DNA from: a virus
Virus record (IMG/VR): IMGVR_UViG_3300032288_002838
Location: 1 to 44,065 of that record
Direction: 5' to 3' (one strand)
DNA: 44,065 nt
Shown: piece by piece, positions 1 through 44,065 of the stretch
How positions within the stretch are numbered: position 1 is the stretch's first letter
Layout of the letters: every line of letters starts with the position of its first letter
The notes under the pieces: model-generated
Told to the model about the DNA's origin: nothing
Databases searched by the model: none
What the model saw: the letters and a program-made list of their open reading frames with translations, nothing else
Made by a program: the position numbers and the translations under genes

Positions 1-1
1 C

Positions 2-316
2 GATAAGATCGGAATGTCATTTGAGGACATCTGGCTAATAGCCTGCGAAAAGGTCCTATTTACAATTTACTCTACAGATATCACAGAGGTATACGAAATA
101 AGAAACCTAATGATGGACCTATTCCGCAGAATGGATGAGTCAGCCAGGGATGCCAATAATGCCAGAGATACAGATAAATTAATATTCCACAGCATTCATG
201 TGGTCGAGACATCACCCATAGAGCCTTCAGCAGAACTTCAGGGTTTCATATCCACAGATGTGATCCTAGAGGTCAAGTATTCAAGGACTACTAATTCCAA
301 GGGCCGCTTTAACTAG
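2..316 (+). CDS. Tail terminator / tail completion protein, 5' end cut by window edge
   Basis: The reading frame is open to the left edge, and the first in-frame ATG (position 14) has no convincing ribosome site, so the gene probably begins upstream. The visible roughly 104 residues have the alpha/beta mix and the closing VILEVKYSR strand typical of small tail terminator (gpU-like) proteins, which cap the tail tube and join it to the head. Position supports this: it lies directly upstream of the major tail protein, where actinobacteriophages and HK97-type phages carry this gene. Sequence similarity alone is weak, and a head-tail connector is the main alternative. It is followed by 124 bp of non-coding DNA containing the leader of the next gene. 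Confidence 0.55.
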   Translation, partial: DKIGMSFEDIWLIACEKVLFTIYSTDITEVYEIRNLMMDLFRRMDESARDANNARDTDKLIFHSIHVVETSPIEPSAELQGFISTDVILEVKYSRTTNSKGRFN

Positions 317-377
317 TTGCTTTTAGTCTAGTTATCCAGTAAAATTAGCTAAGAGGAAAAAGAGAGCCTAGCCAGCT

Positions 378-409
378 TTGATTAGATTTAAAATGTAAGT
401 CAATATATA
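378..409 (+). promoter_or_regulatory. Possible promoter of the major tail protein gene
   Basis: A TTGATT hexamer (378-383) is followed about 20 bases later by an AT-rich run, ATATATAT (about 402-410), that could serve as a -10 box. Spacing is long and the boxes are degenerate, so the call rests mainly on the 124-bp gap and on the need for strong expression of the downstream gene. Confidence 0.25.
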
Positions 410-440
410 TATATGTTTATTTAACAGGAGGTTTTACAAC

Positions 441-1184
441 ATGGCACAAAATACAGGTAATGCTAGAAATATTCTCGTTGGTGCTTCACCACTATTTCTA
501 TCTACACTAGATATTACATCTCCAGATTATGCAGATTTTGAACCAACAAATACTGCAAAAGCTGGAACAGCAACTAAGAACAATAAGGTACCAGCATTCG
601 TACCACCAACAAACTTAGCGGAAGGCACATCTTACACAAATACACTTAACGCTATAGATGCAGCTAAGGGACAAGACGGAGCTTATCGCAACGTCGGTTA
701 CACAAATAACGGTCTTCAGGTTACATACAACCCATCATACGGTTCAGTAACAGTAGATCAGCTTCTTGACTCAGCAAAGCTTTTCAAGGAGACAATGGAG
801 GTTATGATCGCAACAGAAATGGCAGAAGGTACTCTTGAGAACGTTCTTGCTGTATTCGGTCAGCGTTCAGATACACTTGATGGAACAACAGATCCAAAGG
901 TAAAGGTTTTAGGCCTTGCTGGTGGAGCACTAGGTGAGGCTCCAACAGAGCGTCAGCTAATTGCAGTTGGTCAAGCACCAACATCAACAGCTGTTTCAGC
1001 TTCTGAGCGTGTATATTATGCACGTCGTGTTCTTTCTGTACAACAGTCACAGTTCTCTTTGGCTCGTAACGCAGCATCAACATTCCCAGTAACATTCCGT
1101 TTGCTTCCATCTGGTGACTCAGCTCACGCAGGTAAGGAATATGGTTTCATTGTAGACCGTGTTCTTTCAAAGCTTTCAGCATAA
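441..1184 (+). CDS. Major tail (tube) protein
   Basis: A 247-residue protein, probably the subunit that polymerises into the tail tube. It has a strong ribosome site (AGGAGG, 426-431) and is followed by an intrinsic terminator, as expected for a very abundant virion protein. Its codon choice differs from its neighbours: arginine is almost always CGT/CGC rather than AGA, which suggests selection for high expression. The chain is rich in Ala, Thr and Val with alternating beta-type segments, and ends in a strand-rich part (FPVTFRLLPSG, then YGFIVDRVL). Identification rests on position (between the tail terminator and the frameshifted chaperones), size and expression signals. I see no diagnostic short motif, and a major capsid protein is unlikely in this position. 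Confidence 0.75.
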   Translation: MAQNTGNARNILVGASPLFLSTLDITSPDYADFEPTNTAKAGTATKNNKVPAFVPPTNLAEGTSYTNTLNAIDAAKGQDGAYRNVGYTNNGLQVTYNPSYGSVTVDQLLDSAKLFKETMEVMIATEMAEGTLENVLAVFGQRSDTLDGTTDPKVKVLGLAGGALGEAPTERQLIAVGQAPTSTAVSASERVYYARRVLSVQQSQFSLARNAASTFPVTFRLLPSGDSAHAGKEYGFIVDRVLSKLSA

Positions 1185-1208
1185 TTAATATAATTAATTA
1201 ATAGATTG

Positions 1209-1234
1209 CCCCCCAAGAAATTGGGGGGTTTTCT
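1209..1234 (+). terminator. Intrinsic terminator after the major tail protein
   Basis: A perfect 8-bp stem CCCCCCAA/TTGGGGGG (1209-1216 with 1221-1228) with a GAAA tetraloop is followed at once by TTTTCT. It lies 25 bp after the major tail protein stop and probably limits read-through into the chaperone and tape-measure genes, keeping tube subunits in excess. Confidence 0.9.
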
Positions 1235-1293
1235 ATTGCTATGATATTTTGAATATGATACAATAATTAAGACGAAATCCTAGGAGGATTAAA

Positions 1294-1626
1294 TTGGCAA
1301 CTACAGTATATGATGTTGAAGAAATTCAACTACAAAATGGCGCAACAGTTAAACTTAAGCCTTTAACAATTAAAGAGCTTCGTGAGTTTATGAAAGTCAT
1401 TCAGAGAACACAAGAAGTAACATCAGAAGATGAGACATTGACAATTCTTATTGAGGCATGCGGAGTGGCACTACAAAAGCAACTCCCAGACCTAGTAGCA
1501 GATAAAGACGCATTTGAAGACACACTTGACGTTCCAACTATCAATCGCATTCTAGAAGTTTGCGGCGGAATTAAGATGGACGACCCAAACCTACTAGCGG
1601 CAGCAGTACTGGCTGGTCAGAACTAG
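1294..1626 (+). CDS. Tail assembly chaperone, short form (gpG-like)
   Basis: A 110-residue protein starting at TTG (1294) with AGGAGGAT (1282-1289) just upstream. It matches the short tail assembly chaperone of long-tailed phages: an N-terminal beta segment (QLQNGATVKLKPLTIKELRE) followed by helices. These chaperones coat the tape measure and recruit tube subunits; they are not part of the mature virion. It sits between the major tail protein and the tape measure, the invariant place for this gene, and carries a slippery heptamer eleven codons before its stop for making the extended form described separately. Confidence 0.85.
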   Translation: MATTVYDVEEIQLQNGATVKLKPLTIKELREFMKVIQRTQEVTSEDETLTILIEACGVALQKQLPDLVADKDAFEDTLDVPTINRILEVCGGIKMDDPNLLAAAVLAGQN

Positions 1627-1958
1627 ATCTAGCCGCTTTAGAAGGGGAAGTTTTTCTTCTTGGTAATTGGATAAATTACGAACAATTAGAAGATAATCTT
1701 TCAATGCCAGAGTTGATCCAGACTTTTAAATCAATGCAAAAGACTGAATCGGAGAAAAGAAGATTCTTAGCTTCAATTCAGGGAGTAGATTTAAATGAAA
1801 GCAGTAATGAAAATGAGGAGGATTCATCCTTCGAAGATGTTAGAAGAAGAGCGCTTGGTATAAATGCAGCAGCAAATGATGTTGTTTCATTACAAGGATC
1901 TTTTGCCAGCGAAGCTGGTTTTGGCATCGGAGCAGGATTAGGATACCGAATAGAGTAA
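1294..1958 (+). CDS. Tail assembly chaperone, long form by -1 ribosomal frameshift (gpGT-like)
   Basis: The product is predicted to read 99 codons of the short chaperone, slip back one base on C CCA AAC (1584-1590) and continue in the -1 frame to the TAA at 1956-1958, giving about 221 residues. The -1 frame is open across the junction and carries LDLAALEGEVFLLGNW and MPELIQTFKSMQ, a recognisable GT-type extension, well before any good start codon. The first ATG in that frame (1704) has no ribosome site and lies in mid-domain, so independent initiation is unlikely. The T domain is expected to contact the tape measure, which starts 9 bp after this stop. Confidence 0.85.
1584..1590 (+). other. 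-1 programmed frameshift slippery site (CCCAAAC)
   Basis: In the chaperone frame the bases read GAC CCA AAC, giving a canonical X XXY YYZ heptamer C CCA AAC. A one-base backward slip re-pairs as CCC AAA and enters the open -1 frame that encodes the GT extension. No obvious stable stem or Shine-Dalgarno-like stimulator was identified nearby. Confidence 0.85.
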
Positions 1959-1967
1959 TATAAGTAT

Positions 1968-4900
1968 ATGGCAGATAATTTAATCACGACCAATATTACC
2001 GCCCACGCAGACTTCACGAGTTTAAGAACTCAACTAGCTGCGGTTACTGCCCAACTCGTAAAATTACAAGAAACAACAGCGGGAACTAACGCTAAGCTTG
2101 CAAATCAAATTGCAGTAATGAACAAGTCGTTTGCAGAAACGATGCGTTCAACTGGTCAGTTCTCTTCACACTTTGTATCACTATCTTCAGACGTAGACAA
2201 GTTCGGCAAGAACTTAGATAGAGGCCGTTTAAAGCTCAACGATTATTATAATGCTTGGAACGGCCACACAAAGAAAACTAGCAACTTAATTAGAGATCTT
2301 GCAAAGCAGCAAGTAATGCTTCAGCAAGCAATAGTTCAGCCAGTTGGTAAAAATGCACAAGGCCTAATGCAGTACAACGTAATGGTTGCAAAAGGCTTAG
2401 ATGAAGTAAAGAACAAGATGGCACTTGCTCGCCAAGAAGCAGCAATCATGAACAAGGTTATGCTTGATGGATCTAATCAGCTTATTAACTGGGGTAAGAA
2501 TACACAGTGGGCTGGTCGTCAGTTAACTGTTGGTTTAACTGTACCTCTTGCAGCATTTGGAATGGCTGCACAAAAAGCATTTAGAGAAGCAGATGCAGAG
2601 CTAGTAAGACTCACAAAAGTTTATGGCGGTCTTGCAGCCACATCTTCAGCAGACTTAGCCCAAGTTAGAAAAGACATAACTGCTACAGCAAAAGAGATTG
2701 CTAGCTCATACGGAGTTGCATACAAAGAAACAATTGCATTAGCAGCGGACCTTGCAGCAACTGGTCAGCAGGGAAATGATTTAATTCAAGCTACTCAGCA
2801 AACAACAAGACTTGCAGTTCTTGGTGAAGTAGATAGACAAGATGCTATGAAAGCAACACTTGCTATTCAAAATGCATTTAAGCAAAATACAGAAGAGCTT
2901 ACACAGTCAATTGACTTTCTCAACGCAGTTGAAAACCAGACATCAACAAGCCTTGCAGATTTAACTGAAGCAATTCCTAAAGCAGGACCAGTAATCAAAT
3001 CGCTTGGCGGAGATGTAAAAGATTTAGCACTTTACCTTACTGCCATGAAAGAAGGCGGAGTAAATGCTGCCGAAGGCGCTAACGCAATTAAGTCCGCAAT
3101 GGCTTCTCTTATTAACCCAACTAAAGTTGCAACAGAGCAGTTTGCAGGATTTGGAATTGATTTAAAGGGTATTGTAAATAGTAACGCTGGTGACTTAACA
3201 GGAACCATTATGGCGTTGCAGGCAGCGCTAGATAAACTAAACCCATTAGATAAGTCAAGAGCAATTGAGCAGCTATTTGGTAAGTTCCAGTTTGCAAGAA
3301 TGTCTGCACTATTTGAAAACCTAGGAAAGCAAGGATCGCAGACACTTCAAGTCATGGACTTAATGAAGGCAAGCGCAGTAGATCTTGCACAGATATCTGA
3401 GCGAGAATTAAAGATGATGACAGAGTCAGCATCTGGACAATTTAAAAGAGCATGGGCATCAGTACAGGCAGACTTAGCACAAACAGGTGAGCAGTTCTTA
3501 AGAATAAGCACACAAGTATTAAAGGTTGTAGATTCAATCATCAAGTTCTTCCAGAACCTCCCAGGCCCAGTTAAAACATTCTTGAATGCATTAGGAGGCC
3601 TAACAGCAATTGCTGGTCCTCTTATTATGATGGCTGGTGTGATGGGCAACTTCATTGGATATGTCGTAAAGGGCATATTCCATTTAAGACAACTTGCTAA
3701 AGGTGGCCAAGGATTCAAACTGCTTACCCCAGAAATCATGGCAGCAGAAGCAGCGGCAAAAGGATTAGCAACTTCATTCTACTCAGATTCAGAAGCAACA
3801 ATTGTTTTATCAAATGCAGTAAATACTCTAACAGAATCATTTAATAATCTTGAGCTCAAGGCAAATGCAGCAAAAACTGCTGTACAGCCAGCAATATCTA
3901 CAGTTGCAGGCGGAGTTCTTATGGCAGGCGGAGTACAAAGTGGAAGAGTAGTAGATAAAAATAATCCATTAGTTGGTGCACCATACTCAAGAGATATGTC
4001 TCACTTGATACCAGCACAGAGCCAGCAGATGGGAACAATATTTGGAACAGTTCCTGGAGCTGGGCCAGTAAATGTAAGAATTGGAAAAAATCCACAAGCA
4101 TACATGAATCAAGATATGCCAAAGATTCCAGGAGTTACATCTGTTAATGGAACTTCAACTGGTATTGTTGCACAAGAGGCAGCAAAATGGCATGCAATGA
4201 CAGCAGCAATAGCGATGCAGTCCGAAGCAGAAATCAAGATATTAAAGGCAGAAGTAATGGCAACTGGCACAGTCACATCCAGCCTAGCAGATTCTTATCA
4301 AGCATTACTACCACAATTTTCTGAAATAACACAATTAGCTGCTGCCGAAACAGAAGCAATAGTTGCACAGCTACAGGCTAGCAAGATAACTGTAGATCAA
4401 GCGAGAGCAAAAGTTATGCAAATGAATGCGACAGTAGAGGCAATGCTTGCCGAAACTGCAGCAGCAACTGCAGCTGGTATGGGAAGAGTTGCAAATCTAA
4501 CTACAGTCCCACTGACATCGCAACCAGTGGTAGATCCTTTAACTGGAAAATCAAACATGAAGGAAATGTTCCATAAAGGAACAACAAAAGATATTGTTGA
4601 TAAGATTGCAAGAGCACTTGGTGGAGTTAGAACATCGGGCGCAGGATATAATATTCAGACAACAAAGCCTAAGTTTGCAAAGGGTGGAATAGTACCAGGA
4701 ACTGGAAACACTGATACGTACCACACAACTGCAGAAGAAGGATCATTTGTAATAAACAAGGCTTCAACAGAAGCCAACATGCCGATTATAGATGATTTGT
4801 TGGGCGGAGCAAAGCTACTTAATTCAGGCGGGCAGGTTCCAGTTGTATTAACACCAGGAGAAGCTGTAATTCCAGCGAATATTGCACAAAATAATATGCC

Positions 4901-7900
4901 TCTAATGTATTCTCTCAACGGAGGGCCAGGAAATACTGGAGGAACAGGTCATCCTATTGGCGGAAGAATATTACCTACAGTTAAAAGCATGGCTGGGCTT
5001 AGGGGAGTAGCTACAAGATGGTCACAAAATAATTATAATCAGGACTTTAAATATCGATCAATTATTCACGATGCCACAGCGCTAGTTCAAAAGGGAGTCG
5101 CCCCAGAAACAGCAATAGCAATAGTTGCAAGAGATTTTGATAAGGCTATATTAAGAACAATGGATAAAAACACTGGCACCATATCTGATGCAAAGTGGGC
5201 TCGCTTAAGACAAGCGCAGCTCACAGAGCTAGAAAACGAATTGCTAGTCAATGGGTTAATGCCACAAGAGGCTAGAATTCTTGGCACAAAGAACCCAAGA
5301 AGATCTCCAATATCTGGTAAGGGTGGACCTCAATCTGCAATGGATATCATGTCTATTATGTCAGATATGGGCTATGACCAAGTGCATCTTAAAAGAATTA
5401 AAAATAGTTTTGGCTTACATCAAGACTTCACATCAGAGCACGTTCTTCCATATGAAGCCTGGAAACAAAATGCTGATTTTAATTTATATCAAGCAGTAGC
5501 AGGAAATAAAGCCTCTAATCATTTCACCATGAACATGGAAAGAAAGCTTTTAAGATTTAATAAAGAAAACTTAATGCCAGACACATATCCAAAGACTCAG
5601 GCAGAAGCAGATCTTAGAATGCAAAAGCTATTAGAGATAACTGGGTATCCAACTGTTGAAAAACTCCTTGCTGCAGGAAAGCAAATTGAAAACGGCTTAA
5701 TGACACCTGGGATGAGATCAATTCTTGCTTTTGCTGAATCCACTCTAACAAAAAAATCACTTAGTAGAAATAAAGGCGGCTCAATCCCAGGTAGGTTTGC
5801 ACAAAGATTATTTGGCGGAGGAAAAGCACTGTTCCTTGGTATGCCTAAAACAATTAAGCAGGTAGAACAACAAAGAGCGATGAAAGCAGCAATGGAAAAG
5901 GCAGATATTGCAGTTAAAGATTCTAGATTTGCAAAGCATCCAGTAACAGAGTATGGAGATTTACTAGAGCCAACATCTGGAAGAAGCTTCCCAGTTCCTG
6001 GTATCGGTGGCGTATATACAAGAAACGGCGAAAAGGTTTTTGTTAAACCAATGCTTGATGAAAAGGCAGCACTTGCTGAAATGAGAGCAACACAAATTGC
6101 TCGTGAAGCACATGGACTAAAGGCTCCAAAACAAACTCTTAATGTAATGCGTGATCCAACTGATCCAAAGGGATTGAGAAAGCTACTAGTTCTTGAATCA
6201 CCATTCGATAAAGCCCTTACTGTGCAAGACGGTAAATTTACTACAGATGAGTATTTCAGACAGCTTCTTGCATCATCTCTTCGTGGAGATAAAGATCTAG
6301 GAAGAGGCAATCTATCTGGAAATGTTTTGTCTGATGTTGGGACTGCTGGAGTATTTTCAACAGCATCTGGGCTAAGAGACTATGCTGGATTCATGCCTTC
6401 AGTTGGAGATCAGGCAATGGTTAATTTGCTTGGAATTAAGGGAAGCGGAGCAAAGAAGTTTTTTGCTGAGTCTACAATGGACATTCCAAAGGGTATGACC
6501 CCAGACGCCTACAATTCAAGAATGCTTGAAGAAATTGAAGCAACTTTGCCAAGACTGAAAAAAACTATTGGGAGCTTTGATCTAAATCAGCAAGAAAAAG
6601 TTGTCTATGCAAAAATGATTAAAAGACTTGAAGATGCAAGAGATGTAAAGTGGAGAGAACTTCATGGCGTACACTCAGCAGTTGTTCCATCAAAAGAAGC
6701 AAATCTTACACCAGCGGCACTTGCCAAGATTGCAGCAGCAGAAGAATTAAAGAGAAGACAGTCTGGACATATTGTTAGCCTATCGGATGCTGGATTTAAA
6801 TCCTCAGCAAATGGATTTGCTATTGGCGGAATGATTGGTAATGTATTAAAAGGCAAAGCAATGCATAGAATCGGTGCAGGCTTTGGACCAACAGGTGCAC
6901 CAAAGCCAAGCATGTATGAGTCAGCGCCATGGGGCGTAAACTCATTATCTATTGAAATGGCTAACACCTTATTTGCAAATACTGGATTAAGAAAGCATAC
7001 TCAAAAATTATTTTATGATAAATTTGCAGCAGCCCTTGCTAAAGAAAAGCCTTATGGCTATGTCAAAGATGCAAAAGGATCTCTAAAGAATGCCTTAGAG
7101 CCAGACGTTCTAGACGCAGTGGTAAGATCAGCCGCATCAGATTTGATTGGAGATAGGTCTGTATTAAAACAACTATCGCCAATAGATAAAGATATTTTAA
7201 GACAAAAGTATTTAAACTGGGAATCTAAAAAGGATACTCCACTTACAGAATCTTTAAAGAAGATCATATTTGGTCTAGAAGGAAGAGAAAAAGGCGGCCC
7301 AGTTAATGGAGGGCAAGCATATGTTGTTGGAGAAAAAGGACCTGAACTTTTTGTTCCTAGAGTTTCTGGCGGAATAGTTCCAAATAATAAATATGGAATT
7401 GGTGGAACAGTTGGAATGCTTGCAACTATGATTGCTCCACAAATGATAGCAAGCAAAATATCAAATCCTATGGCGGCAATGATTGCCCAAACAATATCTT
7501 TTGTTTTACCACAAATGATAATGCAAAACATGGCAATGAAAAAAATGGCAGGAGGAGCTCCTGGCACAATCATGTCGAAGATACCAGAGTCCATTAGAAC
7601 TGGCGCAACAACCCCCATTGGAGTTGTTTCTGGAAAAACTGGAGGACTAACAAAGTACGGATCAGCATTAACAAATATGGCTTCAAGCGGATCAAAGGTT
7701 GGATCTGTTTTATCTAAAATTGGTTTTGCAGCAACTAGACTCAATGTCGGGCTTGCAGTTCTAACAACAGCAATAATTGTTGGTAAAAATAGATGGGATG
7801 CCCATAAAGAAAGCATGCGCTTAAATGCACTTGGATATGGTATGACCGCAGAAGCAGCAAAGAAAGCTGGCCTTAGATTCACCGATTTTAATAAAAAATT

Positions 7901-10274
7901 AAAAGAAACTATATCCGATGCTCAAGCTGTTAAAGAAAGAAATCAAATGATGTATGAGAGCATGACTACATCTGGAACGCCACTAAAATTAACTATAGAG
8001 CAATACAAAAAATTAAAGAAAGAAGTTAATTCTGTATACAAAGATCAGATAGCGCTTATCAATAAGACAAGCTACGATGATCAGGCAAACCTTGCTATAA
8101 GATTAAAAGAGCAGTTGATGGCTATGGGCATGTCTGCGGAGGACGCCACAGCAAAAATTTATGCAATGTATAAGGCATCAAATCAAGCAAGTAATGCATC
8201 AGCGTTTACAACTTCATCTAAAGCATTTATGAATATAAAAACTGCAGTCGATGCAGCCCGTGAAGCAATTCACACTTACAGAGATGCTGTTAGAAAAGAT
8301 CTGGACCCAACTGAGCAAGCCAATGCCCTGAACACTGCAGCAATGGCAATTGACACTGCAATTGCAGATAAAGAATCTGAAGCAATGAAGGCACGTAAAA
8401 AAGATAAAAGCAAGCCTTCATTTATTAGCACAGCCGAATCTGATTCAATTAAATGGGATGCAGAAAATAAAGCAATTACAGAGATATCAAAACAGCTTGG
8501 ATACCAAAAGCAACTAAGCAAAGAAACTCTTGATGAAATGGAAAAGTCAAACCCCGCACTTAGAAAGATTGCCTCCGAACAAGATACTGTTTTAACTCTT
8601 TGGAAAAAAACAAGAATTGAAGCAAGAGGATTTGTTGGAGATCTATCTGGTCTATCTGCTGCACAAACAAATGCTCTGTATGCTTTGCAGAGCGCAGTAG
8701 CAAAGGGCGTTGAAACAACAAATAGAGGCGGAATACTAAAGACGCAATATGCTGCATTAGATAAACTTAAGGGATTGCAAGAAAAGTATCAAAAAGCATT
8801 AAAAGGACAATCGGTAGCACAACAAATATCTGATAGAGATAGACTTGCTGCAATTAACAAGCAAATTGATGCTAACAATAAATTAGCAGAGGCAAGAAAG
8901 AAAGCACTCCAGGATAAAAAGAATGAGCAAGATTCTGGAAGAGCAATTGAGGCTAAAAAACTTGAGCTTCAAAATGCAGAGGCTACTGGAAACACAGCTG
9001 GTGCACAGCAAGCAAGACTTGATCTTGAAGGCCTGGTTGCTACACAGCAGTATGACGCACAGATTAAGGCCATCGACGCAGCAACAGAAAAAGCAAATGC
9101 CCCTCTTAAAAAAGCGGCAGAAGCTATGGCTAAAAAGCAGCAAGATCTTGGCGATGCAGCTGCATACGCAGGAGAAAAGCTTGGCGATGTAACTAAAGAT
9201 ATTGAAACAAGCGAGGGCAAGATCGAGGCTTTAAACAAAGCTATGACTACCTACAGACTTGCAATTGCAGTTCATAAAGATGATTTGGCAAAATGGAAAA
9301 CAACAGATGAAGCTAAGGGAATGCTGGCAGCAATTACTCAAGCAGCAACAAATGCAAAAGTAGACATGTCTGGGCTTCCAAAAGATAAAGATGGAAATAT
9401 TGGAATTGCAGCTGGTGAAGCTTTATTTGATAAAATATCATCTGGTCTTGAAGCTTCATTAAAAGAGCAAGGTATTGTTGTAAATGGTGATGTAATTATT
9501 AATGGCAAGAAAATAGATCTTGGTAACGCTGGCTCAAAGACAGCAACGTTGGCAGATCCTGGAAAAATTGCTGGAAAGAAAACTGGAACTGGGGACTCAA
9601 CTAAATACTTTACTCAATCTGGAAAAGAAGTAAGTAAAAAAGAATACGACTCCATGCCAGTAGGCGCACCTTCACAAGGCCAGTCCTATATAATTCCAGA
9701 TAGCAAGTTAAGCGGTAAAGAATTTGCTAACAGAGATGCAGCAACAAGAGCATTTTATAAAGCTCATAAAACTTCTTGGGAACAAGGCGATATGACATAC
9801 TATTCCAATGGAATGGTAATGCAAGGTGGAAAAGTAATTGGTTCATGGCTTGCAGCAATGGGAGATCAGAGCGGAAGAGTTAAGTCTTATAAAGATGGTG
9901 GTCTGCTTTCTGGACCAGGAACTGGTACATCTGATTCTATTTATATGCCAATGATGCCAAAAGGCAAGTATGCTTCTGGAGCATATGTTTCAAATGGAGA
10001 GTTTGTTGTAAACGCCCAAGCTGTAAGACAACCAGGAATACTTCCACTTCTTGAAAGAATTAACAACATGCAGTATTCTGTTCCACAGTCTAATTTCCAA
10101 GCAGCGGCATTCAATGTTGGATCAGGAAGCACAATTAATTTAACACAAAACATTTATCCATCTGATGGAATGAATACGGAATCGTTTGTAAGACAGGTTG
10201 TAACAATGACAAAGCAAGCTATTGGACAAGATGCAAAGCTTAATGCTAAAATGGTAGGAACAAAGAGGACATAA
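1968..10274 (+). CDS. Giant tape measure protein with embedded enzyme-like regions
   Basis: A 2768-residue protein that sets tail length and is ejected during DNA entry. Order seen: N-terminal helical region; tape-measure core (about 175-500); hydrophobic helices (about 537-571); Gly-rich FVINKAST/GEAVIPANIA repeats (about 900-975); a globular region with EHVLP (1157-1161) and GNKASNH (1179-1185); a kinase-like region (about 1330-1560) with VFVKP (Lys1360), Glu1371 and GDKDLGRGN (1440-1448); the tape-measure signature GEKGPELFVP (about 1785-1794); more hydrophobic helices (about 1810-1860 and 1925-1939); a Lys/Glu/Ala-rich coiled coil (about 2290-2440); and a C-terminal NGEFVVN motif (about 2680). 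It starts 9 bp after the chaperone stop without a clear ribosome site, so translational coupling is likely. Tape-measure identity is secure; the embedded domain calls are tentative. Confidence 0.95.
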   Translation: MADNLITTNITAHADFTSLRTQLAAVTAQLVKLQETTAGTNAKLANQIAVMNKSFAETMRSTGQFSSHFVSLSSDVDKFGKNLDRGRLKLNDYYNAWNGHTKKTSNLIRDLAKQQVMLQQAIVQPVGKNAQGLMQYNVMVAKGLDEVKNKMALARQEAAIMNKVMLDGSNQLINWGKNTQWAGRQLTVGLTVPLAAFGMAAQKAFREADAELVRLTKVYGGLAATSSADLAQVRKDITATAKEIASSYGVAYKETIALAADLAATGQQGNDLIQATQQTTRLAVLGEVDRQDAMKATLAIQNAFKQNTEELTQSIDFLNAVENQTSTSLADLTEAIPKAGPVIKSLGGDVKDLALYLTAMKEGGVNAAEGANAIKSAMASLINPTKVATEQFAGFGIDLKGIVNSNAGDLTGTIMALQAALDKLNPLDKSRAIEQLFGKFQFARMSALFENLGKQGSQTLQVMDLMKASAVDLAQISERELKMMTESASGQFKRAWASVQADLAQTGEQFLRISTQVLKVVDSIIKFFQNLPGPVKTFLNALGGLTAIAGPLIMMAGVMGNFIGYVVKGIFHLRQLAKGGQGFKLLTPEIMAAEAAAKGLATSFYSDSEATIVLSNAVNTLTESFNNLELKANAAKTAVQPAISTVAGGVLMAGGVQSGRVVDKNNPLVGAPYSRDMSHLIPAQSQQMGTIFGTVPGAGPVNVRIGKNPQAYMNQDMPKIPGVTSVNGTSTGIVAQEAAKWHAMTAAIAMQSEAEIKILKAEVMATGTVTSSLADSYQALLPQFSEITQLAAAETEAIVAQLQASKITVDQARAKVMQMNATVEAMLAETAAATAAGMGRVANLTTVPLTSQPVVDPLTGKSNMKEMFHKGTTKDIVDKIARALGGVRTSGAGYNIQTTKPKFAKGGIVPGTGNTDTYHTTAEEGSFVINKASTEANMPIIDDLLGGAKLLNSGGQVPVVLTPGEAVIPANIAQNNMPLMYSLNGGPGNTGGTGHPIGGRILPTVKSMAGLRGVATRWSQNNYNQDFKYRSIIHDATALVQKGVAPETAIAIVARDFDKAILRTMDKNTGTISDAKWARLRQAQLTELENELLVNGLMPQEARILGTKNPRRSPISGKGGPQSAMDIMSIMSDMGYDQVHLKRIKNSFGLHQDFTSEHVLPYEAWKQNADFNLYQAVAGNKASNHFTMNMERKLLRFNKENLMPDTYPKTQAEADLRMQKLLEITGYPTVEKLLAAGKQIENGLMTPGMRSILAFAESTLTKKSLSRNKGGSIPGRFAQRLFGGGKALFLGMPKTIKQVEQQRAMKAAMEKADIAVKDSRFAKHPVTEYGDLLEPTSGRSFPVPGIGGVYTRNGEKVFVKPMLDEKAALAEMRATQIAREAHGLKAPKQTLNVMRDPTDPKGLRKLLVLESPFDKALTVQDGKFTTDEYFRQLLASSLRGDKDLGRGNLSGNVLSDVGTAGVFSTASGLRDYAGFMPSVGDQAMVNLLGIKGSGAKKFFAESTMDIPKGMTPDAYNSRMLEEIEATLPRLKKTIGSFDLNQQEKVVYAKMIKRLEDARDVKWRELHGVHSAVVPSKEANLTPAALAKIAAAEELKRRQSGHIVSLSDAGFKSSANGFAIGGMIGNVLKGKAMHRIGAGFGPTGAPKPSMYESAPWGVNSLSIEMANTLFANTGLRKHTQKLFYDKFAAALAKEKPYGYVKDAKGSLKNALEPDVLDAVVRSAASDLIGDRSVLKQLSPIDKDILRQKYLNWESKKDTPLTESLKKIIFGLEGREKGGPVNGGQAYVVGEKGPELFVPRVSGGIVPNNKYGIGGTVGMLATMIAPQMIASKISNPMAAMIAQTISFVLPQMIMQNMAMKKMAGGAPGTIMSKIPESIRTGATTPIGVVSGKTGGLTKYGSALTNMASSGSKVGSVLSKIGFAATRLNVGLAVLTTAIIVGKNRWDAHKESMRLNALGYGMTAEAAKKAGLRFTDFNKKLKETISDAQAVKERNQMMYESMTTSGTPLKLTIEQYKKLKKEVNSVYKDQIALINKTSYDDQANLAIRLKEQLMAMGMSAEDATAKIYAMYKASNQASNASAFTTSSKAFMNIKTAVDAAREAIHTYRDAVRKDLDPTEQANALNTAAMAIDTAIADKESEAMKARKKDKSKPSFISTAESDSIKWDAENKAITEISKQLGYQKQLSKETLDEMEKSNPALRKIASEQDTVLTLWKKTRIEARGFVGDLSGLSAAQTNALYALQSAVAKGVETTNRGGILKTQYAALDKLKGLQEKYQKALKGQSVAQQISDRDRLAAINKQIDANNKLAEARKKALQDKKNEQDSGRAIEAKKLELQNAEATGNTAGAQQARLDLEGLVATQQYDAQIKAIDAATEKANAPLKKAAEAMAKKQQDLGDAAAYAGEKLGDVTKDIETSEGKIEALNKAMTTYRLAIAVHKDDLAKWKTTDEAKGMLAAITQAATNAKVDMSGLPKDKDGNIGIAAGEALFDKISSGLEASLKEQGIVVNGDVIINGKKIDLGNAGSKTATLADPGKIAGKKTGTGDSTKYFTQSGKEVSKKEYDSMPVGAPSQGQSYIIPDSKLSGKEFANRDAATRAFYKAHKTSWEQGDMTYYSNGMVMQGGKVIGSWLAAMGDQSGRVKSYKDGGLLSGPGTGTSDSIYMPMMPKGKYASGAYVSNGEFVVNAQAVRQPGILPLLERINNMQYSVPQSNFQAAAFNVGSGSTINLTQNIYPSDGMNTESFVRQVVTMTKQAIGQDAKLNAKMVGTKRT

Positions 10275-10735
10275 TGGCGCTAACTTTACCTGTAGGATCA
10301 CTACTGTTTATTGACACTGGAACAGATGCAACTACCCCTACCTGGACTAAGCTGTCCGAGCACAATAGGCAGCCAGTATCCTTAGATACAAATAGAATTG
10401 AAAGAGCAGAGCGTATGGCTAATGGAACTATGCGTAAAATATTTATTGCGGATAAGTATTCTATTCAGTGCTCATGGAATACATTGCCTTCAACAAGCAC
10501 AATGACTGTCGATGGCGGCTACGGCGCAGAACAAATTAGAGCATTCTATAAAGCAAAAGGAATAGGCTCATTTAAATTAAAAATATCTTACAACGGAGTC
10601 TCAGCAAGAGATGAAATAATAACAGTCATGTTTACCAATTGCAGCTTTAGCCTAAATAAAAGAAATGTCAAAATGGTAAGCGGAGTAGATCCACAAGAAT
10701 TTTGGGATGTTAGCCTAACACTGGAACAAGTATAA
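10274..10735 (+). CDS. Minor tail protein (distal-tail type, position-based)
   Basis: A 153-residue protein, translationally coupled to the tape measure through TAATG. It begins with a short beta-rich part (LPVGSLLFIDTG) and ends with LTLEQV, consistent with a compact beta-barrel tail protein. It lies between the tape measure and the large baseplate protein, where distal tail or tail-tube-like adaptor proteins are found. I recognise no diagnostic motif, so the exact role in joining tube to baseplate is inferred from position. Confidence 0.6.
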   Translation: MALTLPVGSLLFIDTGTDATTPTWTKLSEHNRQPVSLDTNRIERAERMANGTMRKIFIADKYSIQCSWNTLPSTSTMTVDGGYGAEQIRAFYKAKGIGSFKLKISYNGVSARDEIITVMFTNCSFSLNKRNVKMVSGVDPQEFWDVSLTLEQV

Positions 10736-13700
10736 TGTTAAGCTCATCAACAGACATTTTAAATCAAATTAAAAAGTCTTCAACTTTATCAATGTCACCA
10801 GGGCTGTGGGCTGAATATAACATGAACGACCTTATTACTGGAGTGACTGTTGAAAATCTTGGTGGGGAAACAGTAACGCTAAAAGACTCTGCTGGCGTAG
10901 AGTACAAACCATTTTTAAAGCTATTCCCGCTTGCAAGTATTATAAGCCCCAAGAGACCATCTTCTGCTGGAATTAAATACTTTATATCTAATAGTACAAG
11001 TAATTCTGGTATAACTTATAACGCTTTGTTGCCGTACAACACACTAATTAAAGAGCCATACAGAATGTATTACGCTGGATCAAAGAATAAGTATCAGTAT
11101 TGGGTAACGCCAAAATCAAGCGGTACATCTCTATCAAATTGTAAATTAACAGTTTCCTATCCATCTGGCAAGAATACAGTTACAAATAAGATATCTATTA
11201 AGTTTGAAACATCATACGGAATAAGAAGCCTAGTGTCAGACAATGGAACTTCTAAAGTCTGGTCTGACATGACATATGTAAAGCCAGTAACGTGGACAGT
11301 AAAAATTACAAAAGGCGGAACAACAACAACTGTTTTAACAAATGGTAGCGTTGATTCAACTGGTGTTGTTAACCTATACTATCAGGGTGGAACAACCTGG
11401 TCCACAACAGAATGGACAACATCTCCTACGGAGCCAGTAGACATAGACTCTATTGTAGTTGAGATCAATTCAATAAATGTATCAGACACATACTTGGGTG
11501 TAATTGAGATATCCGCTAGATATGTAAAGGATATGTCGGACAAGATAATATCATTTAGCACACAAAAAAAGGCATCGGATTCTTCTAATGGCCTAACCCC
11601 AGTAGGAAATGTTACTGCAAATTCTTTAAATGCTAGGTTGTTTTTTGAAGACAGGTCTGGAATCTCTTACGACAAAACATTTGTTTTTGATAAAACCAAG
11701 TCATATTTTTATAACAATGTTCTTTTTAAGCCATACTACAATATAACTAAATCAGACAACACTATTGAAAAGATAAAGCAAGGATACTTCTATGCAGATT
11801 CTTGGACAGTAGATGAATTTGGTCAAGTTGATTTGCAAGCACTAGACCAGGCCCTACTATTGCAAAAAATAGTAGCGCCAGATATTTTGATAAAAGATGC
11901 ACCATCACCTGCTATTATTAAAAGACTGTTGGATGGAATAGGGTTTACAAATTATAACTTTAACCTATCGCCAGACGGTAATGATAAATCTGCAATAACT
12001 CCGTACTACTGGTATACAGACGATACAAAAACTGTTTGGGAGTGTATACAGGACTTATGTAAAGACACACAAATGGTAGCTACATTTGATGAGAATAATA
12101 TCCTTCAGTTCTATACAAGAGAATGGATTTATAACAAAAATAAAACTAAATCTTTTACTTTTAGATACAACCCGCTTGTTTCTAGTGGAGTTACTCAAGA
12201 AGAAGCAAATATTATATCAATGTCTAAAGAAGATTTGCCGTCAGTGCAGGGAGTTAAAATTCTTTATAGACCACAAATGAGTTCTTCTTATAATGCTGGC
12301 GCTGATCTGCTATGGCAATCACCAGTGTATTCTCTTGGAGCAGGCGCATTGGTAAAGAATTTAGCAGCATCTTCTTTGGCTGGATCCTCTCTATGGATAA
12401 ATTTAATAACAACAATGGACGGGCTTGATCTAAGAGCTTTAAATAAAACTGGATACCTAGTTTTAAATGATGAAGTTATAGAGTATGATGCAATCAGGTA
12501 TTCGTATACAGACCTTGCTGGCTCCCCTCAGAGCCAATGGATAGAGTCAGACATAGACCTTCAAAAGTATCAGGCGCTAGGTCAAGTAAATAGCTTTAAG
12601 CCAACTGGAGAATATAGAATTAAAACTAGAGGAGCATTCGGCACTCCCGTATCCTCACACAGTGTAGATATAGCGGACTACAAAGATGACTTTGAGGTAA
12701 GGTTGTTAACAGAGGCCACACAGTCTACTGGCACTCCTTCTATAGACAACTCTAAAATATCTATAGAGGCTTCTGATAGCTTTGGCAAAAGTGTGCCAAG
12801 ATCTATGCTTACAGTATCACAGCCAGGCACCGTGTCATTAAATAAAAACTATACAGTTGCAACTATAGATGCAAAATTTATAGATTCAACTACAAAAAAC
12901 TTTTCTGTTGGAACGAGTTTCTACTTCCCACTAATGAAAGACTCTGCTGGAAGATTAACTGGCGCAGATCAGGTAATAGGTGGACTTGCAATATGCCTAT
13001 CGGACAATGGAGCTACTGGTTACTATATTGAAATTAAAACAGAGCAGACAACCGCCACGGGCAAACTGACTGACAAGAATATAAGATTGTGGAGATTTAA
13101 AAAAGGCTCCAAGCCATATCAAGTTGCAATAACAGATTCTCAAAAGGGAGACACAACAACTGTAACTGGTGTTTCTGGTGGCCAGCTATATAACCTAGAC
13201 GTTAAGGTTAATTACGATACAACAAGAAGAACATTTAAAATTAAATTTGATAACACTACAATTGTAGCCACAGACAGCGGTGCTAGTTACGTATTGCCTA
13301 TAACAGAAAAAGTCGGCCTATTCTCACAGAAGGGCTCAATCAGCTACGACTACCTATACAGTAATGCAATTTCAGAATCCCAGTTTGCTTCTACTACACC
13401 TTATAATCCGTATAGCGGAATGCTTGGTTCACAGTCATATCTATCTCAATCTTTTGGAGACTTTGTTTTGACAAAAGGATCAAAGGTTTCATCCCCAACC
13501 TTCTTTAAAGAGTTTGGCCCAGTAGCCAGAGAGCTAAAATATATAAGTGCTAAGTATGCACAAAGACCAGGCCAGCCAAGATTTGCACAAATAACTTTAA
13601 ATCCATTTGTTACACTTATTGGATCATCAGTCAATTCTTTTGGTATAGAGGCATATGTTTTAAATAATGCTGGAACCTTTGTTCCACTTGCTGACGGGCA

Positions 13701-14094
13701 GACAAGAAGCTTTCAGGTAGTAGGAGATCAAATCGTTGCAACGGATCCGTTTGAATATATAGACCCAGAAATAGCAAAGTTAAAAGACATTGAAATTATT
13801 GGATTTGATTCAACTTGGATACAGAAAGAGCGGGAAGCAAAAGAGCTATCTACATGGATGAAAGACCAATGGTCCAGACAGCAAACATCAATAGATATAC
13901 AATGCTTTCCAAACCCTCTAATTCAAGTAGGAGATATGGTTGAGATATCATACCCCCTAAACTCAGTATATGCTTCAGACGATACAATTCCATCTGGTAA
14001 ATCTGCAAGCAAATACGTTGTATTAGACATAGGTCATTCCTGGGACAATGGACTATCAACCTCAGTAAAATGCAGGTCGATTTATACTGGATAA
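10735..14094 (+). CDS. Large minor tail / baseplate protein with a LamG-like region
   Basis: A 1119-residue structural protein coupled to the previous gene by TAATG. The middle contains a segment of the actinobacteriophage minor-tail type (VWECIQDLC, then ATFDENNILQFYTREW, about residues 430-465), seen in tail-tip hub proteins. Residues about 655-870 look like a concanavalin/LamG-type beta sandwich (VATIDAKFI, GYYIEIKTE, YNLDVKVNYD), which often binds sugars. The C-terminus (PLIQVGDMVEISYPL, VVLDIGHSWDNG) returns to the hub-like fold. It probably forms the tail tip and may contact surface glycans; no enzymatic motif was seen. Confidence 0.8.
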   Translation: MLSSSTDILNQIKKSSTLSMSPGLWAEYNMNDLITGVTVENLGGETVTLKDSAGVEYKPFLKLFPLASIISPKRPSSAGIKYFISNSTSNSGITYNALLPYNTLIKEPYRMYYAGSKNKYQYWVTPKSSGTSLSNCKLTVSYPSGKNTVTNKISIKFETSYGIRSLVSDNGTSKVWSDMTYVKPVTWTVKITKGGTTTTVLTNGSVDSTGVVNLYYQGGTTWSTTEWTTSPTEPVDIDSIVVEINSINVSDTYLGVIEISARYVKDMSDKIISFSTQKKASDSSNGLTPVGNVTANSLNARLFFEDRSGISYDKTFVFDKTKSYFYNNVLFKPYYNITKSDNTIEKIKQGYFYADSWTVDEFGQVDLQALDQALLLQKIVAPDILIKDAPSPAIIKRLLDGIGFTNYNFNLSPDGNDKSAITPYYWYTDDTKTVWECIQDLCKDTQMVATFDENNILQFYTREWIYNKNKTKSFTFRYNPLVSSGVTQEEANIISMSKEDLPSVQGVKILYRPQMSSSYNAGADLLWQSPVYSLGAGALVKNLAASSLAGSSLWINLITTMDGLDLRALNKTGYLVLNDEVIEYDAIRYSYTDLAGSPQSQWIESDIDLQKYQALGQVNSFKPTGEYRIKTRGAFGTPVSSHSVDIADYKDDFEVRLLTEATQSTGTPSIDNSKISIEASDSFGKSVPRSMLTVSQPGTVSLNKNYTVATIDAKFIDSTTKNFSVGTSFYFPLMKDSAGRLTGADQVIGGLAICLSDNGATGYYIEIKTEQTTATGKLTDKNIRLWRFKKGSKPYQVAITDSQKGDTTTVTGVSGGQLYNLDVKVNYDTTRRTFKIKFDNTTIVATDSGASYVLPITEKVGLFSQKGSISYDYLYSNAISESQFASTTPYNPYSGMLGSQSYLSQSFGDFVLTKGSKVSSPTFFKEFGPVARELKYISAKYAQRPGQPRFAQITLNPFVTLIGSSVNSFGIEAYVLNNAGTFVPLADGQTRSFQVVGDQIVATDPFEYIDPEIAKLKDIEIIGFDSTWIQKEREAKELSTWMKDQWSRQQTSIDIQCFPNPLIQVGDMVEISYPLNSVYASDDTIPSGKSASKYVVLDIGHSWDNGLSTSVKCRSIYTG

Positions 14095-14096
14095 AA

Positions 14097-14105
14097 TGGT
14101 AGAAT
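14097..14105 (+). promoter_or_regulatory. Extended -10 promoter (TGG TAGAAT), leaderless geometry
   Basis: TG (14097-14098), one base, then TAGAAT (14100-14105). The next gene's ATG begins 7 bases after the last -10 base, where transcription normally starts, and there is no ribosome site. No clear -35 box is seen. Confidence 0.5.
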
Positions 14106-14111
14106 GATAAA

Positions 14112-14498
14112 ATGGCAACTGTAGATAATAATAAGATAAAGTTTAGTGGTTTTCCAACTAAGCAAAAAATACAACTGCCCGCAGATGACCCTCTAGTAGA
14201 TATACTTAAAAGTCAGTACTATGATTTAGTCGTAACGGCACAGCTTGATGGAAGCGTAATATTAACGCTACCAAATTCAAAGCCACCAGGCGCTAGCTAT
14301 GGAGACGGTACCTACGGGGTAGACCCAGGCTGGGATCCAGCAGTAGACAGTAGGCCATTCCCTACCTTGTCCGACATTAGCTTAAAAGGGATAGAGATAT
14401 ATCAAGATTTAAATAAAAGCTCAAAGATAAGATTTAAATTTACAGTAAAGAATAATGCAGCAGATGCCGTTCGTGGTGTTAAAGGAGTTGGTGGTTAA
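14112..14498 (+). CDS. Small tail-module protein of unknown function
   Basis: A 128-residue protein with a Pro/Gly/Asp-rich middle (GDGTYGVDPGWDPAVDSRPF) between two beta-type halves. I recognise no family. It lies between the large baseplate protein and a tail fibre gene and overlaps the latter by TAATG, so a structural or fibre-attachment role is likely by context. Its ATG has no ribosome site but lies 7 bases after a good -10 box, so it may be made from a leaderless transcript in addition to read-through. Confidence 0.6.
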   Translation: MATVDNNKIKFSGFPTKQKIQLPADDPLVDILKSQYYDLVVTAQLDGSVILTLPNSKPPGASYGDGTYGVDPGWDPAVDSRPFPTLSDISLKGIEIYQDLNKSSKIRFKFTVKNNAADAVRGVKGVGG

Positions 14499-15466
14499 TG
14501 GAAATCAAAGGAACATATACATTTTATCAGGATGGCATTGCAATAGGAAAAAGTAATAACATATTAACTAAATTCGGTAAAAGATTTTTAACAAATTATT
14601 TGGCAGGATCAACGTCATTTAATTCTAAAAATATTGTAATTGGAATTGGAGACAATGTAGCTACAGTTGACGACAATAGACTTGACTTTGAGTTCTATTC
14701 CTCTCCAGTAGATATTAGTTCTCCAAATATTGAGACTGATCCAATAACTGGAATAACAACATATTCTGTTATATATAAAACATCTATACCAAATGATGTT
14801 GTTGGTGTAATCAAAGAAGTTGGTTTATTTCCTGCTCAATCATCAACAAAAACAGATTATTCTGATAGATACATAAGCTCATTTGAAAATGCATTGCCTT
14901 GGACCGATTCTTCTGGCGATAATCCTACTCTTGTATTATCTCCAACACCAAGATTGGGATCATATTTATTTCAAATCACATCCCCAGCAGTTACATCACC
15001 AAACACATATTCAACAAAAGAGTATTCATTTAATACGGATTTTAATTTATCTGGATATAGTATATATGATAGCCTAACTCTAGCATTTAGACAAGCAGAC
15101 ACAAATCTTGACTATATCTATTTAAGATTCTATAGTGGCACATCAGATTACTTTGAAGCAAGAATAACTGGAGATGCATCCATAACATCACCAAATAAAA
15201 TAAAAAGTTTAATGCTTTCAGATTTATTTAATTCTTCATATAAATCTGGAACGCCAGATTCAACATCAATTAATAAAATTCTTGTTGGAGTAAAATCTAA
15301 AACAATTTCTGGAACAACAGCATATATGGACGGATTAAAAATTAATGACGAAGATTCATTTGATCCTACATATGGATTAATTAGCAGATCTGTATTAACT
15401 AATCCTATAACAAAATCTTCTGGGTCTCAAATGGACATAGAATATAAAATTGGGTTAAGCTTCTAA
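14498..15466 (+). CDS. Tail fibre / minor tail protein
   Basis: A 322-residue protein coupled to both neighbours by TAATG. The N-terminus (NNILTKFGKRFLTNYLAG, then KNIVIGIG, then VIKEVGLFPA) resembles the attachment domain of phage tail-collar or fibre proteins, which dock onto the baseplate. Residues about 120-300 look like a beta-sandwich, carbohydrate-binding type module (TLAFRQADTNLDYIYLRFY). It is probably a fibre component. The host receptor cannot be read from the sequence. Confidence 0.65.
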   Translation: MEIKGTYTFYQDGIAIGKSNNILTKFGKRFLTNYLAGSTSFNSKNIVIGIGDNVATVDDNRLDFEFYSSPVDISSPNIETDPITGITTYSVIYKTSIPNDVVGVIKEVGLFPAQSSTKTDYSDRYISSFENALPWTDSSGDNPTLVLSPTPRLGSYLFQITSPAVTSPNTYSTKEYSFNTDFNLSGYSIYDSLTLAFRQADTNLDYIYLRFYSGTSDYFEARITGDASITSPNKIKSLMLSDLFNSSYKSGTPDSTSINKILVGVKSKTISGTTAYMDGLKINDEDSFDPTYGLISRSVLTNPITKSSGSQMDIEYKIGLSF

Positions 15467-17952
15467 TGAGACCAGACTATCTAGATTCTGGTGGCTACCA
15501 GCCTTCAACACAATCTGCAGCGCCAGACCTATCCGCATCTGCGGCAGAGGCAGCAAATGCAGCAGCATCTGGATCTCAAAATTCTTATGAAGTGATAATT
15601 GAAAATATTGATTTAAATTTATATAAAGAGTATGCATTTGTATTTTCCTATATACTTGCCAATGATGATCCCAAAGATACTACAATTGTGGTTGGGCCGC
15701 CATCACCAAGATTTGTTGTTACACAAGCCCAGGTTGCTGCAGCAATACCTGATTACACAGAGGCACCAACAAATGTTGTAGCAACAGGCGGCGTGTTGTC
15801 TTATCAAGTTACATGGGATAAACCTACATGGACAAACTATACTGACACCATAATTTGGGAAGGCACATCAAGCTCTTTCAATGGTTCAGAGCCTGTTGTG
15901 TGGACTGGAACTGGAACGCAGGCCAATATACTTGCGTCCAGCACAGCAGATAGATATATTAAAATATTGCACAGAGATAAATTTTTTCATTCCAATACAA
16001 CCAGCGCAAATAAATATGTCATTAGAGGTCCAATAAAGCCAGTAGATCCTATTGTTGTTGATATTGATGGTCCTCCTGCGGTTGGCTCTGCACAGGTAAC
16101 TGGTGGCATTGATCCGTCTGCTTATCTTGGTTTTAACGGTTATGCAACTGTACAGTGGGGTGCAGTAACATCTGGCGACATTCGAGGATACAGAATAAGG
16201 TTTAAACCTGTCGGGGACTCAGTTTACTCCTATGCCGACTCTCCTGGTTCTGGCACATCATATAAACTAGAAGGCTTGGGGGTTGGAGTAACTTATGAGT
16301 TTGCAGTTGCAACATATGATCAGTATAACAATACAACTTCTGGCTATGTTTCTGGCGGCACACTAGCAATACCAGGGACACCAGTAATGAACGGATACAT
16401 ATCTGCTGGCGCATTTAAATTTGGAGACGGGGTTGTTTCTGGTAAGCGTGGCTTACTATTTAACACCAGCAACTACTGGTACATAAATTCAGGCAGCACA
16501 GCAGAATTTAAAGTCGGTGGACCGACTAGCAATTACATTAAATGGGATGGCTTGACCTTAAACATAGATGGCAATATAGGAGCAACAGGAACTGCAACGA
16601 TTGGCGGAAACATAAATCTTTCTACCTCTGGCGCATCTATCTATAATGGAACAATAAATACAGCGGGCACATTGACTGGAAACGGATTTGCTCTTAATTC
16701 AACTGGACTTAAGGTAGCAAATGGATCTAACTCCGTTACACTAGATGCAGCAACAGGAACAATAACTGCAAATGCTGGTAGTATTGGGAGCTGGTCTTTA
16801 GGCGCCACACAAATTTTTAAAAATAATGTAACCCTAGATAGTTCTGGATACATACAGCTTGGTAATTCAAATGTTGGAACCATTATAAGAATGACATCTG
16901 CTGAAACCGCTTCTTCCGATGGCAATACATACAGAATGTGGATTGGAAGCAACGATCCTACAACTGCAGCTTTTAGGGTAACCTCTGGTGGAAAATTATA
17001 TGCTACAAGTGCAAAATTAAACAATATAGATATAGGTTCTGCATTTTCTGATGGGGTTACACTTGGTGATGTAAAATCACAAGCAGCTGGTGCGCTATCT
17101 TCTAGCGGAACTTTTAATGGAACATTGTCTGGAAATGTTCAGGTTACGGGATACGGAACTATAGGCACGGTAGCAGCACAAGCCGCCGCTGCAGTAAGCG
17201 ATGGGACCGTTGATTCAAAAATATCAACCGCATTTGGATCGGCAAGCAACTATAGTTCTTCAGCAATTATACAAAAAATTAATCAATCTTTGGGTATTGG
17301 AGAGTCAAGCACAAGCAGAATTAATGGAAGTGTTTTAATATCTGGAACACTTGGAGTAGATGCTTTAGTTGGAACATACATATACGGTAAAGAGATTTAT
17401 CAGGGGTACGAGCCAACATATGCTGCTAATTTTTTTGGCGGAGGAGTTGCATTAAAGCAAGACGTATTTCCTGGTATTAGCGGATACCAACCAGGAATTA
17501 TGTTTTATGGAACAAATCATAATCTTGCTGGAATGATTGGTTCATGGTCAGACAATAATATGACTTACGCAACAAGTTATTTGACCAACTACATAGATCT
17601 CTTTCCAGCGGACAATTCTTTAAATATTGTTAATACTACCACCAGCATTGCCTCATCTGGAGCCCTATCATTATCTGGCGGAACGATAAGCATTAGCAAA
17701 ATTACTAGAGGAAGAACTAAAACTGCAAATTTTTCAAATCAAAATACTAAAACAGTAACTATTAATCATAATCAAAACAATGCTAATTGCACAATAATTG
17801 TTACTCCAGAAGACCCGACCTACGACCTAGTTTGCTCAGTAAGAACTAGAGATACAAATTCAGCCACAGTTGAACTATTTCACCGTGCTGGATCCTTATT
17901 CACATCATCAAACGTCTACCTAAATTGGGTGGCATTCAATACTACTAACTAG
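15466..17952 (+). CDS. Tail fibre with fibronectin type III domains and receptor-binding tip
   Basis: An 828-residue fibre protein. Two fibronectin-III-like modules are visible at about residues 100-190 (APTNVVATGG, YQVTWDKPTW) and 198-295 (GYRIRFKPVG, YEFAVATYDQ). A long Gly/Ser/Thr/Asn-rich region (about 330-600) has short repeating beta turns (GNIGATGTATIGGNINLSTS) typical of a trimeric beta-helical shaft. The last roughly 75 residues (CTIIVTPEDP, then VYLNWVAFNT) resemble an H-type-lectin-like tip. It is likely the main receptor-binding fibre and closes the long minor-tail operon. A promoter lies directly after its stop. Confidence 0.75.
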   Translation: MRPDYLDSGGYQPSTQSAAPDLSASAAEAANAAASGSQNSYEVIIENIDLNLYKEYAFVFSYILANDDPKDTTIVVGPPSPRFVVTQAQVAAAIPDYTEAPTNVVATGGVLSYQVTWDKPTWTNYTDTIIWEGTSSSFNGSEPVVWTGTGTQANILASSTADRYIKILHRDKFFHSNTTSANKYVIRGPIKPVDPIVVDIDGPPAVGSAQVTGGIDPSAYLGFNGYATVQWGAVTSGDIRGYRIRFKPVGDSVYSYADSPGSGTSYKLEGLGVGVTYEFAVATYDQYNNTTSGYVSGGTLAIPGTPVMNGYISAGAFKFGDGVVSGKRGLLFNTSNYWYINSGSTAEFKVGGPTSNYIKWDGLTLNIDGNIGATGTATIGGNINLSTSGASIYNGTINTAGTLTGNGFALNSTGLKVANGSNSVTLDAATGTITANAGSIGSWSLGATQIFKNNVTLDSSGYIQLGNSNVGTIIRMTSAETASSDGNTYRMWIGSNDPTTAAFRVTSGGKLYATSAKLNNIDIGSAFSDGVTLGDVKSQAAGALSSSGTFNGTLSGNVQVTGYGTIGTVAAQAAAAVSDGTVDSKISTAFGSASNYSSSAIIQKINQSLGIGESSTSRINGSVLISGTLGVDALVGTYIYGKEIYQGYEPTYAANFFGGGVALKQDVFPGISGYQPGIMFYGTNHNLAGMIGSWSDNNMTYATSYLTNYIDLFPADNSLNIVNTTTSIASSGALSLSGGTISISKITRGRTKTANFSNQNTKTVTINHNQNNANCTIIVTPEDPTYDLVCSVRTRDTNSATVELFHRAGSLFTSSNVYLNWVAFNTTN

Positions 17953-17959
17953 TAGCCTA

Positions 17960-17988
17960 TTGACGAATTTCCTAGAAAGGGGTATAAT
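17960..17988 (+). promoter_or_regulatory. Strong sigma70-type promoter, TTGACG-N17-TATAAT
   Basis: The -35 box TTGACG (17960-17965) and -10 box TATAAT (17983-17988) are separated by an ideal 17 bases. The next ATG (17997) is 9 bases after the -10 box, so the 5' leader would be only a few bases. The upstream word TAGCCTATTGAC (17953-17964) recurs exactly at 18911-18922. Confidence 0.85.
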
Positions 17989-17996
17989 AAATAACT

Positions 17997-18305
17997 ATGA
18001 GAAAAGAAATAACTTTTACAGACACCGTAGACGGACTAGTCCCAGTAGCCGTATATTATGATGCCGACAACAATGAATTTGATAGAATTACAATACAGTT
18101 ATCAGATGCCTATTCTCAAATAACAGAAGAGGATGTTCAGGAATTTGTAGATTTAGCAAAAGCATCTCTCTCTGCAGATGTAAATAGACTATTTAATTCT
18201 AATTCCGAGGTATCCGAAAATACTCATAATGCATTTTTAAAGCATACAAAAACACACCAGTCCTTACAGCTAATTAAAGATTACATACAGAATAATGGAG
18301 CATAA
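17997..18305 (+). CDS. Small protein of unknown function in the tail-fibre region
   Basis: A 102-residue acidic protein with a beta-type N-terminus (VDGLVPVAVYYDADNNEF) and a helical C-terminus. I recognise no family. It is the first gene after a strong promoter and is followed two bases later by a 50-residue protein and then a lectin-like tip gene. It may be an accessory or chaperone for fibre assembly; this is inferred only from its place. The start codon follows the predicted transcription start by at most a few bases, with no ribosome site in range. Confidence 0.6.
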   Translation: MRKEITFTDTVDGLVPVAVYYDADNNEFDRITIQLSDAYSQITEEDVQEFVDLAKASLSADVNRLFNSNSEVSENTHNAFLKHTKTHQSLQLIKDYIQNNGA

Positions 18306-18307
18306 AA

Positions 18308-18460
18308 ATGAATACACAAGATAAAACAGATCTAATTATAAAAGCTTTACAACAAAGAATTGGCGAGATTGTCTCACAGTATGAGACACATATTGCAATA
18401 CTCCGTGCAGAGATTACAGAGTTAACAGACAAACTAAATTCTGCGGGTAAGGAAGAATAA
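18308..18460 (+). CDS. 50-residue coiled-coil protein
   Basis: A short gene starting 2 bases after the previous stop and coupled to the next gene by TAATG. Its product is almost wholly helical, with heptad-like leucine/isoleucine spacing (ALQQRIGEIVSQYETHIAIL). Such short coiled-coil proteins are often found beside phage fibre genes, where they may act as trimerisation or assembly helpers, but nothing in the sequence proves this. Confidence 0.6.
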   Translation: MNTQDKTDLIIKALQQRIGEIVSQYETHIAILRAEITELTDKLNSAGKEE

Positions 18461-18909
18461 TGGCAATTAATATAGACCCAGTAGTAATTAATGATGGAGA
18501 CCCAGTTTCTGCTGAGGTAATTCAAAGAATGAATTCTAACATAGCTAAGGTTGCATTGGGAGAGAAGATAACTGTAATTAATGTACAAAATACAACTGGT
18601 ACATCTATATTAAAATCAGCAAATACAACAATTCATGGACAATTTAGTGCAACTGCTACACCAAATAGTCCATTAAAAAAACCAATCACATATGAAAATG
18701 TTACGTTTACCGACGTACCCTCAGTGACATTACAAATAGAAAATCCAAATGCTGCTGGAGTAGCACAATTACATGGTGTATATTTAACTGAATCAACAAA
18801 AACAGGCTTCTCTATTATATTAATTGCTTCAGCCTCAGCCAAAAAAGCAGATGGATGTGTAATTCGTTGGATAGCAGTAGGAAACGTAGACAATAACACA
18901 CAGGCTTAA
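18460..18909 (+). CDS. Minor tail protein with H-type-lectin-like fold
   Basis: A 149-residue protein. The N-terminus (DGDPVSAEVIQRMNSNIA) resembles the short helical attachment segments of fibre-tip proteins. Residues about 60-145 match the pattern of H-type-lectin-like domains of tail proteins: a strand-rich start (YENVTFTDVPSVTLQ) and the closing CVIRWIAVGN. It likely forms a trimeric receptor-binding or decorating tip. It is the last gene of the tail block and is followed by a promoter/operator/terminator cluster. Confidence 0.6.
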   Translation: MAINIDPVVINDGDPVSAEVIQRMNSNIAKVALGEKITVINVQNTTGTSILKSANTTIHGQFSATATPNSPLKKPITYENVTFTDVPSVTLQIENPNAAGVAQLHGVYLTESTKTGFSIILIASASAKKADGCVIRWIAVGNVDNNTQA

Positions 18910-18917
18910 ATAGCCTA

Positions 18918-18945
18918 TTGACAAGCCATATCGATATGTTACAAT
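18918..18945 (+). promoter_or_regulatory. Promoter TTGACA-N16-TACAAT upstream of the replication block
   Basis: The -35 box TTGACA (18918-18923) and -10 box TACAAT (18940-18945) have a 16-base spacer. The preceding TAGCC makes the same 12-base word seen at the 17960 promoter. The predicted transcription start is near 18952, directly before the hairpin at 18958. Confidence 0.75.
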
Positions 18946-18956
18946 TACTGTAACAT
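18936..18956. promoter_or_regulatory. Operator-like inverted repeat over the -10 box
   Basis: A perfect 8-bp inverted repeat ATGTTACA/TGTAACAT (18936-18943 and 18949-18956) with a 5-base centre overlaps the -10 box and the start site. The size and position suit a dimeric repressor, but which protein binds is unknown. It would lie mostly upstream of the transcript, so an RNA role is less likely. Confidence 0.55.
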
Positions 18957-18957
18957 C

Positions 18958-18982
18958 AAAGTCACGTACCCGTGACTTTTTT
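18958..18982 (+). terminator. Intrinsic terminator downstream of the promoter at 18918
   Basis: A 9-bp stem AAAGTCACG/CGTGACTTT with loop TACC runs directly into six T residues (18977-18982). It ends transcription from the tail block, but it also stands between the promoter at 18918 and the gene at 19000, so it may work as an attenuator. Confidence 0.85.
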
Positions 18983-18999
18983 ACATATTAAGGTAGACA

Positions 19000-19800
19000 A
19001 TGAGTAACGATTTAAAGTGGATGATTTCATCCGACCAGCAGTTCCCATATCAGGATGATAAAATGATTGCACTTTGGTTTAAGGTGATGAAGTGGTTCAA
19101 GCCAGATGTTGTTGACTACCTTGGTGACACAGATGACCAGGCTTGCTACAGCAAGTATACAGAAGGTCGATCAGCAGAGTTTTTAAACCTTCATAAAACA
19201 GATAGCAGAGATCTTATTGTTCCAATGATGCGTCATGAAGCAAAAGGCGCAAGAGATTTTTATGCAAAGACAAGAGACATGCTACCAGAGGCTCAGTTGT
19301 TTTCAGCGCTTGGTAATCACGATGTAAGAATCTTCAATTATGTTGATGCAAAACTTCCAGACTACATAAATGAAGTGACACCAGAAGCTTTATGGGGACT
19401 TGACTCATTAGGATATGAGTATATTCACTATAACGAATTGCCAAAGCGTCGCTTTGGAGATATTCACGTACACCATGGACTCTCTATCGCAGCAACTGGA
19501 TCTGTTCGTAAAGACATGGAAGACCTTCAGATTTCATTGATTAGAGGACACTCGCATAGAATTGCCTCGCACCTAGTTACTTATGAACTAAGAAATAATG
19601 GTGAAGGCGAAACACTTCGTGGCTACGAGCTTGGGCATATGTGTGATGAGAAGGGCCCAGGAATGAAGTATATGCAACACCATGACTGGCAAAAGGGATT
19701 TGCAATTGCTCACATTGTTAACGACTACCCGCATATTCAGATGATCCATGTGGCTCCTGACTATTCATGTGTTGTTGACGGGAAGTTGTTTACACTATAA
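19000..19800 (+). CDS. Calcineurin-like metallophosphoesterase
   Basis: A 266-residue two-metal phosphoesterase. The metal-binding signature is complete: Asp12 in SSDQQ, GDTDD (42-46), GNHD (105-108), paired histidines in HVHHG (156-160) and GHSH (183-186). Family members cut phosphomonoesters or phosphodiesters, including nucleic acid ends and nucleotides. The substrate here cannot be told, but the place at the head of the replication block suggests DNA or nucleotide processing. It has an AAGG ribosome site (18990-18993) and overlaps the next gene by TAATG. There is no signal peptide, so it acts in the cytoplasm. Confidence 0.9.
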   Translation: MSNDLKWMISSDQQFPYQDDKMIALWFKVMKWFKPDVVDYLGDTDDQACYSKYTEGRSAEFLNLHKTDSRDLIVPMMRHEAKGARDFYAKTRDMLPEAQLFSALGNHDVRIFNYVDAKLPDYINEVTPEALWGLDSLGYEYIHYNELPKRRFGDIHVHHGLSIAATGSVRKDMEDLQISLIRGHSHRIASHLVTYELRNNGEGETLRGYELGHMCDEKGPGMKYMQHHDWQKGFAIAHIVNDYPHIQMIHVAPDYSCVVDGKLFTL

Positions 19801-19985
19801 TGTGGTGCGGAAAATGTAATGGACGAGTTTTTGTAGATAGAGTTTTCTCTCAAAAACTACATATGGAATTATTCTGTATCATGTGCGGCAAACGCTGGAT
19901 GTGCAATAAAGAAACGAGTGCTTTCGGAAAATGGCTGGAATCAAAAGAGACGGCAAATCAAAAAGCTTACGGTATTTCTTCTTAA
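19800..19985 (+). CDS. Small zinc-ribbon protein
   Basis: A 61-residue protein coupled by TAATG to the phosphoesterase gene. Cys3/Cys6 (CGKC) and Cys26/Cys29 (CIMC) form a probable four-cysteine zinc ribbon, with one extra Cys35. Phages carry many such mini-proteins, which usually bind nucleic acid or host proteins. The specific role is unknown. Confidence 0.65.
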   Translation: MWCGKCNGRVFVDRVFSQKLHMELFCIMCGKRWMCNKETSAFGKWLESKETANQKAYGISS

Positions 19986-20416
19986 ACGATAAGATACATA
20001 AGGTTTTAAAGTCATCCAGATCAAAGGATGAAATGGTTGCTTGGTGCTACCCAGACAAGAAGAGAGTCATGTATTCATATTCTCAAGTTAAAAAGAATAT
20101 GGAAACAGCCTATACTGTTGTAGAAGTTGCCTCTATGCTTAACAAGCATAGGGTAACTATACAAGAATATATATTAAATGAAAAGGTTGCTACCCCTCAA
20201 AAGATATATCCAATAGGACAACCAGATAGCGAAAATTGGTCTCAGTATATGTTTAATCAAAAAAACATATTGGATATACACCAACATATATTAGATTCAG
20301 GACACTCAAAAGAAATTCCTTCAAAAGCAGAGGTCCAGGCCCTTCTCAAAAACAACTTAGTATTGTATACTAAGACAGAAGATGGAAAGTTTGTTCCAGT
20401 ATGGAAGGCGGAGTAA
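19931..20416 (+). CDS. Helix-turn-helix DNA-binding protein
   Basis: A 161-residue protein that overlaps the zinc-ribbon gene by 55 bp; CGGAAA stands just before its ATG. Residues about 58-85 (AYTVVEVASMLNKHRVTIQE) form a helix-turn-helix of the excisionase/MerR type, followed by a wing-like segment with IYPIG and WSQYMFNQ. It is basic at the N-terminus. It is probably a phage regulator or an accessory DNA-binding protein of the replication region. Its target is unknown; the inverted repeat at 18936 is one candidate. Confidence 0.7.
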   Translation: MAGIKRDGKSKSLRYFFLNDKIHKVLKSSRSKDEMVAWCYPDKKRVMYSYSQVKKNMETAYTVVEVASMLNKHRVTIQEYILNEKVATPQKIYPIGQPDSENWSQYMFNQKNILDIHQHILDSGHSKEIPSKAEVQALLKNNLVLYTKTEDGKFVPVWKAE

Positions 20417-20529
20417 TGGAAAAAGGTAGAGTAGTTACTTGCGATATCTGTAAGCGGGACATAGAAGTTCGTTGGGGCATATTTGCTAACGATACAATAA
20501 GTAGACACAAGAAGGCGGAACATAAATGA
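20416..20529 (+). CDS. 37-residue C2H2-type zinc-finger micro-protein
   Basis: A very short gene joined to both neighbours by overlaps (TAATG at the start, ATGA at the end), which supports its being real. The product carries Cys9-X2-Cys12 and His31-X4-His36, a C2H2-like pattern with a longer middle than usual. It may bind DNA or RNA; no function is known to me. Confidence 0.6.
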   Translation: MEKGRVVTCDICKRDIEVRWGIFANDTISRHKKAEHK

Positions 20530-20729
20530 CAACGAGAGTAAAGGTAGATCTTTCATTTACTAGAAACCTTGGTAATTATGAAAGCATTAAAATTGGTGTG
20601 GGCATTGAAGATGACGTAAGGCAGGGCGAGACAGTAGATGCAGCTACAGAGAGAGTATATACTTTTGTTGAAAACAAGCTAATTCAAAAAACAGAAGAAG
20701 TCGAGGAAGAGCTAAAGCGTGGCAAATAA
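20526..20729 (+). CDS. Small protein of unknown function
   Basis: A 67-residue acidic protein (DLSFTRNLGNYESIKIGVGI, then a helical C-terminus). The opening resembles a small family carried by several phages with large replication blocks, but I know no function. It overlaps the preceding micro-protein by ATGA and the next gene by 11 bp, within the operon leading to the helicase and primase genes. Confidence 0.6.
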   Translation: MTTRVKVDLSFTRNLGNYESIKIGVGIEDDVRQGETVDAATERVYTFVENKLIQKTEEVEEELKRGK

Positions 20730-21042
20730 TAAAGAGCCCTACATTCTTCTTAGCCTATTTCAAAACTTGTATAAAGAGAAGTATGGCAAAGAGGCATCGA
20801 TTAATAAATTCCGTGAAAAGTGGGCTATGCAAGATGTCATTGATAGTGTAGGATTTAACCGTGCAAAAGAGTTGCTGGAATACTATTTTCATTTAACAAA
20901 GCATGGCCACACAATACAGTTCTTTCTATATAATTTTGATAAAATGGATACGGTGATGACTGAGATTGAAAAGGATAAAGAGAAGCGTCGTTTGTTACTA
21001 GAAGAAACGAAGAAGATGGTAGAACAAGGCGGAGTAGAGTGA
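20719..21042 (+). CDS. Small helical protein upstream of helicase, possible helicase loader
   Basis: A 107-residue protein starting at GTG with a GGAAGAG ribosome site. It is largely helical, with a charged C-terminus (EIEKDKEKRRLLLEETKKM). It directly precedes the DnaB-type helicase and overlaps its GTG start by GTGA, so the two are probably made together. Small proteins in this place in other phages load the helicase (T4 gp59-type or DnaI-type role). That role is inferred from position and size only, as no ATPase motif is present. Confidence 0.55.
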   Translation: MANNKEPYILLSLFQNLYKEKYGKEASINKFREKWAMQDVIDSVGFNRAKELLEYYFHLTKHGHTIQFFLYNFDKMDTVMTEIEKDKEKRRLLLEETKKMVEQGGVE

Positions 21043-22301
21043 ATACAGAAGCGGAACTAATCTCAGCAGTATGTAAGAATAAGGACATAAGCACACTACT
21101 TGCAGATAACGTAGACGACCTATTTACATCACATAAAGATATTTGGGATGGATTAAAGTCCTATTACTATAAATTTAAAGCTGTGCCAGAGGCTGGAATA
21201 TTGCAGGAGAAGTTTAAGGACTTTGAGCCAGTTGATGTCAAAGGTCAAACGGGTTACTACCTTGATACACTTAAGAATGAATTTATTTCAAATAAACTTA
21301 AGACTATTATTCTTCGTGCAGGATCATCCCTTAAAGAAGATGCTGCATCTAGAGTTCTTGAAAACATGCAGTCACAGCTAGCAGGCCTAAGTAGATTTAC
21401 TAACAATGTCCGAGACTTAGACATTACAGATGCCGAAGCAGCAATTAGACATATGGAGTTGCTGAGAGTACGCTCTGCCGAGATGGGCGGTTCTCCAGGC
21501 ATCAAGACGGGTTTTGAGGCCATAGACTTGGCATACCCGACAGGTATGGCTCCAGGACACCTTATCGTTGCTATTGGCTGGCCAGGGCGTGGTAAGACAT
21601 GGTTTACTTCCTACCTTGCATGCAAAGCGTGGGAGCAAGGGTTTAAGCCAATGATTGTTTCTCTTGAAATGTCACCAGAGAATATGCGTGATCGTATTTA
21701 TACAATGCTTGGCTCTGGACTATTTAAGGCTTCTGACTTTTCAAAGGGAGATATTAATATTGATGACTTCCGTTCATGGTCTACAAAGAAGTTTGCTGAC
21801 AAGAATAGCTTTATTCTTATTTCAAATGAGGGTAACACAGAAGTCACACCAGCAACTATTCAGGGTAAGATTGATCAGCATAAGCCAGACTTAGTTATCC
21901 TTGACTACCATCAGCTGTTCAATGATAACAAACGAAGCAACTCTGAAGTTGAAAGAAATAGAAACGTTTCTCGTGAATTTAAAATGCTAGCAGTTTCTAA
22001 CAACATTCCTATTATTGATATCACTGCGGCAACTGCAGACGATGTATCCGACCAAGATAACCCACCAATGATGTCGCAGGTGGCATGGTCAAAGGCTATT
22101 GAGTACGATGCAGATATGGCTATGGCTGTGCACAGATATCCAGGAACTAACATGATTGAGATTGTTTCACGCAAGAATCGACATGGACACGAATTTGGTT
22201 TATACTTAGATTGGGATATCAACAGAGGTATCGTAAAAGAGATTTATGAGAATCCATTCCAGAATAATGAATCACAAACCGATAAAAAGATTTCAGGTTA
22301 G
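21039..22301 (+). CDS. DnaB-type replicative DNA helicase
   Basis: A 420-residue helicase that starts at GTG. The RecA-like C-terminal domain has Walker A GWPGRGKT (180-187), an SLEMSPENMRDR segment, Walker B LVILDYHQ (about 284-291) and a C-terminal arginine-rich stretch (VSRKNRHG). The N-terminal 120 residues are helical and shorter than in bacterial DnaB. It should unwind DNA ahead of the phage polymerase and associate with the primase two genes downstream. Its end overlaps the next small gene. Confidence 0.9.
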   Translation: MNTEAELISAVCKNKDISTLLADNVDDLFTSHKDIWDGLKSYYYKFKAVPEAGILQEKFKDFEPVDVKGQTGYYLDTLKNEFISNKLKTIILRAGSSLKEDAASRVLENMQSQLAGLSRFTNNVRDLDITDAEAAIRHMELLRVRSAEMGGSPGIKTGFEAIDLAYPTGMAPGHLIVAIGWPGRGKTWFTSYLACKAWEQGFKPMIVSLEMSPENMRDRIYTMLGSGLFKASDFSKGDINIDDFRSWSTKKFADKNSFILISNEGNTEVTPATIQGKIDQHKPDLVILDYHQLFNDNKRSNSEVERNRNVSREFKMLAVSNNIPIIDITAATADDVSDQDNPPMMSQVAWSKAIEYDADMAMAVHRYPGTNMIEIVSRKNRHGHEFGLYLDWDINRGIVKEIYENPFQNNESQTDKKISG

Positions 22302-22557
22302 AGTTGAATTTTTAGACGACTCTGATATGGTTCGCATTAAGCATCAATATGAAAGCATGCTTACTCACCAGATGAGAGATAAAGGTTATCTTAGGGTACT
22401 TGACATAGATACTAACTTTTCGGTAGAATTTGACGGATCAACATGGATGTTCTTAATGACACTCTATGGAACTTATGTAGGAAAGAAGACGGCATGGCAG
22501 CACGAAGCAATTACGCAAGGAAAGCTGATACCACGCAATACTCTAAGCAACATATAA
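22267..22557 (+). CDS. Small protein of unknown function between helicase and primase
   Basis: Reads about 96 residues from ATG 22267; an upstream in-frame ATG at 22246 is an alternative start, and neither has a strong ribosome site. It overlaps the helicase end and also the primase start by 64 bp. The chain (KRFQVRVEFLDDSDMVRIKH) has a beta-type N-terminus and a helical middle. I recognise no family. Position between helicase and primase suggests a replication accessory role. Confidence 0.55.
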   Translation: MNHKPIKRFQVRVEFLDDSDMVRIKHQYESMLTHQMRDKGYLRVLDIDTNFSVEFDGSTWMFLMTLYGTYVGKKTAWQHEAITQGKLIPRNTLSNI

Positions 22558-23498
22558 AGGCAATTGTAAAAAGCCTTGGCTTACAGGTGGCTGGTGAAAC
22601 AGATATAGAGATATCTTTTTACTGCCCATTTCATTCAAACAGACACAGCGCAAGTTGTAGCATAAGCAAAACAACTGGGGCATGGCTATGCTTTAATCCA
22701 TCATGTGGCGAAACTGGATCGCTAATAGAATTAGTTAAAAAAGTTTTGCACAAGAATGACTTTGAAGCAATGAGATATGTTTACTCAAAGGAAGCGGAGA
22801 CGCTGGAAAACTTTGACGAACTTTTAAACGATATGCTAGAAGATAAGCCAGAGTTCGTAGAGTTTCCAGAAGAGATACTAAAGAATTTACACAATGACCT
22901 AGTTGCAAGTCAAGAAGCACAAAACTATTTTAAATCTAGAGGAATCGATATGTCTGCAATGGCACACTTTTCTCTAGGATATTCACCTAAACAGGATATG
23001 GTTACGGTTCCAGTTCATAGTCCAGACGGACTACCAGTAGGAATCGTTGGCAGATCAATATCGGAAAAGAAATTTAAGAATAGCACCAATTTACCAAGAA
23101 GCAAAACTATGTTTAACATTCACCGTGCTAAAAAAATAGGCGATAATGTTATTATTGTAGAGTCTAGCTTTGATGCAATCCGTGTGCATCAGGCTGGATT
23201 CCCCAATGTTATTGCAACACTTGGAGGACATATATCCACGGAAAACCTAGCATTAATAAATAGATATTTTAATAAAGTTACTTTAATGACAGATGCTGAC
23301 CACGCTGGACGTGAGCTTGCTAATAGCATAGCTTCTAGATTAAAGAATAAAGACCTCTTGTGGGCTTCGTACGAATATGGTAAGATATATCCACATGATG
23401 CAAAAGATGCTGGCGACATGACCGAAGAGGAAATTAAAGCCTGTATTAAAAACGCAGTTTCCAATATTGAATATCAATCTTGGACCCATCAAAAATAA
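22494..23498 (+). CDS. DNA primase (zinc finger plus TOPRIM)
   Basis: A 334-residue primase. I chose ATG 22494 because TAGGAAAGA stands just upstream; an earlier in-frame ATG (22443) would add a stretch without recognisable content. The CHC2-type zinc finger is Cys44-X2-His47 with Cys66 and Cys71, followed by a TOPRIM domain with IVESSFDAI (Glu about 222) and TDADHAGR (about 265-272), the metal-binding acidic residues for primer synthesis. It should make RNA primers for the phage DnaE. It is shorter than bacterial DnaG and has no helicase-binding C-terminal domain that I can see. Confidence 0.88.
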   Translation: MAARSNYARKADTTQYSKQHIKAIVKSLGLQVAGETDIEISFYCPFHSNRHSASCSISKTTGAWLCFNPSCGETGSLIELVKKVLHKNDFEAMRYVYSKEAETLENFDELLNDMLEDKPEFVEFPEEILKNLHNDLVASQEAQNYFKSRGIDMSAMAHFSLGYSPKQDMVTVPVHSPDGLPVGIVGRSISEKKFKNSTNLPRSKTMFNIHRAKKIGDNVIIVESSFDAIRVHQAGFPNVIATLGGHISTENLALINRYFNKVTLMTDADHAGRELANSIASRLKNKDLLWASYEYGKIYPHDAKDAGDMTEEEIKACIKNAVSNIEYQSWTHQK

Positions 23499-23540
23499 TA
23501 AACAGATGGATTTATACCATCAACTATAAAGGAGAAACAT

Positions 23541-24212
23541 ATGGGAATAGTAAAAGGTCTAAAAGATCTTAATAAAGTTATGGATAAGCCACAGTCAAGT
23601 GGTGGCGAAGGTACAAAAGGTCGCTGGGTAAAACTAGAGGATACAGAGAGCGTAAAGATTCGCTTCTTGCAAGAACTAGATCCAGACTCACCAACATACA
23701 GCGAAAAGGCTGGACTTGGGTTTATTGCTGTAGAGCATACAAACCCAAAAGATTATCGCCGTAAGGGTCTTTGCACAATGGAAGATCAAGGCAAGTGCTA
23801 CGGATGTGAACAGCATCGTAAGGATTACAAGGCGGGATGGAAGGGTCGTTCACGACTTTACATTAATGTTCTTGTTGACGATGGTAAGGAAGATCCATAT
23901 GTGGCTATCCTTTCTCAAGGGTCAAGCGGCAAGACAATTACACCAACACTTATTGAATATGCTGGCGAAATGGGAAGCATCACTAATTTGATGTGGCGTG
24001 TTAAGCGTTCTGGAACAAAAACAGATACAAGTTACACAATCATTCCTTTGGCAAAAGATGAAGCACCATTCGATGCTTCAGGTCTAGAACTGTTTGAACT
24101 TGAAACTGCAGCAGTTCGTGATATGCCTTACACAGAACAAGAAGCTTTCTTTGCTGGAGAAAGTACTCATGCAGATGAGCCTTCAGCCACAAGCAGCAAC
24201 TTAGACTGGTAA
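23541..24212 (+). CDS. Single-stranded DNA-binding protein, gp32-like with zinc site
   Basis: A 223-residue protein with a strong ribosome site (AAAGGAG). His66, Cys78, Cys86 and Cys89 reproduce the spacing of the T4 gp32 zinc site (His64, Cys77, Cys87, Cys90), inside an OB-fold-like core. The tail ends acidic (EPSATSSNLDW), as in proteins that recruit replication partners. Codons are of the high-expression type (CGT/CGC arginine), like the major tail protein, which suits a protein needed in large amounts. It lies between the primase and polymerase genes and is followed by a terminator hairpin. Confidence 0.82.
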   Translation: MGIVKGLKDLNKVMDKPQSSGGEGTKGRWVKLEDTESVKIRFLQELDPDSPTYSEKAGLGFIAVEHTNPKDYRRKGLCTMEDQGKCYGCEQHRKDYKAGWKGRSRLYINVLVDDGKEDPYVAILSQGSSGKTITPTLIEYAGEMGSITNLMWRVKRSGTKTDTSYTIIPLAKDEAPFDASGLELFELETAAVRDMPYTEQEAFFAGESTHADEPSATSSNLDW

Positions 24213-24224
24213 ATAATTAAATAG

Positions 24225-24250
24225 CAGGGGCAGTCTATTGACTGCCCCTG
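24225..24250 (+). terminator. Hairpin terminator overlapping the next promoter
   Basis: A perfect 11-bp stem CAGGGGCAGTC/GACTGCCCCTG (24225-24235 with 24240-24250) and a 4-base loop TATT. The T tract after it is short (TGTTATTTA). It follows the ssDNA-binding protein gene. The right arm and loop contain most of the -35 box of the following promoter. Confidence 0.75.
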
Positions 24251-24266
24251 TGTTATTTAGTAGAAT
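24238..24266 (+). promoter_or_regulatory. Promoter TTGACT-N17-TAGAAT, leaderless geometry
   Basis: The -35 box TTGACT (24238-24243) and -10 box TAGAAT (24261-24266) have a 17-base spacer. The next ATG (24273) is 7 bases after the -10 box, so the transcript may begin at the start codon. The preceding CTA makes the shared CTATTGAC word. Confidence 0.8.
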
Positions 24267-24272
24267 GACAAC

Positions 24273-24479
24273 ATGATTACCTACGAGATACCAGATCCAT
24301 TTGAGACATTTGTTTCAAATAAGTATAAAAATTATGTAGGCGCAGTATACGATTTCTTTGCTAGAGAATGGCATATGAAATGTGGATGCTGTAAAGAAGA
24401 TTTATATGCACCAACAAAAAAGATATTAACTAAAATTAGGTTATATCACACTAGAAATGAATGCACAGGCGGATACTAA
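24273..24479 (+). CDS. Small cysteine-rich protein before the DNA polymerase gene
   Basis: A 68-residue protein with a possible metal site (Cys37, Cys39, Cys40, His59, Cys64). It is coupled to the polymerase gene by TAATG, so one leaderless start may drive both. No ribosome site is present. I recognise no family; it may be a polymerase accessory or regulator, which is only inferred from position. Confidence 0.55.
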   Translation: MITYEIPDPFETFVSNKYKNYVGAVYDFFAREWHMKCGCCKEDLYAPTKKILTKIRLYHTRNECTGGY

Positions 24480-27400
24480 TGAGCTTTACACACCTACATG
24501 TTCACTCCTATTATTCATTAATGGATGGACTAAATTCACCTAAAGAATTATGTCAAGCAGCGTTAGATGCTGGGCAAACTGCGATTGCAATCACAGACCA
24601 TGGGACCCTCTCGTCACACAGAGATATGCAGATTGCCGCAAAGGAAACTGGCATTAAGCCAATTCTTGGTGTTGAGGCGTACATTTCTCCAACCGATAGG
24701 TTTGACAGATCATCTAAAACAGACAAATCTATTCAGGCCTATAACCATATTATTTTGCTAGCGAAAAATAAAAAGGGGTTGGAAAATATTAATGCCTTGC
24801 AAGAGCTTGCTTGGAATGAAGGTTTTTATCATAAGCCACGTATTGATAGGGAGATTCTTAATGATTATAAAGAAGGCATTATCGTACTCAGTGGATGTCT
24901 TAACGGTCTTATTAGTAAGGCTATTGAAAAGGGCAATGATGATGAGGCTAAGATTTTGCTCAAAAGCTTTAAGCAAATGTTTGGGGATGATTTTTATGTG
25001 GAAGTCCAATCACATAACCCTATGGAAATTAACTCAGCGCTACTAAGGCTTGCAGATGAACTTAAAATTAAGGCGGTGGCAACAGGAGATGCTCACTTTG
25101 CTAAAGAAGAAGATAGAATCCTAGAAGAAGCATTGCTAATCCTATCAACATCTCCAAAGGCTGATAAGGATATGGATTTTGATATGTCTAGAAACATGAA
25201 GGACATGTTAGATAGATTTAACTATCTTTATCCTGATAGAAGAATATCATTTCAAGATATGAATTTATTTATTCAGAGCCGTTCCGAAATAGAAGCAGAC
25301 TTTAATAAGGCTGGCATTAATCGAACAGACATCTATGAGAATACAATGGAAATTGCTGATAAGGTTGGGGAATATGACTTCTATCAGGGCCTAGACCTCC
25401 TGCCAGTTCCAAAGACCGATGCTGATGAAAGACTAAGGGAGTTGGCTGAAAAGGGCTTAGAGAGGCTTCAGAAGGCTTCAGACCCTATTTATATCGATAG
25501 GCTTAACGAAGAGCTTGGCATTATTGCCAAGAAAAATTTTGCCTCATACTTCCTTGTTGTTGGAGACATGATTAATTGGGCTAAAGAAAATAATATTATG
25601 GTTGGTCCAGGCCGTGGTTCGGCTGCTGGATCTTTAGTTTGTTATACATTAGGAATTACTGATGTTGACCCTATCAAATACGATCTGCTGTTCTTTAGAT
25701 TTATTAATGAAGAGCGCAATGACTTTCCAGATATTGATACCGATTTTGAAGACCGCCGTAGAAAAGAAGTTAAAGATTATTTAAAGAAGAAGTTTAAGCA
25801 CGTTGCATCCATTTCAACATATACATACTTTAAAGACAAGGGTGTAGTTAGAGATGCTTCTCGTGTTTTCATGGTTCCTCTGCAAGAAGTTAACCGTGCA
25901 CTAAAATCCGTAGATACTTTTGAGGACTTTATTGATTCACCGAATACAAAAGAATTTAGAATGCGCTATCCAGAAGTTGTTTGGCTTGCCGACAGGCTTC
26001 GTGGAAGAATCAGATCAGTTGGCGTACACGCCGCTGGCGTGGTTGTTGCAAAAGATGATTTAAGAAAATTTGCGCCAGTTGAATCTCGTGAAGATTCTCA
26101 AGATAAAGTTTCAGGAAGAATTCCAGTCGTCGCATACGACATGGATACGGTTGCAGATATAGGTCTTATTAAGCTAGATGCACTAGGTCTTAAGACTTTA
26201 TCTGTGATCTCTGACACACTTAAATCAATTAAAGATCGACACGGCAAAACAATTAATCTTTCTGAGATGACCCTGGACGATGCTAATGTTTACAAAATGT
26301 TGAACGACGGGTACACTAAGGGCGTATTCCAGGCAGAAGCAACTCCCTACACAAACCTTTTAATTAAAATGGGTATAGATAAGTTTGAAGATCTTGCTGC
26401 ATCTAATGCCCTTGTTCGCCCTGGAGCAATGAATACGGTTGGCGCAGCTTACATTAATCGTAAAAATGGCAATGAGGCCGTAGACTATATGCACACAATC
26501 ATGAAGCCGTTTACCGAGAACACATATGGTGTTATTATATATCAAGAGCAGGTTATGCAGGCATGCGTACACTTGGGCGGTATGACTTGGGCAGAGGCTG
26601 ATAAGGTCCGCAAGATTATTGGAAAGAAAAAAGATGCAAAAGAATTTGACCAGTTCAAGGATAAGTTTATTACTGGGGCTTCAGAACACATTACTAAGAA
26701 AAAGGCAGAAGCGCTATGGCATGATTTTGAAGCGCATGCTGGTTATTCTTTTAACCGCTCCCATGCTGTTGCTTACTCTATGCTTAGTTATTATACTGCT
26801 TGGCTTAAGTTCTATTATCCACTTGAGTTCATGTTTTCAATTCTTAAAAATGAAAATGATAAAGATGCGAGAACAGAATATTTAATTGAGTCTAAGAGAC
26901 TTGGTCTAAAGGTACTGCTGCCACACATCAACGAATCTCAGGTATATTTTTCTTTACAAGAAAATGCAATTAGATTTGGTCTAGCTGAAGTAAAATTTAT
27001 TTCAGATAGTATTGCAAATAAGATCATAGAAAGAAGACCGTTCAGTGACTATGCTGACTTTATTGATAAAGCATCGAAAAAGGGTTCTGGCATTAATAGC
27101 CGTGCTATTGCTGCTCTTAACTCCATCGGCGGTGCTGCGTTTACTGATAACAAAAGGCAAGGAAATGAAAAAGACAATTACTACGAATACCTAGGCATTC
27201 CAACATTTAATCTTGAAGGTATCCCACCAAGAATTAAAGCACAGGCAAGACCAATTGAAGAGTTTGATGATCTAGGATCATTTGTTATGTTTGGAATGGT
27301 TAAGTCTATTAAGCGTGGGAATGGGTGGGCTAGAGTAGAGCTAGTAGATGAGACTGGATCAATAGGTTTATTCCACACAGAGCAAACACAAATTGAAACA

Positions 27401-27748
27401 GGCCAAATGTATTTTATTCTTGTCGGAGATAATAGAATTGCAAGGTACATCAAGGTTTCGGATATCAATCCAGATTCTAGCGACCTATTTGTAGACTACC
27501 TATATAGGAAAAAGTATGACCTTGAAGAAGACGAGTACATTGTGGTAAACTTTACTCCATACACAACAAAGGCTGGCAAACAAATGAGCCACATCGTCTT
27601 GTCGGATAAAGACAAGAACTTAACCAGAGCTATTGCTTTCCCAGCAATGTATAAAATGACGTTAGCAAAAATGCGTGAGGGAATGAAATGTAAGGTAGTG
27701 TTAGCAAAACTTGATGACGGAACACTAAATATTAAGGAGATCCTGTGA
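24479..27748 (+). CDS. dnaE: DNA polymerase III alpha subunit (DnaE-type)
   Basis: A 1089-residue polymerase. I start it at ATG 24479, which overlaps the previous stop by TAATG; another ATG 18 bp earlier is less likely. The N-terminal PHP domain keeps its metal ligands: HLHVHS (5-10), ITDHGTL, HKPR, LSGC and GDAHF, so it may still proofread. The palm has GPGRGSAAGS (376-385) and the catalytic PDIDTDFED (Asp418, Asp420, Asp422). Thumb and fingers follow, and residues about 930-980 look like an OB fold (FVMFGMVKSIKRGN). It is slightly shorter than bacterial DnaE. It should replicate the phage genome; no sliding clamp gene is visible here, so it may use the host clamp. Confidence 0.93.
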   Translation: MSFTHLHVHSYYSLMDGLNSPKELCQAALDAGQTAIAITDHGTLSSHRDMQIAAKETGIKPILGVEAYISPTDRFDRSSKTDKSIQAYNHIILLAKNKKGLENINALQELAWNEGFYHKPRIDREILNDYKEGIIVLSGCLNGLISKAIEKGNDDEAKILLKSFKQMFGDDFYVEVQSHNPMEINSALLRLADELKIKAVATGDAHFAKEEDRILEEALLILSTSPKADKDMDFDMSRNMKDMLDRFNYLYPDRRISFQDMNLFIQSRSEIEADFNKAGINRTDIYENTMEIADKVGEYDFYQGLDLLPVPKTDADERLRELAEKGLERLQKASDPIYIDRLNEELGIIAKKNFASYFLVVGDMINWAKENNIMVGPGRGSAAGSLVCYTLGITDVDPIKYDLLFFRFINEERNDFPDIDTDFEDRRRKEVKDYLKKKFKHVASISTYTYFKDKGVVRDASRVFMVPLQEVNRALKSVDTFEDFIDSPNTKEFRMRYPEVVWLADRLRGRIRSVGVHAAGVVVAKDDLRKFAPVESREDSQDKVSGRIPVVAYDMDTVADIGLIKLDALGLKTLSVISDTLKSIKDRHGKTINLSEMTLDDANVYKMLNDGYTKGVFQAEATPYTNLLIKMGIDKFEDLAASNALVRPGAMNTVGAAYINRKNGNEAVDYMHTIMKPFTENTYGVIIYQEQVMQACVHLGGMTWAEADKVRKIIGKKKDAKEFDQFKDKFITGASEHITKKKAEALWHDFEAHAGYSFNRSHAVAYSMLSYYTAWLKFYYPLEFMFSILKNENDKDARTEYLIESKRLGLKVLLPHINESQVYFSLQENAIRFGLAEVKFISDSIANKIIERRPFSDYADFIDKASKKGSGINSRAIAALNSIGGAAFTDNKRQGNEKDNYYEYLGIPTFNLEGIPPRIKAQARPIEEFDDLGSFVMFGMVKSIKRGNGWARVELVDETGSIGLFHTEQTQIETGQMYFILVGDNRIARYIKVSDINPDSSDLFVDYLYRKKYDLEEDEYIVVNFTPYTTKAGKQMSHIVLSDKDKNLTRAIAFPAMYKMTLAKMREGMKCKVVLAKLDDGTLNIKEIL

Positions 27749-27780
27749 TAAAAGATACTTTAAAGATTGGAATATAATAT

Positions 27781-28137
27781 ATGTCAGATAACTCACTTGC
27801 CGATATTAAGTCAAGGCTAAATGCTTCAAATATGCTTACAGCAATATTATATAGCTTAGGCTCTGTCGAAGTTAAGCGTGAAGAGCTAGATAAGATACTG
27901 GACTATCAAAAGCCAGAGCACCTAATGGATTTAAGTGTTGATGAGACATATAAAGATACATTCATGGACTACATCAAGCATAGAGGCGGATATGCCTCAT
28001 TGCAATACGATGACAGCTCAGATAAGATGAAGTTTACATTGATGTCTAGAGAAGAAGCTGAGCAGGAAATGAAAGACGGCAAGTCGTTAGGATTTGTTTG
28101 TGTAAGATCATATTGGAATGACTATGCCCACTCATAA
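27781..28137 (+). CDS. Tandem family member 1, unknown function (LN-S / GG-YD family)
   Basis: A 118-residue acidic protein, the first of four consecutive related genes. Shared features in order: RLNAS near the start, a short hydrophobic helix (LTAILYSLG), a KREEL segment, DYIKHRGG, a strand with QYDDSSDKMKFTL, then REEA and GFVCVRSYWN at the end. Unlike members 2 and 4 it has no N-terminal extension and has Ser-Tyr in place of Arg-Pro in the final motif. I recognise no known family. It lies 32 bp after the polymerase stop and overlaps member 2 by 20 bp. Confidence 0.7.
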   Translation: MSDNSLADIKSRLNASNMLTAILYSLGSVEVKREELDKILDYQKPEHLMDLSVDETYKDTFMDYIKHRGGYASLQYDDSSDKMKFTLMSREEAEQEMKDGKSLGFVCVRSYWNDYAHS

Positions 28138-28549
28138 CATATATTTAGAGGATGGAATTACTTTAACAAAAGATGAGTGTGACAAAAGAAACTCTGAGAT
28201 AGAGGAAGTTTTCCATAGACTAAATGCCTCAACTCTACTTACAATGATTTTTCAAAATTTTGGAACAATATCTTTTAAGAGAGATGAAGTCATTCAAATT
28301 AATGCATACGAAATGCCACCCAACAATACATCAGTTAACCCGTACGATGAAGATTTTTTTGATTATATCAAGGACCTTGGCGGTCATGTTCTTGTAAAGT
28401 ATGATCCGCAGTCAGACAACGTATCGCTTGCTCTAGCCACTAGAGAAGAGGGAATTGATTCTCAAATAAAAGGCAATTCTGTAGGATTTTTTTCAATAAG
28501 AAGGCCGTGGAATGTCCACAGCATCAAACAAAATCAGGAGGAAAGATAG
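28118..28549 (+). CDS. Tandem family member 2, unknown function
   Basis: A 143-residue relative of its neighbours; a second ATG at 28124 could also be the start. Shared motifs: RLNAS, a hydrophobic helix (LLTMIFQNFG), FKRDE, NPYDEDFFDYIKDLGGHVLV, KYDPQSD, TREEG and the closing GFFSIRRPWN. The N-terminal part (YLEDGITLTKDE) resembles the start of member 4 (YTSDGKHVRED), so members 2 and 4 are the closest pair. Function unknown. It overlaps member 3 by TAGTG. Confidence 0.7.
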   Translation: MTMPTHNIYLEDGITLTKDECDKRNSEIEEVFHRLNASTLLTMIFQNFGTISFKRDEVIQINAYEMPPNNTSVNPYDEDFFDYIKDLGGHVLVKYDPQSDNVSLALATREEGIDSQIKGNSVGFFSIRRPWNVHSIKQNQEER

Positions 28550-28746
28550 TGACAGAAGAACAGGATATTTTTGCATCTCTTAATGTTTCAAAGATATTAG
28601 TTGCAATTTTAGAGATACATAAAGAAATTATAGTGCCAAGCAAATTATTTTTAGATGCGGCAACTGTTGATAAAGAACTACAGGTTGATTACGATTCTGA
28701 GAATCAATCATTTAAGTTTAAGCTAAAGGATAAAGATGACAAATAA
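28549..28746 (+). CDS. Tandem family member 3, short form
   Basis: A 65-residue protein that starts at GTG 28549, overlapping the previous stop, with AGGAGG (28537-28542) in good position. It keeps the first part of the family (ASLNVSKILVAIL) and a QVDYDSENQSFKFKL strand, but lacks the DYIK-GG block and the GFFSIRRPWN end. It may be a natural short form, a decay product of a duplication, or a partner of the longer copies. Overlaps with both neighbours suggest it is still expressed. Confidence 0.6.
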   Translation: MTEEQDIFASLNVSKILVAILEIHKEIIVPSKLFLDAATVDKELQVDYDSENQSFKFKLKDKDDK

Positions 28747-29242
28747 TAATGATGACGTGTACACCTCTGACGGCAAGCATGTTAGAGAAGATGTAGTAAA
28801 CGAAAGAAAATCAGATGTTACAGATATTTATCAGAAACTAAATTCTTCAATTCTTTTGGGTTTTATGCTTAGCCAAATGCCGCAAGCTGCTTTTAATCGA
28901 GAAGACATGATGCCAATTAGAAATTCAGAACCTATTAAAAACGATGAAAATATAAACCCTTATGATGAAAGTTACACAGATTACATTAAAGATCTAGGAG
29001 GCCATGTCCTTGTTCAGTATGATCAGGAGACAGATAAGGTAAAGTTCAGATTATGTAATGAAGAAGAGGGAGATAGAATGATTCAAGAAGGAAATTGCAT
29101 AGGATTTTTTTCAATTAGAAGACCTTGGAATATTCAGGGATGGGGTAATAGTACATACAAGAGACAGTTTCCATACGTTAAGGAGGAAAACCAAGATGGT
29201 CCAGGATTCAATAACGACCAGCTCATTGAAAGTTTCGAATAA
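28736..29242 (+). CDS. Tandem family member 4, unknown function
   Basis: A 168-residue protein, the longest copy. Motifs in order: KLNSS, LLGFMLSQMP, NRED, NPYDESYTDYIKDLGGHVLV, QYDQETDKVKF, EEEG and GFFSIRRPWN, followed by a private acidic tail of about 40 residues. That tail is encoded over the ribosome site and start of the next gene (AGGAGG at 29181), so translation of this copy may influence the pyrophosphohydrolase. Function unknown. Confidence 0.7.
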   Translation: MTNNNDDVYTSDGKHVREDVVNERKSDVTDIYQKLNSSILLGFMLSQMPQAAFNREDMMPIRNSEPIKNDENINPYDESYTDYIKDLGGHVLVQYDQETDKVKFRLCNEEEGDRMIQEGNCIGFFSIRRPWNIQGWGNSTYKRQFPYVKEENQDGPGFNNDQLIESFE

Positions 29243-29585
29243 AGAAATAGAGCTAGTAACAGATTTTGGACTAGATGTTCTTTCTGCTTTACTTCATGAG
29301 ACTGCTATTGAAAAAGGATTTTGGGATAAGCCAAAAAACTTTGATGTTTTTGGAAATAAGCTAGCCCTAATTCATTCTGAAGTTACAGAAGTTCTTGAGG
29401 CAATGAGAAAGAATAAGGGCTCTGAAGAAATTGTAGAAGAAATGGTTGATATTTTAATTAGAACTCTTGATCTATACGCATCAATGCGTAACGGCGGTTT
29501 TGTAGAGCATAGCATAGATGAAGTTTTATTTAAAAAAATGGAAAATAACAAAGTTAGACCAAGGCTTCACGGCAATTTATTTTAA
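29196..29585 (+). CDS. MazG-like nucleotide pyrophosphohydrolase
   Basis: A 129-residue all-helical protein with the MazG/NTP-PPase metal motif: ExxE (Glu62 and Glu65 in SEVTE) and ExxD (Glu82 and Asp85 in EEMVD). Family members cut NTPs or dNTPs to NMP and pyrophosphate. Phage copies are thought to clean nucleotide pools, handle modified nucleotides or lower host ppGpp. AGGAGG (29181-29186) gives a strong start, although the gene overlaps the preceding one by 47 bp. It lies between the tandem family and RecA. Confidence 0.8.
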   Translation: MVQDSITTSSLKVSNKEIELVTDFGLDVLSALLHETAIEKGFWDKPKNFDVFGNKLALIHSEVTEVLEAMRKNKGSEEIVEEMVDILIRTLDLYASMRNGGFVEHSIDEVLFKKMENNKVRPRLHGNLF

Positions 29586-29594
29586 TGATATAAT
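29566..29594 (+). promoter_or_regulatory. Probable promoter of the RecA gene
   Basis: A consensus -10 box TATAAT (29589-29594) lies 17 bases after a weaker TTCACG (29566-29571). The predicted start leaves a leader of about 17 bases with a GAGAGAG ribosome site, so this one is not leaderless. It overlaps the end of the MazG-like gene. Confidence 0.6.
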
Positions 29595-29617
29595 TGTATT
29601 AAAGAGAGAGACAATAA

Positions 29618-30622
29618 ATGACTATAGCGATTGATGAAATCCTAGCAGGATTAGATCCAAAAACAAGAGCAAGAGTAAAAGCAGCACAAGATGTAAAAGT
29701 TGAAAAGCAAAAGACCCCTAGCATTGGCCTAAACATGGCCCTAAAGGGTGGATTGGGCTATGGTCGACAAGTTCTTGTTTGGGGAAATAAATCTGCAGGA
29801 AAGTCATCATTCTGTTTACAAATGATTGCTCTTGCACAAAAAGAAGGCAAGACTTGTGCATGGATTGATGCAGAGGCTTCTTATGATCAATCATGGGCAG
29901 AGATGCTAGGAGTAGATTCTTCTTCCCTTATTTACTCACCAGCCAAAACAGTAAATGATATGGTTGATGTTGCTACAAAATTAATGGATGCAGGCGTAGA
30001 TATCATTGTTGTGGACTCGATCTCAGCACTATTGCCAGCAATCTATTTTGAAAAAGATGGAAATGAAATGAAAGATTTGCAAGACACAAAGCAAATCGGC
30101 GCTGAAGCAAAGGATATGACTCACGCAGTCAAGATGTTAAACTATGCAAACAAGAACACATTATTGGTACTCATCTCACAACAGAGAAATCAGTTTGGAT
30201 CTATGCATGCCTCCCACATACCGACAGGAGGAATGGCAGTCAAGTTCTTCTCTTCCACCGTCATTAAACTTTGGTCTTCTGAGGCTGAAGCTAATGCTAT
30301 CAAAGCTGGTATTAAAGTTGGTGACAAAATTATTGAACAGAGGGTTGGCAGACCAGTCAATTGGGTTATTGATTACAACAAACTCGGCCCCCCTAACCTA
30401 TCTGGACAGTACGATTTCTATTACCAAGGAGAGTCACTAGGTGTAGACTTAGTTGGAGAAACCTTAGATGTTGCAGAAATGGTTGGAGCGGTTGAAAAAG
30501 GTGGAGCCTGGTACACAGTTAATGAAGAAAGACTACAGGGACGTGCAAAGGCTGTCGCTTATTTAAGAGATAACCCAGAAGTTGTTGATAAATTAATTAA
30601 GGACATTGATGCCAAATCTTAA
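29618..30622 (+). CDS. recA: RecA-type recombinase
   Basis: A 334-residue RecA-family ATPase. Walker A is GNKSAGKS (56-63), the Walker B strand is DIIVVDSISAL, and an ISQQRN segment matches the ATP-sensing loop 1 side. The GGMAVKFFSS stretch matches RecA KFY/SS positions. It should form filaments on ssDNA and drive strand exchange in replication or repair, working with the RuvC-like and Cas4-like nucleases downstream. It is a little shorter than bacterial RecA and lacks a long acidic tail. Confidence 0.92.
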   Translation: MTIAIDEILAGLDPKTRARVKAAQDVKVEKQKTPSIGLNMALKGGLGYGRQVLVWGNKSAGKSSFCLQMIALAQKEGKTCAWIDAEASYDQSWAEMLGVDSSSLIYSPAKTVNDMVDVATKLMDAGVDIIVVDSISALLPAIYFEKDGNEMKDLQDTKQIGAEAKDMTHAVKMLNYANKNTLLVLISQQRNQFGSMHASHIPTGGMAVKFFSSTVIKLWSSEAEANAIKAGIKVGDKIIEQRVGRPVNWVIDYNKLGPPNLSGQYDFYYQGESLGVDLVGETLDVAEMVGAVEKGGAWYTVNEERLQGRAKAVAYLRDNPEVVDKLIKDIDAKS

Positions 30623-30806
30623 TGAATTTTTAAATAAATCTATTCCAGAAGATCCAGTATTAGATGATAGGGTTGAAGTTATAGAACAAATGAGACCATG
30701 CTCTAAATGTGATCTTTTTGTTCATGAATATTATTTTAATAATCAAACTCTGGAAATGTATTGGACATGTAAAGATGGACATAAAACGGTACATCGGGTG
30801 GGCTAA
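30609..30806 (+). CDS. Small zinc-finger protein after RecA
   Basis: A 65-residue protein from ATG 30609, overlapping the RecA end by 14 bp. Cys31/Cys34 (CSKC) and Cys54/His58 (CKDGH) form a likely zinc site. Function unknown; it is coupled to the next gene by TAATG. Confidence 0.6.
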   Translation: MPNLNEFLNKSIPEDPVLDDRVEVIEQMRPCSKCDLFVHEYYFNNQTLEMYWTCKDGHKTVHRVG

Positions 30807-31111
30807 TGTCAGAGCGAGCAGAAGTAAAAAGAGATGGAGCCAAGGCTCAAAAAAATTCGGGCAGAGGAGACTATCAAAAAGGTGATGCACAATGGAAGCA
30901 GTTCCTTGTTGATTATAAAGAGGCTGGATCTTCATTCACTTTAAACAAAGATAACTGGGCAAAGATATGCACAGACACATTTAGGGTTAATAGAGATATG
31001 CACCCAGCGTTAAAAATTATTATAGGATCCGAATCTAAAGTTAGGTTAGGAATAATAGAGTGGTCAGTTTTAGAAGAGTTAATAGAGTTCTGGGAGGAAC
31101 ATCATGAATAA
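30806..31111 (+). CDS. Conserved-looking small phage protein of unknown function
   Basis: A 101-residue protein with a very basic, flexible start (KRDGAKAQKNSGRGDYQKGD) and a helical rest with aromatic residues. The start looks suited to nucleic-acid binding. I recognise no named family. It overlaps the first oxygenase gene by 8 bp and follows the RecA-linked zinc protein, so it belongs to the recombination operon. Confidence 0.55.
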   Translation: MSERAEVKRDGAKAQKNSGRGDYQKGDAQWKQFLVDYKEAGSSFTLNKDNWAKICTDTFRVNRDMHPALKIIIGSESKVRLGIIEWSVLEELIEFWEEHHE

Positions 31112-32075
31112 ATATCAAGTAATGCCACAAGTAGTTATATATAGAGATATGTTTAACAAAGATGAGTTAAAAAGATTTTATGATTTAATGGATTTGTATG
31201 AAAATGATACAAGCCAATTTGAGATTACTCATGAAGAGCTTTCAACAAGAGGTGATAATCATGGGGTCTTGCCACAAGAAAAAGAAGACGTGTCCCCACT
31301 AAACGAATGGGTCCCTTGGCACACATTTGGAAAGAAAACATTTTTTAACTTTAAGCAAATGCCAGAGAATCTTTCAGATGAAAATTTAAAGTTTTTATAT
31401 CAATTTAGGGAAAAGCTTTATGGAATATTTTCAGTTGTATTCAAGGATTACATTAATGAATGGTCAGCCTCTGGTTACTGGCCAGACTATATCGATAACT
31501 GGAAGCTAAACGAGCCAGGTGCTGGCAGAATGCATTACTCTGTGATAGAAATTTTAAAACATGATATACATGCAGAAAAGAATTTGGCAATTACATTTCA
31601 CACTGATGCACATAAGCATAGAGTCGGGCAGCCTAGAGCCCAGCAAATTATTACAATTACAATCTATGTGAATGACGACTATACTGGTGGGGAAGTTGAG
31701 TTCTTGAATGAAATTGACGAAGTTCCAAAAGTAATTACATACAAGCCAGGGGTTGGAGACGTAACAGTATTCCCATCAGGCATACCTTATTGGCACTCAG
31801 CAAAAGCCGTAACTGAAGGGAACAAAAAGGTTTTTGTTAGAGTTTTTGCTCAGTGGGATTACCCAGGGTCAAAGGAATGGTTTGAAGGAATAGAAACTCA
31901 CGGAGAAGAAGAATGGCTTAGGATTGTAGATGAGAGTGTGCAAGAAAAGGTATCAACGGGAATCTATGATCGTGAAGTTAGAATTGAAGGAACAAAGTGG
32001 CAGGACGTAAATCCTGCAATTAAGGTTGAAGTTTCTAAAGAAAACCATATTTATGTAGACGGAAGATCTATGTAA
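31104..32075 (+). CDS. 2-oxoglutarate/Fe(II)-dependent dioxygenase, copy 1
   Basis: A 323-residue protein with the prolyl-4-hydroxylase-like double-stranded beta helix. The iron triad is His166-X-Asp168 (FHTDAH) and His231 (YWHSAK), with Arg246 (KVFVRVF) placed to bind 2-oxoglutarate. Strands ITIYVNDDYTGGEVEFL and DVTVFPSGIPYW are typical of the family. It should hydroxylate a protein, nucleic acid or small molecule; the substrate is unknown. It forms a tandem pair with the next gene, and both proteins end alike (YVDGRSM and YIDGRLI), pointing to duplication. It starts after GGAGGAA. Confidence 0.85.
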   Translation: MNKYQVMPQVVIYRDMFNKDELKRFYDLMDLYENDTSQFEITHEELSTRGDNHGVLPQEKEDVSPLNEWVPWHTFGKKTFFNFKQMPENLSDENLKFLYQFREKLYGIFSVVFKDYINEWSASGYWPDYIDNWKLNEPGAGRMHYSVIEILKHDIHAEKNLAITFHTDAHKHRVGQPRAQQIITITIYVNDDYTGGEVEFLNEIDEVPKVITYKPGVGDVTVFPSGIPYWHSAKAVTEGNKKVFVRVFAQWDYPGSKEWFEGIETHGEEEWLRIVDESVQEKVSTGIYDREVRIEGTKWQDVNPAIKVEVSKENHIYVDGRSM

Positions 32076-33028
32076 TGGAAAAAATTAATTTATTGCCTGG
32101 TATTAATGTATACAAAGGGCTGTTTAATAATGTTGAAAATATTTTAAATATTGTTAAAAATTCAGAAGGAGACATAAAGGATCAGCACGAGCCTTCTGGT
32201 AAAGGGTTTATTCGTGACTGGGTAAAGTGGTATGATTTTGGAATAATGACTAACTTTGCTCCCGATCTTGTTGGCAAAAAATTAATGTCTTCCGAAAAAG
32301 ATGAGTTAAAAAAAGAAACCATATCCGAGCAGATTAAAGCAAAACAAGAAATTGTAAATGTCATTGATTTTGTTTTTAATGACTATATGTCTGAATGGAA
32401 GAATGTTGTAGATTGGCCCAGCTATGTTAAAAACTTTGGGCTTTCTAAAGAATATACTTCTCATATAGAGCCAGATAACTCTAAGAGAAGCCTAACTCTG
32501 CAACAAATTGATGCATTAAAACACAATATATATCCAGATAAAGATTTTGCAATAAACTTTCATTCCGACAGCCCTAGATACCATGAAGATGAGCCTGGGT
32601 TTAAACAAATGCTTTCTTTAACTATATATTTAAACGATGATTATGAAGGCGGGGAGATACAGTTTTTAAATGATAAAGAAAATAAACTTATTACCTATAA
32701 ACCAAAAGCTGGAGATATGACGATATTTCCTTCTTTTCATCCATTTTGGCATGCCGCAAAACCAGTTGTAAGCGGTAGCAATAAATATCTTTTGCGTGTA
32801 TTTATATCTTGGTACTATGATGGATCTCAAGAATGGATACAGGGAAGAGATACATATGGTCTTGCAAAATGGAAATCAATGCAAGAAGACAGAGAAAATG
32901 ATGAAGTCAATAATGGGAACAACGAAAGAATGGTTTTGATTGATGGGCAAGCCGCATACGATTACCCAGCAGTCAAGGTTTATATTGAAAGTAGTAATAG
33001 CACCTATATAGATGGGAGATTGATATAA
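32075..33028 (+). CDS. 2-oxoglutarate/Fe(II)-dependent dioxygenase, copy 2
   Basis: A 317-residue paralogue of the preceding protein, joined by TAATG. The catalytic set is conserved: His163-X-Asp165 (FHSDSP), His226 (FWHAAK) and Arg241 (LLRVF), with the same core strands (LTIYLNDDYEGGEIQFL). The N-terminal third differs more, which suggests another substrate or partner. It is coupled to a tiny membrane protein by a second TAATG. Confidence 0.85.
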   Translation: MEKINLLPGINVYKGLFNNVENILNIVKNSEGDIKDQHEPSGKGFIRDWVKWYDFGIMTNFAPDLVGKKLMSSEKDELKKETISEQIKAKQEIVNVIDFVFNDYMSEWKNVVDWPSYVKNFGLSKEYTSHIEPDNSKRSLTLQQIDALKHNIYPDKDFAINFHSDSPRYHEDEPGFKQMLSLTIYLNDDYEGGEIQFLNDKENKLITYKPKAGDMTIFPSFHPFWHAAKPVVSGSNKYLLRVFISWYYDGSQEWIQGRDTYGLAKWKSMQEDRENDEVNNGNNERMVLIDGQAAYDYPAVKVYIESSNSTYIDGRLI

Positions 33029-33132
33029 TGACTATCTTTTTATTGGGATTAATGCTAGGATTTACTATTGGATATCCGCTTGGATTATTCATTGACAAAT
33101 GGGACAAAAGGATTAAAAATGGCGGAAGATAA
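33028..33132 (+). CDS. 34-residue membrane micro-protein
   Basis: A short gene coupled to the oxygenase by TAATG and overlapping the next gene by 14 bp. The product is a single hydrophobic helix (FLLGLMLGFTIGYPLGLFI) followed by a basic cytoplasmic end (KWDKRIKNGGR). It could be a small holin-like or regulatory membrane protein, but it is far from the endolysin gene and no function can be assigned. Confidence 0.5.
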   Translation: MTIFLLGLMLGFTIGYPLGLFIDKWDKRIKNGGR

Positions 33133-33457
33133 AAACACACTTCAATTAATTAGTGATATAACAGAGTTCAATGATCTACATGAATATATGCAAGATGAGC
33201 ACTTAGACAAAGCATTGGCTATTGTTGTAAAGCTATTAATGACGCCAGATGTCCCATCAGCAAAAGCTCCTATGCTTATTATGGAACTACAAGCAATGTC
33301 AACTAAGTTTGCCGTAATGTCTTCTGTGTATTCAACTATTGCTAAAGATAAAGCGGGAACTATAAATAATAACAAGAAGAACGTTTACTATTCAGTAAAG
33401 GAGTCCATAGACAAACTTGTAGATGCACTTAAGTATGTCGTTAGGTATAACTCATAA
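33119..33457 (+). CDS. Small helical protein of unknown function
   Basis: A 112-residue protein from ATG 33119, with AAAAGGATT upstream; an earlier ATG (33068) would start inside the micro-protein region. It is mostly helical (EYMQDEHLDKALAIVVKLLM). The stop is immediately followed by the Cas4-like nuclease ATG, so the two are probably made together. I recognise no family. Confidence 0.55.
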   Translation: MAEDKNTLQLISDITEFNDLHEYMQDEHLDKALAIVVKLLMTPDVPSAKAPMLIMELQAMSTKFAVMSSVYSTIAKDKAGTINNNKKNVYYSVKESIDKLVDALKYVVRYNS

Positions 33458-34249
33458 ATGGCTAGAGATATTGTAAAGAACCTTAAGTTTAAAAAGCACA
33501 CTGGAAAATTCTTTGACCCAGAAAAATTTGCTGCATTGCTTGATGAGTCTTATCGTAATACTAAAAGAGCAGATGGAGAAATGACCAAGAAATCTTTTAG
33601 CCCAAGCTCCCTTGGATACGGTCACGGAACATGCCCAAGATATTGGTACATGGCTTTTTCTGGCGCCGTATTTATTGATGATAATGATGCTGTAGCAGTT
33701 GCAAACATGGCCCAGGGTACACAGGCCCACGAAAGACTCCAGAAGCTTATCAGTACAATGCCTGAGTGGAAATCTCAGGAAGAAGAGATTATTAATGAGT
33801 ATCCACCTATTAGAGGATTTATAGATCTAATTATGGAGTATGATGGCGAAACTGTAATTGGTGAAATTAAGACGGCAAAGCAAGAAGTTTGGGACACCAG
33901 ACAGTCAGAGATGAAATCATCAGCTAATCACATGCTTCAGCTGTTAACCTATATGAAGCTAAAGAATGCTAAAGAGGGGTTCTTTCTATATGAAAACAAG
34001 AACACCCAAGAGATATTAATTATTCCAATTTCAATGAATGAAAAGAACAAGGCAATAATTGAAGAAGCTTTTGCATGGATGGAGCAAGTCTGGGATAACT
34101 TTAAAAATGGAGAGCTTCCGATAAGGCCAGCAGGGTCTACAAAGTCTAAGATGCCTTGCACCTACTGCCCAGTTAAAAAAGCTTGCTATGACAAGTCTGG
34201 TCCAGTTGGTACAGTTGAAATAGATTTATACAAGGTGCCCAAAATATGA
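33458..34249 (+). CDS. Cas4/RecB-like exonuclease with predicted Fe-S cluster
   Basis: A 263-residue PD-(D/E)XK nuclease. Motifs: His91, Asp123 (GFIDLI), Glu136-X-Lys138 (GEIKTA) and the downstream QLLTY. Cys59 (TCPRYW) plus Cys234, Cys237 and Cys243 (CTYCPVKKAC) would ligate a 4Fe-4S cluster, as in Cas4 and AddB-type proteins. It probably processes DNA ends for recombination with RecA. No CRISPR array or Cas1/Cas2 is present, so an adaptation role is not indicated. It begins one base after the previous stop. Confidence 0.87.
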   Translation: MARDIVKNLKFKKHTGKFFDPEKFAALLDESYRNTKRADGEMTKKSFSPSSLGYGHGTCPRYWYMAFSGAVFIDDNDAVAVANMAQGTQAHERLQKLISTMPEWKSQEEEIINEYPPIRGFIDLIMEYDGETVIGEIKTAKQEVWDTRQSEMKSSANHMLQLLTYMKLKNAKEGFFLYENKNTQEILIIPISMNEKNKAIIEEAFAWMEQVWDNFKNGELPIRPAGSTKSKMPCTYCPVKKACYDKSGPVGTVEIDLYKVPKI

Positions 34250-34524
34250 TTTGTGCCAATACGGAATGCGCCAAAGAGTTTGATTCAAAAACACATAACC
34301 AAAAGTATTGTTCTGACGAGTGTTGCAGAGTTGCAACTAATAAAAGAATTATGCAAAAGTATTATGAAAAAAAAGCTATTAAAAAGGGAGCAGTTAGGCT
34401 TTGCAAAAAATGCAAGTCTCAGTTAAGCAGGTATAACTCTGATAATGTATGCTCTTCATGTTTAAAAGAAACAAGTTCAAAGTCTAGAAAATTGTTACAG
34501 GATATTGTCGATGAAATTAGCTAG
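34246..34524 (+). CDS. Double zinc-finger protein
   Basis: A 92-residue basic protein that overlaps the nuclease stop by ATGA. Two cysteine clusters are visible: Cys3/Cys8 with Cys22/Cys26 (KYCSDECC), and LCKKC with VCSSC near the C-terminal half. It is likely a DNA-binding helper for the nuclease before it or the resolvase after it, whose start it overlaps. Confidence 0.65.
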   Translation: MICANTECAKEFDSKTHNQKYCSDECCRVATNKRIMQKYYEKKAIKKGAVRLCKKCKSQLSRYNSDNVCSSCLKETSSKSRKLLQDIVDEIS

Positions 34525-35077
34525 CCTTATTAAAACAAAAGCGAATAGAGTTCTTGGTATAGATGCATCAACTAACTCTATAGCTTTTTGTTTAATGGAA
34601 GATGATATTCCTCTTAAATGGGGCAAGATCAATCTTGTTGGCGAAGATATATATGAAAAAATTTATGATGCTAAAAACAAAATGGCAATGATGTTAGATG
34701 AGCTGAAGAGTGATTATATAGTAGTTGAAGGTGCCATACTTGTCAGATCACCTGATGCTGTGATAAAATTGTCATATGTCTATGGAGTTGTTATTGCTGA
34801 GCTTATGTCTACTGGAGCTAAGGTCATCACTATTAGCCCATCCGCATGGCAGGCGTACATTGGCAACAAGAATCCTACGAAAGATGAAAAGTCTGCAATA
34901 AGATTAGCTAATCCAGGATATGCAGAATCGTGGTACAAAAATCAGTTAAGAAATATGAGAAAGCAAAGGACTGCTGACTATTTTAATAAAAAATACGGAC
35001 TAGAAATTATAGATTTTGATGTCGCAGACAGCTTTGGAATCGCACACTACAGCAACCAGGTGCTTACCAAGCGATGA
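34511..35077 (+). CDS. RuvC-like Holliday junction resolvase
   Basis: A 188-residue RNase H-fold nuclease. I use ATG 34511; a TTG two codons earlier is also possible. The acidic residues are Asp18 (LGIDAST), Glu73 (VVEGA), and Asp170 and Asp173 (FDVADSFGIA), giving the four-carboxylate site of RuvC. The TISPSAWQAYIGN segment is also typical. It should cut branched DNA before packaging. It is coupled to a small HTH protein by ATGA. Confidence 0.87.
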   Translation: MKLASLIKTKANRVLGIDASTNSIAFCLMEDDIPLKWGKINLVGEDIYEKIYDAKNKMAMMLDELKSDYIVVEGAILVRSPDAVIKLSYVYGVVIAELMSTGAKVITISPSAWQAYIGNKNPTKDEKSAIRLANPGYAESWYKNQLRNMRKQRTADYFNKKYGLEIIDFDVADSFGIAHYSNQVLTKR

Positions 35078-35220
35078 AGCTTTATCAAAGTAAAGATTGG
35101 CTATATAGAAGATACATAGTTCAAAAGAAAACAGTTACAGAAATAGGTAAAGAGTGCGGGGTCTCTGCTATGACCATACAGAGATATTTACAAGAGTTTG
35201 GATTGTTGAGAAAAAAATGA
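35074..35220 (+). CDS. 48-residue helix-turn-helix protein
   Basis: A short gene overlapped by ATGA at both ends (the RuvC-like stop, and the next start). The product contains a clear helix-turn-helix (VTEIGKECGVSAMTIQRYLQ) on a basic background, and resembles a lone HTH domain of a resolvase or sigma-like regulator. It may be a regulator or DNA-binding partner. Confidence 0.65.
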   Translation: MKLYQSKDWLYRRYIVQKKTVTEIGKECGVSAMTIQRYLQEFGLLRKK

Positions 35221-35543
35221 GCGAGTACCCAAATAAAGATGGTGGATATCAGGCTTGGATAACAGACCTTCAATTAATAGCAACAGATGCTCCTTCTGGA
35301 CATAAGATAATTGTAGAGTGCTTAGAAACAGCAGAGATGCTTATAAAGAAAAATATATCATACGGCAACTCTGCACTTGATCCAATTCGAATTTTTTCAA
35401 AGGCGGATTCAAAAGAACAGATCCGTGTTCGTATTGATGATAAGCTAAATAGAATTCAAAACGATAAAGCATTCCCAGGAGACAATGATATTGATGATTT
35501 AATAGGATATCTAATTCTTCTTAAAATAGCCAATAAGTCTTAG
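35217..35543 (+). CDS. Nucleotide-modification-associated domain 1 (Nmad1)-like protein
   Basis: A 108-residue all-helical protein from ATG 35217, which overlaps the HTH gene by ATGA. The block KKNISYGNSALDPIRIFSKA (about 44-63) and the later IDDKLNRIQN and DIDDLIGYLILL match the Nmad1/DUF1599 pattern, a MazG-like fold found in phages, often near nucleotide- or base-modification genes. It may hydrolyse or sense nucleotides; activity is not proven. It supports the idea of altered nucleotide pools. Confidence 0.65.
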   Translation: MSEYPNKDGGYQAWITDLQLIATDAPSGHKIIVECLETAEMLIKKNISYGNSALDPIRIFSKADSKEQIRVRIDDKLNRIQNDKAFPGDNDIDDLIGYLILLKIANKS

Positions 35544-35555
35544 TCAACTAAAACA

Positions 35556-35564
35556 TGGTATAAT
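35556..35564 (+). promoter_or_regulatory. Extended -10 promoter (TGG TATAAT), leaderless geometry
   Basis: TG (35556-35557), one base, then the consensus TATAAT (35559-35564). The terminase small subunit ATG (35571) is 7 bases downstream with no ribosome site, so the transcript is probably leaderless. No good -35 box is seen. Confidence 0.65.
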
Positions 35565-35570
35565 TTATAT

Positions 35571-36107
35571 ATGAGCGAATTAGAGCCAGCGGTGCACTTT
35601 GACAGAATGAACAGAGTTGTTCAAGAATTGCTAAAGGGTAACTCCGCAACACAAATAGCAACAAACACAGGATTCTCCAGAAAAGAGGTCCTTGAGTATG
35701 TTGATGAGTGGAAGTCTGTAGTACATAACGATACTAATTTAAGAGATCGTGCAAGAGAGGCAATCTCTGGAGCAGACGAACATTATGCAATGCTAATTAA
35801 AGAGGCCTGGAAGACCGTAGAGGATGCAGACACCCAAGGACAGCTTAGCGTAAAGGCGGGCGCCCTAAAATTAATTGCGGACATTGAAACAAAAAGAATA
35901 GCTATGCTTCAATCTGTAGGCGTGTTAGAGAATACTCAAATTGCATCTCAAATTGCTGAAACAGAAAGAAAGCAAGATATCCTTGTAGGAATTTTAAAAG
36001 AGGTTACTGCTGGTTGCCCTAAATGCAAGATGGATGTTGCAAAAAGGTTGTCTCAAATAACAGGTATTGTTGAGAGCGTACTGATCCACGAGTCAGATGC
36101 TATCTAG
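35571..36107 (+). CDS. Probable terminase small subunit
   Basis: A 178-residue protein with an N-terminal helix-turn-helix (NSATQIATNTGFSRKEVLEY, about 24-43), a helical middle (about 60-140) suited to oligomer formation, and a CPKC pair near the end. TerS proteins bind packaging sites through such HTH domains and assemble into rings. It lies one gene before the large terminase, which supports the call. It has its own promoter and probably a leaderless start. A general DNA-binding regulator is the alternative. Confidence 0.65.
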   Translation: MSELEPAVHFDRMNRVVQELLKGNSATQIATNTGFSRKEVLEYVDEWKSVVHNDTNLRDRAREAISGADEHYAMLIKEAWKTVEDADTQGQLSVKAGALKLIADIETKRIAMLQSVGVLENTQIASQIAETERKQDILVGILKEVTAGCPKCKMDVAKRLSQITGIVESVLIHESDAI

Positions 36108-36690
36108 TACATTCCCATTTTCTATAAGTGTTGATAAGTTTAAACAAATAAGCGATGGCATATGGGTGTATAAAAAATTTATTCCTGAGCAAGAGTGCAA
36201 TTTAATTATTGAATCAGCCAGCAAAATTCCAGAACACATGTGGTTTGAAAGAGATTGGTATAAGTCTACAAAAAAACAAATAAATCAACTACTACCAATA
36301 CATAAAAAAATAAATTCTATTTTAAAAAAAGATTTTTATCTTGGAGAAAACCTTAGCCTTGTAAAATTTATAAAAGGTCAGACATGGAATTTGCATAAAG
36401 ACAATCACGATTCTTTGCACATACTCGAATCAAATTCAAATATAAAAGAAGGAGAGACGGTCTACCCAGCAGAGTACACTACGCATGGAGTGATATTTTA
36501 TTTTAATGAATACGATGGTGCCGAAATATCATATCCAGAGCTTGGAATAAAGTATAAGCCAGAAAAGGGAGACATGTTGGTTCATAGATCAGACATAGCT
36601 CATGAGGTATTGGCTCTAGAAAGCGATATAAGATACACGCATTCTAATAAAATTTTTGTATATCTAAATGTACCACTCGGTGTCATATGA
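36097..36690 (+). CDS. Third 2-oxoglutarate/Fe(II)-dependent dioxygenase
   Basis: A 197-residue oxygenase, smaller and more distant than the tandem pair at 31-33 kb. The iron ligands are His100-X-Asp102 (NLHKDNH) and His169 (DIAHEV); strands GVIFYFNEYDGAEISYP and KGDMLVHRS fit the family. It overlaps the terminase small subunit by 11 bp and the large subunit by ATGA, an odd place for such an enzyme, so it may modify a virion protein or DNA late in infection. The substrate is unknown. Confidence 0.78.
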   Translation: MLSSTFPFSISVDKFKQISDGIWVYKKFIPEQECNLIIESASKIPEHMWFERDWYKSTKKQINQLLPIHKKINSILKKDFYLGENLSLVKFIKGQTWNLHKDNHDSLHILESNSNIKEGETVYPAEYTTHGVIFYFNEYDGAEISYPELGIKYKPEKGDMLVHRSDIAHEVLALESDIRYTHSNKIFVYLNVPLGVI

Positions 36691-38489
36691 GTTTTGATTT
36701 CTCAGATTTAATAGATATTCTAGATGGCGAAGAGTTTGAAGAAAAGCCAGTAGACTTAAGGACATTTGTAAACGACCCAAACTACTTGGGTCTCCCACCA
36801 CTTTCAGAATATCAATACACTTTGATTGAAAAAAGTTCACAAATTTATAAAGAATCTACACTTAAAAAATTATTTGGAGATGAAGAAGGCGAGATCAGAT
36901 TTAAACAAACTGCTAATGAGGTGGTTGCACAACTAGGAAAAGGTTCTGGAAAAGATTACTGCTCAACAATTGCAGTTGCGTACATAGTTTATTTGCTATT
37001 GTGCCTAAAAGACCCAGCAACGTATTATGGAAAACCTCCTGGAGATTCAATTGATATTATCAATATTGCTATTAACTCTCAGCAAGCAAGCAATGTATTT
37101 TTTAAAGGCTTTAGAAGCCGTATAGACAAGTCGCCATGGTTTGTTGGGAAGTACTATTCAAAGGCATCTGAAATACAATTTAACAAAGCAATAACGGTTC
37201 ACTCTGGACACTCTGAAAGAGAAGCGTGGGAAGGATACAACGTTATCGTTGTTATTCTTGATGAGATTTCTGGTTTTGCAATTGAAAATACAACTGGCCA
37301 CGATCAAGCAAAAACTGGTAGTGCAGTTTATGACATGTACAGGGCATCCGTTGACTCACGTTTCCCAGATTTTGGCAAAGTTATATTACTTTCATTTCCT
37401 AGATTTAAGAATGATTATATTCAGCAAAGATATGATGCCGTAATTGGCGAAAAGGAAACGGTAATCAGGGAACATAAGTTTAAGATGTATGAAGAGATTC
37501 CTGATGGGACGGATGGCAATGAGTTTGAGATACAGTGGGAAGAAGACCATATCATATCTTACAAGATACCTAAAGTATATGCTATTAAGCGCCCAACTTG
37601 GGAGATCAACCCAGTTAGAAAAATTGATGACTTTAAAACAGCCTTCTATACAAATCCAACAGATGCTTTATCAAGATTTGCTTGCATGCCACCTGACGCA
37701 GTGGATGCATTTTTTAAATCAAGAGAAAAAGTAGAAAAAGCTTTTAGCGTAGGGCAGATAGCAGTCGATACATTTGGAAGACTGGAAGAGTGGTTTCTCC
37801 CAGACCCAGACAAAAAATATTATATCCACGTAGACTTGGCGCAGAAGCATGACCATTGTGCCGTTACTATGGCACACGTTAATAGGTGGGTCAATGTTAA
37901 AGTAACAGACACATATTCACAGCCTGCTCCAATTGTAGAGATTGATGCTGTTAGATACTGGACCCCAACCCCAGATAAATCTGTAGACTTTACTGAAGTA
38001 AAAGACTATATTCTGTCTCTTAAAACAAGGGGATTCAATATAGCAGTATGTACCTTTGACAGATGGAACTCTCATGATATGATGCAACAACTAAAACAAT
38101 ATGGCATCAATACAGAGATTCTGTCTGTCGCTAAAAAACATTATGATGATATGGCCATGATCGTTGCGGAAGAAAGATTGATTGGTCCACACATACCTTT
38201 GCTTATTGACGAACTCTGCCAACTTAGAATTATGAGAGACAGGGTTGACCACCCAAGAAAAGGCTCTAAGGACTTGGCAGATGCTACATGTGGTGCTATA
38301 TTTAATTCAATAAGTAGAACAAAGTTTGATAACAACCAAGAGATAAATATACATACATATGAATCAATGAGTTACGACAATGATTTTGGATCAAAAGATG
38401 ATCCTGAAACAACAAGTTATAATATGATTAGGGCGCCAAGAATGCCTGAAGACTTAAGAGAAGCAATGGACAGGATGCAAATAATATGA
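36687..38489 (+). CDS. Terminase large subunit
   Basis: A 600-residue packaging motor. The ATPase domain has Walker A LGKGSGKD (83-90) and Walker B VVILDE (189-194) with the catalytic Glu at its end, followed by LLSFP as a coupling motif. The RNase H-like nuclease has Asp383 (HVDLAQ), FDRWNS (about 455-460) and Asp529/Asp532 (KDLADAT). It moves DNA into the prohead and cuts concatemers. It overlaps the oxygenase before it and the zinc protein after it by ATGA. Confidence 0.92.
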   Translation: MSFDFSDLIDILDGEEFEEKPVDLRTFVNDPNYLGLPPLSEYQYTLIEKSSQIYKESTLKKLFGDEEGEIRFKQTANEVVAQLGKGSGKDYCSTIAVAYIVYLLLCLKDPATYYGKPPGDSIDIINIAINSQQASNVFFKGFRSRIDKSPWFVGKYYSKASEIQFNKAITVHSGHSEREAWEGYNVIVVILDEISGFAIENTTGHDQAKTGSAVYDMYRASVDSRFPDFGKVILLSFPRFKNDYIQQRYDAVIGEKETVIREHKFKMYEEIPDGTDGNEFEIQWEEDHIISYKIPKVYAIKRPTWEINPVRKIDDFKTAFYTNPTDALSRFACMPPDAVDAFFKSREKVEKAFSVGQIAVDTFGRLEEWFLPDPDKKYYIHVDLAQKHDHCAVTMAHVNRWVNVKVTDTYSQPAPIVEIDAVRYWTPTPDKSVDFTEVKDYILSLKTRGFNIAVCTFDRWNSHDMMQQLKQYGINTEILSVAKKHYDDMAMIVAEERLIGPHIPLLIDELCQLRIMRDRVDHPRKGSKDLADATCGAIFNSISRTKFDNNQEINIHTYESMSYDNDFGSKDDPETTSYNMIRAPRMPEDLREAMDRMQII

Positions 38490-38719
38490 GCGAATACCAA
38501 GAAAAAGCAAAAGAATGCAAGTGCTGCAGCAAGCATGTTCCGCTACCAACCGTACTTAGGGAGTATAATGGAACTGTAGTGTGCCCAACAACATTTTCAA
38601 ATATTGTTGAGTATAAAAGACTCTGGGAGTCTTTTGGGTCAAGACCAATGGGATCAATTAGAAAACATTTTTCTGAGTATGTTCAGCAAATAGTCGAACA
38701 ATCTATTGACAAAAATTAA
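38486..38719 (+). CDS. Small cysteine-rich protein after the terminase
   Basis: A 77-residue protein with a cysteine cluster (Cys11, Cys13, Cys14 and Cys33: ECKCC, VVCP) and a helical C-terminus (SIRKHFSEYVQQIVEQSI). It is coupled to the terminase by ATGA. It is probably a small metal-binding partner; no function is known. The tRNA promoter begins within its last codons. Confidence 0.6.
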   Translation: MSEYQEKAKECKCCSKHVPLPTVLREYNGTVVCPTTFSNIVEYKRLWESFGSRPMGSIRKHFSEYVQQIVEQSIDKN

Positions 38720-38735
38720 GTATATTAGGTATACT
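38706..38735 (+). promoter_or_regulatory. tRNA operon promoter TTGACA-N18-TATACT
   Basis: The -35 box TTGACA (38706-38711) and -10 box TATACT (38730-38735), spacer 18. It has the shared CTATTGAC word. The first tRNA begins 10 bases after the -10 box, so the three tRNAs are very probably transcribed from here. Confidence 0.8.
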
Positions 38736-38744
38736 TTCAACTAA

Positions 38745-38818
38745 GCAACAGTAGCTTAGTTGGTTAAAGCCCCGAACTCATAATTCGGTAATCGTAGGTT
38801 CGAGTCCTACCTGTTGCA
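38745..38818 (+). tRNA. tRNA with CAU anticodon (Met, or Ile2 reading AUA)
   Basis: A full cloverleaf: acceptor GCAACAG/CTGTTGC, D stem GCTT/AAGC, anticodon stem CCGAA/TTCGG with loop CTCATAA, T stem GTAGG/CCTAC with TTCGAGT. The anticodon is CAU. It could be elongator Met or, after lysidine modification, Ile reading AUA, which would suit the phage's many AUA codons. No CCA is encoded. Confidence 0.9.
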
Positions 38819-38819
38819 C

Positions 38820-38891
38820 ACCTCTGTAGCTCAGCGGAAGAGCAACAGACTTCTAATCTGTTGGTCGCTGGTTCGATTCCAGCCAGGGGTA
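38820..38891 (+). tRNA. tRNA-Arg (UCU anticodon)
   Basis: Acceptor ACCTCTG pairs with CAGGGGT (one G-U). D stem GCTC/GAGC, anticodon stem ACAGA/TCTGT with loop CTTCTAA (anticodon UCU), T stem GCTGG/CCAGC. It reads AGA/AGG, and AGA is the commonest arginine codon in most genes here. It starts one base after the first tRNA. Confidence 0.92.
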
Positions 38892-38892
38892 C

Positions 38893-38965
38893 GTTCCTAT
38901 AGCTCAGCTGGTAGAGCAGCAGACTTTTAATCTGCGGGTCGATGGTTCGATACCATCTGGGGACA
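38893..38965 (+). tRNA. tRNA-Lys (UUU anticodon)
   Basis: Acceptor GTTCCTA pairs with TGGGGAC (with G-U pairs). D stem GCTC/GAGC, anticodon stem GCAGA/TCTGC with loop CTTTTAA (anticodon UUU), T stem GATGG/CCATC. It reads AAA/AAG. It is the third of the compact cluster, and the promoter of the next gene begins just after it. Confidence 0.92.
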
Positions 38966-38973
38966 CAAAATAA

Positions 38974-38979
38974 TATAAT
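38974..38979 (+). promoter_or_regulatory. -10 box TATAAT before the SGNH-like gene
   Basis: A consensus TATAAT, 7 bases before the first ATG (38986). No -35 box or TG extension is clear, since the upstream DNA is the tRNA-Lys gene. GGAG at 38980-38983 could instead serve the second ATG (38989), so leaderless use is uncertain. Confidence 0.45.
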
Positions 38980-38985
38980 GGAGAT

Positions 38986-39732
38986 ATGATGAGAAATATA
39001 TTAATAGTTGGAGACTCACACACAGCAAAATTAGGTAACTGTGTACCAGACGTTTTTCTAAGAGAGAATGTAGGGTTGGAGTTTAAAGACTCTGAACAAA
39101 ACTATGTAACTAGGTATATAGATGAGGGAAACGAGGTTTGGTTAAGAGACTCACTCAGAATGTATGAGGATTCAAATTTAAAGATATGGATGTCGGCCCA
39201 CCCAGGAAGATCTGCCCTTAATTATGATTTTAAAAACTTTGCAAGCGGAACACAAAAATATATTCTTGATAATTGGAATCAGGATGGAAATATTGTTATA
39301 CCTTGGCTTGGATACATAGACATTAGAAATTGGCTACCACAAACACATCTAAATAATTATAAATCTTCTGCAGATGTAGTATCTAAATACATGGATAATG
39401 TTTTAAATAAGTTTGATAAATGCCGTATAGTATTTATGGAGCCCCTGCCACAGTTCATATGTATTATAACCAATGGGTGGAGAATAAATTCAAGTGACCC
39501 AGACATTGAGTTTGAGCGGAGATATGAGCAGCACCTAGTGTTTGTAGAGGAGCTTAGAAAACAATGCTTGGAAAGAGGGTTGGAGGCCCCTATAAGGGTA
39601 GACGAGATACTAGGTACAGACATGATTGAGCCATACATGCAGCCTAAAAAACCTTTAAAGATTTTATTAAATGACCATATGACTCAAAAGTACTATGAAA
39701 AGATAGTCAAGCATATAGCAAAGACTATATAA
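38986..39732 (+). CDS. SGNH/GDSL-like hydrolase
   Basis: A 248-residue cytoplasmic protein. The first residues ILIVGDSHTAKLG match the SGNH block I (GDS with the catalytic Ser), and the end has NDHMT in the place where the Asp-X-X-His block stands. A parallel alpha/beta pattern (IVIPWLGYIDI, RIVFMEPLP) fits the flavodoxin-like fold. Members cleave esters or acetyl groups from sugars or lipids. The middle blocks are not clear, so activity is unsure. It may act on surface glycans or host metabolites. The ATG is doubled (38986 and 38989). Confidence 0.6.
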   Translation: MMRNILIVGDSHTAKLGNCVPDVFLRENVGLEFKDSEQNYVTRYIDEGNEVWLRDSLRMYEDSNLKIWMSAHPGRSALNYDFKNFASGTQKYILDNWNQDGNIVIPWLGYIDIRNWLPQTHLNNYKSSADVVSKYMDNVLNKFDKCRIVFMEPLPQFICIITNGWRINSSDPDIEFERRYEQHLVFVEELRKQCLERGLEAPIRVDEILGTDMIEPYMQPKKPLKILLNDHMTQKYYEKIVKHIAKTI

Positions 39733-39745
39733 TAATTAATAGAAA

Positions 39746-39754
39746 TGGTATACT
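39746..39754 (+). promoter_or_regulatory. Extended -10 promoter (TGG TATACT), near-leaderless
   Basis: TG (39746-39747), one base, then TATACT (39749-39754). The dehydrogenase ATG (39762) lies 8 bases downstream, so the leader would be zero to one base. No -35 box is visible. Confidence 0.55.
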
Positions 39755-39761
39755 GGGATTT

Positions 39762-40445
39762 ATGGAAAATTTAAAGAAAACTGTAGTAGTGACTGGGGCC
39801 TCTTTTGGCATAGGCAAGGCAACAGCAAAGCTGCTTGCAGAAAATAATTTTCATGTTATAGCAATTGCAAGAAGTATAGATGAACTTAAGTCCATAGAGT
39901 CAGAAAACATAGAACTTTACCAAATGGATATAACAAACAGCCTAGAAGTAGAGAATTTTGGAAAATACATTTATGACAAAAAAATAGATGCATTGGTAAA
40001 TAACGCAGGCGGAGGATTTAATTTACCCAACAACATATTAAATGACGATGTTGACAATTGGAAAAAATCTTACGATTTAAATGTTATTGGTGCAATGAAT
40101 ATGACAAAAACTGTAGCCCCATCAATGATAAAAAATGGTGGAGGAAACGTTGTCTTGATTACATCAATGGCTGGTCATTTTGTTTATCGTGGAGGAAGCA
40201 GCTACACAGTTGCAAAGCATGCAGAAGTAGCGCTTGCAGAGATATTGAGATTTGAATTGTTTGACAAGAATATTAGAGTAACAGAGATAGCACCAGGAAA
40301 TGTAAATAGCCGTGGTGATCGTGATAGGAATAATTGTTTAAACCCAGAAGATGTAGCAGATGCAATTAGATGGGCTTTAATGGTACCAGAGCATGTAAAT
40401 ATAGAAACACTATCTATATTACATATAAATAATCTAAGTAGATAA
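39762..40445 (+). CDS. Short-chain dehydrogenase/reductase
   Basis: A 227-residue NAD(P)-dependent oxidoreductase of the classical SDR family. The cofactor site TGASFGIG (11-18), the NNAGGG motif (80-85) and the catalytic Ser135, Tyr148 and Lys152 (SYTVAKHA) are intact, so it is probably active. The substrate cannot be told. It sits with an SGNH-like protein between the tRNAs and the lysis gene, a region that looks like accessory cargo. It has its own -10 box. Confidence 0.88.
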   Translation: MENLKKTVVVTGASFGIGKATAKLLAENNFHVIAIARSIDELKSIESENIELYQMDITNSLEVENFGKYIYDKKIDALVNNAGGGFNLPNNILNDDVDNWKKSYDLNVIGAMNMTKTVAPSMIKNGGGNVVLITSMAGHFVYRGGSSYTVAKHAEVALAEILRFELFDKNIRVTEIAPGNVNSRGDRDRNNCLNPEDVADAIRWALMVPEHVNIETLSILHINNLSR

Positions 40446-40458
40446 TAGGAGAAATAAA

Positions 40459-41070
40459 ATGGCAGCAAAAGGAAGTTTAGAAGCAATTATTGAAGTTGCA
40501 AAAAAGGAAGTTGGAACTATTGAGGGTCCAAAAGATAATGAAACAAAGTATGGTGCATGGATGAAGGTTAACTTCCAGCCATGGTGCCAATCGTTCGTTT
40601 CTTGGTGTGCTTTCACAGCTGGTGTAGCAAAGTTTCCAAAGTCAGCATCAACAGTAGCAGCTTCGGATCAGTTTAAGAAAGAAGGACGTTGGTCAGATGC
40701 ACGTAATGATGATCCACAGGCTGGCGACTGGATCTATTTTGATTTTCCAGATGATGGCGTAAATCGCATTTCACATGTTGGCCTATGCATTAAAAATAAT
40801 GGAGACGGAACAATTCAGGTTATTGAAGGAAATACTTCTGGAACAGCAAAAGGAGATCAACGCAATGGTGGAATGTGTGTTGAAAAAACTCGTGCGTATG
40901 TGAAGGACAACAAGAAGAAGCTACTTAATGCAGTTGTTGGTTGGGGTAGACCAGTATATGCTGGAGAAGAAAATGTACCTCTTTTAAACAAATTGGCACC
41001 CGCACCAGTAAAGAAAGCAGCACCAGCTAAGCCAGTTGCAAAAAAAGTGGCACCAAAGAAGATTAAGTAA
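40459..41070 (+). CDS. CHAP-domain endolysin
   Basis: A 203-residue peptidoglycan hydrolase. The CHAP triad is Cys43 (PWCQSFVSW), His106 (SHVGL) and Glu123/Asn125 (VIEGNTS). The last 40 residues are Lys/Ala/Pro-rich (APAPVKKAAPAKPVAKK), likely a basic wall-binding tail rather than a folded cell-wall domain. There is no signal peptide, so a holin is needed for release; none is evident beside it. AGGAG precedes the ATG, and arginine codons are mainly CGT/CGC, suggesting strong expression. Confidence 0.87.
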   Translation: MAAKGSLEAIIEVAKKEVGTIEGPKDNETKYGAWMKVNFQPWCQSFVSWCAFTAGVAKFPKSASTVAASDQFKKEGRWSDARNDDPQAGDWIYFDFPDDGVNRISHVGLCIKNNGDGTIQVIEGNTSGTAKGDQRNGGMCVEKTRAYVKDNKKKLLNAVVGWGRPVYAGEENVPLLNKLAPAPVKKAAPAKPVAKKVAPKKIK

Positions 41071-41477
41071 TGTACGAATACTATGTTAGAAAAGTAGAGG
41101 GTGTAGTCGATGGAGATACAATTGATGTCCTCATCGACCTAGGCTTCGACATACTATTCGCATCCAGAGTAAGACTTGCTGGAATCGATACGCCAGAATC
41201 AAGAACAAAAGATCTGGCAGAAAAAAAGCTTGGTCTTGAAGCAAAAGAATACCTAAAGTATAAACTAAAAGACTCAAAATCTGTAAAAATAAAAACGGAA
41301 AAGATGGACTCTTCTGAAAAGTATGGGAGAATTTTGGGGTGGCTATTTGTTGATGACCAAACAGTATCAGTAAACGAACAAATGATTGCAGATGGATATG
41401 CTTGGGGATACTTGGGAGACACTAAAGTAAAGGACTTTGAAGCACTTGCCAAAGCAAGAGCAAAGTCTAAAAAATAA
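41070..41477 (+). CDS. Staphylococcal-nuclease-like (thermonuclease) protein
   Basis: A 135-residue OB-fold nuclease coupled to the endolysin by TAATG. Catalytic residues are Asp14, Asp16 (VVDGDT), Arg35, Asp40 and Glu43 (RVRLAGIDTPE), and Arg87 (KYGRILGWL), the same spacing as Arg35/Glu43/Arg87 of the S. aureus enzyme. It lacks a secretion signal, so it would act inside the cell, perhaps degrading host DNA or RNA. Confidence 0.87.
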   Translation: MYEYYVRKVEGVVDGDTIDVLIDLGFDILFASRVRLAGIDTPESRTKDLAEKKLGLEAKEYLKYKLKDSKSVKIKTEKMDSSEKYGRILGWLFVDDQTVSVNEQMIADGYAWGYLGDTKVKDFEALAKARAKSKK

Positions 41478-41478
41478 C

Positions 41479-41508
41479 TTGCAATCTTGGTTGTCTAAAT
41501 GATATAAT
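41479..41508 (+). promoter_or_regulatory. Promoter TTGCAA-N18-TATAAT of the Hsp20 gene
   Basis: The -35 box TTGCAA (41479-41484) and -10 box TATAAT (41503-41508), spacer 18. The transcript would start near 41515 and carry a leader of about 50 bases with an AAAAGGAG ribosome site. Confidence 0.7.
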
Positions 41509-41514
41509 AGATCA

Positions 41515-41535
41515 GTACCTGCCTATAGGGGGTAC
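41515..41535 (+). other. Hairpin at the 5' end of the Hsp20 leader
   Basis: GTACC (41515-41519) pairs with GGTAC (41531-41535), and the inner CC-TATA-GG forms a small stem. It stands at the predicted transcript start and could stabilise the mRNA. I see no base pairing with the ribosome site that would make it a clear RNA thermometer. Confidence 0.4.
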
Positions 41536-41563
41536 TAATTTAACTCGCTTAAAAGGAGCAAAA

Positions 41564-41980
41564 ATGGTAACACAATTCGCCATGGATCTTTTCAAGGATC
41601 CATTTTTTATTGGTTTCAACCGAGAGTTGGAACGTTTTAACAGTCTAAGCAAGGTAAACAATACATCTTTTCCGCCGTATGATTTATTAAAACTAGACGA
41701 TGACAACTACCAGCTATCGCTGGCAGTTGCTGGATTCACAAGAGAAGATCTAACTGTATCAATTGAAGATGGAAGTCTTTGGATTACAGGTGAAATTACA
41801 GAAGTAACAGACGCAGAGGTGGTTCACAAGGGAATCGCTGCACGTAAATTCACAAGAATCTTTGAGCTAAGTGAATACATGGAAGTTTCAAGCGTAGAGC
41901 TAAAGGACGGCATGTTGCATATTCGTGTTATTAGAAATCTACCTAAAGAAAAACAACCCAAAATACTAAAGATCAAATAA
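41564..41980 (+). CDS. Small heat-shock protein Hsp20
   Basis: A 138-residue alpha-crystallin-domain chaperone. The domain spans about residues 35-130 with LSLAVAGFTREDLTVSIEDG and the closing ELKDGMLHIRVI. It holds unfolded proteins without ATP. Phage and cyanophage copies are thought to help fold virion proteins. It has its own promoter and a good ribosome site (AAAAGGAG). Confidence 0.88.
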   Translation: MVTQFAMDLFKDPFFIGFNRELERFNSLSKVNNTSFPPYDLLKLDDDNYQLSLAVAGFTREDLTVSIEDGSLWITGEITEVTDAEVVHKGIAARKFTRIFELSEYMEVSSVELKDGMLHIRVIRNLPKEKQPKILKIK

Positions 41981-42034
41981 CATTGAGACCTGGGTACGTC
42001 CAAAAACTGCCTACTAAAATTAAGGGATTATGTT

Positions 42035-42223
42035 ATGCCAGTATACGAATACAAATGTTCATACGACGATGCACATGCAACAATGTCAGTTCATAGATCT
42101 ATTGTTGATGACGATCCAGGATATACCTGTGTAGAATGCGAGTCTGAAATGACTAGACACTTTACACCATTTGGCATACAGTTTAAAGGTAATGGTTTTT
42201 ATAAAACCGATAATCCTAAGTAG
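42035..42223 (+). CDS. FmdB-like zinc-ribbon protein
   Basis: A 62-residue protein that opens with PVYEYKC, the hallmark of FmdB-family putative regulatory proteins, and keeps CVEC (Cys32/Cys35) and the closing FGIQFKGNGFYKTD. The first knuckle has only one cysteine (Cys8; Asp11 replaces the usual second), so metal binding may use His14 or be lost. Function in phages is unknown. Confidence 0.75.
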   Translation: MPVYEYKCSYDDAHATMSVHRSIVDDDPGYTCVECESEMTRHFTPFGIQFKGNGFYKTDNPK

Positions 42224-42238
42224 TTTAAACTAACATTC

Positions 42239-42247
42239 TGCTATAAT
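42239..42247 (+). promoter_or_regulatory. Extended -10 promoter (TGC TATAAT) of the secreted-protein gene
   Basis: TG (42239-42240), one base, then TATAAT (42242-42247). The transcript should start near 42254, inside the left arm of the following inverted repeat. Confidence 0.6.
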
Positions 42248-42249
42248 TA

Positions 42250-42279
42250 CTAAGTAAGCAAAAATATTGCATTACTTAG
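42250..42279 (+). promoter_or_regulatory. Large imperfect hairpin/operator before the secreted-protein gene
   Basis: CTAAGTAA-GCAA (42250-42261) pairs with TTGC-A-TTACTTAG (42267-42279), one bulged A, loop of 5 bases. The right arm runs into the ribosome site AGGAGA (42278-42283). It may block or expose ribosome binding, or act as an operator on DNA. It has no T tract, so it is not a terminator. Confidence 0.6.
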
Positions 42280-42289
42280 GAGATCCTAA

Positions 42290-44065
42290 TTGACTAAAAG
42301 GATTAAGTACTTTTTAACCAGCCTTTTTATTGTGGGCTGGCTTTTTCTTTTCGGTCCAAGCCTTGCTTATGCTGAGGATGTGCCACAACCATCCGAACAA
42401 GTAATAGTAAGTCCTGCACAAGCAGCAGTTAATACAGCGCTTGCAACAGCAACAACAGAAGTAGCACAAGCTGCACAGGCCTCAGACACAGCAACAGTAA
42501 CAATAGCAGCTGCTGTCCAAGCAGTAACGGCATCTAATGCAGCCGTAGCTGCAGCAAATACTGCGGTTACTGCAGCAACTACTGCGGTATCGGAAGTTTC
42601 AAATGTATCAACAGCAGTAGAAACTGCAACATCAGTTGTTCAAACAATTACTTCAACAGTAGCGGCAGTTACACAAGCCGTAGCTGCAATACCAGCAACA
42701 GCCACAACTCAAACACCAGAGGTTGTAGCAGCGCAAACAGTAGTAACGCAAGCCGTGGCTACTGTAGATTCTGCAGTAGCCACAGTAATAGCAACAGCAA
42801 CTCCATTAATGACAGAGACTCCAACCACGGTTTCACAGGTAGCCACAGCAATTACAACAGAAGTTGCCCAATCAGAGACAGCCACAGGTTTAATTCAATC
42901 AGCACAGACAGCAATAGATACGGCCACTGCAACAGTTGCCACAGCAACTACGGCGGTGGCAGCAGTAACACCTGCACGGACAGAGGCTCAAACACAATTA
43001 ACTCAAGCAAATGTAGCAATTAATAATGCACAGGATGCAGTTAATGCCCTTGCAGCAACTATTGGCACCACAACAAATGTTTTAGCAAACACAGATGATG
43101 CGGGTGTACGCATGAACCTACCATTTAATTTACAAATGGGCGGAGTAACATATAACAATGTTTATGTTGGATCTAATGCAACTATAACTTTTGGAGTAAA
43201 TGAAGGTGGAAATTACTATAGTACGCCAAATGCTCCATCTATTTCTATAGCTGGATACGACTGGACTACTTGGAGCAATGGCTCTGGAATTACATATTCA
43301 ACAACTACAAATACTCTTAGCATTGCTTGGGATCTTAGAGTTTACCCGTTGCAAACAGCAGAAACACAAATGACTCAGGTTAGATTTAATGCAGACGTAA
43401 ACCCATCAGATGGTGCATGGCAAGCAGATGTAAGTGTTACTGGACCAATTCCAAATGGAGCTAGATTTAATGTAAGAGAAACAACAAACGGAACAGTAAC
43501 AGCAATTCAGGACACTAACTCTGGTCCTGGATTTAATGGAACAATAAGCCAAGGCGCTGCATTTACTCCTACCCCTGATCCAGATAATGCAACGGTACTA
43601 GCAGCAATTGATACAGCAAATGCACAAATTGCTACACTAAACTCAGCAGTTACAGCAATTGTTGCAGCAAACACAGCAAATACAAATACAGTAATTGCAC
43701 CTATTGCAACAGTTTCACAAAATACAATTACATCATTAAACAATGCAAGCACGGACTTAACCAATAAGGTAGAAGCAATTGCAGCTGTTTCAGTAGCAGT
43801 AGAAAAAGTAACCACTGCACCAACAATAGTAGAAGCAGCACAAACAGTAATTGATGCAGTCCCAGCTCCTGCACCAGCTCCTGCACCAGCTCCTGAACCA
43901 CCAGTTGTTGAGCCACCTGCTGAAGAACCACCAGTTGTTGAGCCACCAGTTGTTGAGCCACCTGCTGAAGAACCACCAGTTGTTGAGCCACCTGCTGAAG
44001 AGCCACCTGCTGAAGAGCCACCTGCTGAAGAGCCACCTGCTGAAGAGCCACCTGCTGAAGAGCCA
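42290..44065 (+). CDS. Secreted Ala/Thr-rich protein with beta domain and Pro-rich repeats, 3' end cut by window edge
   Basis: Starts at TTG 42290 after AGGAGA and stays open to the edge (at least 592 residues). The N-terminus is a clear signal peptide: Lys/Arg, a hydrophobic core (FLTSLFIVGWLFLFG) and a likely cleavage site after LAYA. Then come about 230 residues of low-complexity Ala/Thr/Val/Gln, a beta-rich domain (about 280-425; MNLPFNLQMGGVTYNNVYVG, WTTWSNGSG, LSIAWDLRV) like a surface lectin or PA14-type sandwich, a second Ala/Thr stretch, and from about residue 525 AP/EP and PPAEE repeats. It is probably exported to the host surface. Any anchor would lie beyond the window. Function unknown; adhesion or blocking of superinfection are options. 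Confidence 0.85.
   Translation, partial: MTKRIKYFLTSLFIVGWLFLFGPSLAYAEDVPQPSEQVIVSPAQAAVNTALATATTEVAQAAQASDTATVTIAAAVQAVTASNAAVAAANTAVTAATTAVSEVSNVSTAVETATSVVQTITSTVAAVTQAVAAIPATATTQTPEVVAAQTVVTQAVATVDSAVATVIATATPLMTETPTTVSQVATAITTEVAQSETATGLIQSAQTAIDTATATVATATTAVAAVTPARTEAQTQLTQANVAINNAQDAVNALAATIGTTTNVLANTDDAGVRMNLPFNLQMGGVTYNNVYVGSNATITFGVNEGGNYYSTPNAPSISIAGYDWTTWSNGSGITYSTTTNTLSIAWDLRVYPLQTAETQMTQVRFNADVNPSDGAWQADVSVTGPIPNGARFNVRETTNGTVTAIQDTNSGPGFNGTISQGAAFTPTPDPDNATVLAAIDTANAQIATLNSAVTAIVAANTANTNTVIAPIATVSQNTITSLNNASTDLTNKVEAIAAVSVAVEKVTTAPTIVEAAQTVIDAVPAPAPAPAPAPEPPVVEPPAEEPPVVEPPVVEPPAEEPPVVEPPAEEPPAEEPPAEEPPAEEPPAEEP
43862..44065 (+). repeat. Proline-rich tandem repeats inside the secreted protein gene
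   Basis: Copies of a 12-base unit (GCACCAGCTCCT) are followed by 15-base units of the type GAGCCACCTGCTGAA alternating with GAACCACCAGTTGTT, encoding AP pairs and PPAEE/PPVVE. They continue to the window edge. Such repeats can expand or shrink by slippage and usually form a stiff stalk crossing a cell wall. Confidence 0.9.

Follow-up and report, generated by a model that had tools for sequence, protein, structure and literature searches.

The window, i.e., the whole 44,065-nucleotide stretch of the IMG/VR virus record IMGVR_UViG_3300032288_002838 that was analysed, carries four consecutive and tightly packed related genes (A, B, C and D) on the plus strand at 27781-29242. As an earlier note, made from the bare sequence, had described, they lie between a gene for a DnaE-like polymerase and genes for MazG- and RecA-like proteins (Table 1). 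The bounds of A to D correspond to the likeliest starts. The genes were also said to overlap. Within the array this holds, since its junctions overlap by 1 to 47 bases (47 at the D/mazG junction), but dnaE and A are separated by a gap of 32 bases.

Table 1. Features of the dnaE–recA interval in the window.
Feature	Position	Strand	Remarks
dnaE-like gene, DNA polymerase III alpha subunit	24461..27748	+	constant upstream partner of the family
Long-form paralogue A (118 aa), carrying the insert and, C-terminally, GFVCVRSYWN	27781..28137	+	
Long-form paralogue B (141 aa), carrying GFFSIRRPWN	28124..28549	+	
Core copy C, 65 aa, GTG start, putatively ancestral family member	28549..28746	+	
Long-form paralogue D (168 aa), carrying GFFSIRRPWN and, at the C-terminus, a tail taken over from C	28736..29242	+	
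Segment of D coding for GPGFNNDQLIESFE, with the mazG start in another frame	29195..29242	+	DNA alignment with the C ends of L010, L016 and L020
MazG-like pyrophosphohydrolase	29196..29585	+	naming in the earlier note; comparison with annotated Streptomyces phage modules
RecA-like recombinase, at the far end of the interval	29618..30622	+	

A, B and D are paralogues, their similarity being far beyond chance (phmmer E = 8e-19 for A–B, 8e-34 for B–D and 1.5e-15 for A–D), and C is joined to them by iterated profile search. The view that all four follow one protein plan is therefore correct as far as paralogy is concerned, but C has neither the DYIKdlGGh insert nor the C-terminal motif and represents the short core only. 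In its predicted model, helices at the N-terminus are followed by the short stretch 'IIVP', one more helix and a hairpin of two strands (helix-helix-helix-beta hairpin). The long forms consist of the C core together with the insert bearing DYIK..GG and a C-terminal segment, preceded in B and D by an N-terminal extension. The sequence GFFSIRRPWN, previously ascribed to each copy, occurs exactly in B and D only; A carries GFVCVRSYWN, and C has no equivalent. When a profile of the long forms was run against the whole window, it matched at the places of A, B, C and D and nowhere else.

The records of many relatives measure 81-134 kb. At 44 kb, the window is therefore probably a fragment, and the premise that several copies are kept in a compact phage genome is doubtful. 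Downstream of the interval, two related adjacent proteins (31104-32075 and 32075-33028) and a third, smaller one (36097-36690) have the look of 2-oxoglutarate/iron oxygenases, judged by eye from their HxD...H patterns; the count of such genes differs between related loci. Three adjoining tRNA genes (Met, Arg-TCT and Lys-TTT) follow the terminase region at 38745-38966. The open frame at 42300-44065 runs past the end of the window and encodes an Ala/Thr/Val-rich product that ends in 15-base (45-base) repeats with a Pro-Glu-rich unit, probably a fibre-like or other surface protein that the end of the contig truncates.

Searches of Pfam, NCBIfam, PADLOC and PDB sequences gave only chance-level hits and no match of the family to any characterised one, which bears out the earlier statement that no named family shows this set of features. 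No known polymerase subunit family was matched by sequence. An NCBIfam match of two members to T6SS VgrG (E 0.0007) was set aside as a chance hit between unrelated short phage proteins and the model of a large protein. A to D had no match among the PADLOC defence models, whose scope is defence and not phage counter-defence in general. In the PDB, no solved fold was matched by C, and no meaningful fold match was obtained with the long-form model (pLDDT 67). Weak profile similarity was observed to PHROG_1264 (110 aa, no assigned function; five members, best E 0.0013), mainly in the hairpin and covering only part of the protein; its sole hits in 14 records fall on or beside C genes. No paper on the C gene was found in the literature searched, the coverage of which is incomplete. 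In the libraries searched, the family is undescribed, with the exception of PHROG_12174, which represents part of the Streptomyces phage branch discussed below.

Since tblastn of D and of one C relative against 50,697 phage records gave no match, homologues were sought through synteny and profiles. A scan of IMG/VR led from C to 80 loci, from D and from B to three each and from A to one, and a further 80 loci were collected with a DnaE profile, so that the sample does not depend on C alone. The loci examined, 176 in number, contain 8,789 ORFs, among which iterated profile searching that started from C reached convergence with 247 members. All 243 of these that can be placed lie just downstream of a phage DnaE, and the remaining four belong to loci without DnaE in view; distant homologues beside replication genes, for which the earlier note had proposed such a search, are thus abundant. 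After removal of duplicate junctions, at least one relative is present in 117 of 121 distinct DnaE–RecA intervals, and at 93 of 118 distinct junctions there is a 4-base overlap between the dnaE stop and the start of the first homologue. When 20 phage records were searched over their whole length, confident copies turned up at the dnaE-linked cluster only. No DnaE–C fusion was seen, the longest homologous ORF being of 172 aa.

The 117 intervals follow the layouts DnaE-C-MazG-RecA (53), DnaE-C-RecA (47) and expanded (17). As C occurs both in the 53 intervals with MazG and in the 47 without a MazG match, the constant neighbour of the C family is DnaE and not MazG. It is consequently very improbable that C is a nucleotide-metabolism partner of MazG or dUTPase and not of DnaE. 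Such a role would suit the presence of MazG after C in over half of the intervals, the dUTPase that follows the C homologue in Circinus and the overlapping D/mazG and C/mazG ends. However, the 4-base overlap is with dnaE, and C is kept in the 47 intervals in which no MazG was matched, although a distant MazG would escape this comparison. Some of these 47 intervals contain other nucleotide enzymes.

The near-universal association applies to one DnaE lineage, because the loci were obtained via C or via a DnaE profile that included C-bearing loci. The phages Lannister, StephanieG and Stormageddon, the DnaE of which is 31-33% identical, carry no homologue; therefore, the family is not a general partner of DnaE. 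Among prokaryotes, a scan of genome contigs with one conserved heptapeptide, which distant relatives would escape, gave no relative of C. Two irregular loci were encountered in the survey. In L104, dnaE is separated from a short C-like ORF by a zinc-finger/HNH-like frame (9266-9580), which gives the impression of a homing-type gene inserted at the junction. In L010, DnaE (1605-4895) is read as two frames split by one stop, whereas the gene is open in the near-identical L012, the result of either a sequencing error or a broken copy.

A counterpart of C was found in cultured phages. Along its full length, the DnaE of the window shares 58% identity with that of the Streptomyces phage BillNye. In the phages Circinus, Braelyn, Wofford and Patelgo, dnaE is followed by a hypothetical gene of about 63-65 codons, then by mazG or a dUTPase gene and by recA. 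The Braelyn protein is present in 86 Streptomyces phage records (tblastn), and its homologues adjoin dnaE, mazG or both among the annotated matches listed. In the Stanwilliamsviridae, this gene corresponds to PHROG_12174, a PHROG without assigned function (e.g., Braelyn gp79 and Mildred21 gp79). PHROG_12174 resembles the C of the window in its DnaE-x-MazG-RecA position, its length, a profile match and, perhaps, its predicted fold. In contrast to the array of the window, it is a single copy without long paralogues, and its divergent rows share only about 18-28% identity with C.

The relationship was examined with a profile from which all Streptomyces-type rows, corresponding to 12 ORFs, had been removed. 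Nine of these 12 ORFs were still recovered and outranked all non-family ORFs (E 8e-6 to 2.5e-3), while the other three scored more weakly (E 0.28-1.5). The top two supposedly non-family ORFs (L107 and L100) are themselves located downstream of DnaE. In a structural comparison, the AlphaFold model of C (pLDDT 82) retrieved as rank 2 of the BFVD a 59-aa Mildred21 protein with TM 0.67/0.72 and a probability of 1.00, but with E 0.055. This entry is equated with gp79, the gene behind dnaE, on the basis of the phage name and the length of 59 aa, and the BFVD matches of the C model as a whole (E 0.02-0.5) are weak for so small a protein. Taken together, the leave-out profile, the synteny and, more weakly, the fold support the conclusion that Streptomyces phages carry the same gene as C. 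A second conserved family of small proteins without assigned function, with the pattern YFLRGxxxxxLLVFRxxxxEExLxIIxxLxASRDK, immediately precedes recA in Streptomyces-type and related phages, between mazG or C and recA (L086:10964-11140, L087:10842-11072, and in L103, L105, L162 and L163); it is not paralogous to the array.

The family pattern 'G-x-I-x-I/V-P ... helix ... hairpin' resembles that of SpoVT-AbrB domains, and the strand-Pro-helix-hairpin part of C shares a loose pattern and a weak fold resemblance with SpoVT-AbrB/MazE proteins (PF04014), from which C differs by its N-terminal helical part. The weak matches of the C model include Sso7c4, MazE and AbrB in the PDB (E of at least 2.8, with TM around 0.2-0.3) and AbrB-like phage proteins in the BFVD. 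On this basis, the proteins could be envisaged as binding DNA by an AbrB/MazE-like hairpin fold, to regulate or to structure it, yet this is quite improbable. The fold matches of this kind recur, but all are non-significant. Moreover, the PF04014 model, which works in control genomes, matched neither the window nor any of 25 members with a cutoff of E 10; the HMMER filters drop most matches above about 0.1. Finally, the family proteins are acidic (pI 4.6-4.9), while most DNA binders are not.

A family tree (91 rows, 77 columns), in which many forks are weak, places the C-type proteins as the backbone and gathers all long forms in one clade (support 98/96), with E, a further long form of other phages, beside A plus (B, D). 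As all long forms share this clade together with the added insert and C-terminal segment, the tree suggests that C was duplicated once, that the insert and the C-terminal segment were then acquired, and that further duplication followed. Judging by these relationships, C is best regarded as the ancestor-like member and the array as a local, lineage-specific expansion in one aquatic lineage. The proposal that the array is an undescribed system has to be modified accordingly: the family is indeed undescribed, but the unit that matters is an ancestral single gene fixed behind dnaE, and not the array.

The expansion takes several forms. The A-B-C-D layout is found in the window and three near relatives, and other phages have A-B-C, A-D-C-MazG-E (L085), A-B-C-MazG-E (L016), C-MazG-E (L032) or C-E (L057). 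The number, order and identity of the long forms are therefore variable, with one to five family copies per phage; D has a different place in the window and in L085, and in the array phages the dnaE-adjacent gene is no longer C. The C of A-B-C phages, for instance that of L010, has GSGFNNDQLIESFE at its end, and the DNA for this stretch overlaps the beginning of mazG. The C of the window has an earlier stop, and it is D that terminates in GPGFNNDQLIESFE, while the DNA across the stop and into mazG is near-identical to that of the A-B-C phages. Because near-identical tail DNA ends C elsewhere, D must have entered at the 3' end of C and taken its tail. The NDQLIESFE tail was also considered as a clamp-binding motif and rejected; such motifs have the form QL(S/D)LF, which it does not fit, and it is common to the overlapping mazG start.

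Exchange between phages is apparent from the comparison of the window with its relative L003 in 50-base steps over 27752-29485. Identity is about 84-100% (mostly over 92) across B, C, D and mazG and 74-86% in the last part of dnaE. It reaches 91-93% on the flanks of A and falls to roughly 50-70% in gene A alone (about 27752-28105). In the tree, the A of the window is sister to that of L085 and not to the A of the near-identical phages L002 and L003. Since identity drops in A alone and the A of the window groups with that of L085, A must have been exchanged as a unit, and the region is best interpreted as a mosaic of exchanges with breaks at gene borders.

In pairwise comparisons with relatives, dN/dS is well below 1 for A, B, C and D wherever computable, and no positive selection was found. 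Because codon substitution thus strongly favours silent changes wherever measurable, all four are judged to be working protein genes. Earlier it had been suggested that selection keeps the diverged copies. Several copies are indeed retained under purifying selection, but this selection is not positive, and A is exchanged between close relatives. Median identities are 0.61 for A, 0.64 for B and 0.76 for C, as compared with 0.94 for DnaE. The faster change and the exchange of the long paralogues could reflect varying partners, host- or phage-specific, or a weaker constraint. In the extreme case, A, B and D would be nearly neutral duplicates in recombining genomes that form no system, only the core C being functional. 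The range of one to five copies, the exchange of A and the changing place of D would be expected from such duplicates. This explanation is nevertheless rather unlikely, as all copies, A and B included, are under purifying selection, and the added insert and C-terminal segment are kept across the long forms.

The reading tentatively preferred here, with a chance that falls somewhat short of even, is that C is a small acidic accessory protein of the phage DnaE replicase and that A, B, D and E are its diversified paralogues. As the family follows DnaE, usually with a start overlapping the dnaE stop, C may be expected to act on or with the phage polymerase. C would be made together with DnaE through coupled translation. 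Beyond the synteny, paralogy and purifying selection that were observed, we infer that it may bind DnaE and serve the phage replicase as an accessory subunit, contributing to stability, to proofreading or to contact with the clamp or the helicase. The long paralogues, as diversified versions, would work beside C or connect the replicase with further proteins of the phage or the host, and their faster change and exchange between phages would thereby be accounted for. Several points weigh against the accessory reading: no DnaE–C fusion was seen, neither a known polymerase subunit family nor a solved fold was matched, the BFVD matches are weak, phages with a more distant DnaE have no homologue, operon neighbours can adjoin without interacting, and in the array phages A starts 32 bases past dnaE, with C displaced.

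That a phage can encode a small protein accessory to Pol III is shown by Hot of phage P1, which is described in one account as able to replace the theta subunit of Pol III (HolE, PF06440; PMC7556043). No family member searched has a Pfam match to PF06440 (HolE/Hot), and Hot lies in a late-gene group and not, like C, behind a phage dnaE. The theta subunit is an all-helix protein, in contrast to the beta hairpin in the C model.

The main rival to the accessory reading is a host-directed set of inhibitors, in which C and its paralogues would block host replication or other host proteins during takeover and the array would supply versions for each target. Small, acidic and fast-evolving proteins, varying in copy number and order, would suit this role, as would the replacement of A alone in phages whose flanking DNA is 91-93% identical. 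The idea is unlikely, though still a serious contender: a near-universal, fixed place behind dnaE would sooner be expected of a component of the replisome than of a variable takeover gene, dN/dS indicates purifying selection in all cases, and confident copies elsewhere are absent from the records searched.

If C is indeed an accessory protein of DnaE, one companion subunit may have given rise to two to five diverged ones, assembled in a modular hetero-oligomeric complex whose composition is swapped from phage to phage and thereby fits the phage polymerase to different hosts or to parts of the host replisome; as a specific model, this is unlikely.

With respect to the searchable literature, a conserved companion of one phage DnaE lineage that has expanded to a multi-member array in aquatic phages appears to be new. 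A gene kept behind the phage polymerase in more than 100 distinct aquatic and soil phages, with no assigned function, is a good candidate for a missing part of the Pol III replicase. The single-copy versions in Streptomyces phages make the C family testable in the laboratory, and the aquatic series of one to five copies provides natural material on why a phage diversifies such a part.
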